Positions 1-64,000 of a stretch of DNA of 64,000 bases are shown here, one piece after another (the stretch's first letter is position 1; each line of letters starts with the position of its first letter). A program made the position numbers and the translations under genes. Origin of the DNA: Alphaproteobacteria bacterium (GTDB lineage Bacteria > Pseudomonadota > Alphaproteobacteria > CACIAM-22H2). Under the pieces are notes generated by a model. The model worked only from the letters and a program-made list of their open reading frames with translations. It was not told the DNA's origin and did not search any database. The DNA is taken from contig JAEULA010000008.1 of assembly GCA_016793165.1 (NCBI GenBank), positions 1 to 64,000 on the forward strand. Reading direction: 5' to 3'.

Positions 1-1
1 G

Positions 2-220
2 GTCAACAGCGTCGCGCCGGGCTTCGTGCGCTCGAACCCGTCGACCGAGAAGCAGTGGGACAGCTACGGCGCCGAAGGGCAGAAGCGGCTCGTCGAGAAC
101 ATCCATCTGCGGCGGCTCGGCACGCCGCAGGACATCGCCAACGCGGTGGTGTTCTTCGCCTCCGAGCTCGCACCCTGGGTGTCGGGCCAGATCCTGCAGG
201 TCGACGGAGGGCGTGCGTGA
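2..220 (+). CDS. short-chain dehydrogenase/reductase (SDR), C-terminal part
   Basis: This is the last 72 residues of an SDR whose start lies outside the window. Visible landmarks are NSVAPGFV (the stretch after the catalytic Tyr/Lys that closes the nicotinamide pocket), RLGTPQDIANAVVFFAS and the terminal GQILQVDGG, all standard for classical FabG-like SDRs. The catalytic YxxxK is off the edge, so substrate cannot be judged. The stop overlaps the GTG start of the next gene by four bases, so the two are probably co-translated. Identity as an SDR is firm; the exact enzyme is unknown. Confidence 0.9.
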   Translation, partial: VNSVAPGFVRSNPSTEKQWDSYGAEGQKRLVENIHLRRLGTPQDIANAVVFFASELAPWVSGQILQVDGGRA

Positions 221-1098
221 AGCCCGGCCGCGGGCTCGATCACCTCGTCCTCGCGGTACGCGATCTCGATGCGGCGGCGGCCCGGTACCAGCGGTGGGGC
301 TTCACCCTCACGCCGCGAGCCCAGCATCCCTGGGGTACGGCCAACCGCCTCGTCCAGTTCGACGGCGTCTTCCTCGAACTCGTCGAAGTCGATCGGCCGG
401 CGCTGATCGCCGAGCCGGCCCCCGGCGATGTCTCGTTCGGTGCCCGCGCCCGCGACTTCCTGCAGCGGCGCGAGGGCTTCGCGATGCTCGTGTTCGAGAG
501 CCGTGACGCGCGGATCGACTATGCCGAGCTCCTCGCGGCAGGGCTCGCGGCACGGCCGCCCTTCGACTTCTCGCGCCCGGCGCGCCTGCCCGACGGCAGT
601 GTCGTGACGGTCGGGTTCTCGCTCGTGTTCCTTCCCGATCCGCGCATCCCGGATGCGACCATCTTCCTCTGCCAGCAACAGGCACCGCAGCATTTCTGGA
701 AGCCAGCGTACCAGCGCCATGCGAATGCCACGCAGGGCGTCGGCGAGGTGGTAATGAGCGCGGATCGCCCGGCCGCTTGGGAAGCGCATTTCGCGGCGCT
801 GCAGGGCGAGGATGCCGTGCGCAACACGCCGGAAGGCCTCGACGTCGCGACGGCGCGCGGGCGCGTCGTCGTGCGACGCTCCGCGGATGTGGCGGCGCGC
901 TTCGGCGGCCCGATCACCGGCGGCCGGGGCGGGACGCCGGGGCTAGCGGGATTCAGCCTCGAGACGTCGCGCCTCGAGGCGGTGACCGAGGCTCTAGCGG
1001 CCACGGGGACACGCCATCGTCGCCTCGACGATCGCGTCGTGATTCCGGCCGACGAGGCGTTCGGATGCGGACTCGAGTTCGTTCAGGCTGCGCGCTGA
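217..1098 (+). CDS. glyoxalase-like (VOC superfamily) domain protein
   Basis: A 293-residue protein resembling the Glyoxalase_3 branch of the vicinal-oxygen-chelate fold. It opens with GLDHLVLAVRDLDAAAARY, the usual first beta strand with a metal-ligand His, followed by RWGFTLTPR and FLELVEV. Such proteins are dioxygenases, isomerases or resistance proteins; the substrate is not predictable here. I chose GTG at 217 because GGAGG lies at 206-210 and because the family start aligns there; an upstream ATG in the same frame would lie inside the SDR gene. It is coupled to the SDR by a GTGA overlap and probably belongs to the same catabolic unit. Confidence 0.75.
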   Translation: MKPGRGLDHLVLAVRDLDAAAARYQRWGFTLTPRAQHPWGTANRLVQFDGVFLELVEVDRPALIAEPAPGDVSFGARARDFLQRREGFAMLVFESRDARIDYAELLAAGLAARPPFDFSRPARLPDGSVVTVGFSLVFLPDPRIPDATIFLCQQQAPQHFWKPAYQRHANATQGVGEVVMSADRPAAWEAHFAALQGEDAVRNTPEGLDVATARGRVVVRRSADVAARFGGPITGGRGGTPGLAGFSLETSRLEAVTEALAATGTRHRRLDDRVVIPADEAFGCGLEFVQAAR

Positions 1099-1220
1099 CC
1101 TTGTGAACGCCGCGGACCGCTTCACCCGACGCGACGTTGCGCGCCGTCGGTCGGAGTGCGAGGCTCGCGCGCGTCAGGTCGCGGCGTCGTGGCGCGCGCG
1201 CCAAACGGGGGGAAACCGAG

Positions 1221-2135
1221 ATGAGCGAGACGACGCGCGTCGGCTATATCGGCGTGGGCTTGATGGGTCATGGCGCGGCCAAGAACATCCTTGGAAAGGG
1301 CTACGAGATGGCCGTGCTCGGCAATCGCAACCGCGTTCCGGTCGACGACCTGGTGTCGCGCGGCGCACGCGAGGCGAAGTCGCCGGCCGAGTTGGCGCGC
1401 GAGTGCGATGTCGTCTTCATGTGCCTGCCCTCGAGCGTCGAGGTCGAGCGCACCGTCTACGGCGACGGCGGCCTGCTGTCGGCGGCGCGGCCCGGGCTTG
1501 TCGTCGTCGATTCCACGACCGCCGATCCGGCCTCGACGCGCAAGATCGGCGCCGATCTGCGCGCGCGCGGTGCCGACATGGTCGATGCACCGGTGGGACG
1601 CACGCCGAAGGAGGCCGAGGCGGGAAAGCTCTCGACCTTCGTCGGCGGCAACCCGGACACCGTGGCTCGGGTCCGGCCGATCATCGCGAGCTATGCGGAG
1701 GTCATCATCGACGCCGGCGAGCTCGGGGCAGGCCACATGCTCAAGCTCTGCAACAACTTCATCTCGATCGGGACATGCGCGGTCATCTCCGAGGCCGTCG
1801 CCACCGCGTCCAAGCTCGGGGTCGACCTGCGCAAGCTGTTCGAGGTCGTGTCCGCCGGCGGTGCCAACAGCGCGATGTTCCAGATGGTCATGCCCTGGGT
1901 GCTCGAAGGGGACGACAGCCGGTTGAAGGGTCCGCTCCGGATCGCCGCCAAGGACCTGCGGTTCTTCTGCCGCCTCGCCGAAGGGGCGGGCATGGCGTCG
2001 TTCATCGCGCAGGCCTGCTCCCAGACCTACGCGCTGGCCAACGCCCAAGGGCATTCCGAGCGCTTCATGCCGACCTTGCCGGGCATCCTCGCCGAGCTGA
2101 ACGGCGGCCGGATCCGGGATCTGCCGCCGGCCTGA
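1221..2135 (+). CDS. NAD(P)-binding beta-hydroxyacid dehydrogenase, YihU/HIBADH-like
   Basis: A 304-residue member of the 3-hydroxyisobutyrate dehydrogenase family. The N-terminal Rossmann fold carries GYIGVGLMGHGAAKN. The substrate motif reads DAPVGRTPKEAEAGK (residues 122-136), where ordinary family members have DAPVSGG. The catalytic lysine is K175 in GHMLKLCNNFIS. The GRT motif with N178 and S182 matches what I recall for sulfolactaldehyde reductase YihU, where Arg, Asn and Ser hold the sulfonate, so an anionic C3/C4 aldehyde or hydroxyacid is plausible. Start ATG 1221 has a GGGGGGA run just upstream. It sits directly before an ABC importer that may bring in its substrate. Confidence 0.85.
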   Translation: MSETTRVGYIGVGLMGHGAAKNILGKGYEMAVLGNRNRVPVDDLVSRGAREAKSPAELARECDVVFMCLPSSVEVERTVYGDGGLLSAARPGLVVVDSTTADPASTRKIGADLRARGADMVDAPVGRTPKEAEAGKLSTFVGGNPDTVARVRPIIASYAEVIIDAGELGAGHMLKLCNNFISIGTCAVISEAVATASKLGVDLRKLFEVVSAGGANSAMFQMVMPWVLEGDDSRLKGPLRIAAKDLRFFCRLAEGAGMASFIAQACSQTYALANAQGHSERFMPTLPGILAELNGGRIRDLPPA

Positions 2136-2218
2136 TCGCGCCGATCTCTCGGCGCCGCGCGTCCGACGCTGGCGCGTGCGCCGAACGACGACAGCGTCGT
2201 GCAACGGGGAGGAAGACG

Positions 2219-3019
2219 ATGGGCAATCGGATCAGGGGCTGGATGGTCGCGCTGTGTGCGGCGGCGATGGTGGCCGTCGCGCCGGCGGCGAGCGAGGCGC
2301 AGACGACGCTGGAGCGCATCCTGAAGGAGAAGAAGATCCGGATCACGGCCGAGGTGACGTCGCCGCCGTTCGGCATCCTGGACGCCAGCGGCCAGCCCGA
2401 CGGCTCGGAGATCGCGACCGCGCGCCAGCTCGCCAAGGACCTCGGCGTCGAGCTGGAGTTCGTCCAGGTGAAGGCGCCCGATCGCATCCCGGCACTGCTC
2501 GCCGGACGCGCCGACGTCGCGATCTCGTCGCTGTCGATCACGCTCGATCGCGCGAAGACCGTCGCCTTCGCCAATCCGCACGGCGCGCTGTCGATCGTCA
2601 TCACCGGGCCCAAGTCGGTCGGGATCAAGGGGCCCGCGGACCTCGCGGGCAAGAAGATCGGCATCACCCGCGCCACGCTGGAGGAGGCGACCGTGCCGAA
2701 GAGCGCGCCGCCGGGCGCGAACATCGTCTTCTTCGACGACATCGGCGTCACCATCCAGGCCCTGGTCTCCGGCCAGATCGACGCGGCCGGCATGTCGGCC
2801 TTCGCCGCCAAGTCGATACGCGATCGCAATCCGCGGGCCGAGCTCGAGGACAAGTACGTCGTCACGACGGCCTACTACGCCGCGGCGATGCGCCCCGCGG
2901 ACCACGACCTGCGGCAGTGGATCAACACCTGGGTGTTCATCAACAAGCAGAACGGCGTGCTCGCGCAGATCTACGAGAAGCACACCGGCGTGAAGCTCGT
3001 CGACCTGCCGCAGTTCTGA
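2219..3019 (+). CDS. polar amino-acid-type ABC importer, periplasmic binding protein
   Basis: A 266-residue family-3 solute-binding protein. It has a Sec signal peptide (hydrophobic stretch about 9-27, cleavage near ASEAQ), then LERILKEKKIRITAEVTSPPFGILD, a typical first lobe, and ADLAGKKIGITRATLEEATVP and GQIDAAGMSAF, typical of the hinge and second lobe. It should deliver a small amino acid or related organic acid to the two permeases encoded next. GGGGAGGAAG just before ATG 2219 is a strong ribosome site. A long hairpin separates it from the permease genes. The ligand is unknown. Confidence 0.88.
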   Translation: MGNRIRGWMVALCAAAMVAVAPAASEAQTTLERILKEKKIRITAEVTSPPFGILDASGQPDGSEIATARQLAKDLGVELEFVQVKAPDRIPALLAGRADVAISSLSITLDRAKTVAFANPHGALSIVITGPKSVGIKGPADLAGKKIGITRATLEEATVPKSAPPGANIVFFDDIGVTIQALVSGQIDAAGMSAFAAKSIRDRNPRAELEDKYVVTTAYYAAAMRPADHDLRQWINTWVFINKQNGVLAQIYEKHTGVKLVDLPQF

Positions 3020-3027
3020 GGCCGATG

Positions 3028-3073
3028 CCGCCGCCCGAGGGGCCGCGCCGCCGCGCGCGGCGCCGGGCGGCGG
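3028..3073 (+). promoter_or_regulatory. intercistronic GC hairpin after binding-protein gene
   Basis: Positions 3028-3037 (CCGCCGCCCG) are the perfect inverted complement of 3064-3073, and the interior can fold further. There is no U-run, so it is more likely an mRNA-stabilising or attenuating element between the binding protein and permease cistrons than a Rho-independent terminator. Equivalent hairpins follow four other binding-protein genes in this window. Function is inference. Confidence 0.5.
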
Positions 3074-3086
3074 AACGGCGCCCGCG

Positions 3087-3809
3087 ATGGACTACGTCTT
3101 CCAGTTCGGCGTCGTCGCCGAGAACCTGCCGCTGCTGCTCCGGGGGGTGCGGACGACCTGCATCCTGACGGGGCTGGCGATCGTCCTCGGGACCGCGCTG
3201 GGCGTCCTCTGCGCCTATCTGCAGGCGGCCGGCTGGCGCGTGGTGCGGACCGTGGTGCGCGGTTATGTCGAGTTCATCCGCAACACGCCCTTCCTGATCC
3301 AGATCTTCTTCATCGCCTTCTCGGTCCCCGACCTCGTGTTCACCGGCGGCCAGCTGCTGGGGACGCGCCTCGTGCTGCGGATCGAGCCGATGACCGCCGC
3401 GGTGATCGGCATGACGATCAGCCTCGGGGGCTATGCGACCGAGATCGTGCGCGGCGGCATCGACGCCGTGTCGCGCGGGCAGATCGAGGCCGGGCGCGCG
3501 CTCGGCCTCTCGGGCATGCGGATCTTCCGGCTGATCGTGCTGCCGCAGGCGGTCCGGATCGCGTATCCGTCGCTCGCGAGCCAGTACGTGCTGCTGATGC
3601 TCGGGTCGAGCGTCGTCTCGGCCATCGCGGTGGAGGAGCTGACGGGGCTCATGAACACGCTGCGATCGACGACCTTCCGGGACTTCGAGTTCGTGTTCGC
3701 GGTGACTTTGCTCTACCTGGCGATGTCGCTGGCGTTCCGGGCGGCATTGGCCGGGGTCTACTGGATCGCCTTCCTGCGCGGTCGTCCGGCGGAGGCCGCG
3801 GCGCGATGA
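3087..3809 (+). CDS. amino-acid ABC transporter permease (His/Glu/Gln/Arg type)
   Basis: A 240-residue HisM/GlnP-type inner-membrane permease. Hydrophobic helices are evident (LLLRGVRTTCILTGLAIVLG near the start, LVLRI and VIGMTISL in the middle), as are EFIRNTPFLIQIFF and the EAA-loop RGGIDAVSRGQIEAGRALG, which contacts an ATPase. It pairs with the next permease to form a heterodimeric channel; the genes overlap by ATGA. No ATP-binding subunit is encoded in this cluster, so one must be recruited from elsewhere in the genome. Confidence 0.92.
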   Translation: MDYVFQFGVVAENLPLLLRGVRTTCILTGLAIVLGTALGVLCAYLQAAGWRVVRTVVRGYVEFIRNTPFLIQIFFIAFSVPDLVFTGGQLLGTRLVLRIEPMTAAVIGMTISLGGYATEIVRGGIDAVSRGQIEAGRALGLSGMRIFRLIVLPQAVRIAYPSLASQYVLLMLGSSVVSAIAVEELTGLMNTLRSTTFRDFEFVFAVTLLYLAMSLAFRAALAGVYWIAFLRGRPAEAAAR

Positions 3810-4489
3810 GCCGGGACTTCGCCTGGAACGAGTTCGTCTTCGTCCTCCTGGCGATGCGCTGGACGATCCTGTTGTCGCTCGTCGCCTTCGTCGCGGGCGC
3901 GCTGGGCGGGCTGGGCATCGCGCTGCTGCGCACCGCGCGGCGCCCGCTGTGGCGCGCGGTCGCGATCGGCTACATCCAGTTCTTCCAGGGCACGCCGGTG
4001 CTGATGCAGCTGTTCTTCTTCTACTACGGGCTGGCGGTACTTTTCGCGATCCGGCTCGACCCGTGGCCGGCGGTGACCCTGGCCTTCACGTGCTACGCGG
4101 CCGCCTTCCTGGGCGAGATCTGGCGCGGCGCGATCCAGGCGGTGGGGGCGGGGCAGTGGGATGCGGCGCGATCGCTCGCCCTCGGGCGCTGGACCACCCT
4201 GCGCAAGGTCGTGCTGCCGCAGGCGTTGCGCATCGCCATCCCCGCCACGGTCGGCTTCCTCGTCCAGCTCGTGAAGTCGACCTCTGTCGCCGCGCTGATC
4301 GGATTCATCGAGGTGACACGGGCCGGCCAGCTGATGGTCAACGTGACGTTCCAGCCGCTGCGCGTCTTCCCGGTGGTGGCGCTGCTCTATTTCGCGCTGT
4401 GCTGGCCGCTGTCGCGGCTGAGCCGCCGGCTGGAGCGACGCCTCGATTCCAGGCTCGGCGGCGGCGTCACGGCCGGCTGGGCGGCCTGA
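3806..4489 (+). CDS. amino-acid ABC transporter permease, second subunit
   Basis: A 227-residue HisM/GlnP-type permease, partner of the preceding one. It shows the same pattern: N-terminal helix WTILLSLVAFVAGALGGLGI, IQFFQGTPVLMQLFFFYYG, and the EAA loop WRGAIQAVGAGQWDAARSLALG. The start codon overlaps the previous stop (ATGA), indicating translational coupling. After its stop the next gene is on the other strand only 15 bases away, so the operon ends here without an ATPase gene. Confidence 0.92.
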   Translation: MSRDFAWNEFVFVLLAMRWTILLSLVAFVAGALGGLGIALLRTARRPLWRAVAIGYIQFFQGTPVLMQLFFFYYGLAVLFAIRLDPWPAVTLAFTCYAAAFLGEIWRGAIQAVGAGQWDAARSLALGRWTTLRKVVLPQALRIAIPATVGFLVQLVKSTSVAALIGFIEVTRAGQLMVNVTFQPLRVFPVVALLYFALCWPLSRLSRRLERRLDSRLGGGVTAGWAA

Positions 4490-4504
4490 AGTCGCGCGGC
4501 CCGC

Positions 4505-5632
4505 CTACGCGTCCGAGCGGTCGAAGAAGCGCCTGATCTCCTCGACATAGGCGGCGGCGCCCGACTGAAGGTCGCGGACGACGGGCACGTTGCCCACGAG
4601 GAAGCGCGTGATCGGATCGCCGAGCGGCAGGATCAGCCGTGCCCAGGTCTTGATCGCGAGCGCCGGGGCGCCGTGGCTGACGGTCAGCATCGGCACGCCG
4701 CGCGCGAGGACGGCGCGATAGCAGCCCTCGTAGAAGACCGGGCCGGGCATGCGCGTGGCCCGCGCCATGTCGCGCGTCGTCCGTCCGGTCCAGTCGAACG
4801 AGGTCGCGTTGACGAGCTGCGCGCCGTAGAGCGTGTAGCGGAAGCGGCGGCCGCCATCCTCGACGTCGACGAGCATGACGTTGCCCAGGATCGGGCGCAT
4901 CTCGATCGGGTCGACCTCGCGCGGCATCGGCGCCCGACGAGCGCCGCGCAGGCGGTTCCAGTAGTCGTGGAGGAAGCGCAGGTTCTCGATCGGGATGGCG
5001 TCGCGCGGCGGCTCCCATTGCACGCTCGGGGCCGGCAGCTTCGACGCGGCGAACAGCGCGCCGGTCGCCTCCGAGGTTCCGGCGATGAGCTCGTTCTTGA
5101 TCGCCTCCGCCTGGGCGTCGAAGTCGGGCACGACGCGGACGTCCGCGCCGCGCAGGCGCTCGAGGGCGGTCGCGACGAGCTCCGCCGGCGGCCTTGCGCC
5201 GTCGAGCACGATGGCGTCGTCCGGCTCCTCGAGCGTCGCGAACTGGCTGCCGATCAGCGACGTCGGCATGAAGTGGCCCTTGCGCGTGGCCATTCGCTGC
5301 GCGACCAGCTCCGGCGTCGCGCGCAGGTAGACGAACTTCACCTCGTCGGAGCCGCGCGCGAGGATCTCGCGGTAGCGCTTGCGAAGCGCCGAGCAGGCCA
5401 GGACGGTGGGCCGGTCCTTCGCGCGCCAGCGAACGATCGCCTCGGCCATCGCTTCGAGCCACGGCATGCGGTCGCCGTCGTCGAGCGGCTGGCCGCTCGT
5501 CATTTTCGCGATGTTGGCGGGGGGATGGAACTGGTCGCCCTCCGCGTAGTCGCCGCCCAGCGCGGCGGCGATCTGCGGGCCGATCGTGCTCTTGCCGGAG
5601 CCCGCGACGCCCATGACCACGACGACCATCAT
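4505..5632 (-). CDS. gntK: gluconokinase fused to C-terminal PAS_5 domain
   Basis: 375 residues, about twice the usual gluconokinase length (about 170). Residues 1-165 are a GntK-type kinase: VVMGVAGSGKSTIG (P-loop), EGDQFHPPANIAKM, PWLEAM, CSALRKRYREIL and KGHFMPTSLIGSQFATLE, which phosphorylates gluconate to 6-phosphogluconate. Residues about 205-365 look like the alphaproteobacterial PAS_5 family (FLHDYWNRLRGARRAPMPRE, RFRYTLYGAQLV, FYEGCYRAVL). The ATG overlaps the gnd stop as ATGA, so the kinase and the next pathway enzyme are co-translated. Frame is continuous through the junction. A role for the PAS part (membrane, ligand or partner sensing) is not known. Confidence 0.85.
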   Translation of the reverse strand: MMVVVVMGVAGSGKSTIGPQIAAALGGDYAEGDQFHPPANIAKMTSGQPLDDGDRMPWLEAMAEAIVRWRAKDRPTVLACSALRKRYREILARGSDEVKFVYLRATPELVAQRMATRKGHFMPTSLIGSQFATLEEPDDAIVLDGARPPAELVATALERLRGADVRVVPDFDAQAEAIKNELIAGTSEATGALFAASKLPAPSVQWEPPRDAIPIENLRFLHDYWNRLRGARRAPMPREVDPIEMRPILGNVMLVDVEDGGRRFRYTLYGAQLVNATSFDWTGRTTRDMARATRMPGPVFYEGCYRAVLARGVPMLTVSHGAPALAIKTWARLILPLGDPITRFLVGNVPVVRDLQSGAAAYVEEIRRFFDRSDA

Positions 5633-7059
5633 GCCTCGGGCCACTCCGCATTGAAGGTCCCGGGCTTGTCGGTGCGCTTGAGGCCGTGGCGGCCGAACAC
5701 GTCGCGCATGCCCTGGATGAGGTTCGCTCCGGACTGCCGCGTCGTGAAGCCGTCGAGATAGGCGAGGGCTGACGCGAGGACCGGGACGGCATGCGCCGCG
5801 CCGACCGCCCGCGCCACCACGCGACGCCAGGCTTCGGTCCCTTTCACGACCGGCGGCTCGTGCAGCAGCCGCATCGGATCGGGCGCCGCCGCGAGCGACT
5901 CGGCCACCTGCTCGATCAGTGGCGAGCGCAGGATGCAGCCGGCGCGCCAGCCTCGGGCGACCGCCGCGAGATCGATGCGCCAGCCCTGCGCCGTCGACGC
6001 CGCAGCGATCAGCGCCAGCCCCTGCACATGCGCCACCAGGGACGCGGCCGGCAGCGCGGCGGCGAGATCCGCCGCCGTCGCGCCCGGGCCGGACGGTGCG
6101 CTCGCCGTCGCGGCGGATGCCGTGCTCACCCCGGTGCCGGCACGTTCGCGGGCGAGCTCGTGCCGTGTCGTGCGCTGGAACGAGATGCCGCGTGCGAACA
6201 CCGCTTCGGCGAGCGTAGGGGCCGGAACGCCGAACTCGAGCGCCGCGGCCGCGGTCCATGTGCCGGTGCCCTTCTGCTCCGCGGCGTCGACGATCAGGTC
6301 GACGAGGGCGGCGTCGCCGTCGCGGGCGGCGAGCACGCGGCGCGCGCAGTCGAGGAGGAACGAATCGGCCATCGTCCCGCGCCAACCGTCGAAGTGCCGC
6401 CCGATGTCGGCTGCGCCGAGTCCATGGTCGTCGCGCAGGAGCAGGTAGGCCTCGGCCAGCAGCTGCATCACGGCGTACTCGATGCCGTTGTGCACCATCT
6501 TGACGAAGTGCCCGGCGCCGCCAGGGCCGCAGCGCGTGAAGCACGCGATGCCGGCATGGCGGGCGGCGGCGGCTTCGAACAGCGGCGCGAGGCGTGCGAG
6601 CGCCGCCGCCTCGCCGCCCGCCATGATCGCGGGCCCTTTCAGTGCGCCCTCCGCGCCGCCGGAGATGCCGAAGCCCAGGAAGTCGACGCCGCGGGCGCGG
6701 GCGGTCGCCGCCCGGCGCTCGGTGTCGCGCCAGAACGAATTGCCGCCGTCGATCACGGCGTCGCCGGGGGCGAGGCGGGGCAGCAGGGCCGCGAGCGCCT
6801 CGTCGACGGGCGGGCCCGCGGGCACCATGAGGAAGACGGTGCGCGGCGCCGGCAACGCGGCGACCAGCGCGTCAAGCGAGTCCGTGGCGCTTGCCGCCCT
6901 TCCGACCCCGGCGGCGAGCGCGAGGCCGCGTGCCCGATCGGTGTCGAAGAGGGCGAGGCGGGCGCCGTTGCGCGCGAAGTTGCGCGCCAGATTCGCCCCC
7001 ATCGTGCCGAGGCCGACGAGGCCGAGCGCGGGGGACGCTGACGCGGAAGGCGTGCTCAT
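5629..7059 (-). CDS. gnd: 6-phosphogluconate dehydrogenase, decarboxylating
   Basis: A full-length 476-residue enzyme that oxidises 6-phosphogluconate to ribulose 5-phosphate and CO2, making NADPH. Visible motifs: GLVGLGTMGANLARN (Rossmann fold), DGGNSFWRDTERR, GISGGAEGALKGPAIMAGG, HFVKMVHNGIEYAVMQLLAE (substrate and catalytic residues) and GTGTWTAAAALEFGVP. It heads the two-gene unit with the gluconokinase-PAS fusion, forming a short gluconate branch into the pentose phosphate pathway. The family's C-terminal tail is present. High confidence. Confidence 0.95.
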   Translation of the reverse strand: MSTPSASASPALGLVGLGTMGANLARNFARNGARLALFDTDRARGLALAAGVGRAASATDSLDALVAALPAPRTVFLMVPAGPPVDEALAALLPRLAPGDAVIDGGNSFWRDTERRAATARARGVDFLGFGISGGAEGALKGPAIMAGGEAAALARLAPLFEAAAARHAGIACFTRCGPGGAGHFVKMVHNGIEYAVMQLLAEAYLLLRDDHGLGAADIGRHFDGWRGTMADSFLLDCARRVLAARDGDAALVDLIVDAAEQKGTGTWTAAAALEFGVPAPTLAEAVFARGISFQRTTRHELARERAGTGVSTASAATASAPSGPGATAADLAAALPAASLVAHVQGLALIAAASTAQGWRIDLAAVARGWRAGCILRSPLIEQVAESLAAAPDPMRLLHEPPVVKGTEAWRRVVARAVGAAHAVPVLASALAYLDGFTTRQSGANLIQGMRDVFGRHGLKRTDKPGTFNAEWPEA

Positions 7060-7145
7060 GCGGACGGAACCGGCTCTCGCGGGACGAAGGCGCGGCGGCG
7101 CCGCGCGGCCGAAGTCTTACCCGGCCCGTCGTCCTGCGAAAAGCC

Positions 7146-9146
7146 TCAAGCCGCCGCCGCAGTCGCGCCGGCCTTGCGCATCACCTCCGCCAGCACCGCA
7201 TCGATGACGGCGCTCGTCGCGTCGTCGAGGCGGAAGGTGATGCCCGTGTTGTCCTCGCCGCGTCGCGCGACACGCACGGTCACGGCGCGCGCCGCGCCGT
7301 CGATCGCGAGCTCCATGGTCGCGCCGACCGGCAGGTCGAGCACCCGGTTCAGGCGGGCGCCGGACCGGGACATGTCGAGAAGGGCGACGGCTTCGCGCCG
7401 CCCGCCGATGACGGCCTGGGCGTCGAGGCGGCACGGGTAACGCTCGAATTCGCGACGATCGCCGGCCTTCTGCATGGCCGCCAGGAAGGTCTCGACCTCG
7501 CTGCGCAGGTCGTCGGCCTGGGTCGACACGCGCGAAGCCGCGTCGAGCACGCTCGTGGCGGCGCCGGAGGTCTCGTTCGCCGTCGCCATCACGTCGCCGA
7601 CGCTGGCGGCGGCGGTGCGGGTGCCGGCGCTCGCGAGCTGCACGTTCTGAACGATCTCCTGCGTCGCCTGGCTCTGCTGGTCCATCGCCGTGGCGATCGC
7701 CTTGGAGATCTCGTCGACCTTGAGCACGACCGACGTCACGCTGCGGATCGATGCCGTGGCCGACGCCGTCGACTCCTGCACGCGCTTGATGCGCTCGGCG
7801 ATGTCGGTGGTGGCTCGGCCCGTCTGGCTGGCGAGGTTCTTCACCTCGTTCGCCACCACCGCGAAGCCCTTGCCCGCATCGCCGGCGCGCGCGGCCTCGA
7901 TCGTCGCGTTGAGCGCCAGGAGGTTCGTCTGGCCGGCGATCTCGTTGATCAGCTTGACGACGTCGTCGATCTCCTGCGCCGCCTTGGCGAGGCCGTCGAC
8001 CAGCTCGCTGCTGCGCGTCGTCTCGCCCACCGCCTCGGCGGTGATCGTCGCCGCCTGCTCGACCTGGCGTCGGATCTCGCCGATCGAGGACAGCATCTCC
8101 TCCGAGGCGGCCGCGACCGTCGAGAGGTTGCCGGCCGAGGTCTCGCTCGTGGTCTGCACGTCGGCCATCTTGCCGCGCGTTCGGTCGGCGGCGTCGCGCA
8201 TCGTTTCCGAGGTCGAGGTCATCGTGGCGGCAGCCGCCGAGAGGGTCTGCAGCACGCCCGAGACGGAGCTCGAGAAGTCCGACGTGAAGCCGTCCATCGC
8301 GCGCTGCCGGCGGGCCTGCGCCGCGCGCTGGGCCTCGGCCGCGGCCGAGAGCGAACGGGCCTCGCGGCCCTGCTCGCGGAACACGGCCAGTGCGCGCGCC
8401 AGGCTGCCGACCTCGTCCTTGCGCTCGGTCGCGGTCACCTCGGCATCGAGGTCGCCGGCGGCGACCCGCGACATCGTGGCCGTGATCGCGGTGATCGGCT
8501 TGACGATGCTGCGCGCGATCAGGGTGCTGCCGAGCACGACGGCGAACAGGATCGCCAGCCCGAAACCCGCGAGCTTGAAGAGCTCCGAGCGTTGAGCCGC
8601 GGCGACCTCGTCGACATAGACGCCCGAGCCGATGATCCAGCCCCATGGCGCGAAGCCCCGGACGTAGGAGATCTTCGGCACCGGCTCGGACGCGCCGGGC
8701 TTCGGCCAGAGATAGTCGACGAAGCCGGCCCCGTCCTTGCGCACCTTGTCGACGAAGGCGACGAAGAGGCGCTTGCCGGCGGGATCCTTGTTGTCGCTGA
8801 GGTCCTGGCCGTCGAGCTCCGACTTGAACGGATGCATCACCATCCGGGGATGCATGTCGTTGATCCAGAAGTACTCGTTGCCCTCGTAGCGCATTGCCTT
8901 GACGGTCGCCTTCGCGGCGGCCTGGGCCTGGTCCTGGGTCAGGCGCCCGGCGCGCGCCTCGGCCTCGTAGTGCGCGAGGACGCCGTGGGCCGCCTCGACG
9001 AGATGCCGCGTCTTCACCGCGATGTCGTCATGCTTGGCCGTGCCGAGGTCGAGGACGGTGAGGGCCAGCACGGCGATCAGACCCACGGCGGCGACGGCGG
9101 TCACGAAGTGGATGCGCCGGCCGATGGCCCAGTCGCTGAAACGCAT
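7146..9146 (-). CDS. methyl-accepting chemotaxis protein with Cache sensor and C-terminal PilZ domain
   Basis: 666 residues. Order: transmembrane helix about 12-32; periplasmic single-Cache-type sensor ([52 protein letters not shown]); second membrane helix about 195-215; HAMP; cytoplasmic signalling hairpin with the conserved tip [20 protein letters not shown]; then a PilZ domain from residue 564 with [10 protein letters not shown] and the LDMSRSGAR (DxSxxG) motif that binds cyclic di-GMP. The receptor should link a small ligand, often a carboxylate in this Cache class, to the CheA pathway, with c-di-GMP as a second input. Its Shine-Dalgarno lies at the edge of a leader hairpin. Confidence 0.93.
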
Positions 9147-9153
9147 TGTGTTG

Positions 9154-9177
9154 CTCCGGAAATCTCGGGTTTCCGGA
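9154..9177 (-). promoter_or_regulatory. leader hairpin overlapping the chemoreceptor ribosome site
   Basis: Positions 9155-9162 (TCCGGAAA) and 9170-9177 (TTTCCGGA) form a perfect 8-bp inverted repeat with a 7-base loop in the leader of the chemoreceptor gene. The GGAG ribosome site (9154-9157 read on the minus strand, 7 bases before ATG 9146) shares three bases with the stem, so folding would hinder initiation. It could act as a thermometer-like or protein-gated switch, or be a DNA operator. Confidence 0.4.
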
Positions 9178-9232
9178 AAGGTACTCGGGCGTCCTTAATG
9201 TTCGCCTAAACGAAGTATTTTCGCGGCCGGTG

Positions 9233-10198
9233 TCACGTCGGCTCGATCACGCCGGTCTGGCTGGCGATCAGGCCGTAGTGCTCGATGCGGCGATGCTTGG
9301 CGAAGGCGAAGGTCGTCTCCTTGCCATAGGTGCACAGCGACAGGTCGCAGTCGTAGGTGATCAGCTCGTCGTCGACACCGCGCGCCAGCGCGACGATCTC
9401 GCCGGTCGGCGCGACGATGCAGGTGCCGCCGATCAGCGAGCATCCTTCCTCCATGCCGGCCTTGGCCGTGGCCACGACCCAGGTCGAGTTCTGGTAGGCG
9501 CCCGCCTGCAGCACGAGATGATTGTGGAACTGGCGCAGATGCTCGGGCTCGGGCGCCGAATGCGCGGCGGCCCATGAATTGTAGGCCGGGGTGTTGTAGC
9601 CGAGCATGATCACCTCGGCGCCCTGCAGGCCCATGACGCGGAACGTCTCCGGCCAGCGGCGATCGTTGCAGATGCACATGCCGAGCAGCCCGCCCATCGT
9701 GCGCCAGACCGGCCAGCCGAGATCGCCAGGCTCGAAATAGCGCTTCTCCAGGTGCTGGAACATGCGCTCGCCCTCGAACTCCTTGTGTCCCGGCAGGTGG
9801 ATCTTGCGGTACTTGCCGACGATCGCGCCCTTGTCGTCGACCAGGATCGAGGTGTTGAAGCGGCGCTTGCGGCCGCCCTCGATCGTGAGCTCGGCATAGC
9901 CGAGATAGAAGCCGATGCCGTATCGCCTTGCGCGATCGAAGAGCGGCTGCACCGCGGGGTTGGGCATCGCCGGCTCGTAGAAGGAGTCGAGCTCCGTCTC
10001 GTCCTCGATCAGCCAGCGCGGGAAGAAGGTGGTCAGGGCGAGCTCGGGGAAGACGACGAGCTTGCAGCCCTTCGCGTGCGCCCGGTCGAGCAGCGCGAGC
10101 ATGCGCTCGACGCAGGACGCGCGGCTCTCGGCGCGGGCGATCGGCCCGAGCTGGGCCGCTCCGATGGTGAGGATGCGGGGCGGGAGCTTCTTGGACAT
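9233..10198 (-). CDS. hyuC: N-carbamoyl-D-amino acid hydrolase (D-carbamoylase)
   Basis: A 321-residue nitrilase-superfamily enzyme that splits N-carbamoyl-D-amino acids to the D-amino acid, CO2 and ammonia. The triad is E52 (VVFPELALTTFFPRW), K132 (YRKIHLPGHKE) and C177 (CICNDRRWPE), each offset by five from the well-studied Agrobacterium enzyme as I recall it (E47, K127, C172). HLEKRYFEPGDLG, GYNTP and EEGCSLIGGTCIVAPTGEIVAL are also characteristic. It starts two bases after the stop of the D-hydantoinase gene, giving the classical two-step hydantoin to D-amino acid pathway in one operon. Confidence 0.92.
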   Translation of the reverse strand: MSKKLPPRILTIGAAQLGPIARAESRASCVERMLALLDRAHAKGCKLVVFPELALTTFFPRWLIEDETELDSFYEPAMPNPAVQPLFDRARRYGIGFYLGYAELTIEGGRKRRFNTSILVDDKGAIVGKYRKIHLPGHKEFEGERMFQHLEKRYFEPGDLGWPVWRTMGGLLGMCICNDRRWPETFRVMGLQGAEVIMLGYNTPAYNSWAAAHSAPEPEHLRQFHNHLVLQAGAYQNSTWVVATAKAGMEEGCSLIGGTCIVAPTGEIVALARGVDDELITYDCDLSLCTYGKETTFAFAKHRRIEHYGLIASQTGVIEPT

Positions 10199-10200
10199 GG

Positions 10201-11655
10201 TCAACCCAGGATGGCTTCGACTTCGACGTTGAACGGCCAGCGCCCCTTTGGGCGCGCGGGCTCGGGCTTTTCGCAGGGGTGGAACTTGCCGCGGCCGGGC
10301 TTTGCGACCGGCTGCCCGTCGCGCGACACGACCTCGCCGCGCGACAGCACGATCACGGGCCAGCCGGTGATCTTCATGCCCTCGTACGGCGTGTAGTCCA
10401 TCGCGTCGTGCAGCTCGCTCTGCGTGATCGTCCGTTCGATCTTCGGATCCCACACGCAGATGTCGGCATCCGAGCCGATCGCGATCGTCCCCTTCTGCGG
10501 ATAGAGCCCGTACATCTTGGCGTGGTTGGTCGAGGTGAGGGCCACGAACTGCTGCAGGGAGATGACGTCGTTGAGGACGCCGGCGGAGAACAGCGCCGGC
10601 AGGCGGATCTCCAGACCCGGGATGCCGTTGGGCACCTTCTTGAAGCCGCCGGCGGCGAAGCCGGCCTTCTTGCCGTTGGGACCCTCGTAGCGATAGGGCG
10701 CATGGTCGGACGAGAACACCTCGAACACGCCGCTGCGCAGCCCCTGCCAGACGAATTCCTGGTTGGCCTTGTCGCGCGGCGGCGGCGAGCACATGCACTT
10801 CGCGCCCTCGTCGCCCGGCTTGTCGAGCATGTCCGCGGTCAGGAACAGGTACTGCGGACAGGTCTCGCCGTAGATCTTCAGGCCGCGCGCCTGGGCCTCG
10901 CGGATGCGGTCGATCGCCTCCTTGGCCGAGACGTGGACGAACAGAACCGGGACGTCGAGCAGCTCCGCGAGCGCGATGACGCGGTTGGTCGCCTCGCTCT
11001 CGGCGATCGGATGATGCGCGACGGCATGTGAGGAGGGCTGCTTGCGGCCGGCCTGCACCAGCCGGTCCGACAGCCAAGCGATGATGTCGTGGTTCTCGGC
11101 GTGGACCATCACCATCGCGCCCTCGCGACGCGCCAGCGCAAGCACGTCGAGGACCTGGCGATCGCTGAGCTTCAGCGCGTCGTAGGTCGTGTAGATCTTG
11201 AACGAGGTGTAGCCGTCGCGGATCAGCGCCGGCAGCTCCTGGCCCATCACCTGCTCGGTCGGGTCGGAGATGATGAGGTGGAAGGCGTAGTCGATCAGCG
11301 ACTGGCCGTCGGCGCGCTCGTGATACTCCTGCACGACCTTGCGCAGCGACATGCCGCGGTGCTGGGCGGCGAAGGGAATGATCATCGTCGTGCCGCCGCA
11401 GGCCGCCGAGGTCGACCCGGTCTTGAAGTCGTCGGCGGTCATCACGCCGCTGGAGGAGAGCTGCGCGACGTGGCAATGGCTGTCGATGCCGCCCGGCAGG
11501 ACGAGCTTGCCGCGCGCATCGATCTCGCTGCGGCCCTTGTCGAGGCCGGCGCCGAGGGCGACGATCTTGCCGCCGCGCACGCCGATATCGGCCTCGAACG
11601 TCTCGCTCGCGGTGGCGACCTTGCCGCCGCGGATCACCAGATCAAAATCGGCCAT
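10201..11655 (-). CDS. hydA: D-hydantoinase / dihydropyrimidinase
   Basis: A 484-residue cyclic amidohydrolase that opens hydantoins or dihydropyrimidines. Metal ligands are visible: H60 and H62 (GIDSHCHVAQ; most relatives have HTH), carboxylated K153 (TSFKIYTTYD), H185 (VMVHAEN), H241 (LFVHVSAKEA) and D317 (FSSDHAPY). CPQYLFLT and the C-terminal GTIAIGSDADICVWDP fit the family. It is the first gene of the minus-strand pair with the D-carbamoylase; 99 bases separate it from a divergent DapA-like gene, so a shared control region is likely. Substrate range (hydantoins versus pyrimidines) cannot be read from sequence, but the carbamoylase partner favours D-hydantoins. Confidence 0.92.
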   Translation of the reverse strand: MADFDLVIRGGKVATASETFEADIGVRGGKIVALGAGLDKGRSEIDARGKLVLPGGIDSHCHVAQLSSSGVMTADDFKTGSTSAACGGTTMIIPFAAQHRGMSLRKVVQEYHERADGQSLIDYAFHLIISDPTEQVMGQELPALIRDGYTSFKIYTTYDALKLSDRQVLDVLALARREGAMVMVHAENHDIIAWLSDRLVQAGRKQPSSHAVAHHPIAESEATNRVIALAELLDVPVLFVHVSAKEAIDRIREAQARGLKIYGETCPQYLFLTADMLDKPGDEGAKCMCSPPPRDKANQEFVWQGLRSGVFEVFSSDHAPYRYEGPNGKKAGFAAGGFKKVPNGIPGLEIRLPALFSAGVLNDVISLQQFVALTSTNHAKMYGLYPQKGTIAIGSDADICVWDPKIERTITQSELHDAMDYTPYEGMKITGWPVIVLSRGEVVSRDGQPVAKPGRGKFHPCEKPEPARPKGRWPFNVEVEAILG

Positions 11656-11754
11656 CTGCCCCTCGGTTCCGTGCCCTGGAAAGCGCTGGCGCCTCGGCGC
11701 GCAGCGGCGTTACATAAGAACGGACAACCCCAATCAATTCAAGGATCCCCGGCC

Positions 11755-12714
11755 ATGACTCGCCTTCTCGATGAGAGCGCCAAGGGCGTCTACATCATCG
11801 CCGCCACGCCGTTCACCGACAGCGGCGCGCTCGACCTCGAGTCGACCGACAAGATGACCGACTACTACATGCAGGTCGGGTGCGACGGCATGACGATCCT
11901 CGGCGTGATGGGCGAGGCGCCCAAGCTCGCGCCGGAGGAGTCCGTCCAGTTCGCCGAGCGCGTACTCAAGCGCGTCAACGGCAAGATCCCCGTGATCGTC
12001 GGCGTCAGCGCGCCCGGCATGGGCGTGATGAAGTCCCTGACCGACAAGGTCATGCAGCTCGGCGCCGCCGGCGTGATGATCGCGCCCAACGCGGGCCTCA
12101 AGACCGACGAGGCGATCGAGGCCTACTACGCCGCAGCGATCAAGACGATCGGCACGGGCGTGCCGGTGGTGCTGCAGGACTATCCCGCGCTGACCGGCGT
12201 CAACATGTCGATCGGCTGCGTCAACCGGCTGCTCAAGAACCACGAGAGCATCAAGGTCCTGAAGCACGAGGACATCCCGGGCCACCGCAAGCTCTCCAAG
12301 GTGCGCGCGGCCGAGGCCTCGGGCGATCGCAAGCGCCGCGTGTCGATCCTGGTCGGCAATACCGCGCTCTATTTCCTGCAGGAGCTGCGCCGCGGCGCCG
12401 ACGGTGCCAATACCGGCTTCGCCTATCCCGAGATGCTGGTCCAGGTCTGCCGCAAGTTCTTCGCCGGCGACGACCAGGGCGCCGAGGACCTCTACGACCT
12501 CTATCTGCCCGTCGTGCGCCACGAGCAGCAGCCCGGCATCGGCCTGTCGATCCGCAAGGAGATCCTGCGCCGCCGCGGCGTCATCAAGTCGGCGCATGTC
12601 CGCGCCCCCGGCATGATGATGGACGCCGACGACCACAAGGAGCTCGACGGCCTCATGGCGCGCCTCGAGCGCAAGCTCGCCGCCGCGGGCCTCGGCGCGA
12701 AGGCGGCGGAGTAA
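11755..12714 (+). CDS. dihydrodipicolinate synthase / N-acetylneuraminate lyase family protein
   Basis: A 319-residue class I aldolase-type TIM barrel. GVYIIAATPFTDSGALD is the usual opening; GDGMTILGVMGEAPKL-type strand 2 (here CDGMTILGVMGEAPK) replaces the GTTGE of true DapA; VVLQDYPALTGVNMS holds the tyrosine region and VLKHEDIPGH the presumed Schiff-base lysine. These departures argue against lysine biosynthesis and for a catabolic lyase or dehydratase on a 2-oxo acid. It is divergent from the hydantoinase operon and ends in a clear terminator, so it is monocistronic. Substrate unknown. Confidence 0.85.
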   Translation: MTRLLDESAKGVYIIAATPFTDSGALDLESTDKMTDYYMQVGCDGMTILGVMGEAPKLAPEESVQFAERVLKRVNGKIPVIVGVSAPGMGVMKSLTDKVMQLGAAGVMIAPNAGLKTDEAIEAYYAAAIKTIGTGVPVVLQDYPALTGVNMSIGCVNRLLKNHESIKVLKHEDIPGHRKLSKVRAAEASGDRKRRVSILVGNTALYFLQELRRGADGANTGFAYPEMLVQVCRKFFAGDDQGAEDLYDLYLPVVRHEQQPGIGLSIRKEILRRRGVIKSAHVRAPGMMMDADDHKELDGLMARLERKLAAAGLGAKAAE

Positions 12715-12721
12715 TTGGATC

Positions 12722-12757
12722 AAATGCGGCTTCGTCGCAGACGAGGCCGCATTTTCG
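12722..12757 (+). terminator. Rho-independent terminator of the DapA-like gene
   Basis: Arms 12722-12736 and 12740-12754 are complementary over 15 positions with one G-U type mismatch, loop GCA, and the 3' arm runs into TTTT. It starts seven bases after the stop codon. It is the clearest intrinsic terminator in the window. Confidence 0.85.
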
Positions 12758-12801
12758 GTTCAGATGTCCCGGCCGGCGCACGCCCCTGAATTCGCCGCCT
12801 T

Positions 12802-13413
12802 TTGGCGTCCGGCTGCGCGATTCTCCTGGCCGTGTGTATGGCCCCTGTCGATGGTACAGCACAGGATCGATCGAACTCGCCGATCGTCCTGCGGGCCCTG
12901 ATGACTCAAGTTGGCACAGTCGGCGATTGGGACGTCTTGGGGGGCGGCCAGATGTGCATGCTTGGCCGATGGCCGAGCGATCGCCGCGGCGGGGCCGATG
13001 TCGACGTGACAATGGCAAGGGACGGTAGGGTCAGCCTCAGTGTGAGCGAGCGTATCGTTTCGCGTTCAGTCCAATGGAAGGATGGCGAAGCGGCCGAGGT
13101 TCGGCTCGATGTCGGATGGTGGGAGGGACGAACTGCCGTACTCCGGCGGTCCGTAGGAAATGTGAAAGCCGACATTGCACCTGAGGCGACTGGTCTCCGG
13201 GATCTCCGGCGCGCAACTCGAGCAGTTGCGATTGCGATCGACGGACCAATCGGCGGTCGTGTTGAACTCGTCAACGCCCCAATCCCGGGATTCACCGACG
13301 CATACGGCAGCTCAGTTTGGAGAAGGTGTGTTCGACACCAGTTCGGCTCCCAAGCACCCGACCTGCATGTCCCACCACGCCGAAGATCTCACGCAACAGG
13401 TCGCCACGCGTGA
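12802..13413 (+). CDS. small secreted protein of unknown function
   Basis: 203 codons from a TTG start. The first 20 residues (GCAILLAVCMAPVDG then TAQD) look like a short signal or lipoprotein sequence lacking a basic N-terminus, and the TTG has no good ribosome site, so the true start may have been lost. The body has VGDWDV, QMCMLGRW and alternating hydrophobic residues (RVSLSVSERIV, AVAIAIDGPIGGRVELV) typical of a periplasmic beta domain. The last 30 residues are basic and irregular, as if read out of frame. It stops four bases before a convergent antitoxin gene. Real but possibly decayed; no family recognised. Confidence 0.45.
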   Translation: MASGCAILLAVCMAPVDGTAQDRSNSPIVLRALMTQVGTVGDWDVLGGGQMCMLGRWPSDRRGGADVDVTMARDGRVSLSVSERIVSRSVQWKDGEAAEVRLDVGWWEGRTAVLRRSVGNVKADIAPEATGLRDLRRATRAVAIAIDGPIGGRVELVNAPIPGFTDAYGSSVWRRCVRHQFGSQAPDLHVPPRRRSHATGRHA

Positions 13414-13417
13414 GCGC

Positions 13418-13687
13418 CTACCGAGATCGATCAAGTGCCTTGTCCGGGTCGATAAGCAACAGCTCCGCGACGTTGTCGATCGATTCGACCAGGCACTCCC
13501 CGAGCCCGAGAGGTTGGGTAGCGAACAATGGCCGTTGCTTTGGTTGTGCCATCATTTCACGGATCCCACGCCGGAGAGCGTCGTTGACCAGTACGGCCAT
13601 CGGTCGGCGCCGAGTTCGAAGAAGCAGCGTCAGTGTCTTGCCTACATCTGCATCGAGCGTGACTGATATCCGGATCTGATACTCCAA
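13418..13687 (-). CDS. orphan ribbon-helix-helix (VapB-like) antitoxin
   Basis: About 89 residues from a TTG at 13687. The pattern IRISVTLDADVGKTLTLLL (beta strand plus helix), PMAVLVNDALRRGIREM (second helix) and then LGECLVESIDNVAELL matches the VapB/DUF2191-type antitoxin layout: an N-terminal DNA-binding RHH fold and a C-terminal toxin-clasping tail. A PIN-domain toxin should follow directly; in the three minus-strand frames downstream I find only short peptides without PIN motifs. The region has lower G+C and weaker codon bias than its neighbours, consistent with a transferred or decaying module. The longer open frame continues antisense into dinB and is not credible beyond this part. 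Confidence 0.55.
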   Translation of the reverse strand: MEYQIRISVTLDADVGKTLTLLLRTRRRPMAVLVNDALRRGIREMMAQPKQRPLFATQPLGLGECLVESIDNVAELLLIDPDKALDRSR

Positions 13688-13777
13688 GGGGCCACGACGC
13701 TCGGCGGGCTCGTTCCGGGTGTCAAGCGGAAGACCTCTTCGCGCGCTAGTCAAGACGCTAGGTGTTATTCTTCGATC

Positions 13778-15052
13778 ATGACCCCCGGGTTCTGCCGCGA
13801 CTGCCTGACGGCGGTCGAGAGCGACGAGGCGCCGCATTGCGGGGCTTGCGGCTCGACGCGGCTGGCGCGGCACCCGGAGCTGGTCGCGCTCGATCTCGCG
13901 CATATCGACTGCGACGCGTTCTACGCGTCGGTCGAGAAGCGCGACGATCCCTCGCTCGCCGACAAGCCGCTGATCGTCGGCGGCGGGACGCGTGGCGTTG
14001 TCACCACGGCCTGCTACATCGCGCGTCGCTACGGCGTGCGCTCGGCGATGCCGATGTTCAAGGCGCTGCAACTCTGCCCCGAGGCGACGGTGCTGCGGCC
14101 GAACATGGCGAAGTACGCCGAGGCGAGCCGGCAGGTGCGGGCGATCTTCCTCGACGCCACGCCGATCGTGGAGCCGGTCTCGCTCGACGAGGCCTATCTA
14201 GACCTGGCGGGCACGCTTGCCGTCCACGGCAAGCCGCCCGCGATCGTGCTCGCGAACGTCGCCCGCCGCGTCGAGGCCGAACTGGGCATCACCGTTTCGA
14301 TCGGGCTCAGCCACAACAAGCTGCTCGCCAAGCTCGCCTCGGAGCTCGACAAGCCGCGCGGATTCGGCGTGATCGGGAAGGCCGAGACGGTCGCGTTCCT
14401 GGCCACCAAACACGTCCGCGCGCTGCCGGGCGTCGGGCCCAAGGCCGGCGCGCGCCTCGCCGAGGATGGCATCGAGCAGGTGGCTCAGCTGCAGGCGCTG
14501 GGCGAGGCGGGGCTGCGCGGCCGCTACGGCCGCTGGGGCGAGCGCCTCGCCGACCTCGCCTTCGGGCGCGACACGCGCGAGGTGGAGCCCGAGCGCGACG
14601 CCAAGGGGATCTCGGCCGAGAACACCTTCGCGCGCGACCTGTCGACCAAGGCGGAGCTCGAGGCCGAGCTGTGGAGCTTGAGCGAGAAGCTGTCCCGGCG
14701 GCTCAAGGAGGCGGACCTCGCCGCCGCCTCGGTGGTGCTCAAGCTGAAGACGGCGGAATTCCGACTGCTGTCGCGGCGGCGCACGCTCGCGCGGCCGAGC
14801 CAGCTCGCTGACGAGCTGTTCAAGACCGGCTGCCTGCTTCTGGCGCCCGAGCTCGGGGCGCGCCGCTACCGGCTGATCGGGATCGGCGCCGGGGAGCTGG
14901 TGCCGGCCGCCGAGGCGCGGGTTCCCGACCTCTTCGATGCCGGACCGCCGCGCAACGAGAAGCTCGAACGCGCGATGGACGCGGTGCGCGAGAAGTTCGG
15001 CGACGCGGCGATCACCAAGGGCAGGGGCCTCGCGCCGAAGCGGCGGCCGTGA
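13778..15052 (+). CDS. dinB: DNA polymerase IV with N-terminal zinc ribbon
   Basis: 424 residues. The Y-family polymerase begins near residue 35 with IDCDAFYASVEKRDDP; catalytic acids are in DCDAF and SLDEAYLDL; SIGLSHNKLLAKLAS and GVGPKAGARLAEDGI (helix-hairpin-helix) follow, then the little-finger domain. Ahead of it residues 6-24 hold CRDC and CGAC, spaced like a CxxC-CxxC zinc ribbon, an addition absent from the Escherichia coli enzyme. It performs error-prone translesion synthesis. I see no GTTC-N7-GTTC LexA box in the 90 bases upstream, so SOS control is not evident from the sequence. Confidence 0.93.
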   Translation: MTPGFCRDCLTAVESDEAPHCGACGSTRLARHPELVALDLAHIDCDAFYASVEKRDDPSLADKPLIVGGGTRGVVTTACYIARRYGVRSAMPMFKALQLCPEATVLRPNMAKYAEASRQVRAIFLDATPIVEPVSLDEAYLDLAGTLAVHGKPPAIVLANVARRVEAELGITVSIGLSHNKLLAKLASELDKPRGFGVIGKAETVAFLATKHVRALPGVGPKAGARLAEDGIEQVAQLQALGEAGLRGRYGRWGERLADLAFGRDTREVEPERDAKGISAENTFARDLSTKAELEAELWSLSEKLSRRLKEADLAAASVVLKLKTAEFRLLSRRRTLARPSQLADELFKTGCLLLAPELGARRYRLIGIGAGELVPAAEARVPDLFDAGPPRNEKLERAMDAVREKFGDAAITKGRGLAPKRRP

Positions 15053-15195
15053 GGGCCCTGGGATCGCCGGAGCCCTGCGCCCGTGGCGCGACCGGAGTCG
15101 ACCGGCGGCCGGGATCGATCTCGCCCCGCGGCGCGAGGTCAGGGCTGTCGCTCTGCCGCCGGTTTCTGGCTAGGTTCGGGGCCCTTGGAGGGACC

Positions 15196-16329
15196 ATGGC
15201 GCTCATCACCTATCTCACGCGTATCCAGTTCGATTTTGGCGCGATCAAGCTGCTCCCCGACGAGCTCAAGCTGGCCGGCATCGCGCGGCCGCTGCTCGTC
15301 ACCGATAAGGGCGTCGTCGCCGCGGGCATCGCGCAGCGGATCAGCGACGCGATGCAGCCCAAGCCGCTCGCCGTCTTCGACGGCACGCCGTCCAATCCGA
15401 CCGAGGCGGCGACCAAGGCGGCCCTGACGCTCTATCGCGAGCATGGCTGCGACGGCCTCGTCGCCGTCGGCGGCGGATCGTCGATGGATCTGGCCAAGGC
15501 GGTGGCGCTGCTCGCGACGCATCCCGGCGAGCTGACCCAGTACATGGCGGTCGAGGGCGGCGTGGCGCGCATCACGCCGAAGGTGGCGCCCGTGATCGCG
15601 ATCCCGACCACCTCGGGGACCGGCAGCGAAGTCGGCCGCGGCGCGGTCGTCATCCTCGAGGACGGCCGCAAGCTGGCGCTGATCAGCCCGCACCTGATCC
15701 CGCGCCTGGCGCTCTGCGATCCCGAGCTCACGCTCGATCTGCCGGCGAAGATCACCGCGGGCACCGGAATGGACGCGCTGGCGCATTGTGTCGAGACCTA
15801 CCTGGCGCCGTCGAACAATCCCCCGGCCGAGGCGATCGCGCTCGACGGCGCCATGCGCGTCGCGGGCTATCTCGAGCGCGCCGTCCAGGACGGCAAGGAC
15901 CGCGAGGCGCGGTGGAACATGATGATGGCGGCCATGGAGGGCGCGATGGCCTTCCAGAAGGGGCTCGGCGCGGTGCACGCGTTGTCGCATCCGCTGGGCG
16001 CCATCCAGCCGCTCAACATGCATCACGGCACGCTCAACGCCGTGGTGATGCCGGCCGTGTTGCGCTTCAATGCCATGATCAACGGCATCGGGCCGAAATA
16101 CGCGCGTCTCAAGCGCACGATGGGCCTCGACGAGGGCACCGACCTCGCCGACCACGTGACCAAGCTCAACAAGCGCATCGGCCTGCCGTCCGGCCTGCGT
16201 GCGATGGGCGTGACCGAGGCGATGTTCGCCCAGGTCATCCCGCACGCGCTCAAGGACCACACCGCGGCGACCAATCCGCGGCCGCTGACGGCGGAGAACG
16301 TCGAGCATCTCCTGCGCGACGCGATGTGA
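15196..16329 (+). CDS. iron-containing alcohol dehydrogenase
   Basis: A 377-residue group III dehydrogenase. Nucleotide-binding GGGSSMDLAKAVALL; metal ligands expected in GMDALAHCVETYL, GAVHALSHPLGAI and NMHHGTLNAVVMP. TTSGTGSEVG is the family's signature. It oxidises an alcohol or 4-hydroxy acid, or reduces maleylacetate-like compounds in related branches. GGAGGGA lies three bases before ATG 15196. Only 49 bases separate it from the TRAP binding-protein gene, so it probably acts on a TRAP-imported compound. Confidence 0.9.
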   Translation: MALITYLTRIQFDFGAIKLLPDELKLAGIARPLLVTDKGVVAAGIAQRISDAMQPKPLAVFDGTPSNPTEAATKAALTLYREHGCDGLVAVGGGSSMDLAKAVALLATHPGELTQYMAVEGGVARITPKVAPVIAIPTTSGTGSEVGRGAVVILEDGRKLALISPHLIPRLALCDPELTLDLPAKITAGTGMDALAHCVETYLAPSNNPPAEAIALDGAMRVAGYLERAVQDGKDREARWNMMMAAMEGAMAFQKGLGAVHALSHPLGAIQPLNMHHGTLNAVVMPAVLRFNAMINGIGPKYARLKRTMGLDEGTDLADHVTKLNKRIGLPSGLRAMGVTEAMFAQVIPHALKDHTAATNPRPLTAENVEHLLRDAM

Positions 16330-16378
16330 CGCGCGTCGGCGCCGCACCCCGAATTCGATCGATCCCGGAGGCTTCCCG

Positions 16379-17425
16379 ATGAACAAGATCTTCCGCCTGG
16401 CGCTCGCCGGTCTGGCGCTCGCCGGCTTCGCCGTCACGGCCGAGGCGCAGACGCCCACGACGCTGCGCATCGGCAACTGGCTGCCCGGCCACCACCTGAT
16501 CCCGCGCGGCATCATCGAGCCGTGGGCGCGCGCCATCGAGCGCGAGTCCAACGGCACGCTGAAGCTCGAGCTGATGCCCTCGGCCGTCGGCCGGCCGCCG
16601 GAGTATTTCGACTTCACCGTCAACGGCGTGATCGACATCGGCTACGGCGTCTCGGGCCACAATCCCGGCCGCTTCACGATGACCCAGGTCATGGACCTGC
16701 CCTTCATGTCGCCCGATCCGTGGGGCGGAGCCGCTGCCGCGTGGCTGACCTACGAGCGCTACGGCGCGCGCTACAACGAGCACAAGGGCGCCAAGGTGCT
16801 GGGGCTCTGGGTCCATTCCGAGCCGATGATCTTCATGCGCGCAGCGCCGTTCACGACGCTCGACGACCTCAAGGGCAAGAAGATCCGCGTCGGCGGCAAC
16901 GTGACGGGCCGCATCATCCAGGCGCTTGGCGGCGCACCGATCCAGCTGCCGCCGACGGAGGCGCAGCAGGCGATGGCCTCGGGCGTGGCGGACGGCATCA
17001 CCTTCCCGCAGGAATCGATCGAGTTCTTCAAGATCACGCCGGTGATCAAGGGCGCGACGCGCATCCCCGGCGGCCTCTACACCGACACGTTCTGGCTCGC
17101 GATCAACGAGGCGAAGTGGGCCGGCCTGACCGCCGAGCAGAAGCGCGCCTTCGAGAAGCACTCGGGGCTCGGGGTGGCGCTGCTGTCGGGCTGGGCCTGG
17201 ACGAACGGCGACAATCTCGGCCGCGCGGCGCTCGACAAGAACGGCGTGCAGTTCGTGGACCTCGCGGAGGCCGACGTGGGCAAGGCCAGGGCGGCGCTCA
17301 AGGTCCTCGAGGACGAATGGCTGGCCGAGGCGAAGAAGCGCAACCTTCCCGGCGACGAGATCCTCGCCTACGCCAAGACGATGGCCGACCGTTACCGCGC
17401 AGCCAAGCGGGTGAACATTCCCTGA
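16379..17425 (+). CDS. dctP: TRAP transporter solute-binding protein
   Basis: A 348-residue DctP-type periplasmic receptor. Signal peptide with core LALAGLALAGFAVT, cleaved after AEA. LRIGNWLPGHHLIPRGIIEPWARAIE, FTTLDDLKGKKIRVGGNVTGRIIQALG and the family P3 motif around APIQLPPTEAQQAMASGVADGI are visible; the conserved arginine in KKIRV normally salt-bridges a carboxylate ligand. It starts a complete three-gene TRAP system and is followed by a large hairpin before the membrane subunits. The ligand is a probable organic acid, otherwise unknown. Confidence 0.9.
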   Translation: MNKIFRLALAGLALAGFAVTAEAQTPTTLRIGNWLPGHHLIPRGIIEPWARAIERESNGTLKLELMPSAVGRPPEYFDFTVNGVIDIGYGVSGHNPGRFTMTQVMDLPFMSPDPWGGAAAAWLTYERYGARYNEHKGAKVLGLWVHSEPMIFMRAAPFTTLDDLKGKKIRVGGNVTGRIIQALGGAPIQLPPTEAQQAMASGVADGITFPQESIEFFKITPVIKGATRIPGGLYTDTFWLAINEAKWAGLTAEQKRAFEKHSGLGVALLSGWAWTNGDNLGRAALDKNGVQFVDLAEADVGKARAALKVLEDEWLAEAKKRNLPGDEILAYAKTMADRYRAAKRVNIP

Positions 17426-17436
17426 AGCGGACGGCA

Positions 17437-17471
17437 CCCCTCCTGCCGCGCGGGACGCGCGACGGGAGGGG
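17437..17471 (+). promoter_or_regulatory. intercistronic hairpin between dctP and dctQ
   Basis: Arms CCCCTCC (17437-17443) and GGAGGGG (17465-17471) pair perfectly, with an inner CGCGC/GCGCG stem. No U-run follows. It lies 12 bases after the binding-protein stop, within a 169-base spacer that holds no gene. Likely 3'-end stabiliser or partial attenuator lowering permease expression; inferred. Confidence 0.5.
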
Positions 17472-17594
17472 GGAACGCACGTCGCCGGGAACGGATCGGC
17501 GTGGATCGACGAGACGCGCTGCTCCCTCCCGCCGCATCGTTCGCGCGCGGCACCGCCGCGACCGCAGCGCCGCCCAGGGGATGAATCCCGAATC

Positions 17595-18113
17595 GTGACC
17601 GACAGCGCCTCTCCATCGAAGGTCCCTGCCGCGGAGCTCGGCCGCATCGGCCGCGTGCTCGAGCTCGTCGGCGGCGCGATGATCCTGGCGATGATGGTCG
17701 TCACCACGATCGACGTCGTCGGTCGGTACTTCTTCTCGAAGCCGCTGTGGGGCGGATTCGAGACGACCGAGATCCTGATGGGACTCGTGATCTTCGCGGG
17801 CATGCCGCTCGCGACGGCGCGGCGGGAGCACATCACCATCGACCTGTTCGACGCCTATCTCGGATTGCGCGCGCGCTGCTGGCAGGCGGCGATCGGGGAC
17901 ATCGTCTGCGCGGGCGCTTCGGCGGTGCTCGCCTGGCGGATGTGGCTGCGCGGCGGGCAGCTTCTGTCGGTCGGCGAGACGACGCTCCAGCTGGGTGTTC
18001 CGCGCGGGCTGATCGCCTGCGCGATGGCGGTGCTGATGGCGGCGGCGGCACTGGTCTTCGTCGTTGCGGCGGCCGTCGCCTTGCGTGCAGCGCTGCGGGC
18101 CGGTCGCGCATGA
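17595..18113 (+). CDS. dctQ: TRAP transporter small permease
   Basis: 172 residues with four hydrophobic helices (MILAMMVVTTIDVVGRYFF, ILMGLVIFAGMPLA, an IVCAGASAVLAW segment and the terminal ACAMAVLMAAAALVFVVAAAVAL), the standard DctQ layout. The motif VVGRYFFSKPLWGGFETTE is typical. GTG at 17595 is chosen because nearer ATGs are out of frame. Its stop overlaps the large permease start as ATGA. It forms the membrane complex with DctM, powered by a sodium or proton gradient. Confidence 0.88.
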   Translation: MTDSASPSKVPAAELGRIGRVLELVGGAMILAMMVVTTIDVVGRYFFSKPLWGGFETTEILMGLVIFAGMPLATARREHITIDLFDAYLGLRARCWQAAIGDIVCAGASAVLAWRMWLRGGQLLSVGETTLQLGVPRGLIACAMAVLMAAAALVFVVAAAVALRAALRAGRA

Positions 18114-19408
18114 ATCCCTGGGAGATCGCGGGCTACGCCTTCGGCGCGCTCAGCCTGCTGCTTCTCGTCGGCGTGCCGGTGGGGTTCGCCATGGCGATGG
18201 TCGGCGCCGCGGGCATCGCCGCCGTCCTCGGCCCGATGCCGGCGCTGGCGCTGCTGGGCCAGATCCCGGTGTCGAACACGATGAGCTACGAGCTCTCGGT
18301 CGTGCCGATGTTCATCCTGATGGGGACGTTCATCGCGCGATCGGGCATCGCCGCGGACCTCTACGCCGCGTGCAACGGCTTCGTCGGCCACCGCCGCGGC
18401 GGGCTCGCCATCGCCACGATCCTGGCGTGCGGCGGCTTCGCCGCGGTGTGCGGCTCGGCGATCGCGACGGCCGCGACCTTCTCCAAGGTCTCGTACCCCT
18501 CGATGCTGCGGTACGGCTACCACCGCGGCCTGGCGAGCGCGGCGATCTGTGCCGGCGGCACGCTCGGCATCCTGATCCCGCCCTCGGTGATCATGGTGAT
18601 CTACGGGATCATGACCGGCACCGATGTCGCCAAGCTGTTCATCGCGGGCATCGCGCCGGGGATCCTCGCGATCGCGCTCTATGCGGTGACGGTGCGCCTG
18701 CTGGTGCAGCGGGATCCGGCGGCCGGGCCGGCCGGCGCGCGTGCGGCCTGGCCGGAGCGTTTGCGGCTGCTCTCGCGCGTCGGCCCCGTCGTGGCGCTGT
18801 TCGCGCTGATCATGGGCGGCCTCTACCGCGGCGTGTTCACCGCGACCGAAGCGGCGGGCGTCGGCGCCTGCGGGGCCTTCGTCTTCTCGGCGATCCGCGG
18901 GACCATGTCGCCGCGCGACTTCATGGATTGCGCTGCGGAAACGGCGCGGCTCTCGGCATCGCTGTTCCTGATCCTGATCGGCGCGCTACTGTTCTCGAAC
19001 CTGATGAACTTCGCCGGGTTCCCGCGCGCGCTTCAGGAGTTCGTCACCGCGTTCGGCGTGCAGCCCTATGTCGTGATCGCTGCGATCTGCGCCCTCTACG
19101 TCGTGCTCGGCACGTTCTTCGAGGAGCTGTCGATGATCCTGCTGACGGTGCCGATCTTCTTCCCGATCGTGACCGCGCTCGGCTTCGATCCGATCTGGTT
19201 CGGCATCGTGATCGTGATGGTGGTCGAGCTCGGGCTGATAAGCCCGCCGGTGGGAATGAACCTGTTCGTGGTGCAGTCGACCCTGGCGCTGCCTGCGGGC
19301 CTGCTGTTCCGATGGATCGTCCCGTTCGTGGCCGCGGACGTGCTGCGCCTGGCTCTGATCGTCGCGTTTCCCGCGATCTCGCTGACCCTGCCGCGCTGGA
19401 TGGGCTGA
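18110..19408 (+). CDS. dctM: TRAP transporter large permease
   Basis: 432 residues with about a dozen membrane segments. VGVPVGFAMAMVGAAG, VPMFILMGTFIARSGIA, GGLAIATILACGGFAAVCGSAIATAATFSKV and GTLGILIPPSVIMVIYGIMTG are DctM hallmarks; LGLISPPVGMNLFV near the C-terminus marks the second inverted repeat. It is the substrate-translocating subunit of the importer whose receptor and small subunit lie just upstream. The operon ends here; the next gene is convergent. Confidence 0.93.
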   Translation: MNPWEIAGYAFGALSLLLLVGVPVGFAMAMVGAAGIAAVLGPMPALALLGQIPVSNTMSYELSVVPMFILMGTFIARSGIAADLYAACNGFVGHRRGGLAIATILACGGFAAVCGSAIATAATFSKVSYPSMLRYGYHRGLASAAICAGGTLGILIPPSVIMVIYGIMTGTDVAKLFIAGIAPGILAIALYAVTVRLLVQRDPAAGPAGARAAWPERLRLLSRVGPVVALFALIMGGLYRGVFTATEAAGVGACGAFVFSAIRGTMSPRDFMDCAAETARLSASLFLILIGALLFSNLMNFAGFPRALQEFVTAFGVQPYVVIAAICALYVVLGTFFEELSMILLTVPIFFPIVTALGFDPIWFGIVIVMVVELGLISPPVGMNLFVVQSTLALPAGLLFRWIVPFVAADVLRLALIVAFPAISLTLPRWMG

Positions 19409-19421
19409 GGCGCGCGGCCCG

Positions 19422-20819
19422 TCAGCGCCCGGGGTCGCCGGATCCGGCGCCATCGCGGCGGAATCGCGCCGCGGGATGGCTGGCGGCGATCCGGCTGCGG
19501 CCGCCGCCGTAGAGCTTCTCGCGGAAGGTGCCCGGCGCATAGGCGCGCTTGTAGACGCCGCGGGCCTGCAGCTCGGGAACGACCATCGCGATGAAGTCCT
19601 CGAAGTCGCCGGGGCAGGTCGCGTAGCTGAGATTGAAGCCGTCGACATCGGCGGTGCGCGCCCAGGCCTGCAGCTCGTCGGCGACCTTGGCCGGCGAGCC
19701 GACGATCAGCGGCCCGGAGCCGCCGATCGCGCCGAGTTCCGCGACGTCGCGGACGGTCAGCCGGCGACCGTCGTTCGCGCGCGACAGCGAGTCCACGATC
19801 GAATGCACGCCGCTGTCCTGCTTGACGTTGGGAAACGGATCGTCGGGCGCGTGCTTCGACAGGTCGATGCCGGTGAATCCCGAGAGGGACGCCAGCGACG
19901 CCTCCAGGTTGATGAAGCTGCGGTACTCCGTGAGCTTGGCGCGCGCGAGTTCGTCCGTCGGCGCGACGATCGCCGTCATCAGGGCGAGGCAAAGGATCTC
20001 GCGCGGGTCTCGGCCGCGCTCCGCCGCGCGCGCCCGGATGTCCGCCACGACCGGGGCCATGCCGTCCTTGGTCATCGCGCTGAGGAACACGCACTCGGCA
20101 TGCGTCGCGGCGAACTGGCGGCCGCGGGCCGAGGCGCCGGCCTGGAACAGCACCGGCGTGCGCTGCGGCGAGGGCTCGACCATGTGGATCGAGTCGACCC
20201 GATAGGTCTCGCCCTCGTGGCGGACGCGATGGACCTTCGCGGGGTCGGCATAGATCCCGGTGGCGCGGTCGCGGCGGACGGCGTCGTCCTCCCAGCTGCC
20301 TTCCCACAGCGCGTACACGACGTCCATGTACTCGTCGGCGATGTCGTAGCGGCGGTCGTGGCCCGTCATCGCGTCGCGCCCCATGGCGCGTGCTCCGGCG
20401 GCGAGGTGGCCGGTGACGATGTTCCACCCGGCGCGCCCCTCGGTGAGGTGGTCCAGCGACGACATGCGGCGTGCGAAGAGGAACGGCGGCTCGTAGGACA
20501 GGGTGCCGGTGACTCCGTAGCCGAGATGCTCGGTGACGGCCGCCATCGCGGGGATCACCAGGAACGGGTCATGGCGCGGCACGCGCAGCCCGTAGCGGAT
20601 CGACATGTCCTGGCTGTCGCCGTAGACATTGCTGACGCCGATCGCGTCGGCGATGAACAGAGCGTCGAAGAGCCCGCGCTCGAGCAGCCGCGCGAGGTCC
20701 TGCCAGAACGGCAAGCGCCCGTGGCCGAGCGCGCGGTCGCGCGGATGACGCCACAGGCCGGGCGAGAGATGGACCGCGCTGTTCGTGATGAAGGCGTTCA
20801 GCCTGAGCTGCTTGTCCAT
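19422..20819 (-). CDS. NtaA/DszA-type FMN-dependent monooxygenase
   Basis: A 465-residue bacterial-luciferase-like flavin monooxygenase. LRLNAFITNSAVHLSPGLWRHP, ARLLERGLFDALFIADA, EGRAGWNIVTG, TPVLFQAGASARGR and GSPAKVADELQAWA are characteristic of the NtaA/SnaA/DszA group, which use FMNH2 from a separate reductase to attack nitrilotriacetate, sulfur heterocycles or similar compounds. No flavin reductase gene is nearby. It ends 13 bases from the TRAP operon end (convergent) and is divergent from the lyase operon across a 224-base spacer, so it may be co-regulated with either. Confidence 0.87.
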   Translation of the reverse strand: MDKQLRLNAFITNSAVHLSPGLWRHPRDRALGHGRLPFWQDLARLLERGLFDALFIADAIGVSNVYGDSQDMSIRYGLRVPRHDPFLVIPAMAAVTEHLGYGVTGTLSYEPPFLFARRMSSLDHLTEGRAGWNIVTGHLAAGARAMGRDAMTGHDRRYDIADEYMDVVYALWEGSWEDDAVRRDRATGIYADPAKVHRVRHEGETYRVDSIHMVEPSPQRTPVLFQAGASARGRQFAATHAECVFLSAMTKDGMAPVVADIRARAAERGRDPREILCLALMTAIVAPTDELARAKLTEYRSFINLEASLASLSGFTGIDLSKHAPDDPFPNVKQDSGVHSIVDSLSRANDGRRLTVRDVAELGAIGGSGPLIVGSPAKVADELQAWARTADVDGFNLSYATCPGDFEDFIAMVVPELQARGVYKRAYAPGTFREKLYGGGRSRIAASHPAARFRRDGAGSGDPGR

Positions 20820-20971
20820 CGCATTCCCCCTCCGGCGGCATCACGCCGCTCGCCCCGTCGACGATCTTCTCTCGTCCGCCGCGCGCCGCGCCGGAAATCC
20901 TTCAGCCGGACGGACTGGTATTCGCAAAAGACATGCCGGGAGTCGGGCGAAGCTACTTGCCCACTTGAACC

Positions 20972-20998
20972 GTTTCATTGAGGCTGCTTGAGTGAAAC
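20972..20998. promoter_or_regulatory. possible operator (inverted repeat) in divergent spacer
   Basis: GTTTCA (20972-20977) and TGAAAC (20993-20998) form a 6-bp inverted repeat in the 224-base spacer between the divergent monooxygenase and lyase operons. It lies 46 bases before the lyase start. The spacer is visibly richer in A/T than flanking genes. No regulator gene is adjacent, so the assignment is weak. Confidence 0.25.
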
Positions 20999-21043
20999 TC
21001 AGCTGCTGCGAGCCTTGCAGACCGTAGGTTCAGGGAGGACGTC

Positions 21044-22000
21044 ATGGCGCTGCCCAAGTTCGTCACGATCAAGGAAGTCGGCGCCCGCGAGGGCATGCAG
21101 ATCGAGAAGGGCCCGATCGCGACGGCCGACAAGATCCGCCTCGTCGACATGCTCTCGGAGTGCAACTTCAAGAAGATCGAGGTCACGTCCTTCGTGAGCC
21201 CGAAATGGGTGCCGCAGATGGCCGACGCCGACCAGGTTGCGGCCGGCTTCAAGCGTCGCCCCGGCACCGAGTACAGCTGCGTCTTCCTGAACGCCAAGGG
21301 GCTCGAGCGCGCCGCCGCTACCGGCAAGTTCGACATTCGCGGCAATCTCTACGGCACGGTCAGCGAGCTGTTCTGCAAGAAGAACACGAACCGCACGATC
21401 GAGGAGACCTATGTCGACCTCGAGGAGCGGATCGGCCTGTTCAAGAGCTTGAAGCTGCCGGTCGAGCGCGTCGGCGTGATGGCGGCATGGGGCTGCAACT
21501 ACGAGGGCGACATCGACCCGCAGCGCGTGATGACCATGATCACGCGGCTGCTCGAGATCGCCGCGCGCAACGACGTGAAGATCACCGGCATCGCGCTGGC
21601 CGACACGATGGGCTGGGCCACGCCGGTGACGATCCGCCGCCTCGTAGGAATGGTCCAGGATCGCTGGCCGGACAAGCCGGTCAGCCTCCACCTGCACGAT
21701 ACGCGCGGACTGGGGATCGGCAACGCCTTCGCGGCGATGGAGCTCGGCGTCGCGGAGTTCGACGCCGCCGTCGGCGGTCTCGGCGGATGCCCCTACGGCG
21801 CGTTCAAGGGCGCTGCCGGCAACATCTCGTCCGAGGATCTGGTCCACATGTGCCAGGAGATCGGCGTGGAGACCGGCGTCGATCTCGAGAAGCTCGTCGC
21901 GGCCGCCCGCGAGGCCGAGGTGATCGTCGGGCATCCGCTGCCGGGCAAGCTGATCCAGGGCGCGTCGCTGGAGTCTTATCGTCGCAAGCTCGCGGCCTGA
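21044..22000 (+). CDS. HMG-CoA lyase-like enzyme (DRE-TIM metallolyase)
   Basis: A 318-residue TIM-barrel lyase of the hydroxymethylglutaryl-CoA lyase branch. The metal-site pair reads EVGAREGMQ (R15, E16) where true HMG-CoA lyases have VGPRDGLQ, an Asp-to-Glu change. SLHLHDTRGLGIGNA carries two metal histidines, and GGLGGCPYGAFKGAAGN holds the signature cysteine. It should cleave a 3-hydroxy-3-methylacyl-CoA or related thioester. It is the first gene of a long unit with an ABC importer, two hot-dog hydratases and an acyl-CoA ligase, which suits a CoA-dependent degradation route. The altered residue leaves the substrate open. Confidence 0.82.
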   Translation: MALPKFVTIKEVGAREGMQIEKGPIATADKIRLVDMLSECNFKKIEVTSFVSPKWVPQMADADQVAAGFKRRPGTEYSCVFLNAKGLERAAATGKFDIRGNLYGTVSELFCKKNTNRTIEETYVDLEERIGLFKSLKLPVERVGVMAAWGCNYEGDIDPQRVMTMITRLLEIAARNDVKITGIALADTMGWATPVTIRRLVGMVQDRWPDKPVSLHLHDTRGLGIGNAFAAMELGVAEFDAAVGGLGGCPYGAFKGAAGNISSEDLVHMCQEIGVETGVDLEKLVAAAREAEVIVGHPLPGKLIQGASLESYRRKLAA

Positions 22001-22099
22001 CGGTCGCGCCGGGGACGGGCGAGGGGCGGCGGATGGGGTCGCAAAGCCGGCACGGCGGCGCGCAAGGGTGCGGACCGTGAGCGAAGGAGGACGCGCCGC

Positions 22100-22960
22100 G
22101 TGACGTTCCAGGGGGGGATGGAGACGGCGGGGGGAGCGGTGGGGCGCGTCGACGACCGGCGAGGCGACGTGCTGGTGCTGGAGGACGTCGCGAAGACCTA
22201 CCGCCCGGCGAACCGCAAGGAGATCGTGGCGGTCAGTCCGACCAATCTCCGCATCCGCGACGGGGAATTCGTCTCCCTCGTCGGGCCGAGCGGATGCGGC
22301 AAGACCACGCTGCTGAACCTGATCAGCGGACTCATCCTGCCTTCCGCCGGGCGCATCCTGTTCAACGGGCGACCCACCACCGGTCCGACCGGGGAGATGA
22401 GCCTCGTCTTCCAGCGGCCGGTGCTCCTGCCGTGGCGGCGGATCATCGACAACGTGATGCTGCCGGTGCAGGTGATGCGCCTGAAGCCGCAGCTCGATTA
22501 CGAGAAGCGCGCGCGCGACCTGCTCGCGCTGGTCGGCCTCGGCGGCTTCGAGGACGCCTATCCGCGGGAGCTGTCCGGCGGCATGCAACAGCGCGCCGCG
22601 ATCGCGCGCGCGCTGGTCTACGACACGCGCGTGCTGCTGATGGACGAGCCCTTCGCCGCGCTCGACGCGATGACCCGCGAGGAGCTCAACATCGAGCTCA
22701 TGCGCATCTGGGAGGTCACCGGCCGGACGATCGTCTTCGTCACGCACAACATCGCCGAGGCCGTGCTGCTCAGCGACCGGATCGTCGTGATGACGGCGCG
22801 GCCCGGCAAGGTGCGCGAGGTCCTGTCGATCGACATCCCGCGCCCGCGGAGCCTGGACACGATGGGCGACCGGCGCTTCGGCGAGATCTCCAACCACATT
22901 CGCGGCATGCTCCACAACAAGCCGGGCGACGCGAGCCATTCCGGAGCGGCGCGACGATGA
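22100..22960 (+). CDS. ABC transporter ATP-binding protein, NitT/TauT type
   Basis: 286 residues. Walker A GPSGCGKTTLLNLI, Q-loop around LVFQRPVLLPW, signature LSGGMQQRAAIARAL, Walker B VLLMDEPFAALDAM and switch histidine in VFVTHNIAEAV. Closest to SsuB/TauB-type ATPases that drive uptake of sulfonates, nitrate or aromatic acids. GTG 22100 is preferred: GAAGGAGGA lies at 22083-22091. The stop overlaps the permease start as ATGA. Confidence 0.93.
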   Translation: MTFQGGMETAGGAVGRVDDRRGDVLVLEDVAKTYRPANRKEIVAVSPTNLRIRDGEFVSLVGPSGCGKTTLLNLISGLILPSAGRILFNGRPTTGPTGEMSLVFQRPVLLPWRRIIDNVMLPVQVMRLKPQLDYEKRARDLLALVGLGGFEDAYPRELSGGMQQRAAIARALVYDTRVLLMDEPFAALDAMTREELNIELMRIWEVTGRTIVFVTHNIAEAVLLSDRIVVMTARPGKVREVLSIDIPRPRSLDTMGDRRFGEISNHIRGMLHNKPGDASHSGAARR

Positions 22961-23736
22961 TGAGGGAACGATTCACCGGGGCGGCCTACGCGGTCGCCAC
23001 CTTCGCCGTCCTCCTCGCCGCGTGGGAGATCGCCTGCGACTACTTCAAGGTGCCGGTCTTTTACATCCCGGCGCCGAGCCGCATCGGCGCGACGCTGATC
23101 GTCGGCGCCCCGCTCTATCTCGACCATCTCGGCGTGACCCTCTACGCCACCCTCGCTTCCTTCGCGATCGCCATGGTGCTCGGCGTGGTGCTGGGCACGC
23201 TGGTCAGCGAGATCAAGTTCTTCGAGCGCACGCTGCAGCCGGTGCTGATCGCGCTCCAGGCGATGCCGCGCATCGCGCTCGCGCCGATCATCATCGTCTG
23301 GTTCGGCTTCGGCCCGGCGTCGAAGATCGCGCTCGGCGCCTTCACGGCGTTCTTCCCCGTCTTCGTGAACACCGCGCAGGGGATGCGGGCGACCGACTCC
23401 GAGCAGATCGCGCTGATGCGTTCGCTCAAGGCGAGCCGATGGCAGATCTTCCGGATGATCAAGCTTCCCAACGCGATGCCCTATCTCCTCGCGGGAGCCA
23501 GCATCGCGATCATCTTCGCGATGCTCGCCGTGATCGTCGGCGAGTTCCTCGGCTCGAACCGCGGCATGGGATACCTCATCACGACGCAGAGCACGCAGAT
23601 GGACACGGCGGGCGTGATGGCGACGGTGTTCATCCTCTCGGCCATCGGCGTCGTGTTCCACTACGGCCTCCAATTCCTGCGCGACCGGCTGCTGTTCTGG
23701 GCGGCCCAGGGCGAGGTTGCGGGCGGGGGCGTCTAG
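22957..23736 (+). CDS. ABC transporter permease, NitT/TauT type
   Basis: 259 residues with about six membrane helices. AWEIACDYFKVPVFYIPAPS is the usual entry motif; ALQAMPRIALAPIIIVWFGFGPASK and MRSLKASRWQIFRMIKLPNAMPYLLAG contain the EAA-type coupling loop for the ATPase encoded just before. Two ATGs in a row (22957, 22960); I take the first, which overlaps the ATPase stop. As a homodimer it would serve both binding-protein paralogues encoded downstream. Confidence 0.92.
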   Translation: MMRERFTGAAYAVATFAVLLAAWEIACDYFKVPVFYIPAPSRIGATLIVGAPLYLDHLGVTLYATLASFAIAMVLGVVLGTLVSEIKFFERTLQPVLIALQAMPRIALAPIIIVWFGFGPASKIALGAFTAFFPVFVNTAQGMRATDSEQIALMRSLKASRWQIFRMIKLPNAMPYLLAGASIAIIFAMLAVIVGEFLGSNRGMGYLITTQSTQMDTAGVMATVFILSAIGVVFHYGLQFLRDRLLFWAAQGEVAGGGV

Positions 23737-23797
23737 TCCCAGGCAAACCAGGGGCGACGGGCCGCGAAGGCCCGCGCTCGAACCACGGAGGAACGCG

Positions 23798-24937
23798 ATG
23801 ACGGCCACGATCAAGAAGAACGGACTCGGCATGGGCAGGATCGAATCGTCCCGCCGACGGGTGCTCGCGGGCTCGCTGGCGCTCGCCGCCGGCGCCTTCC
23901 CGACGCCCGCCATCGTCCAGACCCGGCGCAAGGTGAAGATGGCCTACGGCGTGCCGACGATCGATTCGGCCGACGGCGGCTTCTTCAATTCCATTCCGAT
24001 GGGAGCGGGCTTCTATGCCGACGAGGGGCTGGAGGTCGAGATCCTGACTCTCAACGGCGCCGGCGCCGCGATCAACATGCTGGCGACCGGCCAGTGCGAG
24101 TTCACCACGCATGGTGCGGCCGGGCTGCTCGCCGGCGTCGGCCAGGGCGTGCCGTTCCGCGCCTTCATCGTCCAGGTCCCGGACAACTTCTACTCGATCG
24201 GCGTCGATGCCGAGAGCGGCATCAAGCGGATCGAGGATCTCAAGGGCAAGACGATCGGCGTCCCGGCGCTGGGCGGCAGCCCGTTCGTCCTGATCAAGGC
24301 GGTCATCCGCCAGCTCGGATGGGACCCGAACAAGGACGTGACCTACCAGGCGGTCGGCGTCGGGCTGCCGGCCTACGATGCGCTGAAGCGCGACCGCGTC
24401 CAGGCGATCCTCGCGTGGGACGCGCCCTTCGCGACCTACACCGCCAACGGCGCCAATCTGCGGCTGTTCCAGCCCAATCCGCTGCCGCAGGTCGGCTTCA
24501 CCCATTCGACCAACGTCGCCCTCTCGGTGCTCGAGAAGGAGCCGGCCCTGGTCGCGTCGATGACGCGGGCGCTGCTGCGCTCGCTGATCTTCATGGCGGC
24601 GGCGCCGCAGGAGGAGCTGTCCCGCCTCCACTTCAAGATCTATCCGACCTCGCGCTCTCCGGGCCTTTCCGACGAGCAGCTGTCGAAGGTCGAGAAGATG
24701 CGGATGGCGGCCCGTCTCGCGAACATGCGCTTCGACAAGCGCGTGTTCTCGCGCGAGGAACGTCTCGGCGACGAGACCGACGCGCGCATCGCGATCGGCC
24801 GCGACCTGCTGTTCGAGGGCGGCGAGATCAAGGAGGCCGCACCGATCGAGCGCTACTTCACGCGGCAGTTCCTCGGCGAGGTCGACAAGATCGACTTCGC
24901 CGCGGAGATCGCGCGCGCTCGGGCGTTCAAGGCCTGA
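23798..24937 (+). CDS. NMT1/SsuA-type ABC binding protein (paralogue 1)
   Basis: 379 residues with a Tat-like leader: SRRRVLAGSLALAAGAF followed by PTPAIVQ. The mature part has KVKMAYGVPTIDSADGGFF, GFYADEGLEVEILTLNG, GQCEFTTHGAAGLLAGVGQG and EDLKGKTIGVPALGGSP, typical of NMT1/THI5-like receptors paired with SsuB/SsuC-type transporters. A second gene at 28570 encodes a clear full-length paralogue with the same leader and many identical stretches. GGAGGAA precedes ATG 23798. A 13-bp perfect hairpin follows the stop. Ligand unknown; enzymes nearby suggest an aromatic or branched organic acid. Confidence 0.88.
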   Translation: MTATIKKNGLGMGRIESSRRRVLAGSLALAAGAFPTPAIVQTRRKVKMAYGVPTIDSADGGFFNSIPMGAGFYADEGLEVEILTLNGAGAAINMLATGQCEFTTHGAAGLLAGVGQGVPFRAFIVQVPDNFYSIGVDAESGIKRIEDLKGKTIGVPALGGSPFVLIKAVIRQLGWDPNKDVTYQAVGVGLPAYDALKRDRVQAILAWDAPFATYTANGANLRLFQPNPLPQVGFTHSTNVALSVLEKEPALVASMTRALLRSLIFMAAAPQEELSRLHFKIYPTSRSPGLSDEQLSKVEKMRMAARLANMRFDKRVFSREERLGDETDARIAIGRDLLFEGGEIKEAAPIERYFTRQFLGEVDKIDFAAEIARARAFKA

Positions 24938-24943
24938 GCCGGC

Positions 24944-24973
24944 GCCGCGCCCGCCCGAGCGGGCGGGCGCGGC
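24944..24973 (+). promoter_or_regulatory. 13-bp perfect hairpin after binding-protein gene 1
   Basis: 24944-24956 pairs perfectly with 24961-24973, loop GAGC, seven bases after the binding-protein stop. No U-run, so it may stabilise the upstream mRNA or partly attenuate the hydratase and ligase genes that follow 108 bases later. It is the strongest of five such hairpins in the window. Confidence 0.55.
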
Positions 24974-25080
24974 ATCCGCAAGGGATGCGTGCTGCCGCGC
25001 GACCAAGGCGGGCATCGCTCGCGCTTCGCCTCCGAACCTCTCCCGCATCCCGGTCATCCCGTCCCCGAAAGCAGACACCG

Positions 25081-25608
25081 ATGGATACGCAAGCCAACTA
25101 CGACCGCTACAAGGACATGCGCGGCGACCCCGTCGTCGCGCCGATGCCGCTCGAGCGCGACACGCTGCGCCGGTTCGCACAGGCGATCATGGATTCGGAC
25201 CCTACGTATTTCGACGAGGCGCATGCCGCGAGGACGAAGTACGGAAGCCTGGTCGCGCCGCCGCTCTATCCGGTGCATGCCTTCCGGCGACCCGCCGGGA
25301 CGCCGGATCCGTTGGACGCCCTCGCGGAGAACCGCGACGCCGACGGCACGCAAGGCAGCATGGGTGTCGGCTACGGCCTGCCCGCGGTCGATATGCCGTA
25401 TCGACGACTGCTCAACGGCGGCAACGAGATCGAGTTCTACCGCGCGCTCAAGGTCGGCGAGGTCGCCGTGGCGCAGCCGCGCTACGTGGAGGTGACCCTG
25501 AAGCAGGGCAAGAGCGGCAACCTGCTGCTCGTGGTGATCGAGACCCGGTTCACGACCGAGGCGGGCGAGTTGCTGCTGATCAACAAGCAGACGCTGATCT
25601 GGAGGTGA
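25081..25608 (+). CDS. hot-dog dehydratase, MaoC N-terminal (FAS1-like) type
   Basis: A 175-residue hot-dog protein of the MaoC_dehydrat_N kind: VVAPMPLERDTLRRFAQAIMDSDPTYFDEAHA, YGSLVAPPLYPVHAF, LNGGNEIEFYRALKVGE. This half normally lacks the catalytic Asp/His pair and forms a heterodimer with a catalytic partner, here the next gene, whose ribosome site sits at the end of this reading frame. Together they should add or remove water at the 2,3 position of an acyl-CoA. ATG 25081 is taken because the conserved sequence begins directly there. Confidence 0.82.
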   Translation: MDTQANYDRYKDMRGDPVVAPMPLERDTLRRFAQAIMDSDPTYFDEAHAARTKYGSLVAPPLYPVHAFRRPAGTPDPLDALAENRDADGTQGSMGVGYGLPAVDMPYRRLLNGGNEIEFYRALKVGEVAVAQPRYVEVTLKQGKSGNLLLVVIETRFTTEAGELLLINKQTLIWR

Positions 25609-25613
25609 CCGCC

Positions 25614-26111
25614 ATGTCGCTCTGCTTCGACGATTTCCCGATCGGCGCCAAGCTGCCGTCGCTGACCAAGGGGCCGATGAGCCCCGTGCACATCATGCGC
25701 TGGTCGGCGGCGATCGAGAACTTCCACCGCATCCATTACGACCGCAGCTTCGCGGTCGAGCACGACAAGCTGCCCGACATCCTCGTCAACGGCTCGTGGA
25801 AGCAGCACGTGATGGTCCAGCTTCTGAAGGACGGCCTCGGTCCGGACGGCTGGCTGTGGAAGATCCAGTTCCGCTACAAGATGATGGACGTCGCCTGGGA
25901 CACGCTGCACGCCCATGCCGAGGTTATCGACCGCCGCGAGATCGACGGTCTCGGGTTCCTGCAATGCCGCCTGGCGCTGCTCAACCAGCGGGACCAGGTC
26001 TCCACGGCGGGCTTTGCCGTCGGCGTGGTGCCGCTCAAGGGCGGGCGCAGGCCGCCCTATCCGTTCGTCCCGAAGCCGGATTACGACGTCTTCAAGGCGC
26101 CGGCGGAGTGA
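25614..26111 (+). CDS. MaoC-like hot-dog hydratase, catalytic partner
   Basis: 165 residues. FPIGAKLPSLTKGPMSPVHIMRWSAAIENFHRIHYDRSFA carries the hydratase motif (the N..H.D region with the His expected to be catalytic); LVNGSWKQHVMVQLL matches the usual GLL helix. I prefer ATG 25614 over the in-frame GTG 25605, because GGAGG at 25601-25605 is then eight bases away. It completes a two-chain 3-hydroxyacyl-CoA (or mesaconyl/itaconyl-type) hydratase with the preceding gene. The acyl chain is not identifiable. Confidence 0.82.
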   Translation: MSLCFDDFPIGAKLPSLTKGPMSPVHIMRWSAAIENFHRIHYDRSFAVEHDKLPDILVNGSWKQHVMVQLLKDGLGPDGWLWKIQFRYKMMDVAWDTLHAHAEVIDRREIDGLGFLQCRLALLNQRDQVSTAGFAVGVVPLKGGRRPPYPFVPKPDYDVFKAPAE

Positions 26112-26116
26112 GCGCA

Positions 26117-27655
26117 ATGGCCGTCACGCTGAGCGAGGTTCTCGCCCACGACGTCCGGCACCATGCGGACAAGGTCGCGGTCACGCTCGACGACCGCGGC
26201 TTGACCTACGCGCAGCTCGCCCGCAGCGTCGAGGAGGCGCGACGCTTCCTGGCGCCGCATGTCGGGCCGGGCGATCGCGTCGCGCTGTGGCTGCCGAACT
26301 CCTTCGCGTGGATCGCGGCGTTCCTGGCGCTCGCCTCGCTCAAGGCGGTCTCGGTGCCGGTCAACACGCGTCTCACCACGAGCGAACTCGCGGTGATCCT
26401 CGACGATGCCGAGGTGCGGGTCGTGCTCGCCGATCCCGCCTATCGCGGCCGCGACTACGTTGCGGAGGCCTGCGAAACCCGTGCGGCGCGCTTGCCGACG
26501 GTCATCTCGGCGAGCGACGCCTCGACGCCGAACGGCTGGACGCTCGCCCGATCGGGTGCCCGCCCCTGGGTGTCGTCGCCGATGGACGCGCCGGACGTGT
26601 TCTGCATCCAGTACACCTCGGGCACCACCTCGACGCCCAAGGGCGTGATGCTGACGGAGGCACTCTACCTGCAGACGGCGCGGCACGTCGTGCGCTGCCA
26701 GATGCTGACGCCGAACCGCAGCTTCATGAGCGCTGCGCCCTTCTTCCATTGCAGCGGCAGCATGCACGCGATCACGTGCACGCTGCTCGCGGGCTGCAGC
26801 CTTCATTCGGTGACCGCCTGGGACCCGGAGTACTTCCTCTCGCTGATCGCCCGTCATCGCGGCGAGACCGGGCACGGCGTTTTCTTCCGCGACATCGTCG
26901 CGCTCGGCGCCGAAAAGGCGCGCGGCCCCTTGTCGACGATGAAGGTCGCCTACGACATCGGCGGTCCGGATTTCGTCCGTCGCCTGCACGGCGAGTTCGG
27001 GATCACCGGGATCTGCAACATCTACGGAATGACGGAGACCGGCGGGAACTTCACGATGTGGTTCCCCGACGACGACCTGGACCGGCGTATCGTGCTGAAC
27101 GGGCGACCGCAGGTCGGCAACCGGATCCGGATCGTCGATCCGGCGTCGGGTGCGGTGCTCGGGCCGGACCAGCAGGGCGAGATCCAGATGAAGGGCGCGA
27201 CCCTGACGCCGGGCTACTACCGCCGGCCGGAGGCCAACGCCGCGGCCTTCACCGCCGACGGCTGGTTCCGATCCGGGGACCTCGGCACGCTCAATGCCGA
27301 CAACGAGCTGCACTTCATCGCCCGACTGCGCGACATCGTTCGCGTCGGCGGCGAGAACGTCTCGCCAGTCGAGGTCGAGCTGGCGGTGCAGGTCGTCACC
27401 GGCCTCAAGGAGTTCAGCGTGATCGGTGTTCCGGATCCGCGCCTGGGCGAGGTCGTCGCGCTCGTCGTGCTCGACGCCGCGGCCGATGGCGACTGGAAGG
27501 CGACGCAGGGTGAGCTCGCGAAGCGGCTCGCCGGGTTCAAGCTGCCGCGGCACGTCTATGCCGCCGCCACGATGCCGATGACGGCGACGAACAAGGTGCA
27601 GCGCGCGACGCTGCAGAAATGGGCCCGCGAGGGCCGCCTCAGGCGGATCGTCTGA
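26117..27655 (+). CDS. AMP-forming acyl-CoA ligase
   Basis: A 512-residue ANL-family ligase. ATP-binding P-loop YTSGTTSTPKGVMLTE, A5 motif YGMTETGG, A7 GWFRSGDLGTLN, A8 hinge RLRDIVRVGGENVSPVEVE and the C-terminal catalytic lysine in TATNKVQR are all present. It should activate an imported carboxylic acid to its CoA thioester for the hydratase pair and the lyase in the same unit. GGAG at 26105-26108 supports ATG 26117 over the in-frame GTG 26108. Substrate not predictable beyond a carboxylate. Confidence 0.92.
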   Translation: MAVTLSEVLAHDVRHHADKVAVTLDDRGLTYAQLARSVEEARRFLAPHVGPGDRVALWLPNSFAWIAAFLALASLKAVSVPVNTRLTTSELAVILDDAEVRVVLADPAYRGRDYVAEACETRAARLPTVISASDASTPNGWTLARSGARPWVSSPMDAPDVFCIQYTSGTTSTPKGVMLTEALYLQTARHVVRCQMLTPNRSFMSAAPFFHCSGSMHAITCTLLAGCSLHSVTAWDPEYFLSLIARHRGETGHGVFFRDIVALGAEKARGPLSTMKVAYDIGGPDFVRRLHGEFGITGICNIYGMTETGGNFTMWFPDDDLDRRIVLNGRPQVGNRIRIVDPASGAVLGPDQQGEIQMKGATLTPGYYRRPEANAAAFTADGWFRSGDLGTLNADNELHFIARLRDIVRVGGENVSPVEVELAVQVVTGLKEFSVIGVPDPRLGEVVALVVLDAAADGDWKATQGELAKRLAGFKLPRHVYAAATMPMTATNKVQRATLQKWAREGRLRRIV

Positions 27656-27679
27656 GCGCCGGACGGAAGGAAACGAGCG

Positions 27680-28498
27680 ATGCGAATCTGGCACCAGAGC
27701 TTCACGGTCCTCGAGGACCTGCCGCCGTACACCGAGCGCATCCGGGCGCATGCGAGGAAGCTGCTGGGAGCAGGCAACGAGCTGGTGCTGCACGGGCAGA
27801 TCCCCGGGACCTTCCCGACCAACTATCCCGGCAACGACGTCAGCCAGAACCTGCTGTTCCATCTCCACGGCATCCAATGGATGCTCGCCGCGATGCAGGC
27901 GGAGGAGCAGGGCTACGACGCCTACCTGATCTGCACGATCCCGGACCCGATGCTCTGGGAGATCCGCGGGCTGCTCGACATCCCGACCATCGGCTACGGC
28001 GAGTCGGCGTTCCAGCTCGCCTGCAGGCTCGGCCGCAAGTTCGGGATTCTCACCTTCATCGACCGCATCCGCGCCTATTCCGAGGACCAGGTCGCGCGCG
28101 AAGGGCTCGCGTCGCGCTTCGCGGGCGTCTACTCGGGCCGCAACAGCTTCCAGGACATCCAGGGCGGCTTCGACAAGCCGGGACCGGTGATCGACCGCTT
28201 CCGAGAGGACGCGCGCGCGCTCATCCGCCAGGGCGCCGACGCGATCGTGTGCGGCGGCATGCCGCTCGACATCCTGATGGCGACCGAGGGCGTCAACCAG
28301 GTCGACGACGTGCCGGTGATCGACGGCCTCGCGGCGAGCATCAAGACGGCGGAGATGATGGTCGAACTGCGCGCCAAGGCGGGGATGGCGCCGTGCCGGC
28401 GCGGCTTCTACGGGGCGCGGCCGCCGCGCGAGCGGCTCGAGCAGGTGCTGAAGTTCTACGGGATCGACCGGCTCAAGAACAGCTGGAAGGACGCCTAG
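27680..28498 (+). CDS. Asp/Glu/hydantoin racemase-superfamily protein
   Basis: 272 residues. The superfamily's two active-site cysteines appear as C85 (AYLICTIPDP) and C191 (AIVCGGMPLDIL) in a pseudo-symmetric two-lobe layout, with PTIGYGESAFQLACRLG and KFGILTF between. It could racemise or isomerise an acid (aspartate, hydantoin, maleate or arylmalonate are known substrates). GGAAGG lies before ATG 27680. It sits between the ligase and the second binding protein. In a genome that also has D-hydantoinase and D-carbamoylase, a hydantoin-racemase-like role is possible but not shown. Confidence 0.75.
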   Translation: MRIWHQSFTVLEDLPPYTERIRAHARKLLGAGNELVLHGQIPGTFPTNYPGNDVSQNLLFHLHGIQWMLAAMQAEEQGYDAYLICTIPDPMLWEIRGLLDIPTIGYGESAFQLACRLGRKFGILTFIDRIRAYSEDQVAREGLASRFAGVYSGRNSFQDIQGGFDKPGPVIDRFREDARALIRQGADAIVCGGMPLDILMATEGVNQVDDVPVIDGLAASIKTAEMMVELRAKAGMAPCRRGFYGARPPRERLEQVLKFYGIDRLKNSWKDA

Positions 28499-28569
28499 CC
28501 GGCGACGCGCGGCGCGTCGCCGCCACGAATCCAATCGACGCCGGGACGGCGCATGGCGAGGAGAATCCG

Positions 28570-29685
28570 ATGACGATCACGACCAAGAGACTGCACCGCC
28601 GTTCGGTCCTGGCGGCCGCGGCGACCCTGCCGCTGGCGCCGGGGCTCGGCGCGCCCGCCATCGCCCAGAGCCGCCGAAAGGTGACACTGGTCTATGCGAT
28701 CCAGACGATCGATTCCGCCGCCGACGGCTTCTTCGGCGCCCTGCCCATCGGCCTCGGCTTCTACGCGGACGAGGGTCTCGACGTCGAAATCCAGACCGTC
28801 GCCGGGGCCGCGGCGGCGGTGAACCTGCTGGTCAATGGACGCGCGGAGTTCACCACCCACGGCACCGCAGGCCTGTTCACCGGCGTCGACAAGGGCGTTC
28901 CGATGAAGGGCTTCATCTGCCAGATCCCGGACTATTTCCTGTCGATCGCCGTCGATCGCAACGGGCCGGTCACCCGGCTCGAGGATCTCAAGGGCAAGAC
29001 GATCGGCGTGCCGGCGGCGTCCGGGTCGCCGATGTTCGTGACCAAGGCGGTCCTCAAGAATCTCGGCTGGGATCCGGACAAGGACGTCGAGTTCCTCGCC
29101 GTCGGCGCGGGCCTGCCGGCGCTTGATGCGTTCAAGCGCGGCCGAGTCCAGGCGCTGGTCGCCTTCGATTCGGTGTTCGCGCTCTTCGAGTACCACGGGG
29201 CGGACTTCCGCTACTTCAGGCCGCCGCCGGTGCCGTCGCTCGGATTCACGCACACCACGAACACCACCCTCTCGGTCCTTGAGAAGGATCCCGCCGTCGC
29301 GCTCGGCGTCGGACGCGCGATGATCAAGTCGCTCGTGTACATGGCGGCGGCGCCGGCGGAGGAGCTGACCAAGCTGCATTTCAAGGTGTTCCCCGCCTCG
29401 CGCTCGAGCTCGATGAGCGAGGCCGAGGCGCTGCGCCTCGATGCCCTGCGGCAGAAGGCGCGCCTCGCCTTCATGCGCCCGAAGCAGCGGGTCTTCGACC
29501 GCACCGAACAGCTCGGCGATGCCACCGACGCCGAGATCATCGGGCAGCGCGATCTCCTGTTCTCGGGGGGCGAGATCAAGACCCAGCACCCGGCGGCCGC
29601 CTATTTCACGCGGCAGTTCATCGCCGAGTACAACAAGCTCGACGTCGCGGCGCTGGTCGAGAAGGCGAAGTCCTACCGCGCCTGA
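28570..29685 (+). CDS. NMT1/SsuA-type ABC binding protein (paralogue 2)
   Basis: 371 residues, clearly paralogous to the protein at 23798: same Tat-like leader (HRRSVLAAAATLPLAPG), same KVTLVYAIQTIDSAADGFF, GLGFYADEGLDVEIQTV, FTTHGTAGLFTGVDKGVPM and RLEDLKGKTIGVPAASGSP. Many lobe-lining positions differ (PALGGSPFVLIK versus PAASGSPMFVTK), which suggests a different but related ligand. There is no second permease or ATPase set, so it probably docks on the single transporter upstream. A strong hairpin follows at 29721. Confidence 0.88.
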   Translation: MTITTKRLHRRSVLAAAATLPLAPGLGAPAIAQSRRKVTLVYAIQTIDSAADGFFGALPIGLGFYADEGLDVEIQTVAGAAAAVNLLVNGRAEFTTHGTAGLFTGVDKGVPMKGFICQIPDYFLSIAVDRNGPVTRLEDLKGKTIGVPAASGSPMFVTKAVLKNLGWDPDKDVEFLAVGAGLPALDAFKRGRVQALVAFDSVFALFEYHGADFRYFRPPPVPSLGFTHTTNTTLSVLEKDPAVALGVGRAMIKSLVYMAAAPAEELTKLHFKVFPASRSSSMSEAEALRLDALRQKARLAFMRPKQRVFDRTEQLGDATDAEIIGQRDLLFSGGEIKTQHPAAAYFTRQFIAEYNKLDVAALVEKAKSYRA

Positions 29686-29720
29686 GCGCGCGCCCCGCGC
29701 AACCCGCGGCCCCGTCGACG

Positions 29721-29744
29721 GCCGCCGCGATCGCGCGCGGCGGC
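29721..29744. promoter_or_regulatory. GC hairpin between convergent genes
   Basis: GCCGCCGCG (29721-29729) pairs perfectly with 29736-29744, loop of six. It lies in the 102-base spacer between the ends of the catabolic operon and of speE. It may end or protect transcripts from both sides; no U-run in either direction. Confidence 0.4.
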
Positions 29745-29787
29745 GGCCGGCCGCGACCACCGGCGTCCGCTCGGCCGCGGCGTCGCC

Positions 29788-30672
29788 TCAGCGGATATGC
29801 GGGTGGACGAAGGCGGGGAGGGCGAAGGCGGCCTGGTGGATGGCGAAGTTGTAGTACTTCGTCTTGCGCAGGCCGGCCGCCGCAATGCGACGGGCGATCG
29901 TGGCGTTGGGCACCGCGCGCAGCTTCGGATTGTCGGACGCCCAGCCCAGCGTCATGAAGCCGCCGTAGTAGGACGGCACCGCCGCGACGTAGAAGCCGAC
30001 GTCCTTGAAGCTCTTCCGCCGCCGGCGATAGGTCATCGTGACCTCGTCCGCCTGCATGAACGGGACGCCGTTCTGATTCACCAGGATGCCGCCCGGCGTC
30101 AGCACGCGATGGCAGTTGCGGTAGAAGCCCTCCGTGAACAGCACCTCGCCCGGGCCGACCGGATCGGTGGAGTCGACGATCACGACGTCGAAGCGCTCGT
30201 CGGTCTCGGCGACGAACCTGGCGCCGTCCGCGATCACCAGATCGGTGCGCCGGTCCCTGAAGGCCTTCTGCGGAATCGACGGCATGTATTCGAGGCACAT
30301 GTCCACGACCGAGCGGTCGATCTCGACCATCGTGACCCTCTGCACCGCCTTGTGGCGCAGCGTCTCGCGCAGGATGCCGCCGTCGCCGCCGCCGATGATG
30401 AGCACCCGCTTCGCGCGGCCATGGGCCACGATCGGCATGTGCGTCATCATCTCGTGGTAGACGTACTCGTCCTTCTCGGTGACCTGGATGATCGAATCCA
30501 GCGCCAGGACCCGGCCATAGGTCGGCGTCTCGAAGATGATCAGGTCCTGATGCGCGGTCCGCTCGCGGTAGAGGACCTTCGTGATCTCGAAGCTCTGCCG
30601 CGCGTGCGGGAAGAGGAGTTCCTGGAACCAGTCGCCCGCGCCCAAGCCGGCGGGCGCAGGCCCGCCGGTCAC
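29788..30672 (-). CDS. speE: spermidine synthase (polyamine aminopropyltransferase)
   Basis: A 294-residue enzyme that transfers the aminopropyl group of decarboxylated S-adenosylmethionine to putrescine. YGRVLALDSIIQVTEKDEYVYHEMM, VLIIGGGDGGILRETLRH, TMVEIDRSVVDMCLEYMP and the catalytic region VIVDSTDPVGPGEVLF are standard. The GTG start overlaps the speD stop (GTGA), so the two enzymes are made together. Length agrees with bacterial SpeE. The last residues, FALPAFVHPHIR, close a normal C-terminus. Confidence 0.95.
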   Translation of the reverse strand: MTGGPAPAGLGAGDWFQELLFPHARQSFEITKVLYRERTAHQDLIIFETPTYGRVLALDSIIQVTEKDEYVYHEMMTHMPIVAHGRAKRVLIIGGGDGGILRETLRHKAVQRVTMVEIDRSVVDMCLEYMPSIPQKAFRDRRTDLVIADGARFVAETDERFDVVIVDSTDPVGPGEVLFTEGFYRNCHRVLTPGGILVNQNGVPFMQADEVTMTYRRRRKSFKDVGFYVAAVPSYYGGFMTLGWASDNPKLRAVPNATIARRIAAAGLRKTKYYNFAIHQAAFALPAFVHPHIR

Positions 30673-31268
30673 GCCAGCACTCCGCGCTTCTGCTCGGAGA
30701 CCTGGATGTTGCCGGGCTGGAACGCGCCCTTGAGCACCGGGATCGACTTGTAGGGATCGGCGACGCCGCACATGAACAGGTCGAGGGCGGCATAGCCGCG
30801 CTCCGGCCAAGTGTGGATCGAGATGTGGCTCTCGGCCAGCACCGCGACGCCGGACAGGCCGGCACCGGGGCCGAAATGATGCAGGTGGATGTGCAGCAGC
30901 GTGGCGCCCGACACCTCGACGCACTCGCGCAGCGTACGGTCCGTGAGCTCGAGGTCGCCGAGATTGGTGGCGTCCCACAGCTCCACGAGCAGGTGGGTTC
31001 CCGCGAACTTCACGCCGTTGCGCTCGATGAAGTGGTCCTTCTGGACCTCGCCGTGGACGCTGGACCCGTGCAGGGCGGCGCCGTGAAGGCTGGCGCCGTG
31101 CATGCCGGCCCCGTGCAGGGCGGTGGTGTTGCTGCGCTCGTCGGAGGACGGCGAGAGGGGCTCGGTTGTCACCAGAGCCGGGGTTGCAAGTGCGACGTTC
31201 GACTGCTGCTTGAAAGCGGCACCACGCCGACCACCCGGGACCACGCCCAGCTTCGTGACCTTGCCCAT
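30669..31268 (-). CDS. speD: S-adenosylmethionine decarboxylase proenzyme with HG-repeat extension
   Basis: 199 residues. The core (residue 88 on: FAGTHLLVELWDATNLGD) is a class 1b AdoMetDC; self-cleavage should occur at E146-S147 in LAESHISIHTWPERGYAALDLF, making the pyruvoyl group on S147. About 85 residues precede the core, including five pentapeptide-like units LHGAG, MHGAS, LHGAA, LHGSS, VHGEV (51-75), absent from ordinary SpeD. ATG 31268 is the likeliest start although GGAGG is 14 bases away; an upstream ATG at 31355 would add a poorly conserved leader. It supplies decarboxylated AdoMet to SpeE. Confidence 0.9.
   Translation of the reverse strand: MGKVTKLGVVPGGRRGAAFKQQSNVALATPALVTTEPLSPSSDERSNTTALHGAGMHGASLHGAALHGSSVHGEVQKDHFIERNGVKFAGTHLLVELWDATNLGDLELTDRTLRECVEVSGATLLHIHLHHFGPGAGLSGVAVLAESHISIHTWPERGYAALDLFMCGVADPYKSIPVLKGAFQPGNIQVSEQKRGVLA
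31050..31118 (-). repeat. degenerate 15-bp tandem repeat in speD (HG repeats)
   Basis: Five tandem copies of a 15-base unit encode [LMV]HG[AS]x in the N-terminal extension of SpeD. Copies differ at third positions, so the repeat is old enough to have drifted while the His-Gly spacing is kept, which suggests selection at protein level. Confidence 0.7.
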
Positions 31269-31291
31269 CTCTAGTCCATCATCCTCCAGGA

Positions 31292-31309
31292 GTCGCCGCA
31301 CGCGGCGAC
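31292..31309 (-). promoter_or_regulatory. hairpin in the speD leader
   Basis: GTCGCCGC and GCGGCGAC are perfectly complementary with a two-base centre (in practice a 7-bp stem and a 4-base loop), ending four bases before the GGAGG of speD. A three-codon frame (ATG ATG GAC TAG) starts directly after the GGAGG and ends before the speD ATG. Both features could tune translation; no experimental parallel is known to me. Confidence 0.35.
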
Positions 31310-31354
31310 AAAGTTGCAGGTCGCGCTTTTTGGGACCTAGCCCCCCGTGATGCA

Positions 31355-31388
31355 AGAAAAAACTCGGGACGCGGACGAAGAATCCCGG
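31355..31388 (-). terminator. possible terminator after the acyl-CoA dehydrogenase gene
   Basis: Read on the minus strand, CGGGA and TCCCG flank a 13-base loop and are followed two bases later by TTTTTT (31362-31357). The stem is only 5 bp, so termination may be partial. It would separate the dehydrogenase operon from speD. Confidence 0.35.
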
Positions 31389-31440
31389 TCGCCGTCATGC
31401 GCCTGCCACCTCGGCGTCGCACGATATCGTTTACGCGCCG

Positions 31441-33231
31441 TCAAACCTCGTCGTCGGCGAGCGCCAGGACGTCGTCGTCTGCGGCTGTCGCCGCATGGCG
31501 GAGTCCGGGCGCCTGGCTCAGCCAGTGGTCCGCGTAGAAGCGCGCGCTGACGAGCTTGGCGCGCAGGAACCGCGCGTCGCCGTCGCCGGCCGCGAGGGCC
31601 CGGGACGCTGCCAGGGCGGACTTGGTCATCGCGAATCCGCCGGCGACGAGCCCGAACAGGCGCAGATACGCGGCCGCCCCGACGGCAACGAGCCGCGGGC
31701 CCTCGCCGTGGCGGCGCAGCAGCGTCGCGGTGGCGTCGGCCAGGGCCCGCTCGCCGTCCGCGAGCCGCGCGCCGGCGATGCGCAGCGCGGGCTCCGCCGA
31801 CTCGGCGGCCGCGCCGGCGATCGCGGCGATCTCCGCCAGCAGCGTCGCGGCGGCGGCGCCGTCGTCGCGGGCGAGTTTGCGGAAGACGAGGTCGTTGGCC
31901 TGGATGCCGTTGGTGCCCTCGTAGATCGGCAGGATCCGCGCGTCGCGATAGTGCTGGGCGGCGCCGGTTTCCTCGATGAAGCCCATGCCGCCATGGACCT
32001 GGACGCCGATCGACGCGACCTCGACGCCGAGATCGGTCGACCACGCCTTGACCACCGGGATCAGCAGGTCGACTCGCAGCTGATGGCGCGTACGGGCCGC
32101 CGGATCCGGATGGCGTCGCGCGAGGTCGAGCTCCACCGCGGCGAGGTAGGCGACGGCGCGCGCGGCCTCGGCCGCCGTGCGCATGGCGAGCAGCATGCGC
32201 CGGACATCCGGGTGCCGAACGATCGGGACGGGCGCCGCGGAGCGGGCGCCGAGCTCGCGGCTCTGGACCCGGCCCTGGGCGAAGCGGCGCGCCTGCTGGT
32301 AGGCGCGCTCCGCGATCGCCACGCCCTGCAGGCCGACGGCGAGGCGGGCGCTGTTCATCATGGTGAACATGTACTCGAGGCCGCGGTTCTCCTCGCCGAC
32401 GAGGAAGCCGATCGCGCCGTCGCCGTCGCCGTACGCCATGACGCAGGTCGGCGAGGCGTGGATCCCGAGCTTGTGCTCGAGGCTCACGACGCGAAGGTCG
32501 TTGCGCTCGCCGGGCGATCCGTCCGGCTTCACCAGGAACTTCGGCACGATGAACAGGGAGATGCCACGCGATCCCGGCGGCGCGTCGGGCGTCCGCGCGA
32601 GCACCATGTGGATCACGTTCTCCGTCATGTCGTGATCGCCGTAGGTGATGAAGATCTTCTGGCCGGTGATGCGGTAGCGGTCGCCGTCGCGCACCGCGCG
32701 GGTCCGCAGGGCGCCGACATCCGATCCTGCCTGCGGCTCGGTCAGGTTCATCGTGCCCGTCCAGACGCCGCTGACCATCTTCGGCAGATAGGTCGCCTTC
32801 TGCGCCGGGCTGGCATGGGCCTGCAGCAGGTCGATCGCCCCGGCGGTGAGCAGCGGGCACAACGCGAAGGCGAGGCTCGCGGATTCCCACATCTCGTGCA
32901 CCGCCGTCGCGACTCCCCAGGGCAGGCCTTGGCCGCCGTGCTCGGGCTCGAAGGGCAGGGTGTTCCAGCCGCCGTCGACGAAGGCGCGATAGGCCTCCCG
33001 CCAGCCCGGCGCCGTGCGCACCACGCCGTTGTCGAGCCGCGCGCCGTGACGGTCGCCGCCCGCATTGAGCGGCGCGATCACGTCGCCGGCGAGCTTGCCG
33101 GCCTCCTCGAGGATCTGCCCGATCGTGTCCCGGTCGAGGCCGTCCGCGCCCGCCACCGCCCGCAGCCGATCGAACTCCGCCACGACCTCGAGGGCGAAGC
33201 GCATGTCCTGGATCGGGGGGGCGTAGCTCAT
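31441..33231 (-). CDS. acyl-CoA dehydrogenase (large, DmdC-like)
   Basis: A 596-residue flavoprotein of the long acyl-CoA dehydrogenase subgroup that includes 3-methylmercaptopropionyl-CoA dehydrogenase. NLTEPQAGSDVGALRT and YRITGQKIFITYGDHDM bind FAD; EHKLGIHASPTCVM and IGVQVHGGMGFIEE are typical, and the catalytic base is probably the Glu in ILPIYEGTNGIQA. The C-terminal 150 residues form the extra helical domain of this group. ATG 33231 shares one base with the preceding stop; an in-frame GTG three bases earlier is possible. It is coupled to a FAD oxidoreductase gene. Confidence 0.92.
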   Translation of the reverse strand: MSYAPPIQDMRFALEVVAEFDRLRAVAGADGLDRDTIGQILEEAGKLAGDVIAPLNAGGDRHGARLDNGVVRTAPGWREAYRAFVDGGWNTLPFEPEHGGQGLPWGVATAVHEMWESASLAFALCPLLTAGAIDLLQAHASPAQKATYLPKMVSGVWTGTMNLTEPQAGSDVGALRTRAVRDGDRYRITGQKIFITYGDHDMTENVIHMVLARTPDAPPGSRGISLFIVPKFLVKPDGSPGERNDLRVVSLEHKLGIHASPTCVMAYGDGDGAIGFLVGEENRGLEYMFTMMNSARLAVGLQGVAIAERAYQQARRFAQGRVQSRELGARSAAPVPIVRHPDVRRMLLAMRTAAEAARAVAYLAAVELDLARRHPDPAARTRHQLRVDLLIPVVKAWSTDLGVEVASIGVQVHGGMGFIEETGAAQHYRDARILPIYEGTNGIQANDLVFRKLARDDGAAAATLLAEIAAIAGAAAESAEPALRIAGARLADGERALADATATLLRRHGEGPRLVAVGAAAYLRLFGLVAGGFAMTKSALAASRALAAGDGDARFLRAKLVSARFYADHWLSQAPGLRHAATAADDDVLALADDEV

Positions 33232-34661
33232 CACACGATCTTCCCTGGGTTCAGCAGATTCCGCGGATCGAGCGCCGCCTTCAGCGTCCGCATCAGCGCC
33301 ATCGCCGCCGGCGCCTTGTAGTGCGCGAGCTCGTCGCGGCGCAGGCGGCCGATGCCGTGCTCGGCCGAGATCGATCCGCCCATCTCCGTTACGATGTCGT
33401 GAACCACCCGGTTCATCCGCGGGATCTCGGTCTGGAAGGCCTTGGAGTCGCCGCCCTTCGGCGGCAGCAGGTTGAAGTGGATGTTGCCGTCGCCGGCATG
33501 CCCGAAGGCGATCACGCGCGCCCCCGGCAGCGCCGCCCGGCAGGCCGGGATCGCGCGGTCGAGGAACTCGGGCACCCGGCTGACCGCCACCGCCACGTCG
33601 TGGCGGATCGGCACGCCTTCATGCTTCTGCGCGTCCGCCATGTCCTCGCGGATCTTCCAGAACGCCTGGCGCTGCGCACCGCTGCGGGCGAAGGCGGCAT
33701 CGAGCACGAGCCCGTCCTCGAGCGCCGTCTCAAGGACCCCTTCGAACGCCTTGCGCAGACCGTCACCGGTGTCGGCGCCGAACGCCTCGGTCAGGACGTA
33801 CCAGCCATAGGTCGCGCCGAGCGGGTCGCTGTTGCCCGGCACGTTGGCGAAGACAAGGTCCAGGATGTTGCGGTCGATCAGCTCGAAGGCGGTGATCGCG
33901 TCGCCGGTTCCGGCCCGCATGCGCGACAGCAGCTCGATCGCGGCCACCGGGTCCCGCACGGCGATGAACGCGGTCTCGATCGCGCGGGGCTTGGGAAAGA
34001 GCTTCAGCACGGCGGCCGTGATGATCCCGAGCGTGCCCTCGGAGCCGATGAACAGCTGCTTGAGATCGTAGCCGGTGTTGTCCTTGCGCAGCCCGTTCAG
34101 GCCGTTCCAGATCGTGCCGTCCGGCAGCACGACCTCGAGCCCCAGCACCAGATCCCGGGCCATGCCGAAGCGAAGCACCTGGATGCCGCCGGCATTCGTG
34201 GAGAGATTGCCGCCGATCTGGCAGCTGCCTTCGGCCGCAAGGCTGAGCGGGAAGAACCGGTCGGCGTCGTCCGCCGCCTTCTGGATCGCCTGCAGGACGC
34301 AGCCGGCCTCGGCGGTGAGGGTGAAATCGAGCGGCTCGATCGCGCGGATGCGGTTCATGCGCTCGAGCGAGAGCAGCACGCAGCGATCCTCGGGCCGCGG
34401 CACGGAGCCGCCCACCAGCCCGGTATTGCCGCCCTGCGGCACGATGGCGATTGCGCGCCGTGCGCATTGGGCGACGACGAAGGACACCTCGTCGGTGGTC
34501 GCCGGCCGCGCGACGCACAGCGCGGGGCCGCGATACATCCCGCGCCAATCGACGAGGTAGCGCGCCGTCGTGTCGGCGTCGGTGAGGACTCCCGCCGCGC
34601 CGAGGCGCGCGCGCAGGGTCGAAACGAGGTCGTCCGGGTCGGGGGGAGCTGATGCCGTCAT
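33231..34661 (-). CDS. FAD-binding oxidoreductase, GlcD/D-2-hydroxyacid dehydrogenase type
   Basis: A 476-residue FAD_binding_4/FAD-oxidase_C protein. IVPQGGNTGLVGGSVP, GGNLSTNAGGIQVLRFGMARDLVLGLEVV and IGSEGTLGIITAAVLKLFP line the FAD site; FGHAGDGNIHFNLLPP and ISAEHGIGRLRRDEL carry the expected metal and catalytic histidines. Such enzymes oxidise D-2-hydroxyglutarate, D-lactate or glycolate and pass electrons to ETF or quinone. Its stop overlaps the acyl-CoA dehydrogenase start, so the pair likely forms one pathway. Confidence 0.92.
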   Translation of the reverse strand: MTASAPPDPDDLVSTLRARLGAAGVLTDADTTARYLVDWRGMYRGPALCVARPATTDEVSFVVAQCARRAIAIVPQGGNTGLVGGSVPRPEDRCVLLSLERMNRIRAIEPLDFTLTAEAGCVLQAIQKAADDADRFFPLSLAAEGSCQIGGNLSTNAGGIQVLRFGMARDLVLGLEVVLPDGTIWNGLNGLRKDNTGYDLKQLFIGSEGTLGIITAAVLKLFPKPRAIETAFIAVRDPVAAIELLSRMRAGTGDAITAFELIDRNILDLVFANVPGNSDPLGATYGWYVLTEAFGADTGDGLRKAFEGVLETALEDGLVLDAAFARSGAQRQAFWKIREDMADAQKHEGVPIRHDVAVAVSRVPEFLDRAIPACRAALPGARVIAFGHAGDGNIHFNLLPPKGGDSKAFQTEIPRMNRVVHDIVTEMGGSISAEHGIGRLRRDELAHYKAPAAMALMRTLKAALDPRNLLNPGKIV

Positions 34662-34724
34662 GCGCCTGGATTCCGGGGAAGGGGGAGCGAGCCTAGGAAG
34701 GAAACGCCGCCGCGCGAAGAGGCT

Positions 34725-35834
34725 TCATCGTCCCGGCAGAAGCCGAGCGCTCAGCGTGCGCAGGAACCGGCGCCAGAGATGGCGGCGCTTCTCGGTGACC
34801 TGGCCGACGAGAACCGTCGCGACGCCGAGCGCGCCGAGGATCGCCAGCGTGCCGGCAGTCGTCAGGCGGCCGGTATCGAGGGCGTTGCGCAGCGTCAGGA
34901 GGAACGGCCCGTGCAGCAGGTACAGCGTGAAGCTGTAGCCGGCCGCCCAGCGGATCGCGCCGGTCACCGGCGGCGGCGGCTGCCAGTCGAGGCGCTCGAG
35001 GGCGAGGAGGACGCCGGCGAGCAGCAGCGCGACGATGTAGTCGGCGAGATAGTTGCGCGCGTTGCCGGGGCCGTCGCCGACGACCGCGACGAACAGCCGA
35101 TCGCCGAGCCGCCACAGCGCATGGTCGAGATTGACCGCCTCGATCGCGGCATAGGCGGCGACGGAGGATATCAGCAGGAACCACGCCTCGCCGGTCGTCA
35201 GCGGCAGACGCGCGCGCCAGAGATACAACGCGGCGCCCAGCGCCCAGACCGGCCACATCACCAGGAGCTTGGGTCCCAGCGCCGCGACGAGTGCCGCGAG
35301 CGCGATCACCCGCCATGCGCCGCGCAGGAAGGCGAGCGCGGCGAAGGCGACGTAGTACCAGGCCTCGTAATGCAACGACCAATAGGGCGGGATGCTGCTC
35401 GGCACCTCGCGCAGCGACCAGGCCTCGCCGAGGAAGAGGAGATGCAGCGGCAGGTAGATCCACGGCTTCGCCCACTCGTAATGGCCGGCGTAGGCGTCGG
35501 GCGCGTAGTGACGGCCGACCGTGTCGGCGAGCCAGGTGGCGAGCAGCACCGGCATCGCGACCGAATAGAGCCGCGAGGCGCGGTCGATCGCGAAATCGAG
35601 CGGACCGGTGGCGCGCGCGGCGGCATGGCTGATCAGGAATCCCGAAAGCACGAAGAACACGATCACCGCGTCGTGGCCCTCGAGCGGCAGCCATGCCGCG
35701 ACCTCGGCCGAGGCGACGTCCCAGCTGCGCATGTGCGAGAGGACGACCCAGATCGCTGCGATCGCGCGCAGCGCGTCGAGATGGACGGACAGGGCGGGCG
35801 AGACCGGTCGCGGCGCGAAGGTTGCGGCCGGCAT
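34725..35834 (-). CDS. membrane acyltransferase (acyltransferase 3 family)
   Basis: A 369-residue polytopic protein with about ten membrane helices. LSVHLDALRAIAAIWVVLSHMRSW holds the family histidine; VIVFFVLSGFLISHAA and DRASRLYSVAMPVLLATW are characteristic, as is PPYWSLHYEAWYYVAF. Such enzymes O-acylate surface sugars or small molecules. ATG 35834 is taken because earlier codons in the frame lie in the tsaC gene; 14 bases separate the two. Acceptor unknown. Confidence 0.85.
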   Translation of the reverse strand: MPAATFAPRPVSPALSVHLDALRAIAAIWVVLSHMRSWDVASAEVAAWLPLEGHDAVIVFFVLSGFLISHAAARATGPLDFAIDRASRLYSVAMPVLLATWLADTVGRHYAPDAYAGHYEWAKPWIYLPLHLLFLGEAWSLREVPSSIPPYWSLHYEAWYYVAFAALAFLRGAWRVIALAALVAALGPKLLVMWPVWALGAALYLWRARLPLTTGEAWFLLISSVAAYAAIEAVNLDHALWRLGDRLFVAVVGDGPGNARNYLADYIVALLLAGVLLALERLDWQPPPPVTGAIRWAAGYSFTLYLLHGPFLLTLRNALDTGRLTTAGTLAILGALGVATVLVGQVTEKRRHLWRRFLRTLSARLLPGR

Positions 35835-35848
35835 GGCGGCTGGCGCCG

Positions 35849-36832
35849 TCAGGGCCGCGGCGCGGCGGCACGCGCCAGCCGGTCGTTGATCGCGAGCCCG
35901 AGGCCGCGTCGCGGGATCGGCGCGACGGCGATCGTCGTGACGCGGCGCCGGTCCAGCGCGCGCAGCATGGCAAAGAGGTTTGCGGCGGCCTCGCCGAGGT
36001 CGCGCCTGGCGCTGAGCGTCGCGCCCGGCCCGGCGAAGTTGGCCGGCATCGGACCGAAGCCGAGATAGGCCTCGCCCGGCCGCGGATGGCGCACGCCGAG
36101 ACGGACCGCCGCGCGCGGCGCGTAGTGGCTTGCGAGCTGGCCCGGCGCACGCGGCGCGCCGCGGGCCGGGCCGGTCGCGATCCCGCGCGGCCGACGCAGC
36201 CGTGCCCCGAGCGCCGCCTCGATCGCGCCGGGATCGGCCCCGCCGGGCCGCAGCAGGACGGCGCGCGGGCCGGTCAGGTCGACCACCGTCGATTCCACGC
36301 CGACGCGGCTGGCGCCACCGTCGAGGATCGTGTCGACCCGGCGACCGAGATCGCGCGCGACGTGCTCGGCGCGGGTCGGGCTCACGCGACCGGAGCGATT
36401 GGCGCTCGGCGCCACCACCGGGCGAGCGGCGGCGCGCAGCAGCGCCCGCGCGACGTCGTGATCGGGGATCCGGACCGCGAGGCAATCGAGACCGGCGGAC
36501 GCGAGCCACGACACCGGGCAGCGCGCGCGGCGCGGCAGCACGAGCGTGAGCGGCCCCGGCCAGAAGCGCCGGGCGAGGCGGCGCGCGCGGGCATCGAACA
36601 CGACGAGGCGCTCTGCCGCGGCGAGCGTGTCGACGTGGACGATCAGCGGATTGAAGCGCGGACGGCCCTTGGCGGCGTAGATCGCCGCGACGGCGGCGTC
36701 CGACGTCGCGTCGGCGCCGAGCCCATAGACCGTCTCCGTCGGAAATGCCACGAGGCGGCCGGCGCGCAACGCGCGCGCCGCGGCCGCGATCCGGGCGCGG
36801 CTGGGCGAGGGGGCGGGCGCAGGGCGAGCCAT
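35849..36832 (-). CDS. tsaC: threonylcarbamoyl-AMP synthase (Sua5/YwlC type)
   Basis: 327 residues, the long Sua5 form. The YrdC domain shows VAFPTETVYGLGADA, KGRPRFNPLIVHV, FWPGPLTLVLPRR, RIPDHDVARALL and PVVAPSANRSGRVSPT, and RPGGADPGAIEAALG closes it; the C-terminal Sua5 domain follows after SHYAPRAAVRL. It makes threonylcarbamoyl-adenylate for the t6A37 tRNA modification, an essential function. Start and length match the family. Confidence 0.93.
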   Translation of the reverse strand: MARPAPAPSPSRARIAAAARALRAGRLVAFPTETVYGLGADATSDAAVAAIYAAKGRPRFNPLIVHVDTLAAAERLVVFDARARRLARRFWPGPLTLVLPRRARCPVSWLASAGLDCLAVRIPDHDVARALLRAAARPVVAPSANRSGRVSPTRAEHVARDLGRRVDTILDGGASRVGVESTVVDLTGPRAVLLRPGGADPGAIEAALGARLRRPRGIATGPARGAPRAPGQLASHYAPRAAVRLGVRHPRPGEAYLGFGPMPANFAGPGATLSARRDLGEAAANLFAMLRALDRRRVTTIAVAPIPRRGLGLAINDRLARAAAPRP

Positions 36833-37067
36833 GGTCCCGCGCCACCTAGCACGATCATGGCAGCGCGGGGAATGTCGGGTGACCCATCGTGCGATCTCCG
36901 CGGCTCAGCGGCGGCGCGGGCCGCTTCCGGACTTCCCATCGCCACGCCGGGCGGACAAGATCGCCGCCGTTGCGATCCTGCGGCGCCACGTGCCGGGGAC
37001 CGGCGCGTTTCCCTTCTCCCGACGATCCGGTTCCCGCTTGTCCAGCAGCGCTTCCCCGCCTTCCGCG

Positions 37068-38306
37068 ATGCCGCCCGCGCCCGCGATCGGCCGCCGATCC
37101 ATCGCCGCGCTGAGCGGTGCCGCCTTCATGTCCTCGGCCGCGACGCGGGTCGGCGACCCGCTGATCCCGCAGATCGCCAACGATTTCGGGACGGGCGTCG
37201 GCGCCGCGGCGGTCGTGACGACCGCCTTCGCCTTCGCCTACGGCGTGTGCCAGCTCGTGCACGGCCCGTTCGGCGACCGCTTCGGCAAGGTGCGGGTCGT
37301 CACGCTCGCCGCCGCCTGCTCGGCGCTGGGGATGGCGAGCGTTGCGGCCGCGAACTCGCTCGTGACGCTCGGGCTGTTCCGATTCCTCGGCGGCATCACG
37401 GCATCGGCGGTGATCCCGCTGTCGATGGCCTATATCGGCGACGTCGTGCCCTACGAGCAGCGCCAGGCGACCCTCGCGCGGTTCCTGTTCGGGCAGATCC
37501 TCGGCACGGTGTTCGGACAGATCGCCGGCGGCGTGCTCGGCGAGTTCCTGCACTGGCGCGCGATCTTCCTGGTCTTCGGGGCGCTCTACGTCGTCGCGGC
37601 GGCGGTGCTGGCGATGGAGATGCGCTCCGGACGCGTGGTCGATCGGCGCGATGCGGTCGAGCTCACGCCGATGGCGATCCTGCGCCGCTATGCCGGCCTG
37701 CTCGCCCGGCGGCGCGTGCGCATCGTGCTCGCCGTCGTGTTCATCGAGGCGGTGCTGTTCTACGGCGGCTTCACCTTCTTCGGCGCCTATCTGCATACGC
37801 GCTTCGGGCTCGACTACGCGCGCATCGGGCTGATGCTCGCGTTCTTCGGGGTCGGCGGGCTCGTGTACGTGGCCTTCGCTCGGCGTCTGATCGCGACCCT
37901 CGGCGAGCGCGGCTTCGCGGTCGCGGGCGGCATCGTTCTCTGCCTCGCCTTCATCGCCGCGCCGTTCGCGGGGTCGGGGCCCGGCTTCGCGGCCGTCGCG
38001 ACCGGCTGCGGCCTCGGCTTCTACATGATGCACACGACACTGCAGACCAACGCGACGCAGATGGCCCCCGAGGCGCGCGGGTCGGCGGTGTCGATCTTCG
38101 CCTCGTGCCTGTTCATCGGCTCGGCGATCGGCGTCGCCATCGGCGGCGCCATGATCGAGCGCGTCGGCTATGGCGCCCTCTTCACCGCCAGCGGCGTCGG
38201 CCTGCTCGGGCTCGGCTTCGGCTTCAACCTGCTGCTGGCGGCGATCCGCCGCGAGGCGGCTACCAGTTCGTCGAGAGCAGCATCGGCAGATACACCTGCG
38301 AGGTGA
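37068..38306 (+). CDS. MFS transporter (probable drug/metabolite exporter)
   Basis: A 412-residue twelve-helix major facilitator. The loop 2-3 motif A reads [15 protein letters not shown] and a weaker copy follows helix 8 ([12 protein letters not shown]). [24 protein letters not shown] resembles motif C of 12-helix efflux proteins. ATG 37068 fits the usual N-terminus, but no ribosome site is evident and the frame stays open for about 80 codons upstream. The last 47 bases overlap the 3' end of the convergent MPGQ-repeat gene. Substrate unknown. Confidence 0.85.
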
Positions 38307-39369
38307 GCTGCGTGAACGTCGCCTTGGGTCCGATGATCACCTTGTACCCGACGCTGCCGATCGAATAACCAGTCCGCTCCATCGCGATGTTCGGAACGCT
38401 GGTCCCGATCACGAACACGATGAAGTCGCCGGTGTCGATGGCACGCAGCGACATGTTCACGAGCATGAGGCCGCCGGGCAGCGGGTCCTGCCAGTCGTCG
38501 CTCAGGATCATCGCGCGGGCGCCGAGCTGACGCACCCAGCGGTCGACCTGCGCCTGCGCGATCTGCGCCGAGGGCAGCGGTGTGGTCAGGTTCATCGTCT
38601 CGCCCTCGAGCAGGCTGCGGCCGTCGCCCGAGGTGACCCGGCCCTGCGCGTACATGACGCTGCCGACATTCGTCGTCGCCACCAGCGAACCGCGCCAGTC
38701 GCTGGGATGTTCGATCACCACGCCAGGGGCCGTCGGCGCCTGGGTGCGCGTCCATCCCGCCGGTGTCGAGGTCTGGCCGCGATTGGACTGCTTCGTGAGG
38801 CCCCGGAGGATCTGCTGCAACTGCCTGGCGCCGGAGATCCCGGTCGTGTCCATCGCCGAATCCGGGAGCAACGCCGGCGGCGCCCCGAATGGCCCGGGAG
38901 CTTGGCCGGGCATCTGGCCTGGCATCTGACCGGGCATTTGTCCGGGCATCTGGCCTGGCATCGGCTGTCCCGGCATCTGACCGGGCATTTGTCCCGGCAT
39001 CTGACCGGGCATCTGTCCCGGCATCTGTCCCGGCATCTGTTGTCCCGGCATCTGTCCGGGCATCGGCTGTCCCGGCATTTGCCCCGGCATCTGTTGTCCC
39101 GGCATTTGTCCCGGCATCTGTCCGGGCATCTGACCAGGCATCGGCTGTCCTGGCATTTGTCCCGGCATCTGCCCGGGCATCGGCTGTCCGGGCATCTGTC
39201 CCGGCATCGGGGCGTTCGTGGCCGGCGGCGAGGGGAACGGCGCGGGCGTGACGGGCTGGGCGAGGGCGACGGACGTCCCCGCCAACATCGCCACGGCGAG
39301 GACGGCATGCGTCAGGTTGCGGCGCGAACGTCCGCCGTCGCGTCGGTTCATCGGTAGCTTGGCAAACAT
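38260..39369 (-). CDS. secreted MPGQ-repeat protein
   Basis: 369 residues. A Sec signal peptide (basic start, then [18 protein letters not shown]) precedes a low-complexity tract of 24 MPGQ tetrapeptides with single P or Q interruptions (residues 55-156, no charged residue). A folded C-terminal domain follows (about 205-369): [43 protein letters not shown] and [18 protein letters not shown]. No known family recognised. GGAGG lies nine bases before ATG 39369. It is the third gene of the C11-peptidase operon, 43 bases after the second peptidase, and shares P/Q/G/M-rich composition with that peptidase's linker. A surface scaffold or substrate is plausible. Confidence 0.75.
38902..39207 (-). repeat. 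12-bp tandem repeat array encoding MPGQ
   Basis: 24 copies of a 12-base unit (ATGCCGGGACAG and variants) with six single inserted codons, encoding residues 55-156 of the MPGQ protein. Near-identity of many copies suggests recent slippage; copy number change would stay in frame. Confidence 0.92.
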
Positions 39370-39412
39370 CGTCCGGAATCCTCCGCGCCGTCTTTCGGCG
39401 GCGCTCCTGGCG

Positions 39413-42400
39413 TTATTGGAAGCGCTGCATCACGACTTCGGGCGTCACGACGACGTAGCCGTTGCTCTGCATCTCGATCGGCGTGTCGACGCGTTGCGGC
39501 AGCTCGATCGGCTGGCACTGATTGGCCGAGAGACAGAACTGCGTCGGCGACCAGGACTGCACGAGCATGGTCAGCGTCTTGCCGTCGAGCGCCCAGCGCC
39601 CGACGACGTCGACGGTGAGCTGCGTGCTGAACTGCACCTGCTGCTGGTACGTGCCGTTGGGATGGAAGAGCACGGTGAGCATCGCACCGTTTCGGTACTG
39701 GCCGCGCCACCCGCCGATGAGAGCACGCGGGTCGATGTAGTTCATCGTCACCGCCGGCGGCGGCGGCGCGTAGGCGTTGTTCGGAATCGTCCCGGGACCG
39801 CCCGGCTGGAACCCGGGCTGCTGCGGATAGCCCGGCGGCGTCGGATAGCCGGGCGCCTGCGCTTGCGGAAACGCGGGCTGCTGCGGAAATCCGGGGCCCT
39901 GGCCCTGCGGCAGGCCGGGCATCTGTGCCGGCGGGTAGCCCGGCGCCTGCGGCGGGAAGGGCATCGGCGCCTGGCCGACCTGCGGCTGCGGCATCTGCGG
40001 CATCTGCGGTTGCGGCAGCTGCGGTGCCGCAGGCATCGGCGCAGGCGCCACCGGCGCGGGAAGTTGCGGCTGACCGCCGGCGCCGGCCTGCTGCGGCATT
40101 GGCGGCTGCACGGGCGCGGAGCCCTCGCGCCGCAGCGCGATCGCCTGGCCGCGCGCGTCGCCCTTCACGCCGAAGAATACGCGCAGCACCAGCCGGTTCG
40201 GATCGATCGGATCGACGAGGAGGATCTGATGCTCGCCCGCCTTCGGGCTGCGCTGCGCATCGAGATAGATGATCGACAGCGTCGGGATGCGGCGAAGATC
40301 GATGCGGCCGATCGCCGTGAGGCCCTGTTCCTTCAGCTTGTCGCGGAACTGCGGCATCAGGCTCTCGACCTCGAACAGAGTCGTGCGGCCCTGGATCGGC
40401 TTGATCTCGAAGAACGGGGTGCCGTCCTCGAGGGCCCAGCGTCCCGCGAAGCTCTGCGGGTCGCGCGTGCGCGTGGCGTGCAGCGCCGCGAGCATCCGCG
40501 GCTCCGGGTACGCCATCTCGAACTCCTTCATCACCTCGGCGCCCGAGCCGGCGATCGACTCGGCGCTGGCCCAGACGCGGTACTTCGCGGGCCGCGGGAG
40601 ATCGAACACGAGGCGGATGCCGTCGCCCCAGCGCATGGCGGGCCCTGCCGGCACGCGCTCGCGACGGCCGTCGTCGTAGAACACGGTCGCGAGGAAGGTC
40701 ACCTGGGTGTCGTCGGCCGGCCGGACGCTGCGCGGCGTGGGCCGGCCCTCGGGCCCCGGGATCAGGGCGATGATGTTCACCGCTTCGAGCGTCGAGTTCT
40801 CGAACTCGACGATGGCCTCGACGGTGCCGATGTTGGGCAGCTCGATCAGGGCCCGCGCGGCCGGATACGGGATCCCGGCGTCGCCGAGCGCCAGCATGCT
40901 GATCGTCGCCTGGGCGAAGCGGTCGCGGCTGCCGACGACAAGGCCGATGCCCGGCGCGTCGATCGACAGCTTGGCGCCGTTGGCGTCGTAGATCGGCGCC
41001 AGCAGCTCGGCCGCGTCGGTCGCCTTCTGCGCGCGCTCGAGCATCGTCTCGGTGTCGGCGAGGAAGCCGAGGGCCATCAGGATCGTCCGCTTGTTCACGG
41101 GGTCGACCTCGCCCACGCGCGACGTGGCGAAGAGCACGTTCTCGCCCTTCATCGTCATGCGGATGATGGTGTTGTCGCCGAATGCGCCGCGCATGACAGG
41201 CGCGCCGTTGGTGGCGTCGACGATGTCGAGCTGCGAGATCTCCGGCGCCCTCGAACCCTGCGCGATCTGCCCGTGCAACGCCTTGAGGAACGGCAGCCAG
41301 CGCGTCTCCTTCGCGAGCCGCGTGCCGGCGTAGTCGCCGTTCACCATCGTCGGGCGGATCGGCGCGTAGAGCGCGATGCCGTTCGAGGCGCGGTAACGGG
41401 GCGAGGTCAGGTTCGCGATGGTCGCGTCCTTCGCGGCGGCCAGGAAGCGCTCGACCTCGGCGCGGGCCTTGAATCCGTCCCCGGCGGCGGCCTGCACGCG
41501 CTTCATCGCGTCGACGATGTCGACGCTGGCCAGCGCATGGGCCTCGTTCTGCAGGTCGTCGATGCGACCGTTCTTCGCGTACTGCTCGGCCCAAAACAGC
41601 GATCGGCTGAGTGGCGCCCACAGCGCGGGCAGCTCCGGCTCCAGCGCCTGCAGCGCGCCGTCGAACGACGCGAGCAGAGGCGCCGCCTTGTCGAGGTCGA
41701 TCGCCGCGAGGGTCGAGGTCCCTTCACCCGCCGCGATGTTGTAGGCGTGGAAGGTGTCGACGATGCTGCGCGCGAGGTCGTGCGCCGTCGCGGCGGGGTT
41801 GGCGAGGGTCGGCAGGAACTTGTCGTAGGACCAGCCCGATCCCGGCTCGATCGCCTGCGAGGCGACCAGCACGGAGGCAAGATCGCGGAACTCGGCAACC
41901 GTCTCGAGCTGGCCCATCAGGCACATGTCGAAGCCGATCATCGCCAGGCGCGGGACGCCGGCGAGGCGCAGGCCCTCGGCGACGGCCCCCGTCACCTGCG
42001 GCAGCTGGAATCCGGTCTTGCGGCCGGGCGCCTTCGGATTGTCGTAGTCCGTGGCGAGCACCGACCAGCCGCCGCCGTGGTTCCACAGCACGACGCCGTA
42101 GTTCTGCGCCGGGTAGCGCTTGAACGCGTCGGCCATATGCTGCGACAGCAGCCGCGCATCGCTGCTGTCGACCGGCCCGAAGTCCTGCAATAGCTCCGAG
42201 CCGAGGGTCTTGGGGTCGCGATGCGGCCGCATGCGGTAGAGCCGCCCGCCCGACCAGTCGCCGAAGCGCTTGTTGTTCTGCTTGGCGCGATCGACGAAGA
42301 CGATCACCTCGACGCCCGTCTCGGGCAGTCCGAGCTCGATCTCCTTGAGATCCTCGATGCCTGCGGGCTCGAGATCGTTGTCGGCGGCCATCCACACGAA

Positions 42401-42592
42401 CAGCGTCCAGCGGTTGGCCGTCGTCGCGGCGGGAGCCGCCGGCGCCGAGGGGGTCTGGCCGCCGGCGATCGGCTGGCCGGTCGCGGGTTGCGCGGGCGTG
42501 CGTGACGGGATGCCCGCGGCAATGACGATCGCCACAAGGAGTGCGGCGAGGCCGCGTGCGAGCGTCGAAACCCAGCTGTTCATCGGACCCAT
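39413..42592 (-). CDS. secreted clostripain-like (C11) cysteine peptidase, paralogue B
   Basis: 1059 residues. Signal peptide ([14 protein letters not shown]) then a caspase-fold C11 domain from about 60: [15 protein letters not shown], catalytic H172 in [11 protein letters not shown], catalytic C224 in [12 protein letters not shown], then [13 protein letters not shown]. Beta-rich domains follow to about 820, then a 125-residue P/Q/G/M-rich linker with tracts such as [12 protein letters not shown]. The C-terminal 110 residues ([19 protein letters not shown] to QSWSPTQFC) form a domain also present in paralogue A, with two cysteines. Clostripain cleaves after Arg; specificity here is unknown. 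An alternative start is ATG 42583. It lies between its paralogue and the MPGQ gene. Confidence 0.88.
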
Positions 42593-42736
42593 CCCCGTTC
42601 ACGCCCGAACCGATCGCGGCGCGTGGTTGCTTGCATATCTTGCCCGAGTGCCGCGATCGCTGCGAAGCGAATCACCTGGCTTAAGCCCACAACCGGACGA
42701 CGCCGTCGTCGCAATGGGATCCGGGCCGCCACGCGA

Positions 42737-45661
42737 TCACCGCAGCCGCTGGACCACGAAGCTCGGCGTGAGGAGCTGCGTTGCATCGTTGCGGAACTCC
42801 AGGCCCAGGGTCTCTCCGGCGAGCTGCACGGCCTGGCACTGGCCCGGGCCCACGCAATACGTCGAGGGCGACCAGGATTGCGGCTGAAGGATCAGCTGCG
42901 CACCGGAGATCGACCAGCGGCCGACGATGTCGAGGACGAAGCTTGGCCCGTAGGTGATCTGCTGCTGGTACGAGCCGTTGGCGTGAAAATTCATCATCAG
43001 CGGCAGGCCGGCATGGGTGCGGCCACGCCACGTGCCGACCGGGAGCGACGGGTCGACGTAGCCGGTGCTCGGTCCTGCCGGCACCGGCGGCGCGACCGCG
43101 ATCGGCGCACCGATCGCCCCCGGCTGCGGCGGCGGGGCCACGACGGCGGCCGGCACGGGCGCCGGCATTGCCGGTCCGGTCCCGGGCACGCGCACGAGCA
43201 CCAGGGACTGGCCGCGCGGGTCGCCCTTGCGGCCGATCAATGTCCGAATGCGGATGCGCTCCGGATTGGCCGGATCGGCGTAGAGCAATCCCATCTGGCC
43301 CGCCTTCGCCTCGCCGCGGTCGTCGAGCGTCAGCAGCGCGAGAGTCGGCATGCGGCGGCGGTCGATTCGCACGATGCTGCGCTGGCGCGCCTTGGCCAGC
43401 GCGTCGCGCGCGGCGGCATCGGCATACTCGAGCGTGAGCCGATCGGGATCGGCGGGATCGGCGACCAGCGTCCCGAAGGGCGTGCCGTTCTCGAGGCGCC
43501 AGACGCCGGCGTAGCTCGCCGCGGGCCGGGCCCGCGCCGCGTGCACGAACATCATCAGCCCGGGATCCGGCTCGCCGATCTCGAACTCGACCTGCTTCTG
43601 CTCGCCGGCGCCGGCGATCGATTCGGCCCCGACCTGGAACCGGTAGCTGCCCGGGGGCGCCAGATCGACGAGCAGCCGCGGGCCCTTGTCCCAGCTCATG
43701 ACCGGGCCGCCGGGGACGAGATCGACGCGGTCGTTCGGCGATACGGCGGCGACGAGGAACACGATCTGCAATTCGGGACGCGGCTTGATGCCGCGCGGTG
43801 TCACCCGGCCATTGGCGTCCTCGATCAGCGCCGTGATGCCCGTCGCTTCGAGCGAGATCGGATCGAAGTCGACGAGGCTGAGCACCGGACCGAGGCCCGC
43901 GGCATTCACATAGGCGCGGACCTTGGGCTGCGGCAGGCCGTTGACGAAGGAGCGCGCGTCGATCGTCGCATGCGACACGCGGTCACCGATCGCAACGACG
44001 TAGCCGAGCCCCGGCATGTCGGTCGACAGCTGCGCGCCGTTGGCGCTGTATTGCGGCACGAGCAGGTCGGTCGCCTCGCTCGCGGCGCCGCTCGCGAGGC
44101 GCTCGCCGGCCATCTCGGTGTCGACGAGGAACCCGCGTTGCTCGATCAGCAGCCGCGGATGCTGCGGGTCGCGGCGCAGCACCGCGCCGGTCGCGAACAG
44201 CACGCTCTGGCCGCGCAGCACGACGCGCAGCACCGTGTTGGCGCCGAGACCGCTGCGCGTCTGCTCGAGGCCGTTGACCGCGTCCTCGAGCGCCAGGCGG
44301 ACGACTTCCGGCGGTTTCGATCCGCGCTGCGCCTCCGCATGCATCATCGCGAGGAAGGGCAGCCAGCGGCTCTCCTTGGCGAGCCGCGTCGCGGCATAGG
44401 TCTTCGCGATGCTGCCCGCGCGGACGGGCGCATAGACGGCGATGCCGTTCGACGCGCGGTGCCGGTCCGAGTTGAGATTGCCGATCACCGCGGCGCGCAC
44501 CGCGGCCTGGAGGCGCTGGACCTCCGCGGCGGCAGGGAAAGCAGAGAGCGCGTTCGCCTGGATGCGCTTGAACATGTCGACGAGGTCGACGCTGGCGAGC
44601 GCGTGCTCGCCACCCTGCAGGTCGTCGATGCGGCCGCCCGTGGCGTAGCCCTCGGCCCAGAACAACGACTGATTCACCGGTGTCCACAAGGAACCCAGAT
44701 GCGGCAGGAGCGCGGCGAGGGCGTCGTCGAAGCCCTTCAGCACGGGCTCGATGCGCTCGAGATCGATCGCCGACAGCGTCGAGATCGCCTCCCGCGCGGC
44801 GCGATTGGAGCCGTCGAAGGTCTCCACGATCGCGTTGGCAAGTTCCGCGAGCGTCGTGTCCGGACGTGCGAGCACGGGCAGGAAGCGATCGTAGGCCCAG
44901 CCGGTTCCCGGCTCGATCGCTTGCGAGGCGACCAGCATCCGGCCGAGGTCGCGCAGCTCAGCGGCCGTCTCGAGCTGCGCCATCAGGCACATGTCGAAGC
45001 CGATGAGGTCGAGCTTGCCGATGCCGGACTGCGCGATCCCGCCGCGCAGCGCGTCCGCGACCTGCATGATCGTCAGGCTCGTCTTCTTGTTCGGCGCCTG
45101 GGGGTTGTGCTCGTCGACGGCGAGCGAGGACCAGCCGCCGCCGTGGTTCCACAGCACCGTGCCGTAATGCGCCGCCGGAAAGCGCTTGAAGGCCGCGGCC
45201 ATCTGTTCGGCGAAGAGCTTGGGATCGCTGCTGTCGACGGGGCCGAATTCCCGCAGCAGCTCCGATGCGAAGCTTTCGCGGTCGCGGTTCGGCCGGATGC
45301 GGTAGAGCCGGCCGCCGGACCAATCGCCGAAGCGCTTGTTGTTCGGCGTGAAGCGGTCGACGAAGACGATGATCTCGACGCCCTGGTCGGGGATGCCGAG
45401 CTCCATCTCCTTGAGATCCTCGATGCCCTGCGGCTCGAGATCGTTGTCGGCGGCCATCCAGACGAAAAGGGTCCAGCGCGTCGGCGCGGGCTGGGCGGGC
45501 GACGGCGCGGACGCGGCCGGGGGCGTCGGCGTGCCCGCCCCCTGGGCGGCGGCGCGCCCGAAACCGGGGGTCGATGCCAGCAGCAGGAGCATCGCCAGCA
45601 CGACGCCGCGGACGCCGCCGCGGCGTCCGCTCCTCGCCAGGTCGACCACTGCAAGCTGCAT
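42737..45661 (-). CDS. secreted clostripain-like (C11) cysteine peptidase, paralogue A
   Basis: 974 residues, paralogous along the whole length to the next gene downstream. Signal peptide (VVLAMLLLLASTPGFG), C11 domain [15 protein letters not shown] with H173 ([11 protein letters not shown]) and C225 ([12 protein letters not shown]), beta domains, a shorter Pro/Ala linker (APPPQPGAIGAPIAVAPP) and the same C-terminal domain (WRGRTHAGLPLMMNFHANG, QSWSPSTYC). ATG 45661 is taken: GGAG lies seven bases upstream and the signal peptide starts there, although the frame is open 42 codons further. First gene of the three-gene operon; divergent from the SH3/nuclease-like gene across 179 bases. Confidence 0.88.
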   Translation of the reverse strand: MQLAVVDLARSGRRGGVRGVVLAMLLLLASTPGFGRAAAQGAGTPTPPAASAPSPAQPAPTRWTLFVWMAADNDLEPQGIEDLKEMELGIPDQGVEIIVFVDRFTPNNKRFGDWSGGRLYRIRPNRDRESFASELLREFGPVDSSDPKLFAEQMAAAFKRFPAAHYGTVLWNHGGGWSSLAVDEHNPQAPNKKTSLTIMQVADALRGGIAQSGIGKLDLIGFDMCLMAQLETAAELRDLGRMLVASQAIEPGTGWAYDRFLPVLARPDTTLAELANAIVETFDGSNRAAREAISTLSAIDLERIEPVLKGFDDALAALLPHLGSLWTPVNQSLFWAEGYATGGRIDDLQGGEHALASVDLVDMFKRIQANALSAFPAAAEVQRLQAAVRAAVIGNLNSDRHRASNGIAVYAPVRAGSIAKTYAATRLAKESRWLPFLAMMHAEAQRGSKPPEVVRLALEDAVNGLEQTRSGLGANTVLRVVLRGQSVLFATGAVLRRDPQHPRLLIEQRGFLVDTEMAGERLASGAASEATDLLVPQYSANGAQLSTDMPGLGYVVAIGDRVSHATIDARSFVNGLPQPKVRAYVNAAGLGPVLSLVDFDPISLEATGITALIEDANGRVTPRGIKPRPELQIVFLVAAVSPNDRVDLVPGGPVMSWDKGPRLLVDLAPPGSYRFQVGAESIAGAGEQKQVEFEIGEPDPGLMMFVHAARARPAASYAGVWRLENGTPFGTLVADPADPDRLTLEYADAAARDALAKARQRSIVRIDRRRMPTLALLTLDDRGEAKAGQMGLLYADPANPERIRIRTLIGRKGDPRGQSLVLVRVPGTGPAMPAPVPAAVVAPPPQPGAIGAPIAVAPPVPAGPSTGYVDPSLPVGTWRGRTHAGLPLMMNFHANGSYQQQITYGPSFVLDIVGRWSISGAQLILQPQSWSPSTYCVGPGQCQAVQLAGETLGLEFRNDATQLLTPSFVVQRLR

Positions 45662-45840
45662 CCGCGACTCCGTCCGGAACCGTTCGCCCCACCCCGACAA
45701 TGCCTCACGCCGCGCCGAGATGGAGGTGCCGGCGGCTGCGACGGACGGCGTAAGCCGGAGGCGCTGCGGCGTCGCGCTTGCCGCCACCTTGCCCCTCCGC
45801 GAGACTGCCGTCCTCGGTTACGAGCGGGGATCGTCAGGCG

Positions 45841-48075
45841 ATGAAGGCCCAACGCAGCGGCGGCACGAGCGGGAGCCCGGCGATCGCGCGACCGCGTCAC
45901 CGAAACCCGGTGAGCGGGACCGGCACCTGGATCGTCGCGGCACTGCTGGCTCTTGGCGTCGGGACGGCGCGCATGCCGGCAGCGAATGCGCAGTCGGCAC
46001 CGCTCGCGGCAGCGGAATCGGCGACCGTCGCGCTCGCCGCCGCGGTCGAGATCGATGCCCGACTGCTCGTCGCCCTGTATCACGCCCTGTCGACCGATGC
46101 CGCGCCGGCGTCGTTCGATGGCGGCTTCCTGGACGGCGTGCGGGCGCGCGGCGTCGCGGCGCTGCGCGACGGGCCTTACCGGCTGCGCCGCGCCGTTCGG
46201 GCCGCAGCGGGGGCCGACGGGCTCGTGCTCGCGCCGGTCGACGGCGTACCCGGCTTGCAGACGACTGTCGACGACAAGACCTACGACCTGCGGATCGAGA
46301 TGCCGGGCACGCCGCTCCTGGTCCCCGAGGCGATTGCCGCCACGCTCGGCGAGCGGCTGCGCGCGGACGACGTCACGGCCGTCGACCTGATCATCCAGCT
46401 CGAGCGCGTGGCGGCGGACGGCGAGGGCCGCCGCGTCGTCGCATCGACGCTGCGTCGGGCGATCGTGCTCGGCGCCCGCGACAACGAACCGGTCCACACG
46501 ATCGAGGCGTCCCCGATGCGCGCGTCGGGCGATGCGCCGGCAGCCGTTGCGCCGCCGGCGCCGCAGGCCGCACCGATCGCGCCGCCGCCGAGCGTGACGC
46601 TGCCGCCGACCGTGACGCTCGTGCCCGTCGTGCCGCCTCCCGTCGTGTCGCCTCCCGTCGTGCCGCCGCCGTCCGTCGCTGCTGTAGCTCCACCGGCCGC
46701 GGAGCAATCGGGCGCGTCGCCGGCCGCGCAGCAACCCGGCGCGTCGCCGGCCGCGCAGCAACCCGGCGCGTCGCCGGCCGCGACGGCGCCTGCGGCGCCA
46801 TCTCCGCCCGCAAGCGGTTCGACGGCCGAGACGCCGAGCCCCGCCACGGCGTCGCCGCTGCCCGCACCGCTGCCGGTGACACCGGTCGTGCCCGCCGGTC
46901 CGCCGCTGGTCGAGCGCGTCGACGCGCCGATGCTCGTCGTCGCCGGCGGCGATGTCCGCGCGTCGCCGCAGTCGACCGGCGCTCTGCTGTTCGTCGTGGC
47001 GCCGGGCACGTCCATCTTCGTCACGGGACGCGTCTCGGCCGAGTGGATGCAGGTGCGGCTGATCGACGGCAGCCTCGCGTACGTCCTGGCTGCAGTGTTC
47101 ACCGCACCGCCGACCGCCAATCCAATTCCCGCGACGTCCAACATCGCCGGCGCGGCGCCGTCGGCTGCGACCGGTCCGACATCGACCGCGGGCGGCCAGT
47201 CGGCGGCCGTGCCTGTCGCGCCGCCGCCGGCGTTTCCCGCGCCGCCCCCGGTCGTCCCGTCGGCGCCCGCGCCGGTCGGCACACCGGTGGCGACGGCGCC
47301 GCCGATCCCCGTCGTGCCTCCGATCGGCGTCGCGCCGACCACACCCGCGCCCCCGCCGCCGAGCGGGACGCCGCCCACGCCGGCGCCGACGGTGGCGAAC
47401 CCTGTGGCGCCCGCGTCGCCCGCGGCATCGCCGCCATCCGCGGTGCCGGCGCCTCCAGCAGCGGTGCCGGCGCCCCCCGCGGCATCGCCGGCCCCTCCGG
47501 CGGCATTGCCGCCGCCTGCCGACGCTCTCGCCGAGCCCGTCGTGGTCGCCGAGCGCGCAGGCGTCTTGCGCAACGCGGCTTCGCCGCGGGCGCTGCAGGT
47601 GGCGCAGGTGCGGCCCGGTCAGCGCTTCACGCTCCTCCAGGAGCCGCGTGGCGCCGACGGCCAGATCTGGGCCGAGGTCAAGCCGGTCGACGGCGCGCCC
47701 GGCTTCATCCTGCGCAAGGATCTGGTCACGGCGGCGGAATGGGACGCGCCGGTGAGCGGCACCGTGACTCGCGTCATCGACGCGGCGACGCTCGTCGTCG
47801 GCACGCGCACGATCCGGCTCGGCGCCGTCGAGGCGGGGCCGGTGCGCTTCCTCGACATCGTGCGGCCCTGGCTCACCGGCGCGGCGAGCCCGCTGAACTG
47901 CGAGCGCCGTTCCGATGCCGCCTTCGACTGCTTCTCGGCCGACAAGCGCGACGTCGGCGAGACGATGATCCTCAACGGCCTGGCCCGGGCCGGCGCCGGC
48001 GCCCCGGCCTACTACGTCGAGGCACAGGACAAGGCACGCCAGGCGAAGAAGGGACTATGGAGGTCCGCCCGATGA
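45841..48075 (+). CDS. secreted protein with two SH3-like domains and degenerate SNase domain
   Basis: 744 residues. Signal-anchor or signal peptide WIVAALLALGVGTARM; a helical region to about 230; long Pro/Ala linkers; SH3-like domain 1 (PMLVVAGGDVRASPQSTGAL, AEWMQVRLIDGSLAYV); SH3-like domain 2 (GVLRNAASPRALQVAQVRPG, IWAEVKPVDGAPGFILR); then a thermonuclease-like domain (VTRVIDAATLVVGTRTIRLG to EAQDKARQAKKGLW). The SNase metal/catalytic motifs DGDT and RLxGIDAPE are replaced by DAAT and RLGAVEAGP, so nuclease activity is doubtful. The role may be wall or polymer binding. It is co-directional and overlaps the lipoprotein gene by ATGA. Confidence 0.75.
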   Translation: MKAQRSGGTSGSPAIARPRHRNPVSGTGTWIVAALLALGVGTARMPAANAQSAPLAAAESATVALAAAVEIDARLLVALYHALSTDAAPASFDGGFLDGVRARGVAALRDGPYRLRRAVRAAAGADGLVLAPVDGVPGLQTTVDDKTYDLRIEMPGTPLLVPEAIAATLGERLRADDVTAVDLIIQLERVAADGEGRRVVASTLRRAIVLGARDNEPVHTIEASPMRASGDAPAAVAPPAPQAAPIAPPPSVTLPPTVTLVPVVPPPVVSPPVVPPPSVAAVAPPAAEQSGASPAAQQPGASPAAQQPGASPAATAPAAPSPPASGSTAETPSPATASPLPAPLPVTPVVPAGPPLVERVDAPMLVVAGGDVRASPQSTGALLFVVAPGTSIFVTGRVSAEWMQVRLIDGSLAYVLAAVFTAPPTANPIPATSNIAGAAPSAATGPTSTAGGQSAAVPVAPPPAFPAPPPVVPSAPAPVGTPVATAPPIPVVPPIGVAPTTPAPPPPSGTPPTPAPTVANPVAPASPAASPPSAVPAPPAAVPAPPAASPAPPAALPPPADALAEPVVVAERAGVLRNAASPRALQVAQVRPGQRFTLLQEPRGADGQIWAEVKPVDGAPGFILRKDLVTAAEWDAPVSGTVTRVIDAATLVVGTRTIRLGAVEAGPVRFLDIVRPWLTGAASPLNCERRSDAAFDCFSADKRDVGETMILNGLARAGAGAPAYYVEAQDKARQAKKGLWRSAR
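46714..46782 (+). repeat. 27-bp direct repeat in Pro/Ala linker
   Basis: A 27-base unit encoding ASPAAQQPG is repeated exactly at 46714-46740 and 46741-46767, and a third partial copy runs to 46782. In-frame linker expansion in the SH3/SNase-like protein. Confidence 0.85.
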
Positions 48076-48632
48076 CGATGATTTCGCGTTCGCGTTCGCG
48101 TTCGGCCTTCGCGGGCCTCGCACTCCTGGCCCTGGGCGCCTGCGCCACCGGCCCCGAGGCGATGACTCCCGAGCTGTGGCAGCAGTTCCGCGAGGGACGG
48201 ATCGTCCAGGATTGCGGGGCGGCCTGCCTGCCGTCCTGGCTGGGATCGGACAGCAACGTCGCGAAGGCGGCCTACGACAAGGCCGACTGGCGCATGCTGG
48301 CCGAGACCGTGATCCTCTCCGGCTACCGCACCGACCAGACCTATTTCTATCTCGGTCGCGCGGCCGAGGGGCTGGGCCATGCGCCCGCCGCGATCCGCTA
48401 CTACCAGCTCAGCCTGACCCTGCATCGCGGCGCCGACCAGCGCTTCCACTGCTCCAGCAGCCGATCGGAAATCTGCGACGGCCTCGCGATCGAGGCGCTG
48501 ACCGTCCAGCGCCTCGCCGCGCTGCAGGCGGCGCGCCGCCCCGCGGCGCAGCAGCGCCAGCGACCCGGCACCGCGCCGCAGATCGAACTGCCGCCGGCGC
48601 GCGAGCTCGAGCTGCCGCCGCCGCGTCGCTGA
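48072..48632 (+). CDS. small outer-membrane lipoprotein, unknown role
   Basis: 186 residues. A type II signal peptide with lipobox LGAC (SAFAGLALLALGAC) marks it as a lipoprotein. The mature part has PELWQQFREGRIVQDCGAACLPSW, then YFYLGRAAEGLGHAPAAIRYYQLSL, one TPR/Sel1-like helical repeat, and SSSRSEICDGLAIEALT. The C-terminus is Arg/Pro/Gln-rich. Four cysteines may form disulfides. ATG 48072 has GGAGG eight bases upstream and overlaps the previous stop. It is probably a partner of the SH3/SNase-like protein. Confidence 0.78.
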   Translation: MTMISRSRSRSAFAGLALLALGACATGPEAMTPELWQQFREGRIVQDCGAACLPSWLGSDSNVAKAAYDKADWRMLAETVILSGYRTDQTYFYLGRAAEGLGHAPAAIRYYQLSLTLHRGADQRFHCSSSRSEICDGLAIEALTVQRLAALQAARRPAAQQRQRPGTAPQIELPPARELELPPPRR

Positions 48633-48662
48633 CGGCTCGCGGCTCGTCGTTGCGGCCGCGGC

Positions 48663-49442
48663 TCAGCCGCCGCGCGCGATGAAATCGGGATTGCGGAAGC
48701 CGGGCTTGCCGTAGCGCAGCGGCTGGCCGCCCGCGGTCTCGACGCGACCGCCGGCGGCCTCGAGGATCGCGTGGCCGGCGCAGGTGTCCCATTCGCTCGT
48801 CGGTCCGAAGCGCGGATAGAGGTCCGCTTCGCCGGCGGCGAGCGCCCCGAATTTCAGCGCGCTGCCGAGGCGCCGGCGTGCCGCGATCGGGCGGCCATCG
48901 AGATAGGCGTCGAGCGCGGCATCGTCGCCGTGGCTGCGGCTCGACAGCACGACGAGCCCCGACGCCGGCGGCGTGCGCACGCGGATCGACCGCTTCGTGC
49001 CGTCGGGGGTGAAGGCGATCGCGCGGCCGGGGCCCGCCGCGGCCCAGCCATGACCGCCGATCGGCGCCAGCAGGACGCCGAAGACCGGGCGGCCGTCGCG
49101 GACCAGGCCGATATTGATCGAGAACTCGCCGTTGCGGGCGACGAACTCGCGCGTGCCGTCGAGGGGATCGACGAGCCAGAACAGCGACGGCACCGCGCCG
49201 CCGCCGCCGGCAAAGGGCGCGCGCCCCGCGGCCATCTCCTCCTCGGAGACGACCGCGATCTCGGGAGTCAGCTCCCGCAGGCCCGCGACGATCAGCGCCT
49301 CCGAGGCCTCGTCGGCGTCGGTCACCGGGCTGCCGTCGTCCTTGCTGCGCGCGTTCGGGCGGGGCCCGTAATGGACGAGGGCCGCCTTGGCGGCGGCCCT
49401 CGCGAGCGCAATGACGGGATCGATGAGTCCGTCGAGGTCGAT
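48663..49442 (-). CDS. cysQ: CysQ/inositol-monophosphatase family phosphatase, non-canonical start
   Basis: About 259 residues if translation starts at ATC 49442. Family motifs: [35 protein letters not shown] (metal site) and [15 protein letters not shown]. It should remove the 3'-phosphate of PAP or a sugar phosphate. The first usable canonical codon in frame is GTG 49325, but conserved residues ([25 protein letters not shown]) are encoded upstream of it, right up to the stop of the preceding gene. No ATG, GTG or TTG exists there; ATC with GGAG nine bases upstream, or ATT, are the only near-start codons. Function likely; start truly odd. Confidence 0.75.
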
Positions 49443-49448
49443 CGCCGT

Positions 49449-51791
49449 CTACTCCGCGGCCTGGCGGGTCGAGCCGGCGGCGATGACGCGCCAGATCTTC
49501 TCCGGCGTCGCCGGCATGTCGATATGCGTGGCGCCGTACGGCTTCAACGCATCGACGACCGCATTGATGACCGCCGGCGGCGCGCCGATCGCGCCGGCCT
49601 CGCCGCAGCCCTTCACGCCCAGCGGATTGGCCGTGGTCGGGCAGGCCTCGGTGTAGGCGAAGCTGATCGACGGCATGTGCGAGGCGCGCGGCATGCAGTA
49701 GTCCATGAACGAACCGGTGAGCAGCTGGCCCGTTTCCGCGTCGTAGCGCGCGCCCTCGAACAGCGCCTGGCCGATGCCCTGCGCCGTGCCGCCATGGACC
49801 TGGCCGGCGAGGAGAAGGGGGTTGATCACCTTCCCGAAGTCGTCGGTGATCGTGTAGCGGACGACCGCCGGAACGCCGGTGGCCTCGTCGATCTCGACTT
49901 CGACGACGTGGGCGCCGTTGGGATAGGTCGCCGCGGCCGGGTTCATGTTCGAGGTCTCGTCGAGGCCCGGCGACAGGCCCGGCGGGATCTTCGCCATGTT
50001 GAACGCGGCCTGCGCGACCGCCTCGAAGTCCATCGACTTGTCGGTCCCGACGACGGTGAAGGTGCCTTCCTTGAACTCGATGTCGGCCTCCGCCGCCTCG
50101 AGCGCATGCGCGGCGAACTTCTTGCCCTTGGCGATGATTCGGTCGCACGCGCCCCAGATCGCGCTGCCGCCGACGGAGGCCGCGCGGCTGCCGCCGGTGC
50201 CGCCCGGATAGACCGCCATGTCGGTGTCGCCCTGCGCCACGCGCACGCTCTCGAAGGGCACGCCGAGCTTCTCGGCGACGATCTGCGCGTAGGCGGTCTC
50301 GTGGCCCTGGCCGTTCGACTGGTTGCCGATCAGCACCGTGGCGCCGCCGGCCGCGTCGATGCGCACCTGCGCGCTCTCGTCGGGCGCGCCGCCGCAGACC
50401 TCGATGTAGTAGGCGAGGCCGATGCCGCGCAGCTTGCCGCGCTTCCTCGCCTCGGCGCGGCGCGCCTCGAAGCCCTTCCAGTCCGCCGCCTCGAGGCCCT
50501 TGGCCATCGTCGCCGCGAAGTCGCCGGAGTCGTAGGTCTGGCCCATCGGGGTCTTGAACGGCATCTGCTCCGGTCGCACGAAGTTCTTGCGCCGCAGCTC
50601 CTCGGGCGCCACGCCGAGCTCGCGCGCCGCCTTGTCGACGAGGCGCTCGATCAGATACGCGGCCTCCGGCCGGCCTGCGCCACGATAGGCGTCGACCGGC
50701 GCGGTGTTCGTGTACACGCCCTTGACGTTGCACCAGGCCGTATCGACGGCGTAGCAGCCCGGCACCATCCAGGCGAAGAGGTCGGTCGGGATGAAGGGCC
50801 CGTAGTGCGAGAGATACGAGCCGAGATTGGCGTGGCTCACCACGCGGAGCGCGAGGAACCGGTTGTCCTTGTCGAGGGCGACCTCGGCGCGGGTCTGGTG
50901 GTCGCGGCCGTGCGTGTCGGCCAGGAAGGCCTCGCTGCGCTCGCCGGTCCACTTCACGGGCCGGCCGAGCTTGCGCGCGGCGAACATGACGCCGACGTAT
51001 TCGACGAAGAGGAAGATCTTCATGCCGAAGCCGCCGCCGACATCCGGCGTGACGACGCGGATGCGGTTCTCCGCCACCTTGAAGATGTTCTTCGCCAGCA
51101 CCGCGCGCAGGCCCGAGCCGCCCTGGCTGGACACGGTCAGCTGCAGGCGGCCGTCAGCCAGCACCTCGCCGATCGCGTTGCGCGGCTCCATGGAGTTCGG
51201 GATCAGGCGGTTGTTGACGAAGTCGACGCCGACCACGCGATGCGCCTTGGCGAAGGCGGCGTTGGTCTTCGCCTCGTCGCCGAGGCCCCAGTCGAAGACC
51301 TGGTTGTTCTTGGCGAAGTCCCAGACCTGCGGCGCGCCCGGCTTCATCGCGAGATCGATGCTGCCGACCGCCGGCAGCGGCTGCCAGTCGACCTCGACCA
51401 GCTCGCCGGCATCTTTCGCCTGCGCGAGCGTCTCGGCGACGACCATGGCGACCGCGTCGCCCACGAAGCGCGTGCGCCCGACGGCGAGCGCGGGGCGCGG
51501 CGGCATCTCCATCTTCGACCCGTCGCGGTTGGTCAGCGGGACGAGGCAGGGAACGTTGCCGATGCCGGCGGCCTGGAGGTCGGCACCAGTGATCACGGCG
51601 AGCACGCCCGGCGCCTTCGCGGCCGCGACCGTGTCGACCTTGGTGAAGGCCGCATGGGCGTGCGGGGAGCGGACGAAATAGGCGTGGGCCTGGCGCTTGA
51701 TCTGGATGTCGTCCGTATAGCGACCGTTGCCCGTCAACAGCCGCGGGTCCTCGACGCGCTTCACCGACTGCCCGACACCGAACTTCACCAT
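49449..51791 (-). CDS. xanthine dehydrogenase family molybdopterin-binding subunit (CoxL form II-like)
   Basis: A 780-residue molybdenum hydroxylase large subunit. [22 protein letters not shown] opens it; [19 protein letters not shown] and [19 protein letters not shown] bind the cofactor, and [17 protein letters not shown] holds the catalytic Glu. The active-site loop is AYRGAGR, not AYxCSFR, so it is not a true CO dehydrogenase; an aldehyde or N-heterocycle substrate is more likely. The usual FAD and 2Fe-2S subunit genes are absent on both sides, so it is an orphan in this window. ATG 51791 follows a purine-rich site. Stop is followed six bases later by the CysQ-like start. Confidence 0.9.
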
Positions 51792-51967
51792 GGCCGTTCC
51801 CCACCTCGTGTTGCGTATGAGCCGACGATTAGATCGACCCTCGCGCCCACTTGGCAAGGGCGCTGGTTGGCCTTGCGCGCGGCGCGCCGAATGCCCCCTT
51901 GCGGACAATTGCCGGCGGGTCGCGGCCGCGCTTGCGGGCGGCCCGAGGCGCCGCTATCTGAGCGGCC

Positions 51968-52702
51968 ATGTGCGGCCGCTACCTCCTCAGCTCGCCGATC
52001 GACATCGTCCGTCGCGCGTTTCGCGTCGACGATCCGCCGCCGAATCTGGCGCCGCGCTGGAACATCGCGCCGACGACGCCGTGCCTCGTCGTGCGGCGCG
52101 ACGAGTCGGGGCGGCGGCGCTTCGCGATGCTGCGCTGGGGGCTCGTGCCCGCCTGGGCGCGCGACATCTCCGGCGCCTCGCGGATGATCAACGCGCGCGG
52201 CGAGACCGTCGCCGAGAAGCCGGCCTATCGCGACGCCCTGCGCAAGCGTCGCTGCCTGGTGCCGGCGGACGGGTTCTACGAATGGCCCGAGCAGGGCGAA
52301 GACCGTCGGCCGGTCCTGTTCCGGCAGGCCGACGGTGCGCCGATGGCCTTCGCCGGGCTCTGGGAAAGCTGGCGCGGCGGCGACGGCGCGGTCCTCGAGA
52401 CCTTCACCATCGTGAACACCGAGGCGCGCGCGGCCCTGCGCGCATATCACCATCGCGTGCCGATCGTCCTGTCGGCGCCGGCGCAGGAGGCTTGGCTCGA
52501 CCCGTCGCGCGATCCGATGGAGATCGTGACGGCGGCGCCGTTCGAGGATTTCGCGGCGACCCGGGTCAGCGCGCGCGTGAACAGCGTGCGCAACGACGAT
52601 CCGGGCTGCATCGAGCCCGCAGGGCCGCTGCCCCCGACCACGCCCGCGCCGACGACGACGGCGCGCAAGCCGGGCGATCCCCGCCAGTCGACGCTGTTCT
52701 GA
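51968..52702 (+). CDS. SRAP/HMCES-family abasic-site DNA-protein crosslink protein
   Basis: A 244-residue YedK/HMCES-type protein. It starts MCGRYLLSS, so Cys2 becomes N-terminal after Met removal and can form the thiazolidine crosslink with abasic sites. PRWNIAPTTP, RMINARGETV, ADGFYEWPE (catalytic Glu) and YHHRVPIVL (His) complete the active site. It shields abasic sites in single-stranded DNA during repair. The C-terminal tail is Pro/Thr-rich. Monocistronic, directly before the TPP riboswitch. Confidence 0.93.
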   Translation: MCGRYLLSSPIDIVRRAFRVDDPPPNLAPRWNIAPTTPCLVVRRDESGRRRFAMLRWGLVPAWARDISGASRMINARGETVAEKPAYRDALRKRRCLVPADGFYEWPEQGEDRRPVLFRQADGAPMAFAGLWESWRGGDGAVLETFTIVNTEARAALRAYHHRVPIVLSAPAQEAWLDPSRDPMEIVTAAPFEDFAATRVSARVNSVRNDDPGCIEPAGPLPPTTPAPTTTARKPGDPRQSTLF

Positions 52703-52752
52703 CCTGCGCAATGGCGCCTTGACCGCCGCGCGGTCTGCGCTAATTCTGGCGC

Positions 52753-52948
52753 CGTTCCGAGGGGAGCCCCGGGTTTGGGGCTGAGAAACGCGCTCGAGCT
52801 GGATCGGTCTTTGCGACGATCCCGCGCCCGCGCGGACCCTTCGAACCTGATCCGGGTCATGCCGGCGAAGGGACGGGACCGCGCCACGGGAGCCATTCGA
52901 CTCTCCTCGTCGTCGCCAACCTCTCGCAGCCGGTCCCCTCGCTGGAGG
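52753..52948 (+). promoter_or_regulatory. TPP (THI-box) riboswitch and expression platform
   Basis: The aptamer spans 52753-52875. P1 pairs CGTTCC (52753-52758) with GGGACG (52870-52875, one G-U). Conserved GGGGCTGAGAAA (CTGAGA at 52781-52786) and ACCCTTCGAACCTGATC followed by GGGTCATGCCGGCGAAGGGA are textbook TPP-binding elements. Downstream, GGGACCG (52875-52881) can pair with CGGTCCC (52931-52937), competing with P1, while CCTC (52937-52940) can pair with the GAGG of the ribosome site (52945-52948). This suggests translational shut-off when TPP is bound. It controls the binding-protein gene starting at 52954. Confidence 0.93.
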
Positions 52949-52953
52949 TTGCG

Positions 52954-53964
52954 ATGAGGAAGCTGCTTTCGTTCGTCACGGCACTTGTGGCCCTGCCTGC
53001 ACTGGCGAGCGCGCAGACGACGCTGACCGTCTACTCGACGCTCGAGCAGGAGAGCGTGGACGGGTTCCGGCGGGCGTTCGAGGCCGACAACCCGGACATC
53101 AAGATCGAGTTCCTGCGCGACTCCACGGGCGTGGTCACCGCGCGGCTGCAGGCCGAGAAGGCGACGCCGCGCGCCGACGCCGCATGGGGCCTTGCGGTCA
53201 CCTCGATGCTGATCCTCGACCGCGACGGCATCCTGGAGCCCTACAAGCCGGCGGGCTTCGAGGCGCTCAAGCCGAGCTTTCGAGATCCCAACTCGCCGCC
53301 CGCGTGGTTCGGCATGGAGGCGTGGTCCGCGGCCGTCTGCTTCAACACGGTCGAGGCGGCAAAGCACGGGCTGCCCACGCCGACCAGTTGGGAGGAGCTG
53401 ACCAAGCCCGTCTACAAGGGCCGCATCCAGATGCCCAACCCCGCCTCGTCGGGGACCGGCTTCTTCCATGTCTCGGGCTGGATCCAGATGATGGGCGAGG
53501 AGAAGGCCTGGGCGTTCATGGACCGCCTGCACCAGAACGTCGCCACCTACGTGCATTCCGGCTCGAAGCCCTGCCGCGACGCGGCGACCGGCGAGTTCCC
53601 GGTCGGCATCGCCTACGAGCTGCTCGGCGCGCAGCTCAAGACGCGCGGCGCGCCGATCGAGACGCTGATCATGCGCGAGGGCGGCGGATGGGACATGGAC
53701 GCCTTCGCGATCATCAAGGGCACGAAGCACGTCGAGGCCGCGCGGCGCCTCGCCGACTGGGCGGCGAGCCGCAAGGCCAACGAACTCTATGCCAAGTTCG
53801 CCTCGCAGGTGGCGATGCCGGGCATCGAGGTGAAGATGGAGAACTATCCGCCAGGCGTCGCGGAATCGCTGATCAAGAACGACTTCGCCTGGGCCTCGGC
53901 CAATCGTGCACGGATCCTGGCGGAATGGACGAAGCGCTACGACGCCAAGAGCGCGCCGAAGTGA
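52954..53964 (+). CDS. ABC binding protein under TPP control (iron/phosphonate-type family)
   Basis: A 336-residue periplasmic receptor with signal peptide LLSFVTALVALPALASA. LTVYSTLEQESVDGFRRAFEADNPDIKIEFLRDSTGVVTARLQAEK places it in the AfuA/PhnS branch (iron or aminoethylphosphonate receptors) and not with ThiB. MPNPASSGTGFFHVSGWIQ and GEFPVGIAYE are typical. The upstream TPP riboswitch indicates that its ligand is thiamine, a thiamine precursor or breakdown product. No permease or ATPase gene accompanies it here. GGAGG is six bases before ATG 52954. Family firm, ligand inferred. Confidence 0.88.
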   Translation: MRKLLSFVTALVALPALASAQTTLTVYSTLEQESVDGFRRAFEADNPDIKIEFLRDSTGVVTARLQAEKATPRADAAWGLAVTSMLILDRDGILEPYKPAGFEALKPSFRDPNSPPAWFGMEAWSAAVCFNTVEAAKHGLPTPTSWEELTKPVYKGRIQMPNPASSGTGFFHVSGWIQMMGEEKAWAFMDRLHQNVATYVHSGSKPCRDAATGEFPVGIAYELLGAQLKTRGAPIETLIMREGGGWDMDAFAIIKGTKHVEAARRLADWAASRKANELYAKFASQVAMPGIEVKMENYPPGVAESLIKNDFAWASANRARILAEWTKRYDAKSAPK

Positions 53965-54652
53965 AACGACGGCCGAGCTGAAGCGCGCGCTCGCGTGCAA
54001 GGACGGCGGGCGAGCCGGGCTGTCGCGGCGACGCGCCGGATCCCGGACGTCGCGTGCCTGACACCGGAACGAGGGCGGCGAACCCTGCGCGGCGCGCTCG
54101 GCGCGCAGCGGTGATCGCCGCCTCGGCCGCCGCCCCCCACGCATCCATCGCGCCGGGTTCACTCGTCGCGCCCGATCGCGACGGTGCCGACGAGCGCCGA
54201 TTCTTCCCCGGCTTGCGCGCTGGGCCCGTCAGGGACGGGCCGTGCTCCCCGGCAGCCGGCACCGGCCTTCCGTCCTGCGCAAAGGACGTCCGCCGCGACG
54301 TGCAGCGAGTCCCGCCGCCGCGCGTCGAGTTGGTCTCGCCGCCCGCATCGGCCTCCGCATGTTCGAGGTTCCGGGGGCGAACTGCACCGGTCGGCGGGCG
54401 CTGGCCCATCGGTATCGATCGCGCGGCCGGCTGCGCCGCAGAGCGCGCATGCGGCCGGCGACCGGCATCGACTATGATGGCGCCGCCGCGGTGTCCCGCA
54501 CCGCCGGCCCGTCGGCAGGCGACCGGGCGCTGATCCGCGCGCGCCTCCCGACGAGACCGCCGAAACCGACCCGTGCTGCGTTGCGAGCCTTCTCGCGGCG
54601 TGGACGCGACCACGACCCGACCGCACCGACTGCAGCAGAAGAAGAGAGCGTC
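53965..54652. other. 688-base stretch without a convincing gene
   Basis: Both strands hold only Arg/Ala/Pro-rich shadow frames with no ribosome sites or recognisable motifs. A TATGAT (54473-54478) resembles a -10 box but has no good -35 partner; it could serve the CaiB operon, whose ATG lies 175 bases further. There is no terminator with a U-run after the binding-protein gene. I see nothing else in it. Confidence 0.5.
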
Positions 54653-55882
54653 ATGGACGGCACCGCGACCAATCCTTCCAACACCGGCGCGCTCGCCGGC
54701 ATCCGCGTCATCGACCTGACGCGCGTGCTCGGCGGCCCCTACGGCACGCAGGTGCTGGCCGACCACGGGGCCGACGTGATCAAGATCGAGCCGCCGCAGG
54801 GCGACGAGGTGCGCGACTGGGGCCCGCCCTTCCGCGACAACACCGCCTCGTACTTCGTGGGCATCAACCGCAACAAGCGGATGGCGGCGCTCGACCTGAC
54901 CAAGCCCGAGGGGCGCGAGGTCCTGTTGCGGCTGCTCGCCACGGCCGACGTGCTGATCCACAACTTCAAGACGGGCACGCTCGAGAAGTGGGGCATCGGC
55001 TACGAGGACGTGCTGAAGGCGAAGTTCCCCAAGCTGATCTACTGCCACCTGACCGGTTTCGGATCCGACGGACCCTATGGCGGATTGCCGGGCTACGACG
55101 CCGCGGTGCAGGCGATGGCGGGCCTGATGAGCATCAACGGCTCCCCGGCGAGCGGGCCGATGCGGATGGGCACGCCGCTGGTCGACCTCGGCATGGGCCT
55201 CAACGCCGTCATCGGCATCCTGCTGGCGCTGCATCACCGCAACAAGACGGGCGAGGGGCAGGCGCTCGACGTGACGCTCTACGATTCCGCGGTGAGCCTG
55301 CTGCATCCGCAGGCGGCCAACTACCTGATGTCCGGCAAGGTGCCGCAGCTGATCGGCAACGCGCATCCGAACATCAGCCCCTACGACAGCTTCCGCTGCG
55401 GCAACCGCTACATCTTCCTGGCGGTCGGCAACGACCGGCAGTTCCGCAAGATGTGCGAGATGATGGGCGCGCCCCATCTGCCCGACGACGAGCGGTTCAC
55501 GTCCAACTCCAAGCGCGTGCAGAACCGCGACGCGCTGCGCGGGGAGCTCGAGAGCCTGTTCGCGAACCACGACGCCGTGCAGCTCGCCGACCGCCTGGCG
55601 CGCAACGGCGTGCCCGCCGGCGCGGTGCTCGATGTCGGCGAGGTGATGGCGAGCCCGCACACCAAGCATCGCAAGATGGTGCTGGAGGAGGGCGAGTACC
55701 GGTCGACCGGCATCCCGGTGAAGATGTCGAAGACCAAGCCGCGGCTGCGCTGGGCGCCGCGCCGCTTCAACGTCGACGGTCCCGAAGTGCTGCGCGAGGC
55801 GGGCTATTCCGACGCCGACATCGCCCGGCTCCAGGACACCGGCATCAGCCCCAAGGAGCGACGCAAGGGAGGCGGGGAGTGA
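54653..55882 (+). CDS. CaiB/BaiF (class III) CoA-transferase
   Basis: A 409-residue family III CoA transferase. IRVIDLTRVLGGPYGTQVLADHGADVIKIEPP is the standard start; SYFVGINRNKRMAALDLTKPEG, FGSDGPYGGLPGYDAAVQAMAGLMS (D149 is the expected catalytic aspartate forming the CoA anhydride) and GQALDVTLYDSAVSLL follow. It moves CoA between carboxylic acids. ATG 54653 matches the conserved start, although the frame is open far upstream. It is coupled by GTGA to a DUF4169 gene and then an M24-family gene. Confidence 0.93.
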   Translation: MDGTATNPSNTGALAGIRVIDLTRVLGGPYGTQVLADHGADVIKIEPPQGDEVRDWGPPFRDNTASYFVGINRNKRMAALDLTKPEGREVLLRLLATADVLIHNFKTGTLEKWGIGYEDVLKAKFPKLIYCHLTGFGSDGPYGGLPGYDAAVQAMAGLMSINGSPASGPMRMGTPLVDLGMGLNAVIGILLALHHRNKTGEGQALDVTLYDSAVSLLHPQAANYLMSGKVPQLIGNAHPNISPYDSFRCGNRYIFLAVGNDRQFRKMCEMMGAPHLPDDERFTSNSKRVQNRDALRGELESLFANHDAVQLADRLARNGVPAGAVLDVGEVMASPHTKHRKMVLEEGEYRSTGIPVKMSKTKPRLRWAPRRFNVDGPEVLREAGYSDADIARLQDTGISPKERRKGGGE

Positions 55883-56058
55883 GTGCCGAGATCGTGAACC
55901 TGCGGCGCGCCCGCAAGGCGAAGGATCGGGTCGAGGCCGATCTCCGCGCCGCCGCCAATCGCGCGCAGTTCGGCCGCACGAAGGCGGAGCGCAAGCTCGA
56001 GGCGGCGCGGCGCGAGCAGGACGAGCGGGCACAGGACGGCCGGAAGCTCGACCGATGA
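55879..56058 (+). CDS. DUF4169 small basic protein
   Basis: A 59-residue highly charged peptide: IVNLRRARKAKDRVEADLRAAANRAQFGRTKAERKLEAARRE. The pattern matches the short alphaproteobacterial DUF4169 family, predicted as one long helix, function unknown. Its GTG overlaps the CaiB stop and its own stop overlaps the next ATG, so it is translated as a bridge between two enzymes. Confidence 0.85.
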   Translation: MSAEIVNLRRARKAKDRVEADLRAAANRAQFGRTKAERKLEAARREQDERAQDGRKLDR

Positions 56059-57212
56059 CGCGCAAGCTGCATTTCACCGAGGCCGAGCTCGCGGACCGGC
56101 GTGACCGCGCCTGCCGCGCCATGCAGACCGCCGGCCTCGACGGGCTGCTGTGCTTCCGGCAGGAATCCATGTTCTGGCTGACCGGCTACGACACCTTCGG
56201 GTTCGTCTTCTTCCAGTGCCTGTTCCTCGGCGCCGACGGGACCATGGTCCTGCTCACCCGCGCGCCCGACCGGCTGCAGGCGGCGCAGACCTCGGTGATC
56301 GAGGACGTGCGCATCTGGGTCGACGCGCCCGACGCCGGGCCCGCCGAGCAGCTCCGCGCGATCCTCGAGGAGAAGCGCTGCCGCGGGAAGCGGCTCGGCG
56401 TCGAGTGGGAGGCCTACGGCCTGACGGCGCGCAACGGCCAGCGGCTGTCGGCGGCGCTCGACGGCTTCTGCACGCTCGCCGACGCCTCCGACCTCGTCTC
56501 CCACCTGCGCGTGGTGAAGAGCGAGGCAGAACTCGCCTATGTCCGCCGTGCCGCGGCGCTCGCCGACGAGGCGCTGGCGCAGGGCTACGCGATGGCGCGG
56601 CCCGGGGCCGACGAAGGCGAGATCCTTGCGGCGATGCAGGGGGCGGTCCTGCGCGGCGGCGGCGACGAGCCGGCGAACGAGCAGATCATCGGATCGGGGC
56701 CGCATGCGCTGCTGTGCCGGACGCATACCGGCCGGCGCCGGCTCGATGCCCGGGACATGCTGACGATCGAGTTCGCCGGCTCCTATCGCCATTACCACGC
56801 GGCGGTGATGCGCACGCTGGCGATCGGCGGCGCCGATCCGCGGCTCGTCGACATGCACAAAGCGAGCGTCGAGGCGCTGCACGCCAGCGAGGCGGCGCTG
56901 CGGCCCGGGCGGCCCATCGGCGAGGTCTTCGACGCGCATGCCCGCGTATTGGACGCGGCCGGCTACCGCGAGATGCGGATGAACGCCTGCGGCTATTCGC
57001 TCGGCAACACCTTCGCGCCGAACTGGATGGACTGGCCGATGTTCTATCGCGGCCAGCCCTATGTCGCCGAGGTCGGCAACGTGTTCTTCATCCACATCAT
57101 CGTGTTCGACGCGGCAAACAGCCTCGCCATGACGCTCGGCCGCACCAGCGAGGTCACGCCGGCGGGTGCCCGGCCGCTGTCGAGCGCGCCGCTGGCCCTG
57201 ACGCCCTCCTGA
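56055..57212 (+). CDS. M24-family hydrolase, creatinase/ectoine-hydrolase-like, metal ligands lost
   Basis: 385 residues: N-terminal creatinase-type domain ([33 protein letters not shown]) and a C-terminal pita-bread domain. True Xaa-Pro aminopeptidases use DxG...SDxTR; here the region is LTIEFAGSYRHYHAAVMRTL (about 237-255), without the two metal aspartates, as in metal-free creatinase and, as I recall, ectoine hydrolase DoeA. NACGYSLGNTFAPNWMDWPMFYRG and the H in YHAA fit that branch. It probably hydrolyses an amidine or amide ring. Ends flush with the convergent importer operon. Confidence 0.82.
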   Translation: MTRKLHFTEAELADRRDRACRAMQTAGLDGLLCFRQESMFWLTGYDTFGFVFFQCLFLGADGTMVLLTRAPDRLQAAQTSVIEDVRIWVDAPDAGPAEQLRAILEEKRCRGKRLGVEWEAYGLTARNGQRLSAALDGFCTLADASDLVSHLRVVKSEAELAYVRRAAALADEALAQGYAMARPGADEGEILAAMQGAVLRGGGDEPANEQIIGSGPHALLCRTHTGRRRLDARDMLTIEFAGSYRHYHAAVMRTLAIGGADPRLVDMHKASVEALHASEAALRPGRPIGEVFDAHARVLDAAGYREMRMNACGYSLGNTFAPNWMDWPMFYRGQPYVAEVGNVFFIHIIVFDAANSLAMTLGRTSEVTPAGARPLSSAPLALTPS

Positions 57213-58178
57213 TCAGAGCGGTCGCTTCAGCAGCCGCGCGATCTCGCCGACGATGCCGCGGCGGAACGCCATGACGCAGATCACGAAGATCGCACCCTGG
57301 ACGACCGTCACCCAGGCGCCGAGCTGGGCGAGGTAGTTCTGCATCGCCACGATGATGAACGCCCCGACCAGCGGGCCGAAGATCGTCCCGAGCCCGCCGA
57401 CCAGCGTCGTCAGCACCGCCTCGCCCGACATCGACCAGTGCACGTCGGTCAGCGAGGCGAGCTGGAAGACCAGCGACTTCATGCTGCCGGCGAGGCCGGC
57501 CAGGGTCGCGGACAGCACGAAGGCCATGAGCTTGTAGTGGTCGGCCTTGTAGCCGAGCGAGATCGCGCGCGGCTCGTTCTCGCGGATCGCCTTGAGCACC
57601 TGGCCGAAGGGCGAATGCACGACGCGGTAGATGAGCAGGAACGCCGCCAGGAAGATCGTCGCGACGAAGGCGTACATGGCGAGGTCGCTCTTGAGGTCGA
57701 CCAGGCCGAGCAGCCGGCCGCGCGGCACGGCCTGGATGCCGTCCTCGCCGCCGGTGAACGGCGCCTGCAGGCAGAAGAAATAGACCATCTGCGAGAGCGC
57801 CAGGGTGATCATCGCGAAGTAGATGCCCTGGCGACGGATCGCGAGCGCGCCGAACACAATGCCGAGCGCCGCGGCGGTTGCGGTGCCCGCGAGGATCGCG
57901 ACCTCGGGCGGCAGACCCCACACCTTCGCGGCATGCGCGGAGACGTAGCCCGCCGAGCCGAGGAAGGTGGCGTGGCCGAAGGACACGAGGCCGCCGTAGC
58001 CGAGCAGGAGGTTGTAGGCGCAGGCGTAGAGCGCGAAGCACAGCGCCTTCATCAGGAAGACGGGATAGATCACGCTCGGCGCGAGGGCGAGGAAGGCGAT
58101 CAGGCCGGCGAAGACGAGGCGCTGATGCGCCGGCATCGCGCCCACGGCGGTGGCTGCGGGGGGCGGGAGTCCGGCCAT
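57213..58178 (-). CDS. livM: branched-chain-type ABC permease LivM
   Basis: 321 residues, multi-helix. CAYNLLLGYGGLVSFGHATFLGSAGYVSA, LAIRRQGIYFAMITLALSQMVYFF, AIRENEPRAISLGYKADHYKLMAFVLSATLAGLAGSM and LVGGLGTIFGPLVGAFII are LivM signatures. It forms the channel with LivH, whose stop is two bases before its start. Substrate may be an amino acid, amide or urea-like compound. Confidence 0.93.
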   Translation of the reverse strand: MAGLPPPAATAVGAMPAHQRLVFAGLIAFLALAPSVIYPVFLMKALCFALYACAYNLLLGYGGLVSFGHATFLGSAGYVSAHAAKVWGLPPEVAILAGTATAAALGIVFGALAIRRQGIYFAMITLALSQMVYFFCLQAPFTGGEDGIQAVPRGRLLGLVDLKSDLAMYAFVATIFLAAFLLIYRVVHSPFGQVLKAIRENEPRAISLGYKADHYKLMAFVLSATLAGLAGSMKSLVFQLASLTDVHWSMSGEAVLTTLVGGLGTIFGPLVGAFIIVAMQNYLAQLGAWVTVVQGAIFVICVMAFRRGIVGEIARLLKRPL

Positions 58179-58180
58179 GG

Positions 58181-59068
58181 TCAGCTTGCCCGCCCGAACA
58201 GGCCGGCCGGCTTGATCAGCAGCACGACGGCCATGATGACGAAGATCACGGTGTTCGACGCCTCGGGATAGAACACCTTGGTCAGGCCCTCGATCACGCC
58301 GAGCGCGAAGCCGGTCACGATCGATCCCATGATCGAGCCCATGCCGCCGATCACGACGACCGCGAAGACGACGATGATCAGGTTGGTGCCCATCTGCGGG
58401 CTCACCTGGTAGATCGGCGCGGCCAGCACGCCGGCGAGCGCGGCGAGGCCCACGCCGAAGCCGTAGGTGAGCGTGATCATCCGCGGCACGTTGACTCCGA
58501 AGGCCTGCACCAGCGTCGGGTTCTCGGTGGCGGCGCGCAGATAGGCGCCGAGCTTGGTGCGCTCGATCACGAACCAGGTCGCGAGGCACACCACCAGCGA
58601 GAAGACGACGACCCAGGCGCGATAGTTGGGCAGGAACATGAAGCCGAGATTCTGCCCGCCGGTGAGCTCCGCCGGGATCCGGTAGGGCTGGCCCGAGGAG
58701 CCGAACTCGTTGCGGAACAGGCCCTCGAGGATGAGCCCGACGCCGAAGGTCAGCAGCAGTCCGTAGAGATGATCGAGCTTGTAGAGGTGCTTGAGGAACA
58801 GGCGTTCGATCGCGACGCCCGTCGCCCCGACGACGACCGGCGCGATCAGCAGCGCCCACCAGTAGCCGAGCCCGATCTTGTTGAGCAGCAGCCACGCCAC
58901 GAATGCGCCCATCATGTACTGCGCGCCGTGCGTGAAGTTGACGATGTTCAGCATCCCGAAGATGACCGCGAGCCCGAGGCTCAGCAGCGCGTAGAACGCG
59001 CCGTTGATCAGGCCGATCAGCAGCTGCCCGAACAGGGCCTGCGGGGGGATGCCGAGGAGCTCGAACAT
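58181..59068 (-). CDS. livH: branched-chain-type ABC permease LivH
   Basis: 295 residues. GLINGAFYALLSLGLAVIFGMLNIVNFTHGAQYMMGA is the usual N-terminus; RAATENPTLVQAFGVNVPRMITLTYGFGVGLAALAGVL is the coupling loop and VIGGMGSIMGSIVTGFALG the end. It follows the binding-protein gene, from which it is separated by a perfect hairpin (59097-59119). Confidence 0.94.
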   Translation of the reverse strand: MFELLGIPPQALFGQLLIGLINGAFYALLSLGLAVIFGMLNIVNFTHGAQYMMGAFVAWLLLNKIGLGYWWALLIAPVVVGATGVAIERLFLKHLYKLDHLYGLLLTFGVGLILEGLFRNEFGSSGQPYRIPAELTGGQNLGFMFLPNYRAWVVVFSLVVCLATWFVIERTKLGAYLRAATENPTLVQAFGVNVPRMITLTYGFGVGLAALAGVLAAPIYQVSPQMGTNLIIVVFAVVVIGGMGSIMGSIVTGFALGVIEGLTKVFYPEASNTVIFVIMAVVLLIKPAGLFGRAS

Positions 59069-59096
59069 GGTGCGTTTCCGGTGCGCCGCGCGCCGG

Positions 59097-59119
59097 CCCT
59101 CCCCGCGCCGCGGGGAGGG
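59097..59119 (-). promoter_or_regulatory. 10-bp perfect hairpin between binding protein and livH
   Basis: CCCTCCCCGC (59097-59106) and GCGGGGAGGG (59110-59119) pair perfectly around a three-base loop, 16 bases after the binding-protein stop. It has no U-run. Likely mRNA stabiliser or partial attenuator; same arrangement as in four other importer loci of this window. Confidence 0.5.
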
Positions 59120-59135
59120 TCGGACGGGCGCCGCC

Positions 59136-60353
59136 TCAGTTCGCGATCGGGCAGCCGCCGTCCTTCATCGGGCGGAAGGCTTCCTCGGCCGGGATCGTGG
59201 CGCGGAGCTTGTAGTAGTCCCACGGCTTGGTGCTCTCGGCCGGCTTCTTGACCTCGAACAGGTACGCCGGATGGATCTTGCGGCCGTCGGCGCGCACCGA
59301 ACCCTTGCCGAACAGCGGGTCGTCGGTGGACATCGCCTTCATCTGCTTGACCACCGCGGCGCCGTCGCCGTCCGCCTTGGTCTGCTCGATCGCCTTCATG
59401 TAGTGCAGCACCGCCGAGTAGACGCCGGCATGGACCATGGTCGGATGGATGCCCTTGTTGCGCTCCGCGAAGCGCTTGGCGAAGGCGCGGGTCTGGTCGT
59501 TGGCGTCCCAGTAGAACGTCTCGGTCATGATCAGGCCCTGTGCCGTCGGCAGGCCGAGGCCGTGCACGTCGGTGAGGAAGATCAGCAGGCCCGCGAGGCT
59601 CTGGCCCTTGCCGACGATGCCGAACTCGGCCGCCTGCTTGACCGTGTTGATGGTGTCGCCGCCGGCATTGGCCATGCCGATGATCTTCGCCTTGGAGGCC
59701 TGCGCCTGCAGCAGGAACGACGAGAAGTCCTGGTTGTTGAGCGGGTGGCGCACCTTGCCGAGCACCTTGCCGCCCTGCTTGACGACGACCGCCTCGGTGT
59801 CGGCCTCGAGCTGATGGCCGAAGGCGTAGTCGGCGGTGAGGAAGTACCAGGAGTCGCCGCCGGTCTTCACGATCGCGTTGCCGGTGCCGTTGGCGAGCGC
59901 CCAGGTGTCGTAGGTCCAGTGGATCGTGTTCGCCGTGCACTGCGCGCCGGTCAGCGCCGACGTGGCGGCGCCGGACACCAGGAACACCTTGTTCTTCTCC
60001 TTGGTGACCGTGTTGACGGCGAGGGCCACGGCCGAGTTCGGCACGTCGACGATGACGTCGACGCCGTCGCGGTCGTACCACTGGCGCGCGATCGTCGAGC
60101 CGACATCGGGCTTGTTCTGGTGGTCGGCCGAGACGAACTCGACCTTGATGCCCTTCGCCGCGGCGCCGAAGTCCTCGACCGCCATGCGCGCGGCGAGCAC
60201 GGAGCCGGCGCCGGCGAGATCGGTGTAGAGCGAGGACATGTCGGACAGGACGCCGATCCTGATCTCGCCGTTCGTGAGCTGGGCCTGGGCGGGAGCCGCG
60301 CCGGCCGCGAGGCCGAGCGCCGCGCCGAGCGCGAGCGTGTGCTTGATTGCCAT
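59136..60353 (-). CDS. branched-chain-type ABC binding protein
   Basis: A 405-residue receptor of the Leu/Ile/Val-binding class. The signal peptide has LALGAALGLAAGAAPAQA. NGEIRIGVLSDMSSLYTDLAGAGSVLAARMAVEDF, VNTVTKEKNKVFLVSGAATSALTGAQC and WYFLTADYAFGHQLEADTEAVV match receptors often linked to amide, urea or aromatic-acid uptake instead of leucine. It lies third in the operon livG-livF-receptor-livH-livM. The exact ligand is unknown. Confidence 0.9.
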   Translation of the reverse strand: MAIKHTLALGAALGLAAGAAPAQAQLTNGEIRIGVLSDMSSLYTDLAGAGSVLAARMAVEDFGAAAKGIKVEFVSADHQNKPDVGSTIARQWYDRDGVDVIVDVPNSAVALAVNTVTKEKNKVFLVSGAATSALTGAQCTANTIHWTYDTWALANGTGNAIVKTGGDSWYFLTADYAFGHQLEADTEAVVVKQGGKVLGKVRHPLNNQDFSSFLLQAQASKAKIIGMANAGGDTINTVKQAAEFGIVGKGQSLAGLLIFLTDVHGLGLPTAQGLIMTETFYWDANDQTRAFAKRFAERNKGIHPTMVHAGVYSAVLHYMKAIEQTKADGDGAAVVKQMKAMSTDDPLFGKGSVRADGRKIHPAYLFEVKKPAESTKPWDYYKLRATIPAEEAFRPMKDGGCPIAN

Positions 60354-60392
60354 GTTCGTCTCCTCCTTGTTCGATGGACGGGTGTTCCCGGC

Positions 60393-61112
60393 TCAGACGC
60401 CGAGATAGTCGTGGAGCTTGTTCATGTTCGCGGCGAGCTCGTCGTTGGCGATCATGTCGACGATGCGGCCGTGCTCCATCACGTAATGCCGATCGGCCAC
60501 CGTCGCCGCGAAGCGGAAATTCTGCTCGACCAGCAGGATCGTGAATCCTTCGCGCTTGAGGCGCCGGATCGTGTCGCCGATCTGCTGGATGATCACCGGC
60601 GCCAGCCCCTCGGTCGGCTCGTCGAGCAGCAGCAGCCGCGCGCCGGTGCGCAGGATCCGCGCGATCGCGAGCATCTGCTGCTCGCCGCCGGACAGCTTGG
60701 TGCCCTGGCTGCGCAGCCGCTCCTTGAGATTGGGGAACAGCGCGAAGATCTGGTCGACGGGGAGGCCGCCCGGCTTCACCGCGGGCGGCAGCATCAGGTT
60801 CTCCTCGACGCTGAGCGAGGCGAAGATGCCGCGCTCCTCCGGGCAGATCGCGATGCCGGCGCGGGCGATCCGGTTCGACGGCCAGTCGATCGTCTCCTGG
60901 CCCTGGAACGCGACCGAGCCGCGGCGCCTGCCGACGATGCCCATGACCGACTTGAGGGTCGTGGTCTTGCCCGCGCCGTTGCGGCCGAGCAGCGTCACCA
61001 CCTCGCCTTCGCGGATCCGGAAGTCGACGCCGTGGAGGATGTGCGACTCCCCGTACCAGGCATTGAGCCCGGCGACGGCGAGCATCGATGCGAGCGGCGC
61101 GCCGTCAGCCAT
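60393..61112 (-). CDS. livF: branched-chain-type ABC ATPase LivF
   Basis: 239 residues. LNAWYGESHILHGVDFRIREGEVVTLLGRNGAGKTTTLKSVMG (Walker A), FASLSVEENLMLP, LSGGEQQMLAIARIL (signature), LLLLDEPTEGLAPVI (Walker B) and ILLVEQNFRFA. The start overlaps the livG stop by eight bases, so the two ATPases are translationally coupled. Confidence 0.94.
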   Translation of the reverse strand: MADGAPLASMLAVAGLNAWYGESHILHGVDFRIREGEVVTLLGRNGAGKTTTLKSVMGIVGRRRGSVAFQGQETIDWPSNRIARAGIAICPEERGIFASLSVEENLMLPPAVKPGGLPVDQIFALFPNLKERLRSQGTKLSGGEQQMLAIARILRTGARLLLLDEPTEGLAPVIIQQIGDTIRRLKREGFTILLVEQNFRFAATVADRHYVMEHGRIVDMIANDELAANMNKLHDYLGV

Positions 61113-61869
61113 GCGCGGTCCCCAGATAGGCCTCGACGACGCGCGGGTCCTTCGACACGGCCGCGTAGTCGCCCTCGGCGAGGATCTCGCCGCGCGCCAG
61201 CACCGTGATGCGGTCGGACAGCGCCGAGACGACCGAGAGGTTGTGCTCGACGATCAGGACGGTGCGATCGGCGGAGACCTTCTTCACCAGCGCCGTGATG
61301 CGCTCGACGTCCTCGTGCGCCATGCCGGCGGTGGGCTCGTCGAGCAGCATCATCTCCGGTTCGAGCGCGAGGGTGGTCGCGATCTCCAGCGCGCGCTTGC
61401 GGCCGTAGGAGAGCTCGACCGCGACGGTGTCGATGAACTCGGACAGGCCGACGGCGTCGACCAGCTCGCGTGCGCGGTCGTGGTAGCGGGCGAGGGTGCG
61501 CTCGGAGCGCCAGAAGTCGAACGAGCCGCCGCGCGCGCGCTGCAGGGCGATGCGCACGTTCTCGAGCACGGTGAAGTGCGGGAACACGGCCGAGATCTGG
61601 AACGATCGCACCAGACCCATGCGCGCGATGTCGGCGGGCTTCGCGGCGGTGATGTCCCGGCCGTTGTAGGTGATCCGACCGCGCGTCGGCGTCAGGAACT
61701 TGGTCAGGAGATTGAAGCACGTGGTCTTGCCGGCGCCGTTGGGACCGATCAGGGCATGGATCGAGCCTCGTCGGATCCGAAGGGCGACGTCCTTCACCGC
61801 GACGAAGCCGCGGAACTCCTTGGTGAGACCCTCGGTCTCGAGGATCGCATCGGTCGTGGCGACGGGCAT
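61105..61869 (-). CDS. livG: branched-chain-type ABC ATPase LivG
   Basis: 254 residues. GLTKEFRGFVAVKDVALRI, ALIGPNGAGKTTCFNLLT (Walker A), GLVRSFQISAVFPHFTVLENVRIAL, then VELSYGRKRALEIATTLALEPEMMLLDEPTAGM and TVLIVEHNLSVV; the signature is degenerate (LSYGRKRALEI) as in many LivG. ATG 61869 has AGGAA directly upstream; the frame is open further, but conserved sequence begins here. First gene of the importer operon; its 257-base upstream region to the tRNA shows no clear promoter. Confidence 0.92.
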   Translation of the reverse strand: MPVATTDAILETEGLTKEFRGFVAVKDVALRIRRGSIHALIGPNGAGKTTCFNLLTKFLTPTRGRITYNGRDITAAKPADIARMGLVRSFQISAVFPHFTVLENVRIALQRARGGSFDFWRSERTLARYHDRARELVDAVGLSEFIDTVAVELSYGRKRALEIATTLALEPEMMLLDEPTAGMAHEDVERITALVKKVSADRTVLIVEHNLSVVSALSDRITVLARGEILAEGDYAAVSKDPRVVEAYLGTAHG

Positions 61870-62126
61870 TTCCTGGTTTGCTGGGCCGCTTGTGGCTGCT
61901 CCCTCATATGTCCCATCGCGACCCTCGCCGTCAAAGCGCGGCCGCACCAGGTGCGCCTGCTGACCAAAACTTGGGCCGACGCGGTTCGGGGGTATTGACG
62001 TTGCCGGCGGCTTCATCGGGCGGCGCCGGACCCGCGGGGCGGAGACGCGGAGACGATGATCGAGGGAATGCGGCCCGTCGCGGACCGCGGGGCGGCGTCG
62101 GGACCGCCGCGGCCTCTCGGGGATGG

Positions 62127-62198
62127 TGGGCGCTGTTGGGATTGAACCAACGACCCCCGCCGTGTGAAAGCGGTGCTCTCCCGCTGAGCTAAGCGCCC
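62127..62198 (-). tRNA. tRNA-Val (anticodon CAC)
   Basis: Read on the minus strand it folds as a full cloverleaf: acceptor GGGCGCT/AGCGCCC with discriminator A, D-arm GCTC/GAGC, anticodon stem CCGCT/GGCGG (one G-U), loop TTCACAC with anticodon CAC, T-arm GTTGG-TTCAATC-CCAAC. CCA is not encoded. It reads GUG, a frequent codon at this G+C content. Confidence 0.97.
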
Positions 62199-62311
62199 GT
62201 CGACCCGAGAAGAGGGCGGGGATATAAGGGCCGCCTCGGAAGCCTGTCAAGGAATGGACCCGAGGCCGGGGACCGGCTGCGGACAGGCCGCCCGCCAAGA
62301 GGTTCGAGCCC

Positions 62312-63112
62312 ATGGTCGCTTCCCTGCTGCGTCCGCTTGCCGTCGCCCTCGGCGCACTGATCGCCGTGCCGGCCGCGGGCCAGCAGCCCCCGGATCGTGT
62401 CGCCCTGGCCTACGACGTCTACACCGGCGGCCTCCAGGTCATTGAATTCGGCCTCGATATCGGACTCGACGCGACCCGCTACGATGTCCTGACGCGGCTC
62501 AAGACCCGCGGGTTCTACGCCACGCTCTTTCCCTGGGAGCAGGTGTCGCGGGCGACCGGCCAGGTCTCGGACCAGAAGGTGGCGCCGCTTCGCTACGAGC
62601 AGCGCGGCCGGTTCCGCGGCAGCGAGCGCACGGTGGACATCGACTTCCGCTCCGGCCGGGTCGCCGACATCCGGGTCGTGCCGACGGCGGCCGACGACAA
62701 CGACCGCGAGGTCCTGTCGTCCGACGATGTGCTGGGCGCGGTCGATCCGCTGTCCGGCGTGGTCAGCATGCTGATTCGCGTCAATCGCGGCGACCGCTGC
62801 GAGGGCAGCTACGACGGCTTCGACGGCCGACGTCGCTTCAACATCGCCTTCACCGATCGCGGACCGGAACGCGTCGAGGGCGGCGGCGCGGGGACCGTCG
62901 CGGGCCAGGCCCGGGGCTGCAGCTTCGTGTGGCGCCAGACCGGCGGCTTCGTGCGCCGCGTCACCTGGGGCGCCGATCGCCAGCGCGAGCCGCAGACCGG
63001 TCGCGTCTGGCTCGCCGAGGCGATCGCACGCGCGCCCGTCGTGCCGATCAAGGTCGAGATCGACAGCAACTGGGGTCGCACGCTCGCCTATCTGCGCCGG
63101 CCCGCGCCCTGA
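62312..63112 (+). CDS. DUF3108 periplasmic protein
   Basis: 266 residues with signal peptide LLRPLAVALGALIAVPAAGQQ. VALAYDVYTGGLQVIEFGLDIGLDATRYDVLTRLKTRGFYATLFPWEQVSRATG and DPLSGVVSMLIRVNRGDRCEGSYDGFDGRRRFNIAFTD match the DUF3108 family, a predicted periplasmic beta-barrel-like domain with unknown function. ATG 62312 fits. The gene stands alone between tRNA-Val and convergent gph. Confidence 0.85.
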   Translation: MVASLLRPLAVALGALIAVPAAGQQPPDRVALAYDVYTGGLQVIEFGLDIGLDATRYDVLTRLKTRGFYATLFPWEQVSRATGQVSDQKVAPLRYEQRGRFRGSERTVDIDFRSGRVADIRVVPTAADDNDREVLSSDDVLGAVDPLSGVVSMLIRVNRGDRCEGSYDGFDGRRRFNIAFTDRGPERVEGGGAGTVAGQARGCSFVWRQTGGFVRRVTWGADRQREPQTGRVWLAEAIARAPVVPIKVEIDSNWGRTLAYLRRPAP

Positions 63113-63142
63113 TCGCGGGCGCCGCCGGCGGCGCCGTCGCCC

Positions 63143-63778
63143 TCAGGCGAGCAGCCCGGGCAGGGCCGCGAAGTCGTCGATCACCGCGTCCGCGCCGAGC
63201 GCACGGGCCGGCGTGGCGGTGTAGCCGAAGCTGACGAGGACGACGGGCGTGCCAGCGGCGCGCGCTGCCGCGAGATCGACCGGCGAATCCCCGACGAACA
63301 GAGTGCGGTCCGCCGATGCGCCGAGGCCGGCGAGCGTGCGGTGGACGGGATCGGGCGCGGGCTTGCGCACGCCGTCGCCACCGACCACCGCCGTGAAATG
63401 GCGAGCAAGGTCGAGCGCGTCGAGCAGCACCCGTGTCGCACGATCCGGCTTGTTCGTGCACACGCCGAGCCCGAGGCCGCGCGCGCGAAGGGCGGTCAGC
63501 GTCGCGTCGACGCCCGCGAACGGCCGGGTCAGCTCGGTAAGACGCGATTCATAGATCTCAACGAAACGTCGACTCAGCTCGGGCAGAGCGAGAGGCAGTC
63601 CGCCGCGCGCCATGAAGCCGCGTTCGACGAGCTTGGCCGCGCCGTCGCCGATCATCGTGCGGCCGGCGGCGCCGACCGGATCGCGGCCGAATTCGCGAAG
63701 CAGCGCATCGAGCGCGCCGACGAGGTCGGGCGCGCTGTCGACGAGCGTGCCGTCGAGGTCGAAGATGACGGCGGTCAT
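63143..63778 (-). CDS. gph: HAD-family phosphoglycolate phosphatase
   Basis: A 211-residue HAD hydrolase. Motif I VIFDLDGTLVDSAPDL, motif II GVCTNKPDRA, motif III lysine in RKPAPDP, motif IV FVGDSPVDLAAARAAG. It clears 2-phosphoglycolate made during DNA repair or photorespiration-like side reactions. ATG 63778 gives the usual start (MTAVIFDLDG); ATG 63799 is an alternative without a better ribosome site. Divergent from glmU across 111 bases. Confidence 0.9.
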   Translation of the reverse strand: MTAVIFDLDGTLVDSAPDLVGALDALLREFGRDPVGAAGRTMIGDGAAKLVERGFMARGGLPLALPELSRRFVEIYESRLTELTRPFAGVDATLTALRARGLGLGVCTNKPDRATRVLLDALDLARHFTAVVGGDGVRKPAPDPVHRTLAGLGASADRTLFVGDSPVDLAAARAAGTPVVLVSFGYTATPARALGADAVIDDFAALPGLLA

Positions 63779-63814
63779 GCCGCTAAACCGATGTGTCATA
63801 AGCCGAAAGATTAA

Positions 63815-64000
<186 letters not shown>

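Follow-up and report, generated by a model that had tools for sequence, protein, structure and literature searches.

What is a run of five genes for exported proteins, two of them caspase-fold peptidases, doing in a single genome of an alphaproteobacterial family, and do its members work together? The question is raised by a block in a 64,000-nucleotide stretch of contig JAEULA010000008.1, hereafter the window. The initial annotation had proposed a dedicated five-gene system, an envelope or extracellular proteolytic module in which low-complexity tracts act as spacers around the peptidases. Our own reading, to which we assign a probability of about 0.5, is that the block is an acquired, exported, self-activating protease module of the Arg/Lys type, in which calycin modules, in cis and in trans, may bind or restrain the protease. 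All five open reading frames lie where that annotation had placed them, with coding-type GC3, and the features of the block are as follows.

38239..48640, no strand: the whole inserted block, about 10.4 kb, delimited by comparison with genomes G001, G002 and G003
38260..39369, minus strand: the MPGQ gene, encoding a putative exported low-complexity companion of 369 aa (signal peptide and repeats)
38263-38874, minus strand: orphan C-terminal domain of the MPGQ protein
about 38902-39207, minus strand: 24 MPGQ units in a tandem array (sequence count)
39413..42583, minus strand: C11a, a 1056-aa exported C11 peptidase (Pfam, motifs, signal peptide)
39416-39760, minus strand: two-cysteine C-terminal domain of C11a, predicted to be calycin-like
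39728-40126, minus strand: P/Q/G linker of C11a, free of Lys and Arg
41642-42397, minus strand: C11 domain of C11a, followed by the middle region
42737..45661, minus strand: C11b, a 974-aa paralogue of C11a with the same layout
42740-43066, minus strand: two-cysteine C-terminal domain of C11b, predicted to be calycin-like
44705-45463, minus strand: C11 domain of C11b, followed by the middle region and a linker shorter than that of C11a
45662..45840, no strand: divergent intergenic spacer of 179 bases that separates the C11 gene run from the SH3-lipoprotein pair
45841..48075, plus strand: gene for the exported SH3/SNase protein, 744 aa
48072..48632, plus strand: gene for a lipoprotein of about 186 aa with an LGAC lipobox and a weak TPR-like match

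On the minus strand the order is C11b, 153 bases, C11a, 43 bases and the MPGQ gene. Across the spacer, whose length of 179 bases had been given correctly, the lipoprotein gene starts at an ATG at 48072 that overlaps the SH3 stop as ATGA, so that the two genes are coupled. The SH3/SNase protein consists of an N-terminal domain of unknown family, Pro/Ala-rich linkers, two SH3_3 stretches and a degenerate SNase-like C-terminus that scores below the Pfam cut-off, much as the initial annotation had described it. A scan for sigma-70-like promoters and intrinsic terminators found none, the spacer included.

The class of the two enzymes, C11 (clan CD, caspase-fold) cysteine endopeptidases, is well supported. 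Both match PF03415 (Peptidase_C11) far above the Pfam cut-off of 25.8 bits (121.4 and 125.9 bits; E=8.5e-35 and 3.5e-36), and they are the only C11 genes detected in the source genome. C11a and C11b share 51% identity over about 840 columns, and alignment to PDB chains shows the NHGG and FDMC (DMCL) motifs intact in each, which bears out the earlier description of two intact paralogues. The dyad of C11b is H173/C225, counting from 45661; that of C11a is H169/C221 when numbering starts with the Met at 42583, or H172/C224 when it starts at 42592. Neither enzyme belongs to clostripain proper, since against the NCBIfam equivalog TIGR02806 they reach 28.2 and 35.1 bits, below the cut-off of 550.

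Little is known of the C11 family, and PmC11 from Parabacteroides merdae provides the reference, with Asp177 as its main S1 residue and a chain that is cleaved at Lys147 (PMC4850288). In our alignment the S1 Asp, two residues ahead of the catalytic Cys, is conserved in both window enzymes. The loop between His and Cys also carries basic residues (His+15 to +20 in C11a, +19/+20 in C11b), which fall in the region of PmC11 Lys147. The second acidic S1 residue of PmC11, Asp207, is a specificity feature and does not define the family; its place is taken by Ser (C11a) or Thr (C11b), which makes a basic P1 specificity less certain. The solved relatives 5dyn and 6n9j likewise have no equivalent of this residue, which in PmC11 sits on a flexible loop (PMC4850288). 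Judged from these residues, C11a and C11b are probably self-activating exported endopeptidases with a basic P1 preference. Thus the window enzymes resemble PmC11, clostripain and globupain in Pfam family, catalytic dyad, S1 Asp and the basic residues of the activation loop. They differ in their length of about 1000 aa, the long middle region, the P/Q/G linker, the two-cysteine calycin-like C-terminal domain and the replacement of PmC11 Asp207 by Ser/Thr.

We compared window positions 34000-53990 with 23 genomes of the family. The block was missing from all three other sampled genomes of the genus (G001, G002 and G003), in each of which the MFS gene and the IMPase-like flank lie only 8-21 bp apart on one contig. 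In the window, the MFS gene (37063-38238) forms the left flank and homology resumes on the right at 48638-48668, in the IMPase-like gene. Exactly five genes, all complete, make up the insert, and its limits coincide closely with those of genes: the lipoprotein stop marks the right end, and some 20-30 bp separate the MPGQ stop from the left junction. We found no integrase among the block ORFs and no convincing target-site duplication. At 38180-38306 the insertion has moved the stop of the MFS transporter, so that its last codons are inserted DNA and the extended frame overlaps the 3' end of the MPGQ gene. At the right junction, 19 bp are imperfectly duplicated in tandem (48624-48664), which is possibly a scar.

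The simplest reading is that the block was gained as one unit. Its loss from all other species is possible but costlier, since the 22 other sampled family genomes have no C11 genes. An ancestral block lost elsewhere, or a mis-assembled or contaminant segment joined to the contig, would fit the facts that one genome only carries the block, that the contamination estimate of the bin is 7.84% and that the flat GC profile does not set the block apart from its flanks. We nevertheless consider this unlikely: each junction lies where two genes meet, with flanks that are 73-81% identical to those of congeners, which makes a chimera improbable, and gain remains the simpler account of the missing C11 genes.

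Gain as a unit does not by itself make the five genes a system. The 22 other sampled family genomes yielded none of the five proteins, with the exception of the C-terminal domain alone in G005. The five genes thus rarely occur together in relatives, and the idea of a dedicated five-gene system fails on this point, although the block was gained or lost as one unit. C11 genes are rare across the class as well: they exceed the cut-off in three of 385 sampled Alphaproteobacteria, the source genome included, and in three of 249 genomes of the order of the nearest relative. In a collection of 84,980 species genomes, the nearest C11 proteins came from an Alsobacter MAG (L007, 43% identity) and a Pseudomonadaceae MAG (L009, 33%), both with the whole window layout, two-cysteine C-terminal domain included. 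Further near relatives came from Sulfurovaceae and Phycisphaerales MAGs (L008 and L010). Plasmid relatives of C11a matched in the catalytic domain only, at about 24-32% identity.

The Alsobacter locus also has an adjacent P/G/Q-rich secreted protein and a pair of divergent secreted-protein genes. It differs from the window in having one C11 gene, a companion that ends in a rhodanese-like domain and divergent genes with no recognisable homology to the window pair. These two genes, of unknown family (L007:6974-8819), are divergent from the companion and C11 genes in a layout like that of the SH3/lipoprotein pair. In the Pseudomonadaceae MAG (L009:4266-12634), three consecutive genes encode a caspase (C14)-Sel1 protein, an autotransporter and a long C11 peptidase, so that enzymes from two families of the caspase fold are neighbours.

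Long C11 genes were found repeatedly in Desulfovibrionaceae, Succinivibrionaceae, Sutterella and Pyramidobacter. In the tree, one clade of long enzymes (about 900-1300 aa; support 100/99) unites a gut/rumen group with the window pair, L007-L010 and L013, and the gut/rumen subclade within it has support of 100/98. Tandem copies occur in L014, L018, L019, L020 and L085, and L023 has three. Except in Pyramidobacter, the long C11 gene stands next to a companion gene, mostly at a distance of 10-300 bp, whose secreted product combines P/Q/G/N-rich linkers with one to three lipocalin-like repeats that match DUF5640/Lipocalin_4. A profile built from nine companion proteins was used to find others. Where the C11 ORF reached 850 aa or more, 14 of 42 loci had such a companion, compared with 0 of the 44 loci whose longest C11 ORF is shorter. 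Of 69 genes adjacent to long C11, 15 were P/Q/G/N-rich, compared with 6 of 244 others (p=7e-7). The 14 companion loci come from a few families, and the loci are not phylogenetically independent. Among the 15 gut/rumen loci with usable flank (locus ends judged by eye) the companion was present in 14, the exception being L014, whose contig ends inside its tandem. The earlier idea of an exported proteolytic module centred on C11 peptidases, with low-complexity tracts acting as spacers, is supported to this extent: its core, a C11 peptidase with a low-complexity companion, is recurrent, in contrast to the five-gene system built around it.

The Desulfovibrionaceae, Succinivibrionaceae and Sutterella enzymes (L011-L035, L085) resemble the window pair in clade membership, in their length of about 1000 aa, in being often tandem and in the low-complexity secreted companion that adjoins them. 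Their companion has lipocalin-like (DUF5640) repeats, whereas that of the window has MPGQ repeats and an orphan domain. We considered depletion of Lys and Arg in the companions (4.5% compared with 10.7%) as a mark of co-evolution with a basic-specific protease and set it aside: Asp and Glu are similarly low, so the depletion is not specific evidence. On visual inspection, the region upstream of the long C11 gene in a Mailhella MAG (L035:618-8778) contains CRISPR-Cas-like genes and repeat-like sequence. The open-access literature, to which our search was confined, contained no pairing of DUF5640 or lipocalin domains with C11 and no description of the Desulfovibrio enzymes or of this subfamily in gut and rumen bacteria.

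A link between the window enzymes and these companions is provided by the C-terminal domain. Both peptidases carry it with a C-x5-C spacing, so that the same two-cysteine domain is indeed present in each, as had been noted. AlphaFold2 run on five homologues gave an all-beta model (pLDDT 90.5), which we read as a predicted calycin (lipocalin-like) barrel of 8-10 strands. This answers the earlier call for a structure prediction of the peptidase C-termini. The top Foldseek hits were the ToxS periplasmic domain, bacterial lipocalin-like proteins and YedD, with a probability of 1.00 and weak E-values, the best being 1.7e-3 and none below 0.001. Profile comparison of the domain with the companion repeats (E=6.9e-6, probability 84.5%, 51 columns) indicates that the two are probably related. 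Pfam lipocalin and inhibitor models, Inh included, did not match the window domain, and neither Pfam nor PDB sequence searches placed it in the staphostatin or Inh/I38 families. A second lipocalin-like barrel was sought in C11a ahead of the linker, at residues about 690-842, with a negative profile comparison.

In other Alphaproteobacteria the domain is found alone in secreted proteins or lipoproteins encoded by two genes of G005, and behind a Pro-rich linker in G286; the loci concerned are L126:1498-1887, L121:1498-2220 and L132:4708-5589. This occurrence with no C11 gene beside it favours a rival explanation, in which the calycin domains and companions are modules for binding or anchoring to envelope, polysaccharide or substrate, the C11 enzymes are digestive or process the cell surface, and no inhibition takes place. 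A small domain on a linker is a layout typical of binding modules, and the Foldseek neighbours YedD and ToxS bind protein partners. What this explanation leaves unaccounted for is the lipocalin-repeat protein that adjoins long C11 in all but one of the testable gut/rumen loci, and we regard it as a credible alternative with the odds somewhat against it.

The place of the MPGQ protein is less clear from homology. The count of 24 MPGQ repeats proved exact and is mirrored in the DNA as a 12-bp tandem repeat (23.5 copies, score 263). The protein has no cysteine, a P+Q+G+N fraction of 0.44 and no Pfam or NCBIfam match. A twin-arginine-like SRRNL in its signal peptide (39260-39369) makes the Tat route possible. 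Its C-terminal domain had no usable homologue in the 385 Alphaproteobacteria, in plasmids or in the family genomes, and did not match the lipocalin-repeat profile. The structure prediction that had been suggested for it, run on the single sequence, gave no confident fold (pLDDT 34.5). Among long-C11 loci with companions, the MPGQ gene thus agrees in being an adjacent gene for a P/Q/G-rich secreted protein and departs from them in having no lipocalin repeat. By position and composition, it may fill the role of the lipocalin companions.

The divergent pair also has few relatives. For the SH3/SNase protein, weak fragmentary matches only were found in the family, and no homologue in the four genomes with the nearest long-C11 loci. 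The lipoprotein had no usable homologue in family relatives or plasmids, and neither protein had a counterpart in the long-C11 loci examined. These absences, the orphan MPGQ domain and the divergent transcription of the two sides would all be expected of a chance assemblage that was gained horizontally, in which the C11 pair, perhaps with the MPGQ protein, cooperate and the SH3/SNase protein and lipoprotein are passengers. Such an origin is harder to reconcile with an insert of exactly five complete genes ending flush with gene ends, or with the export of all five proteins, four of which have low-complexity Pro-rich tracts. We hold it to be a serious, if rather less than even, prospect.

Under the reading that we prefer, that of an acquired exported-protease module, signal peptides would export the two C11 endopeptidases, which would probably activate themselves by cleavage at the basic residues between the catalytic His and Cys and then cut after Arg or Lys, either in the periplasm or extracellularly. 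Each would bear a C-terminal calycin barrel on a long linker free of Lys and Arg, and the MPGQ protein would occupy the place held in related loci by the companion with lipocalin-like repeats. The most likely role of the calycin modules and companion would be to bind the protease, or what surrounds it, and to restrain or position its activity, restraint being modelled on the lipocalin-like staphostatins that act on staphopains. For the SH3/SNase protein and the lipoprotein, a role as envelope partners is probable.

There is precedent for genes of lipocalin-like inhibitors beside those of bacterial cysteine proteases (PMC2873492). In the staphopain-staphostatin and Bacteroides C10 protease-Bfi pairs, as here, the gene for a lipocalin-like protein adjoins the protease gene; those proteases belong to families C47 and C10, and inhibition, a possible role here, is known or proposed for them (PMC2873492). 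The alphaproteobacterial protease inhibitor U-Omp19 combines a disordered tract, which carries the activity, with a disulfide-bearing calycin barrel (PMC9486555). The window domain is similar to U-Omp19 and Inh (I38) in joining a disordered segment to a small barrel of this kind in Alphaproteobacteria (PMC9486555), and differs in having no Pfam Inh match and in its C-x5-C spacing. No inhibitor of any C11 enzyme was reported in the open-access literature that we found.

In conclusion, long C11 peptidases with calycin modules might form a widespread and undescribed secreted protease-regulator system, spanning Alphaproteobacteria, Gammaproteobacteria, Sutterella, Desulfovibrionaceae and possibly Synergistota, in which lipocalin-like domains in cis and in trans would control a caspase-fold protease and of which the window copy was moved horizontally, duplicated and given a different companion; we offer this broader proposal tentatively. 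The occupied and empty sites can be used for comparing closely related species. The consistent genomic partner offers a direct handle on the role of C11 peptidases, which are relatives of the caspases, in gut and rumen bacteria. If the calycin companions do restrain C11 enzymes, they would represent another, independent pairing of a lipocalin-like protein with a bacterial cysteine protease.
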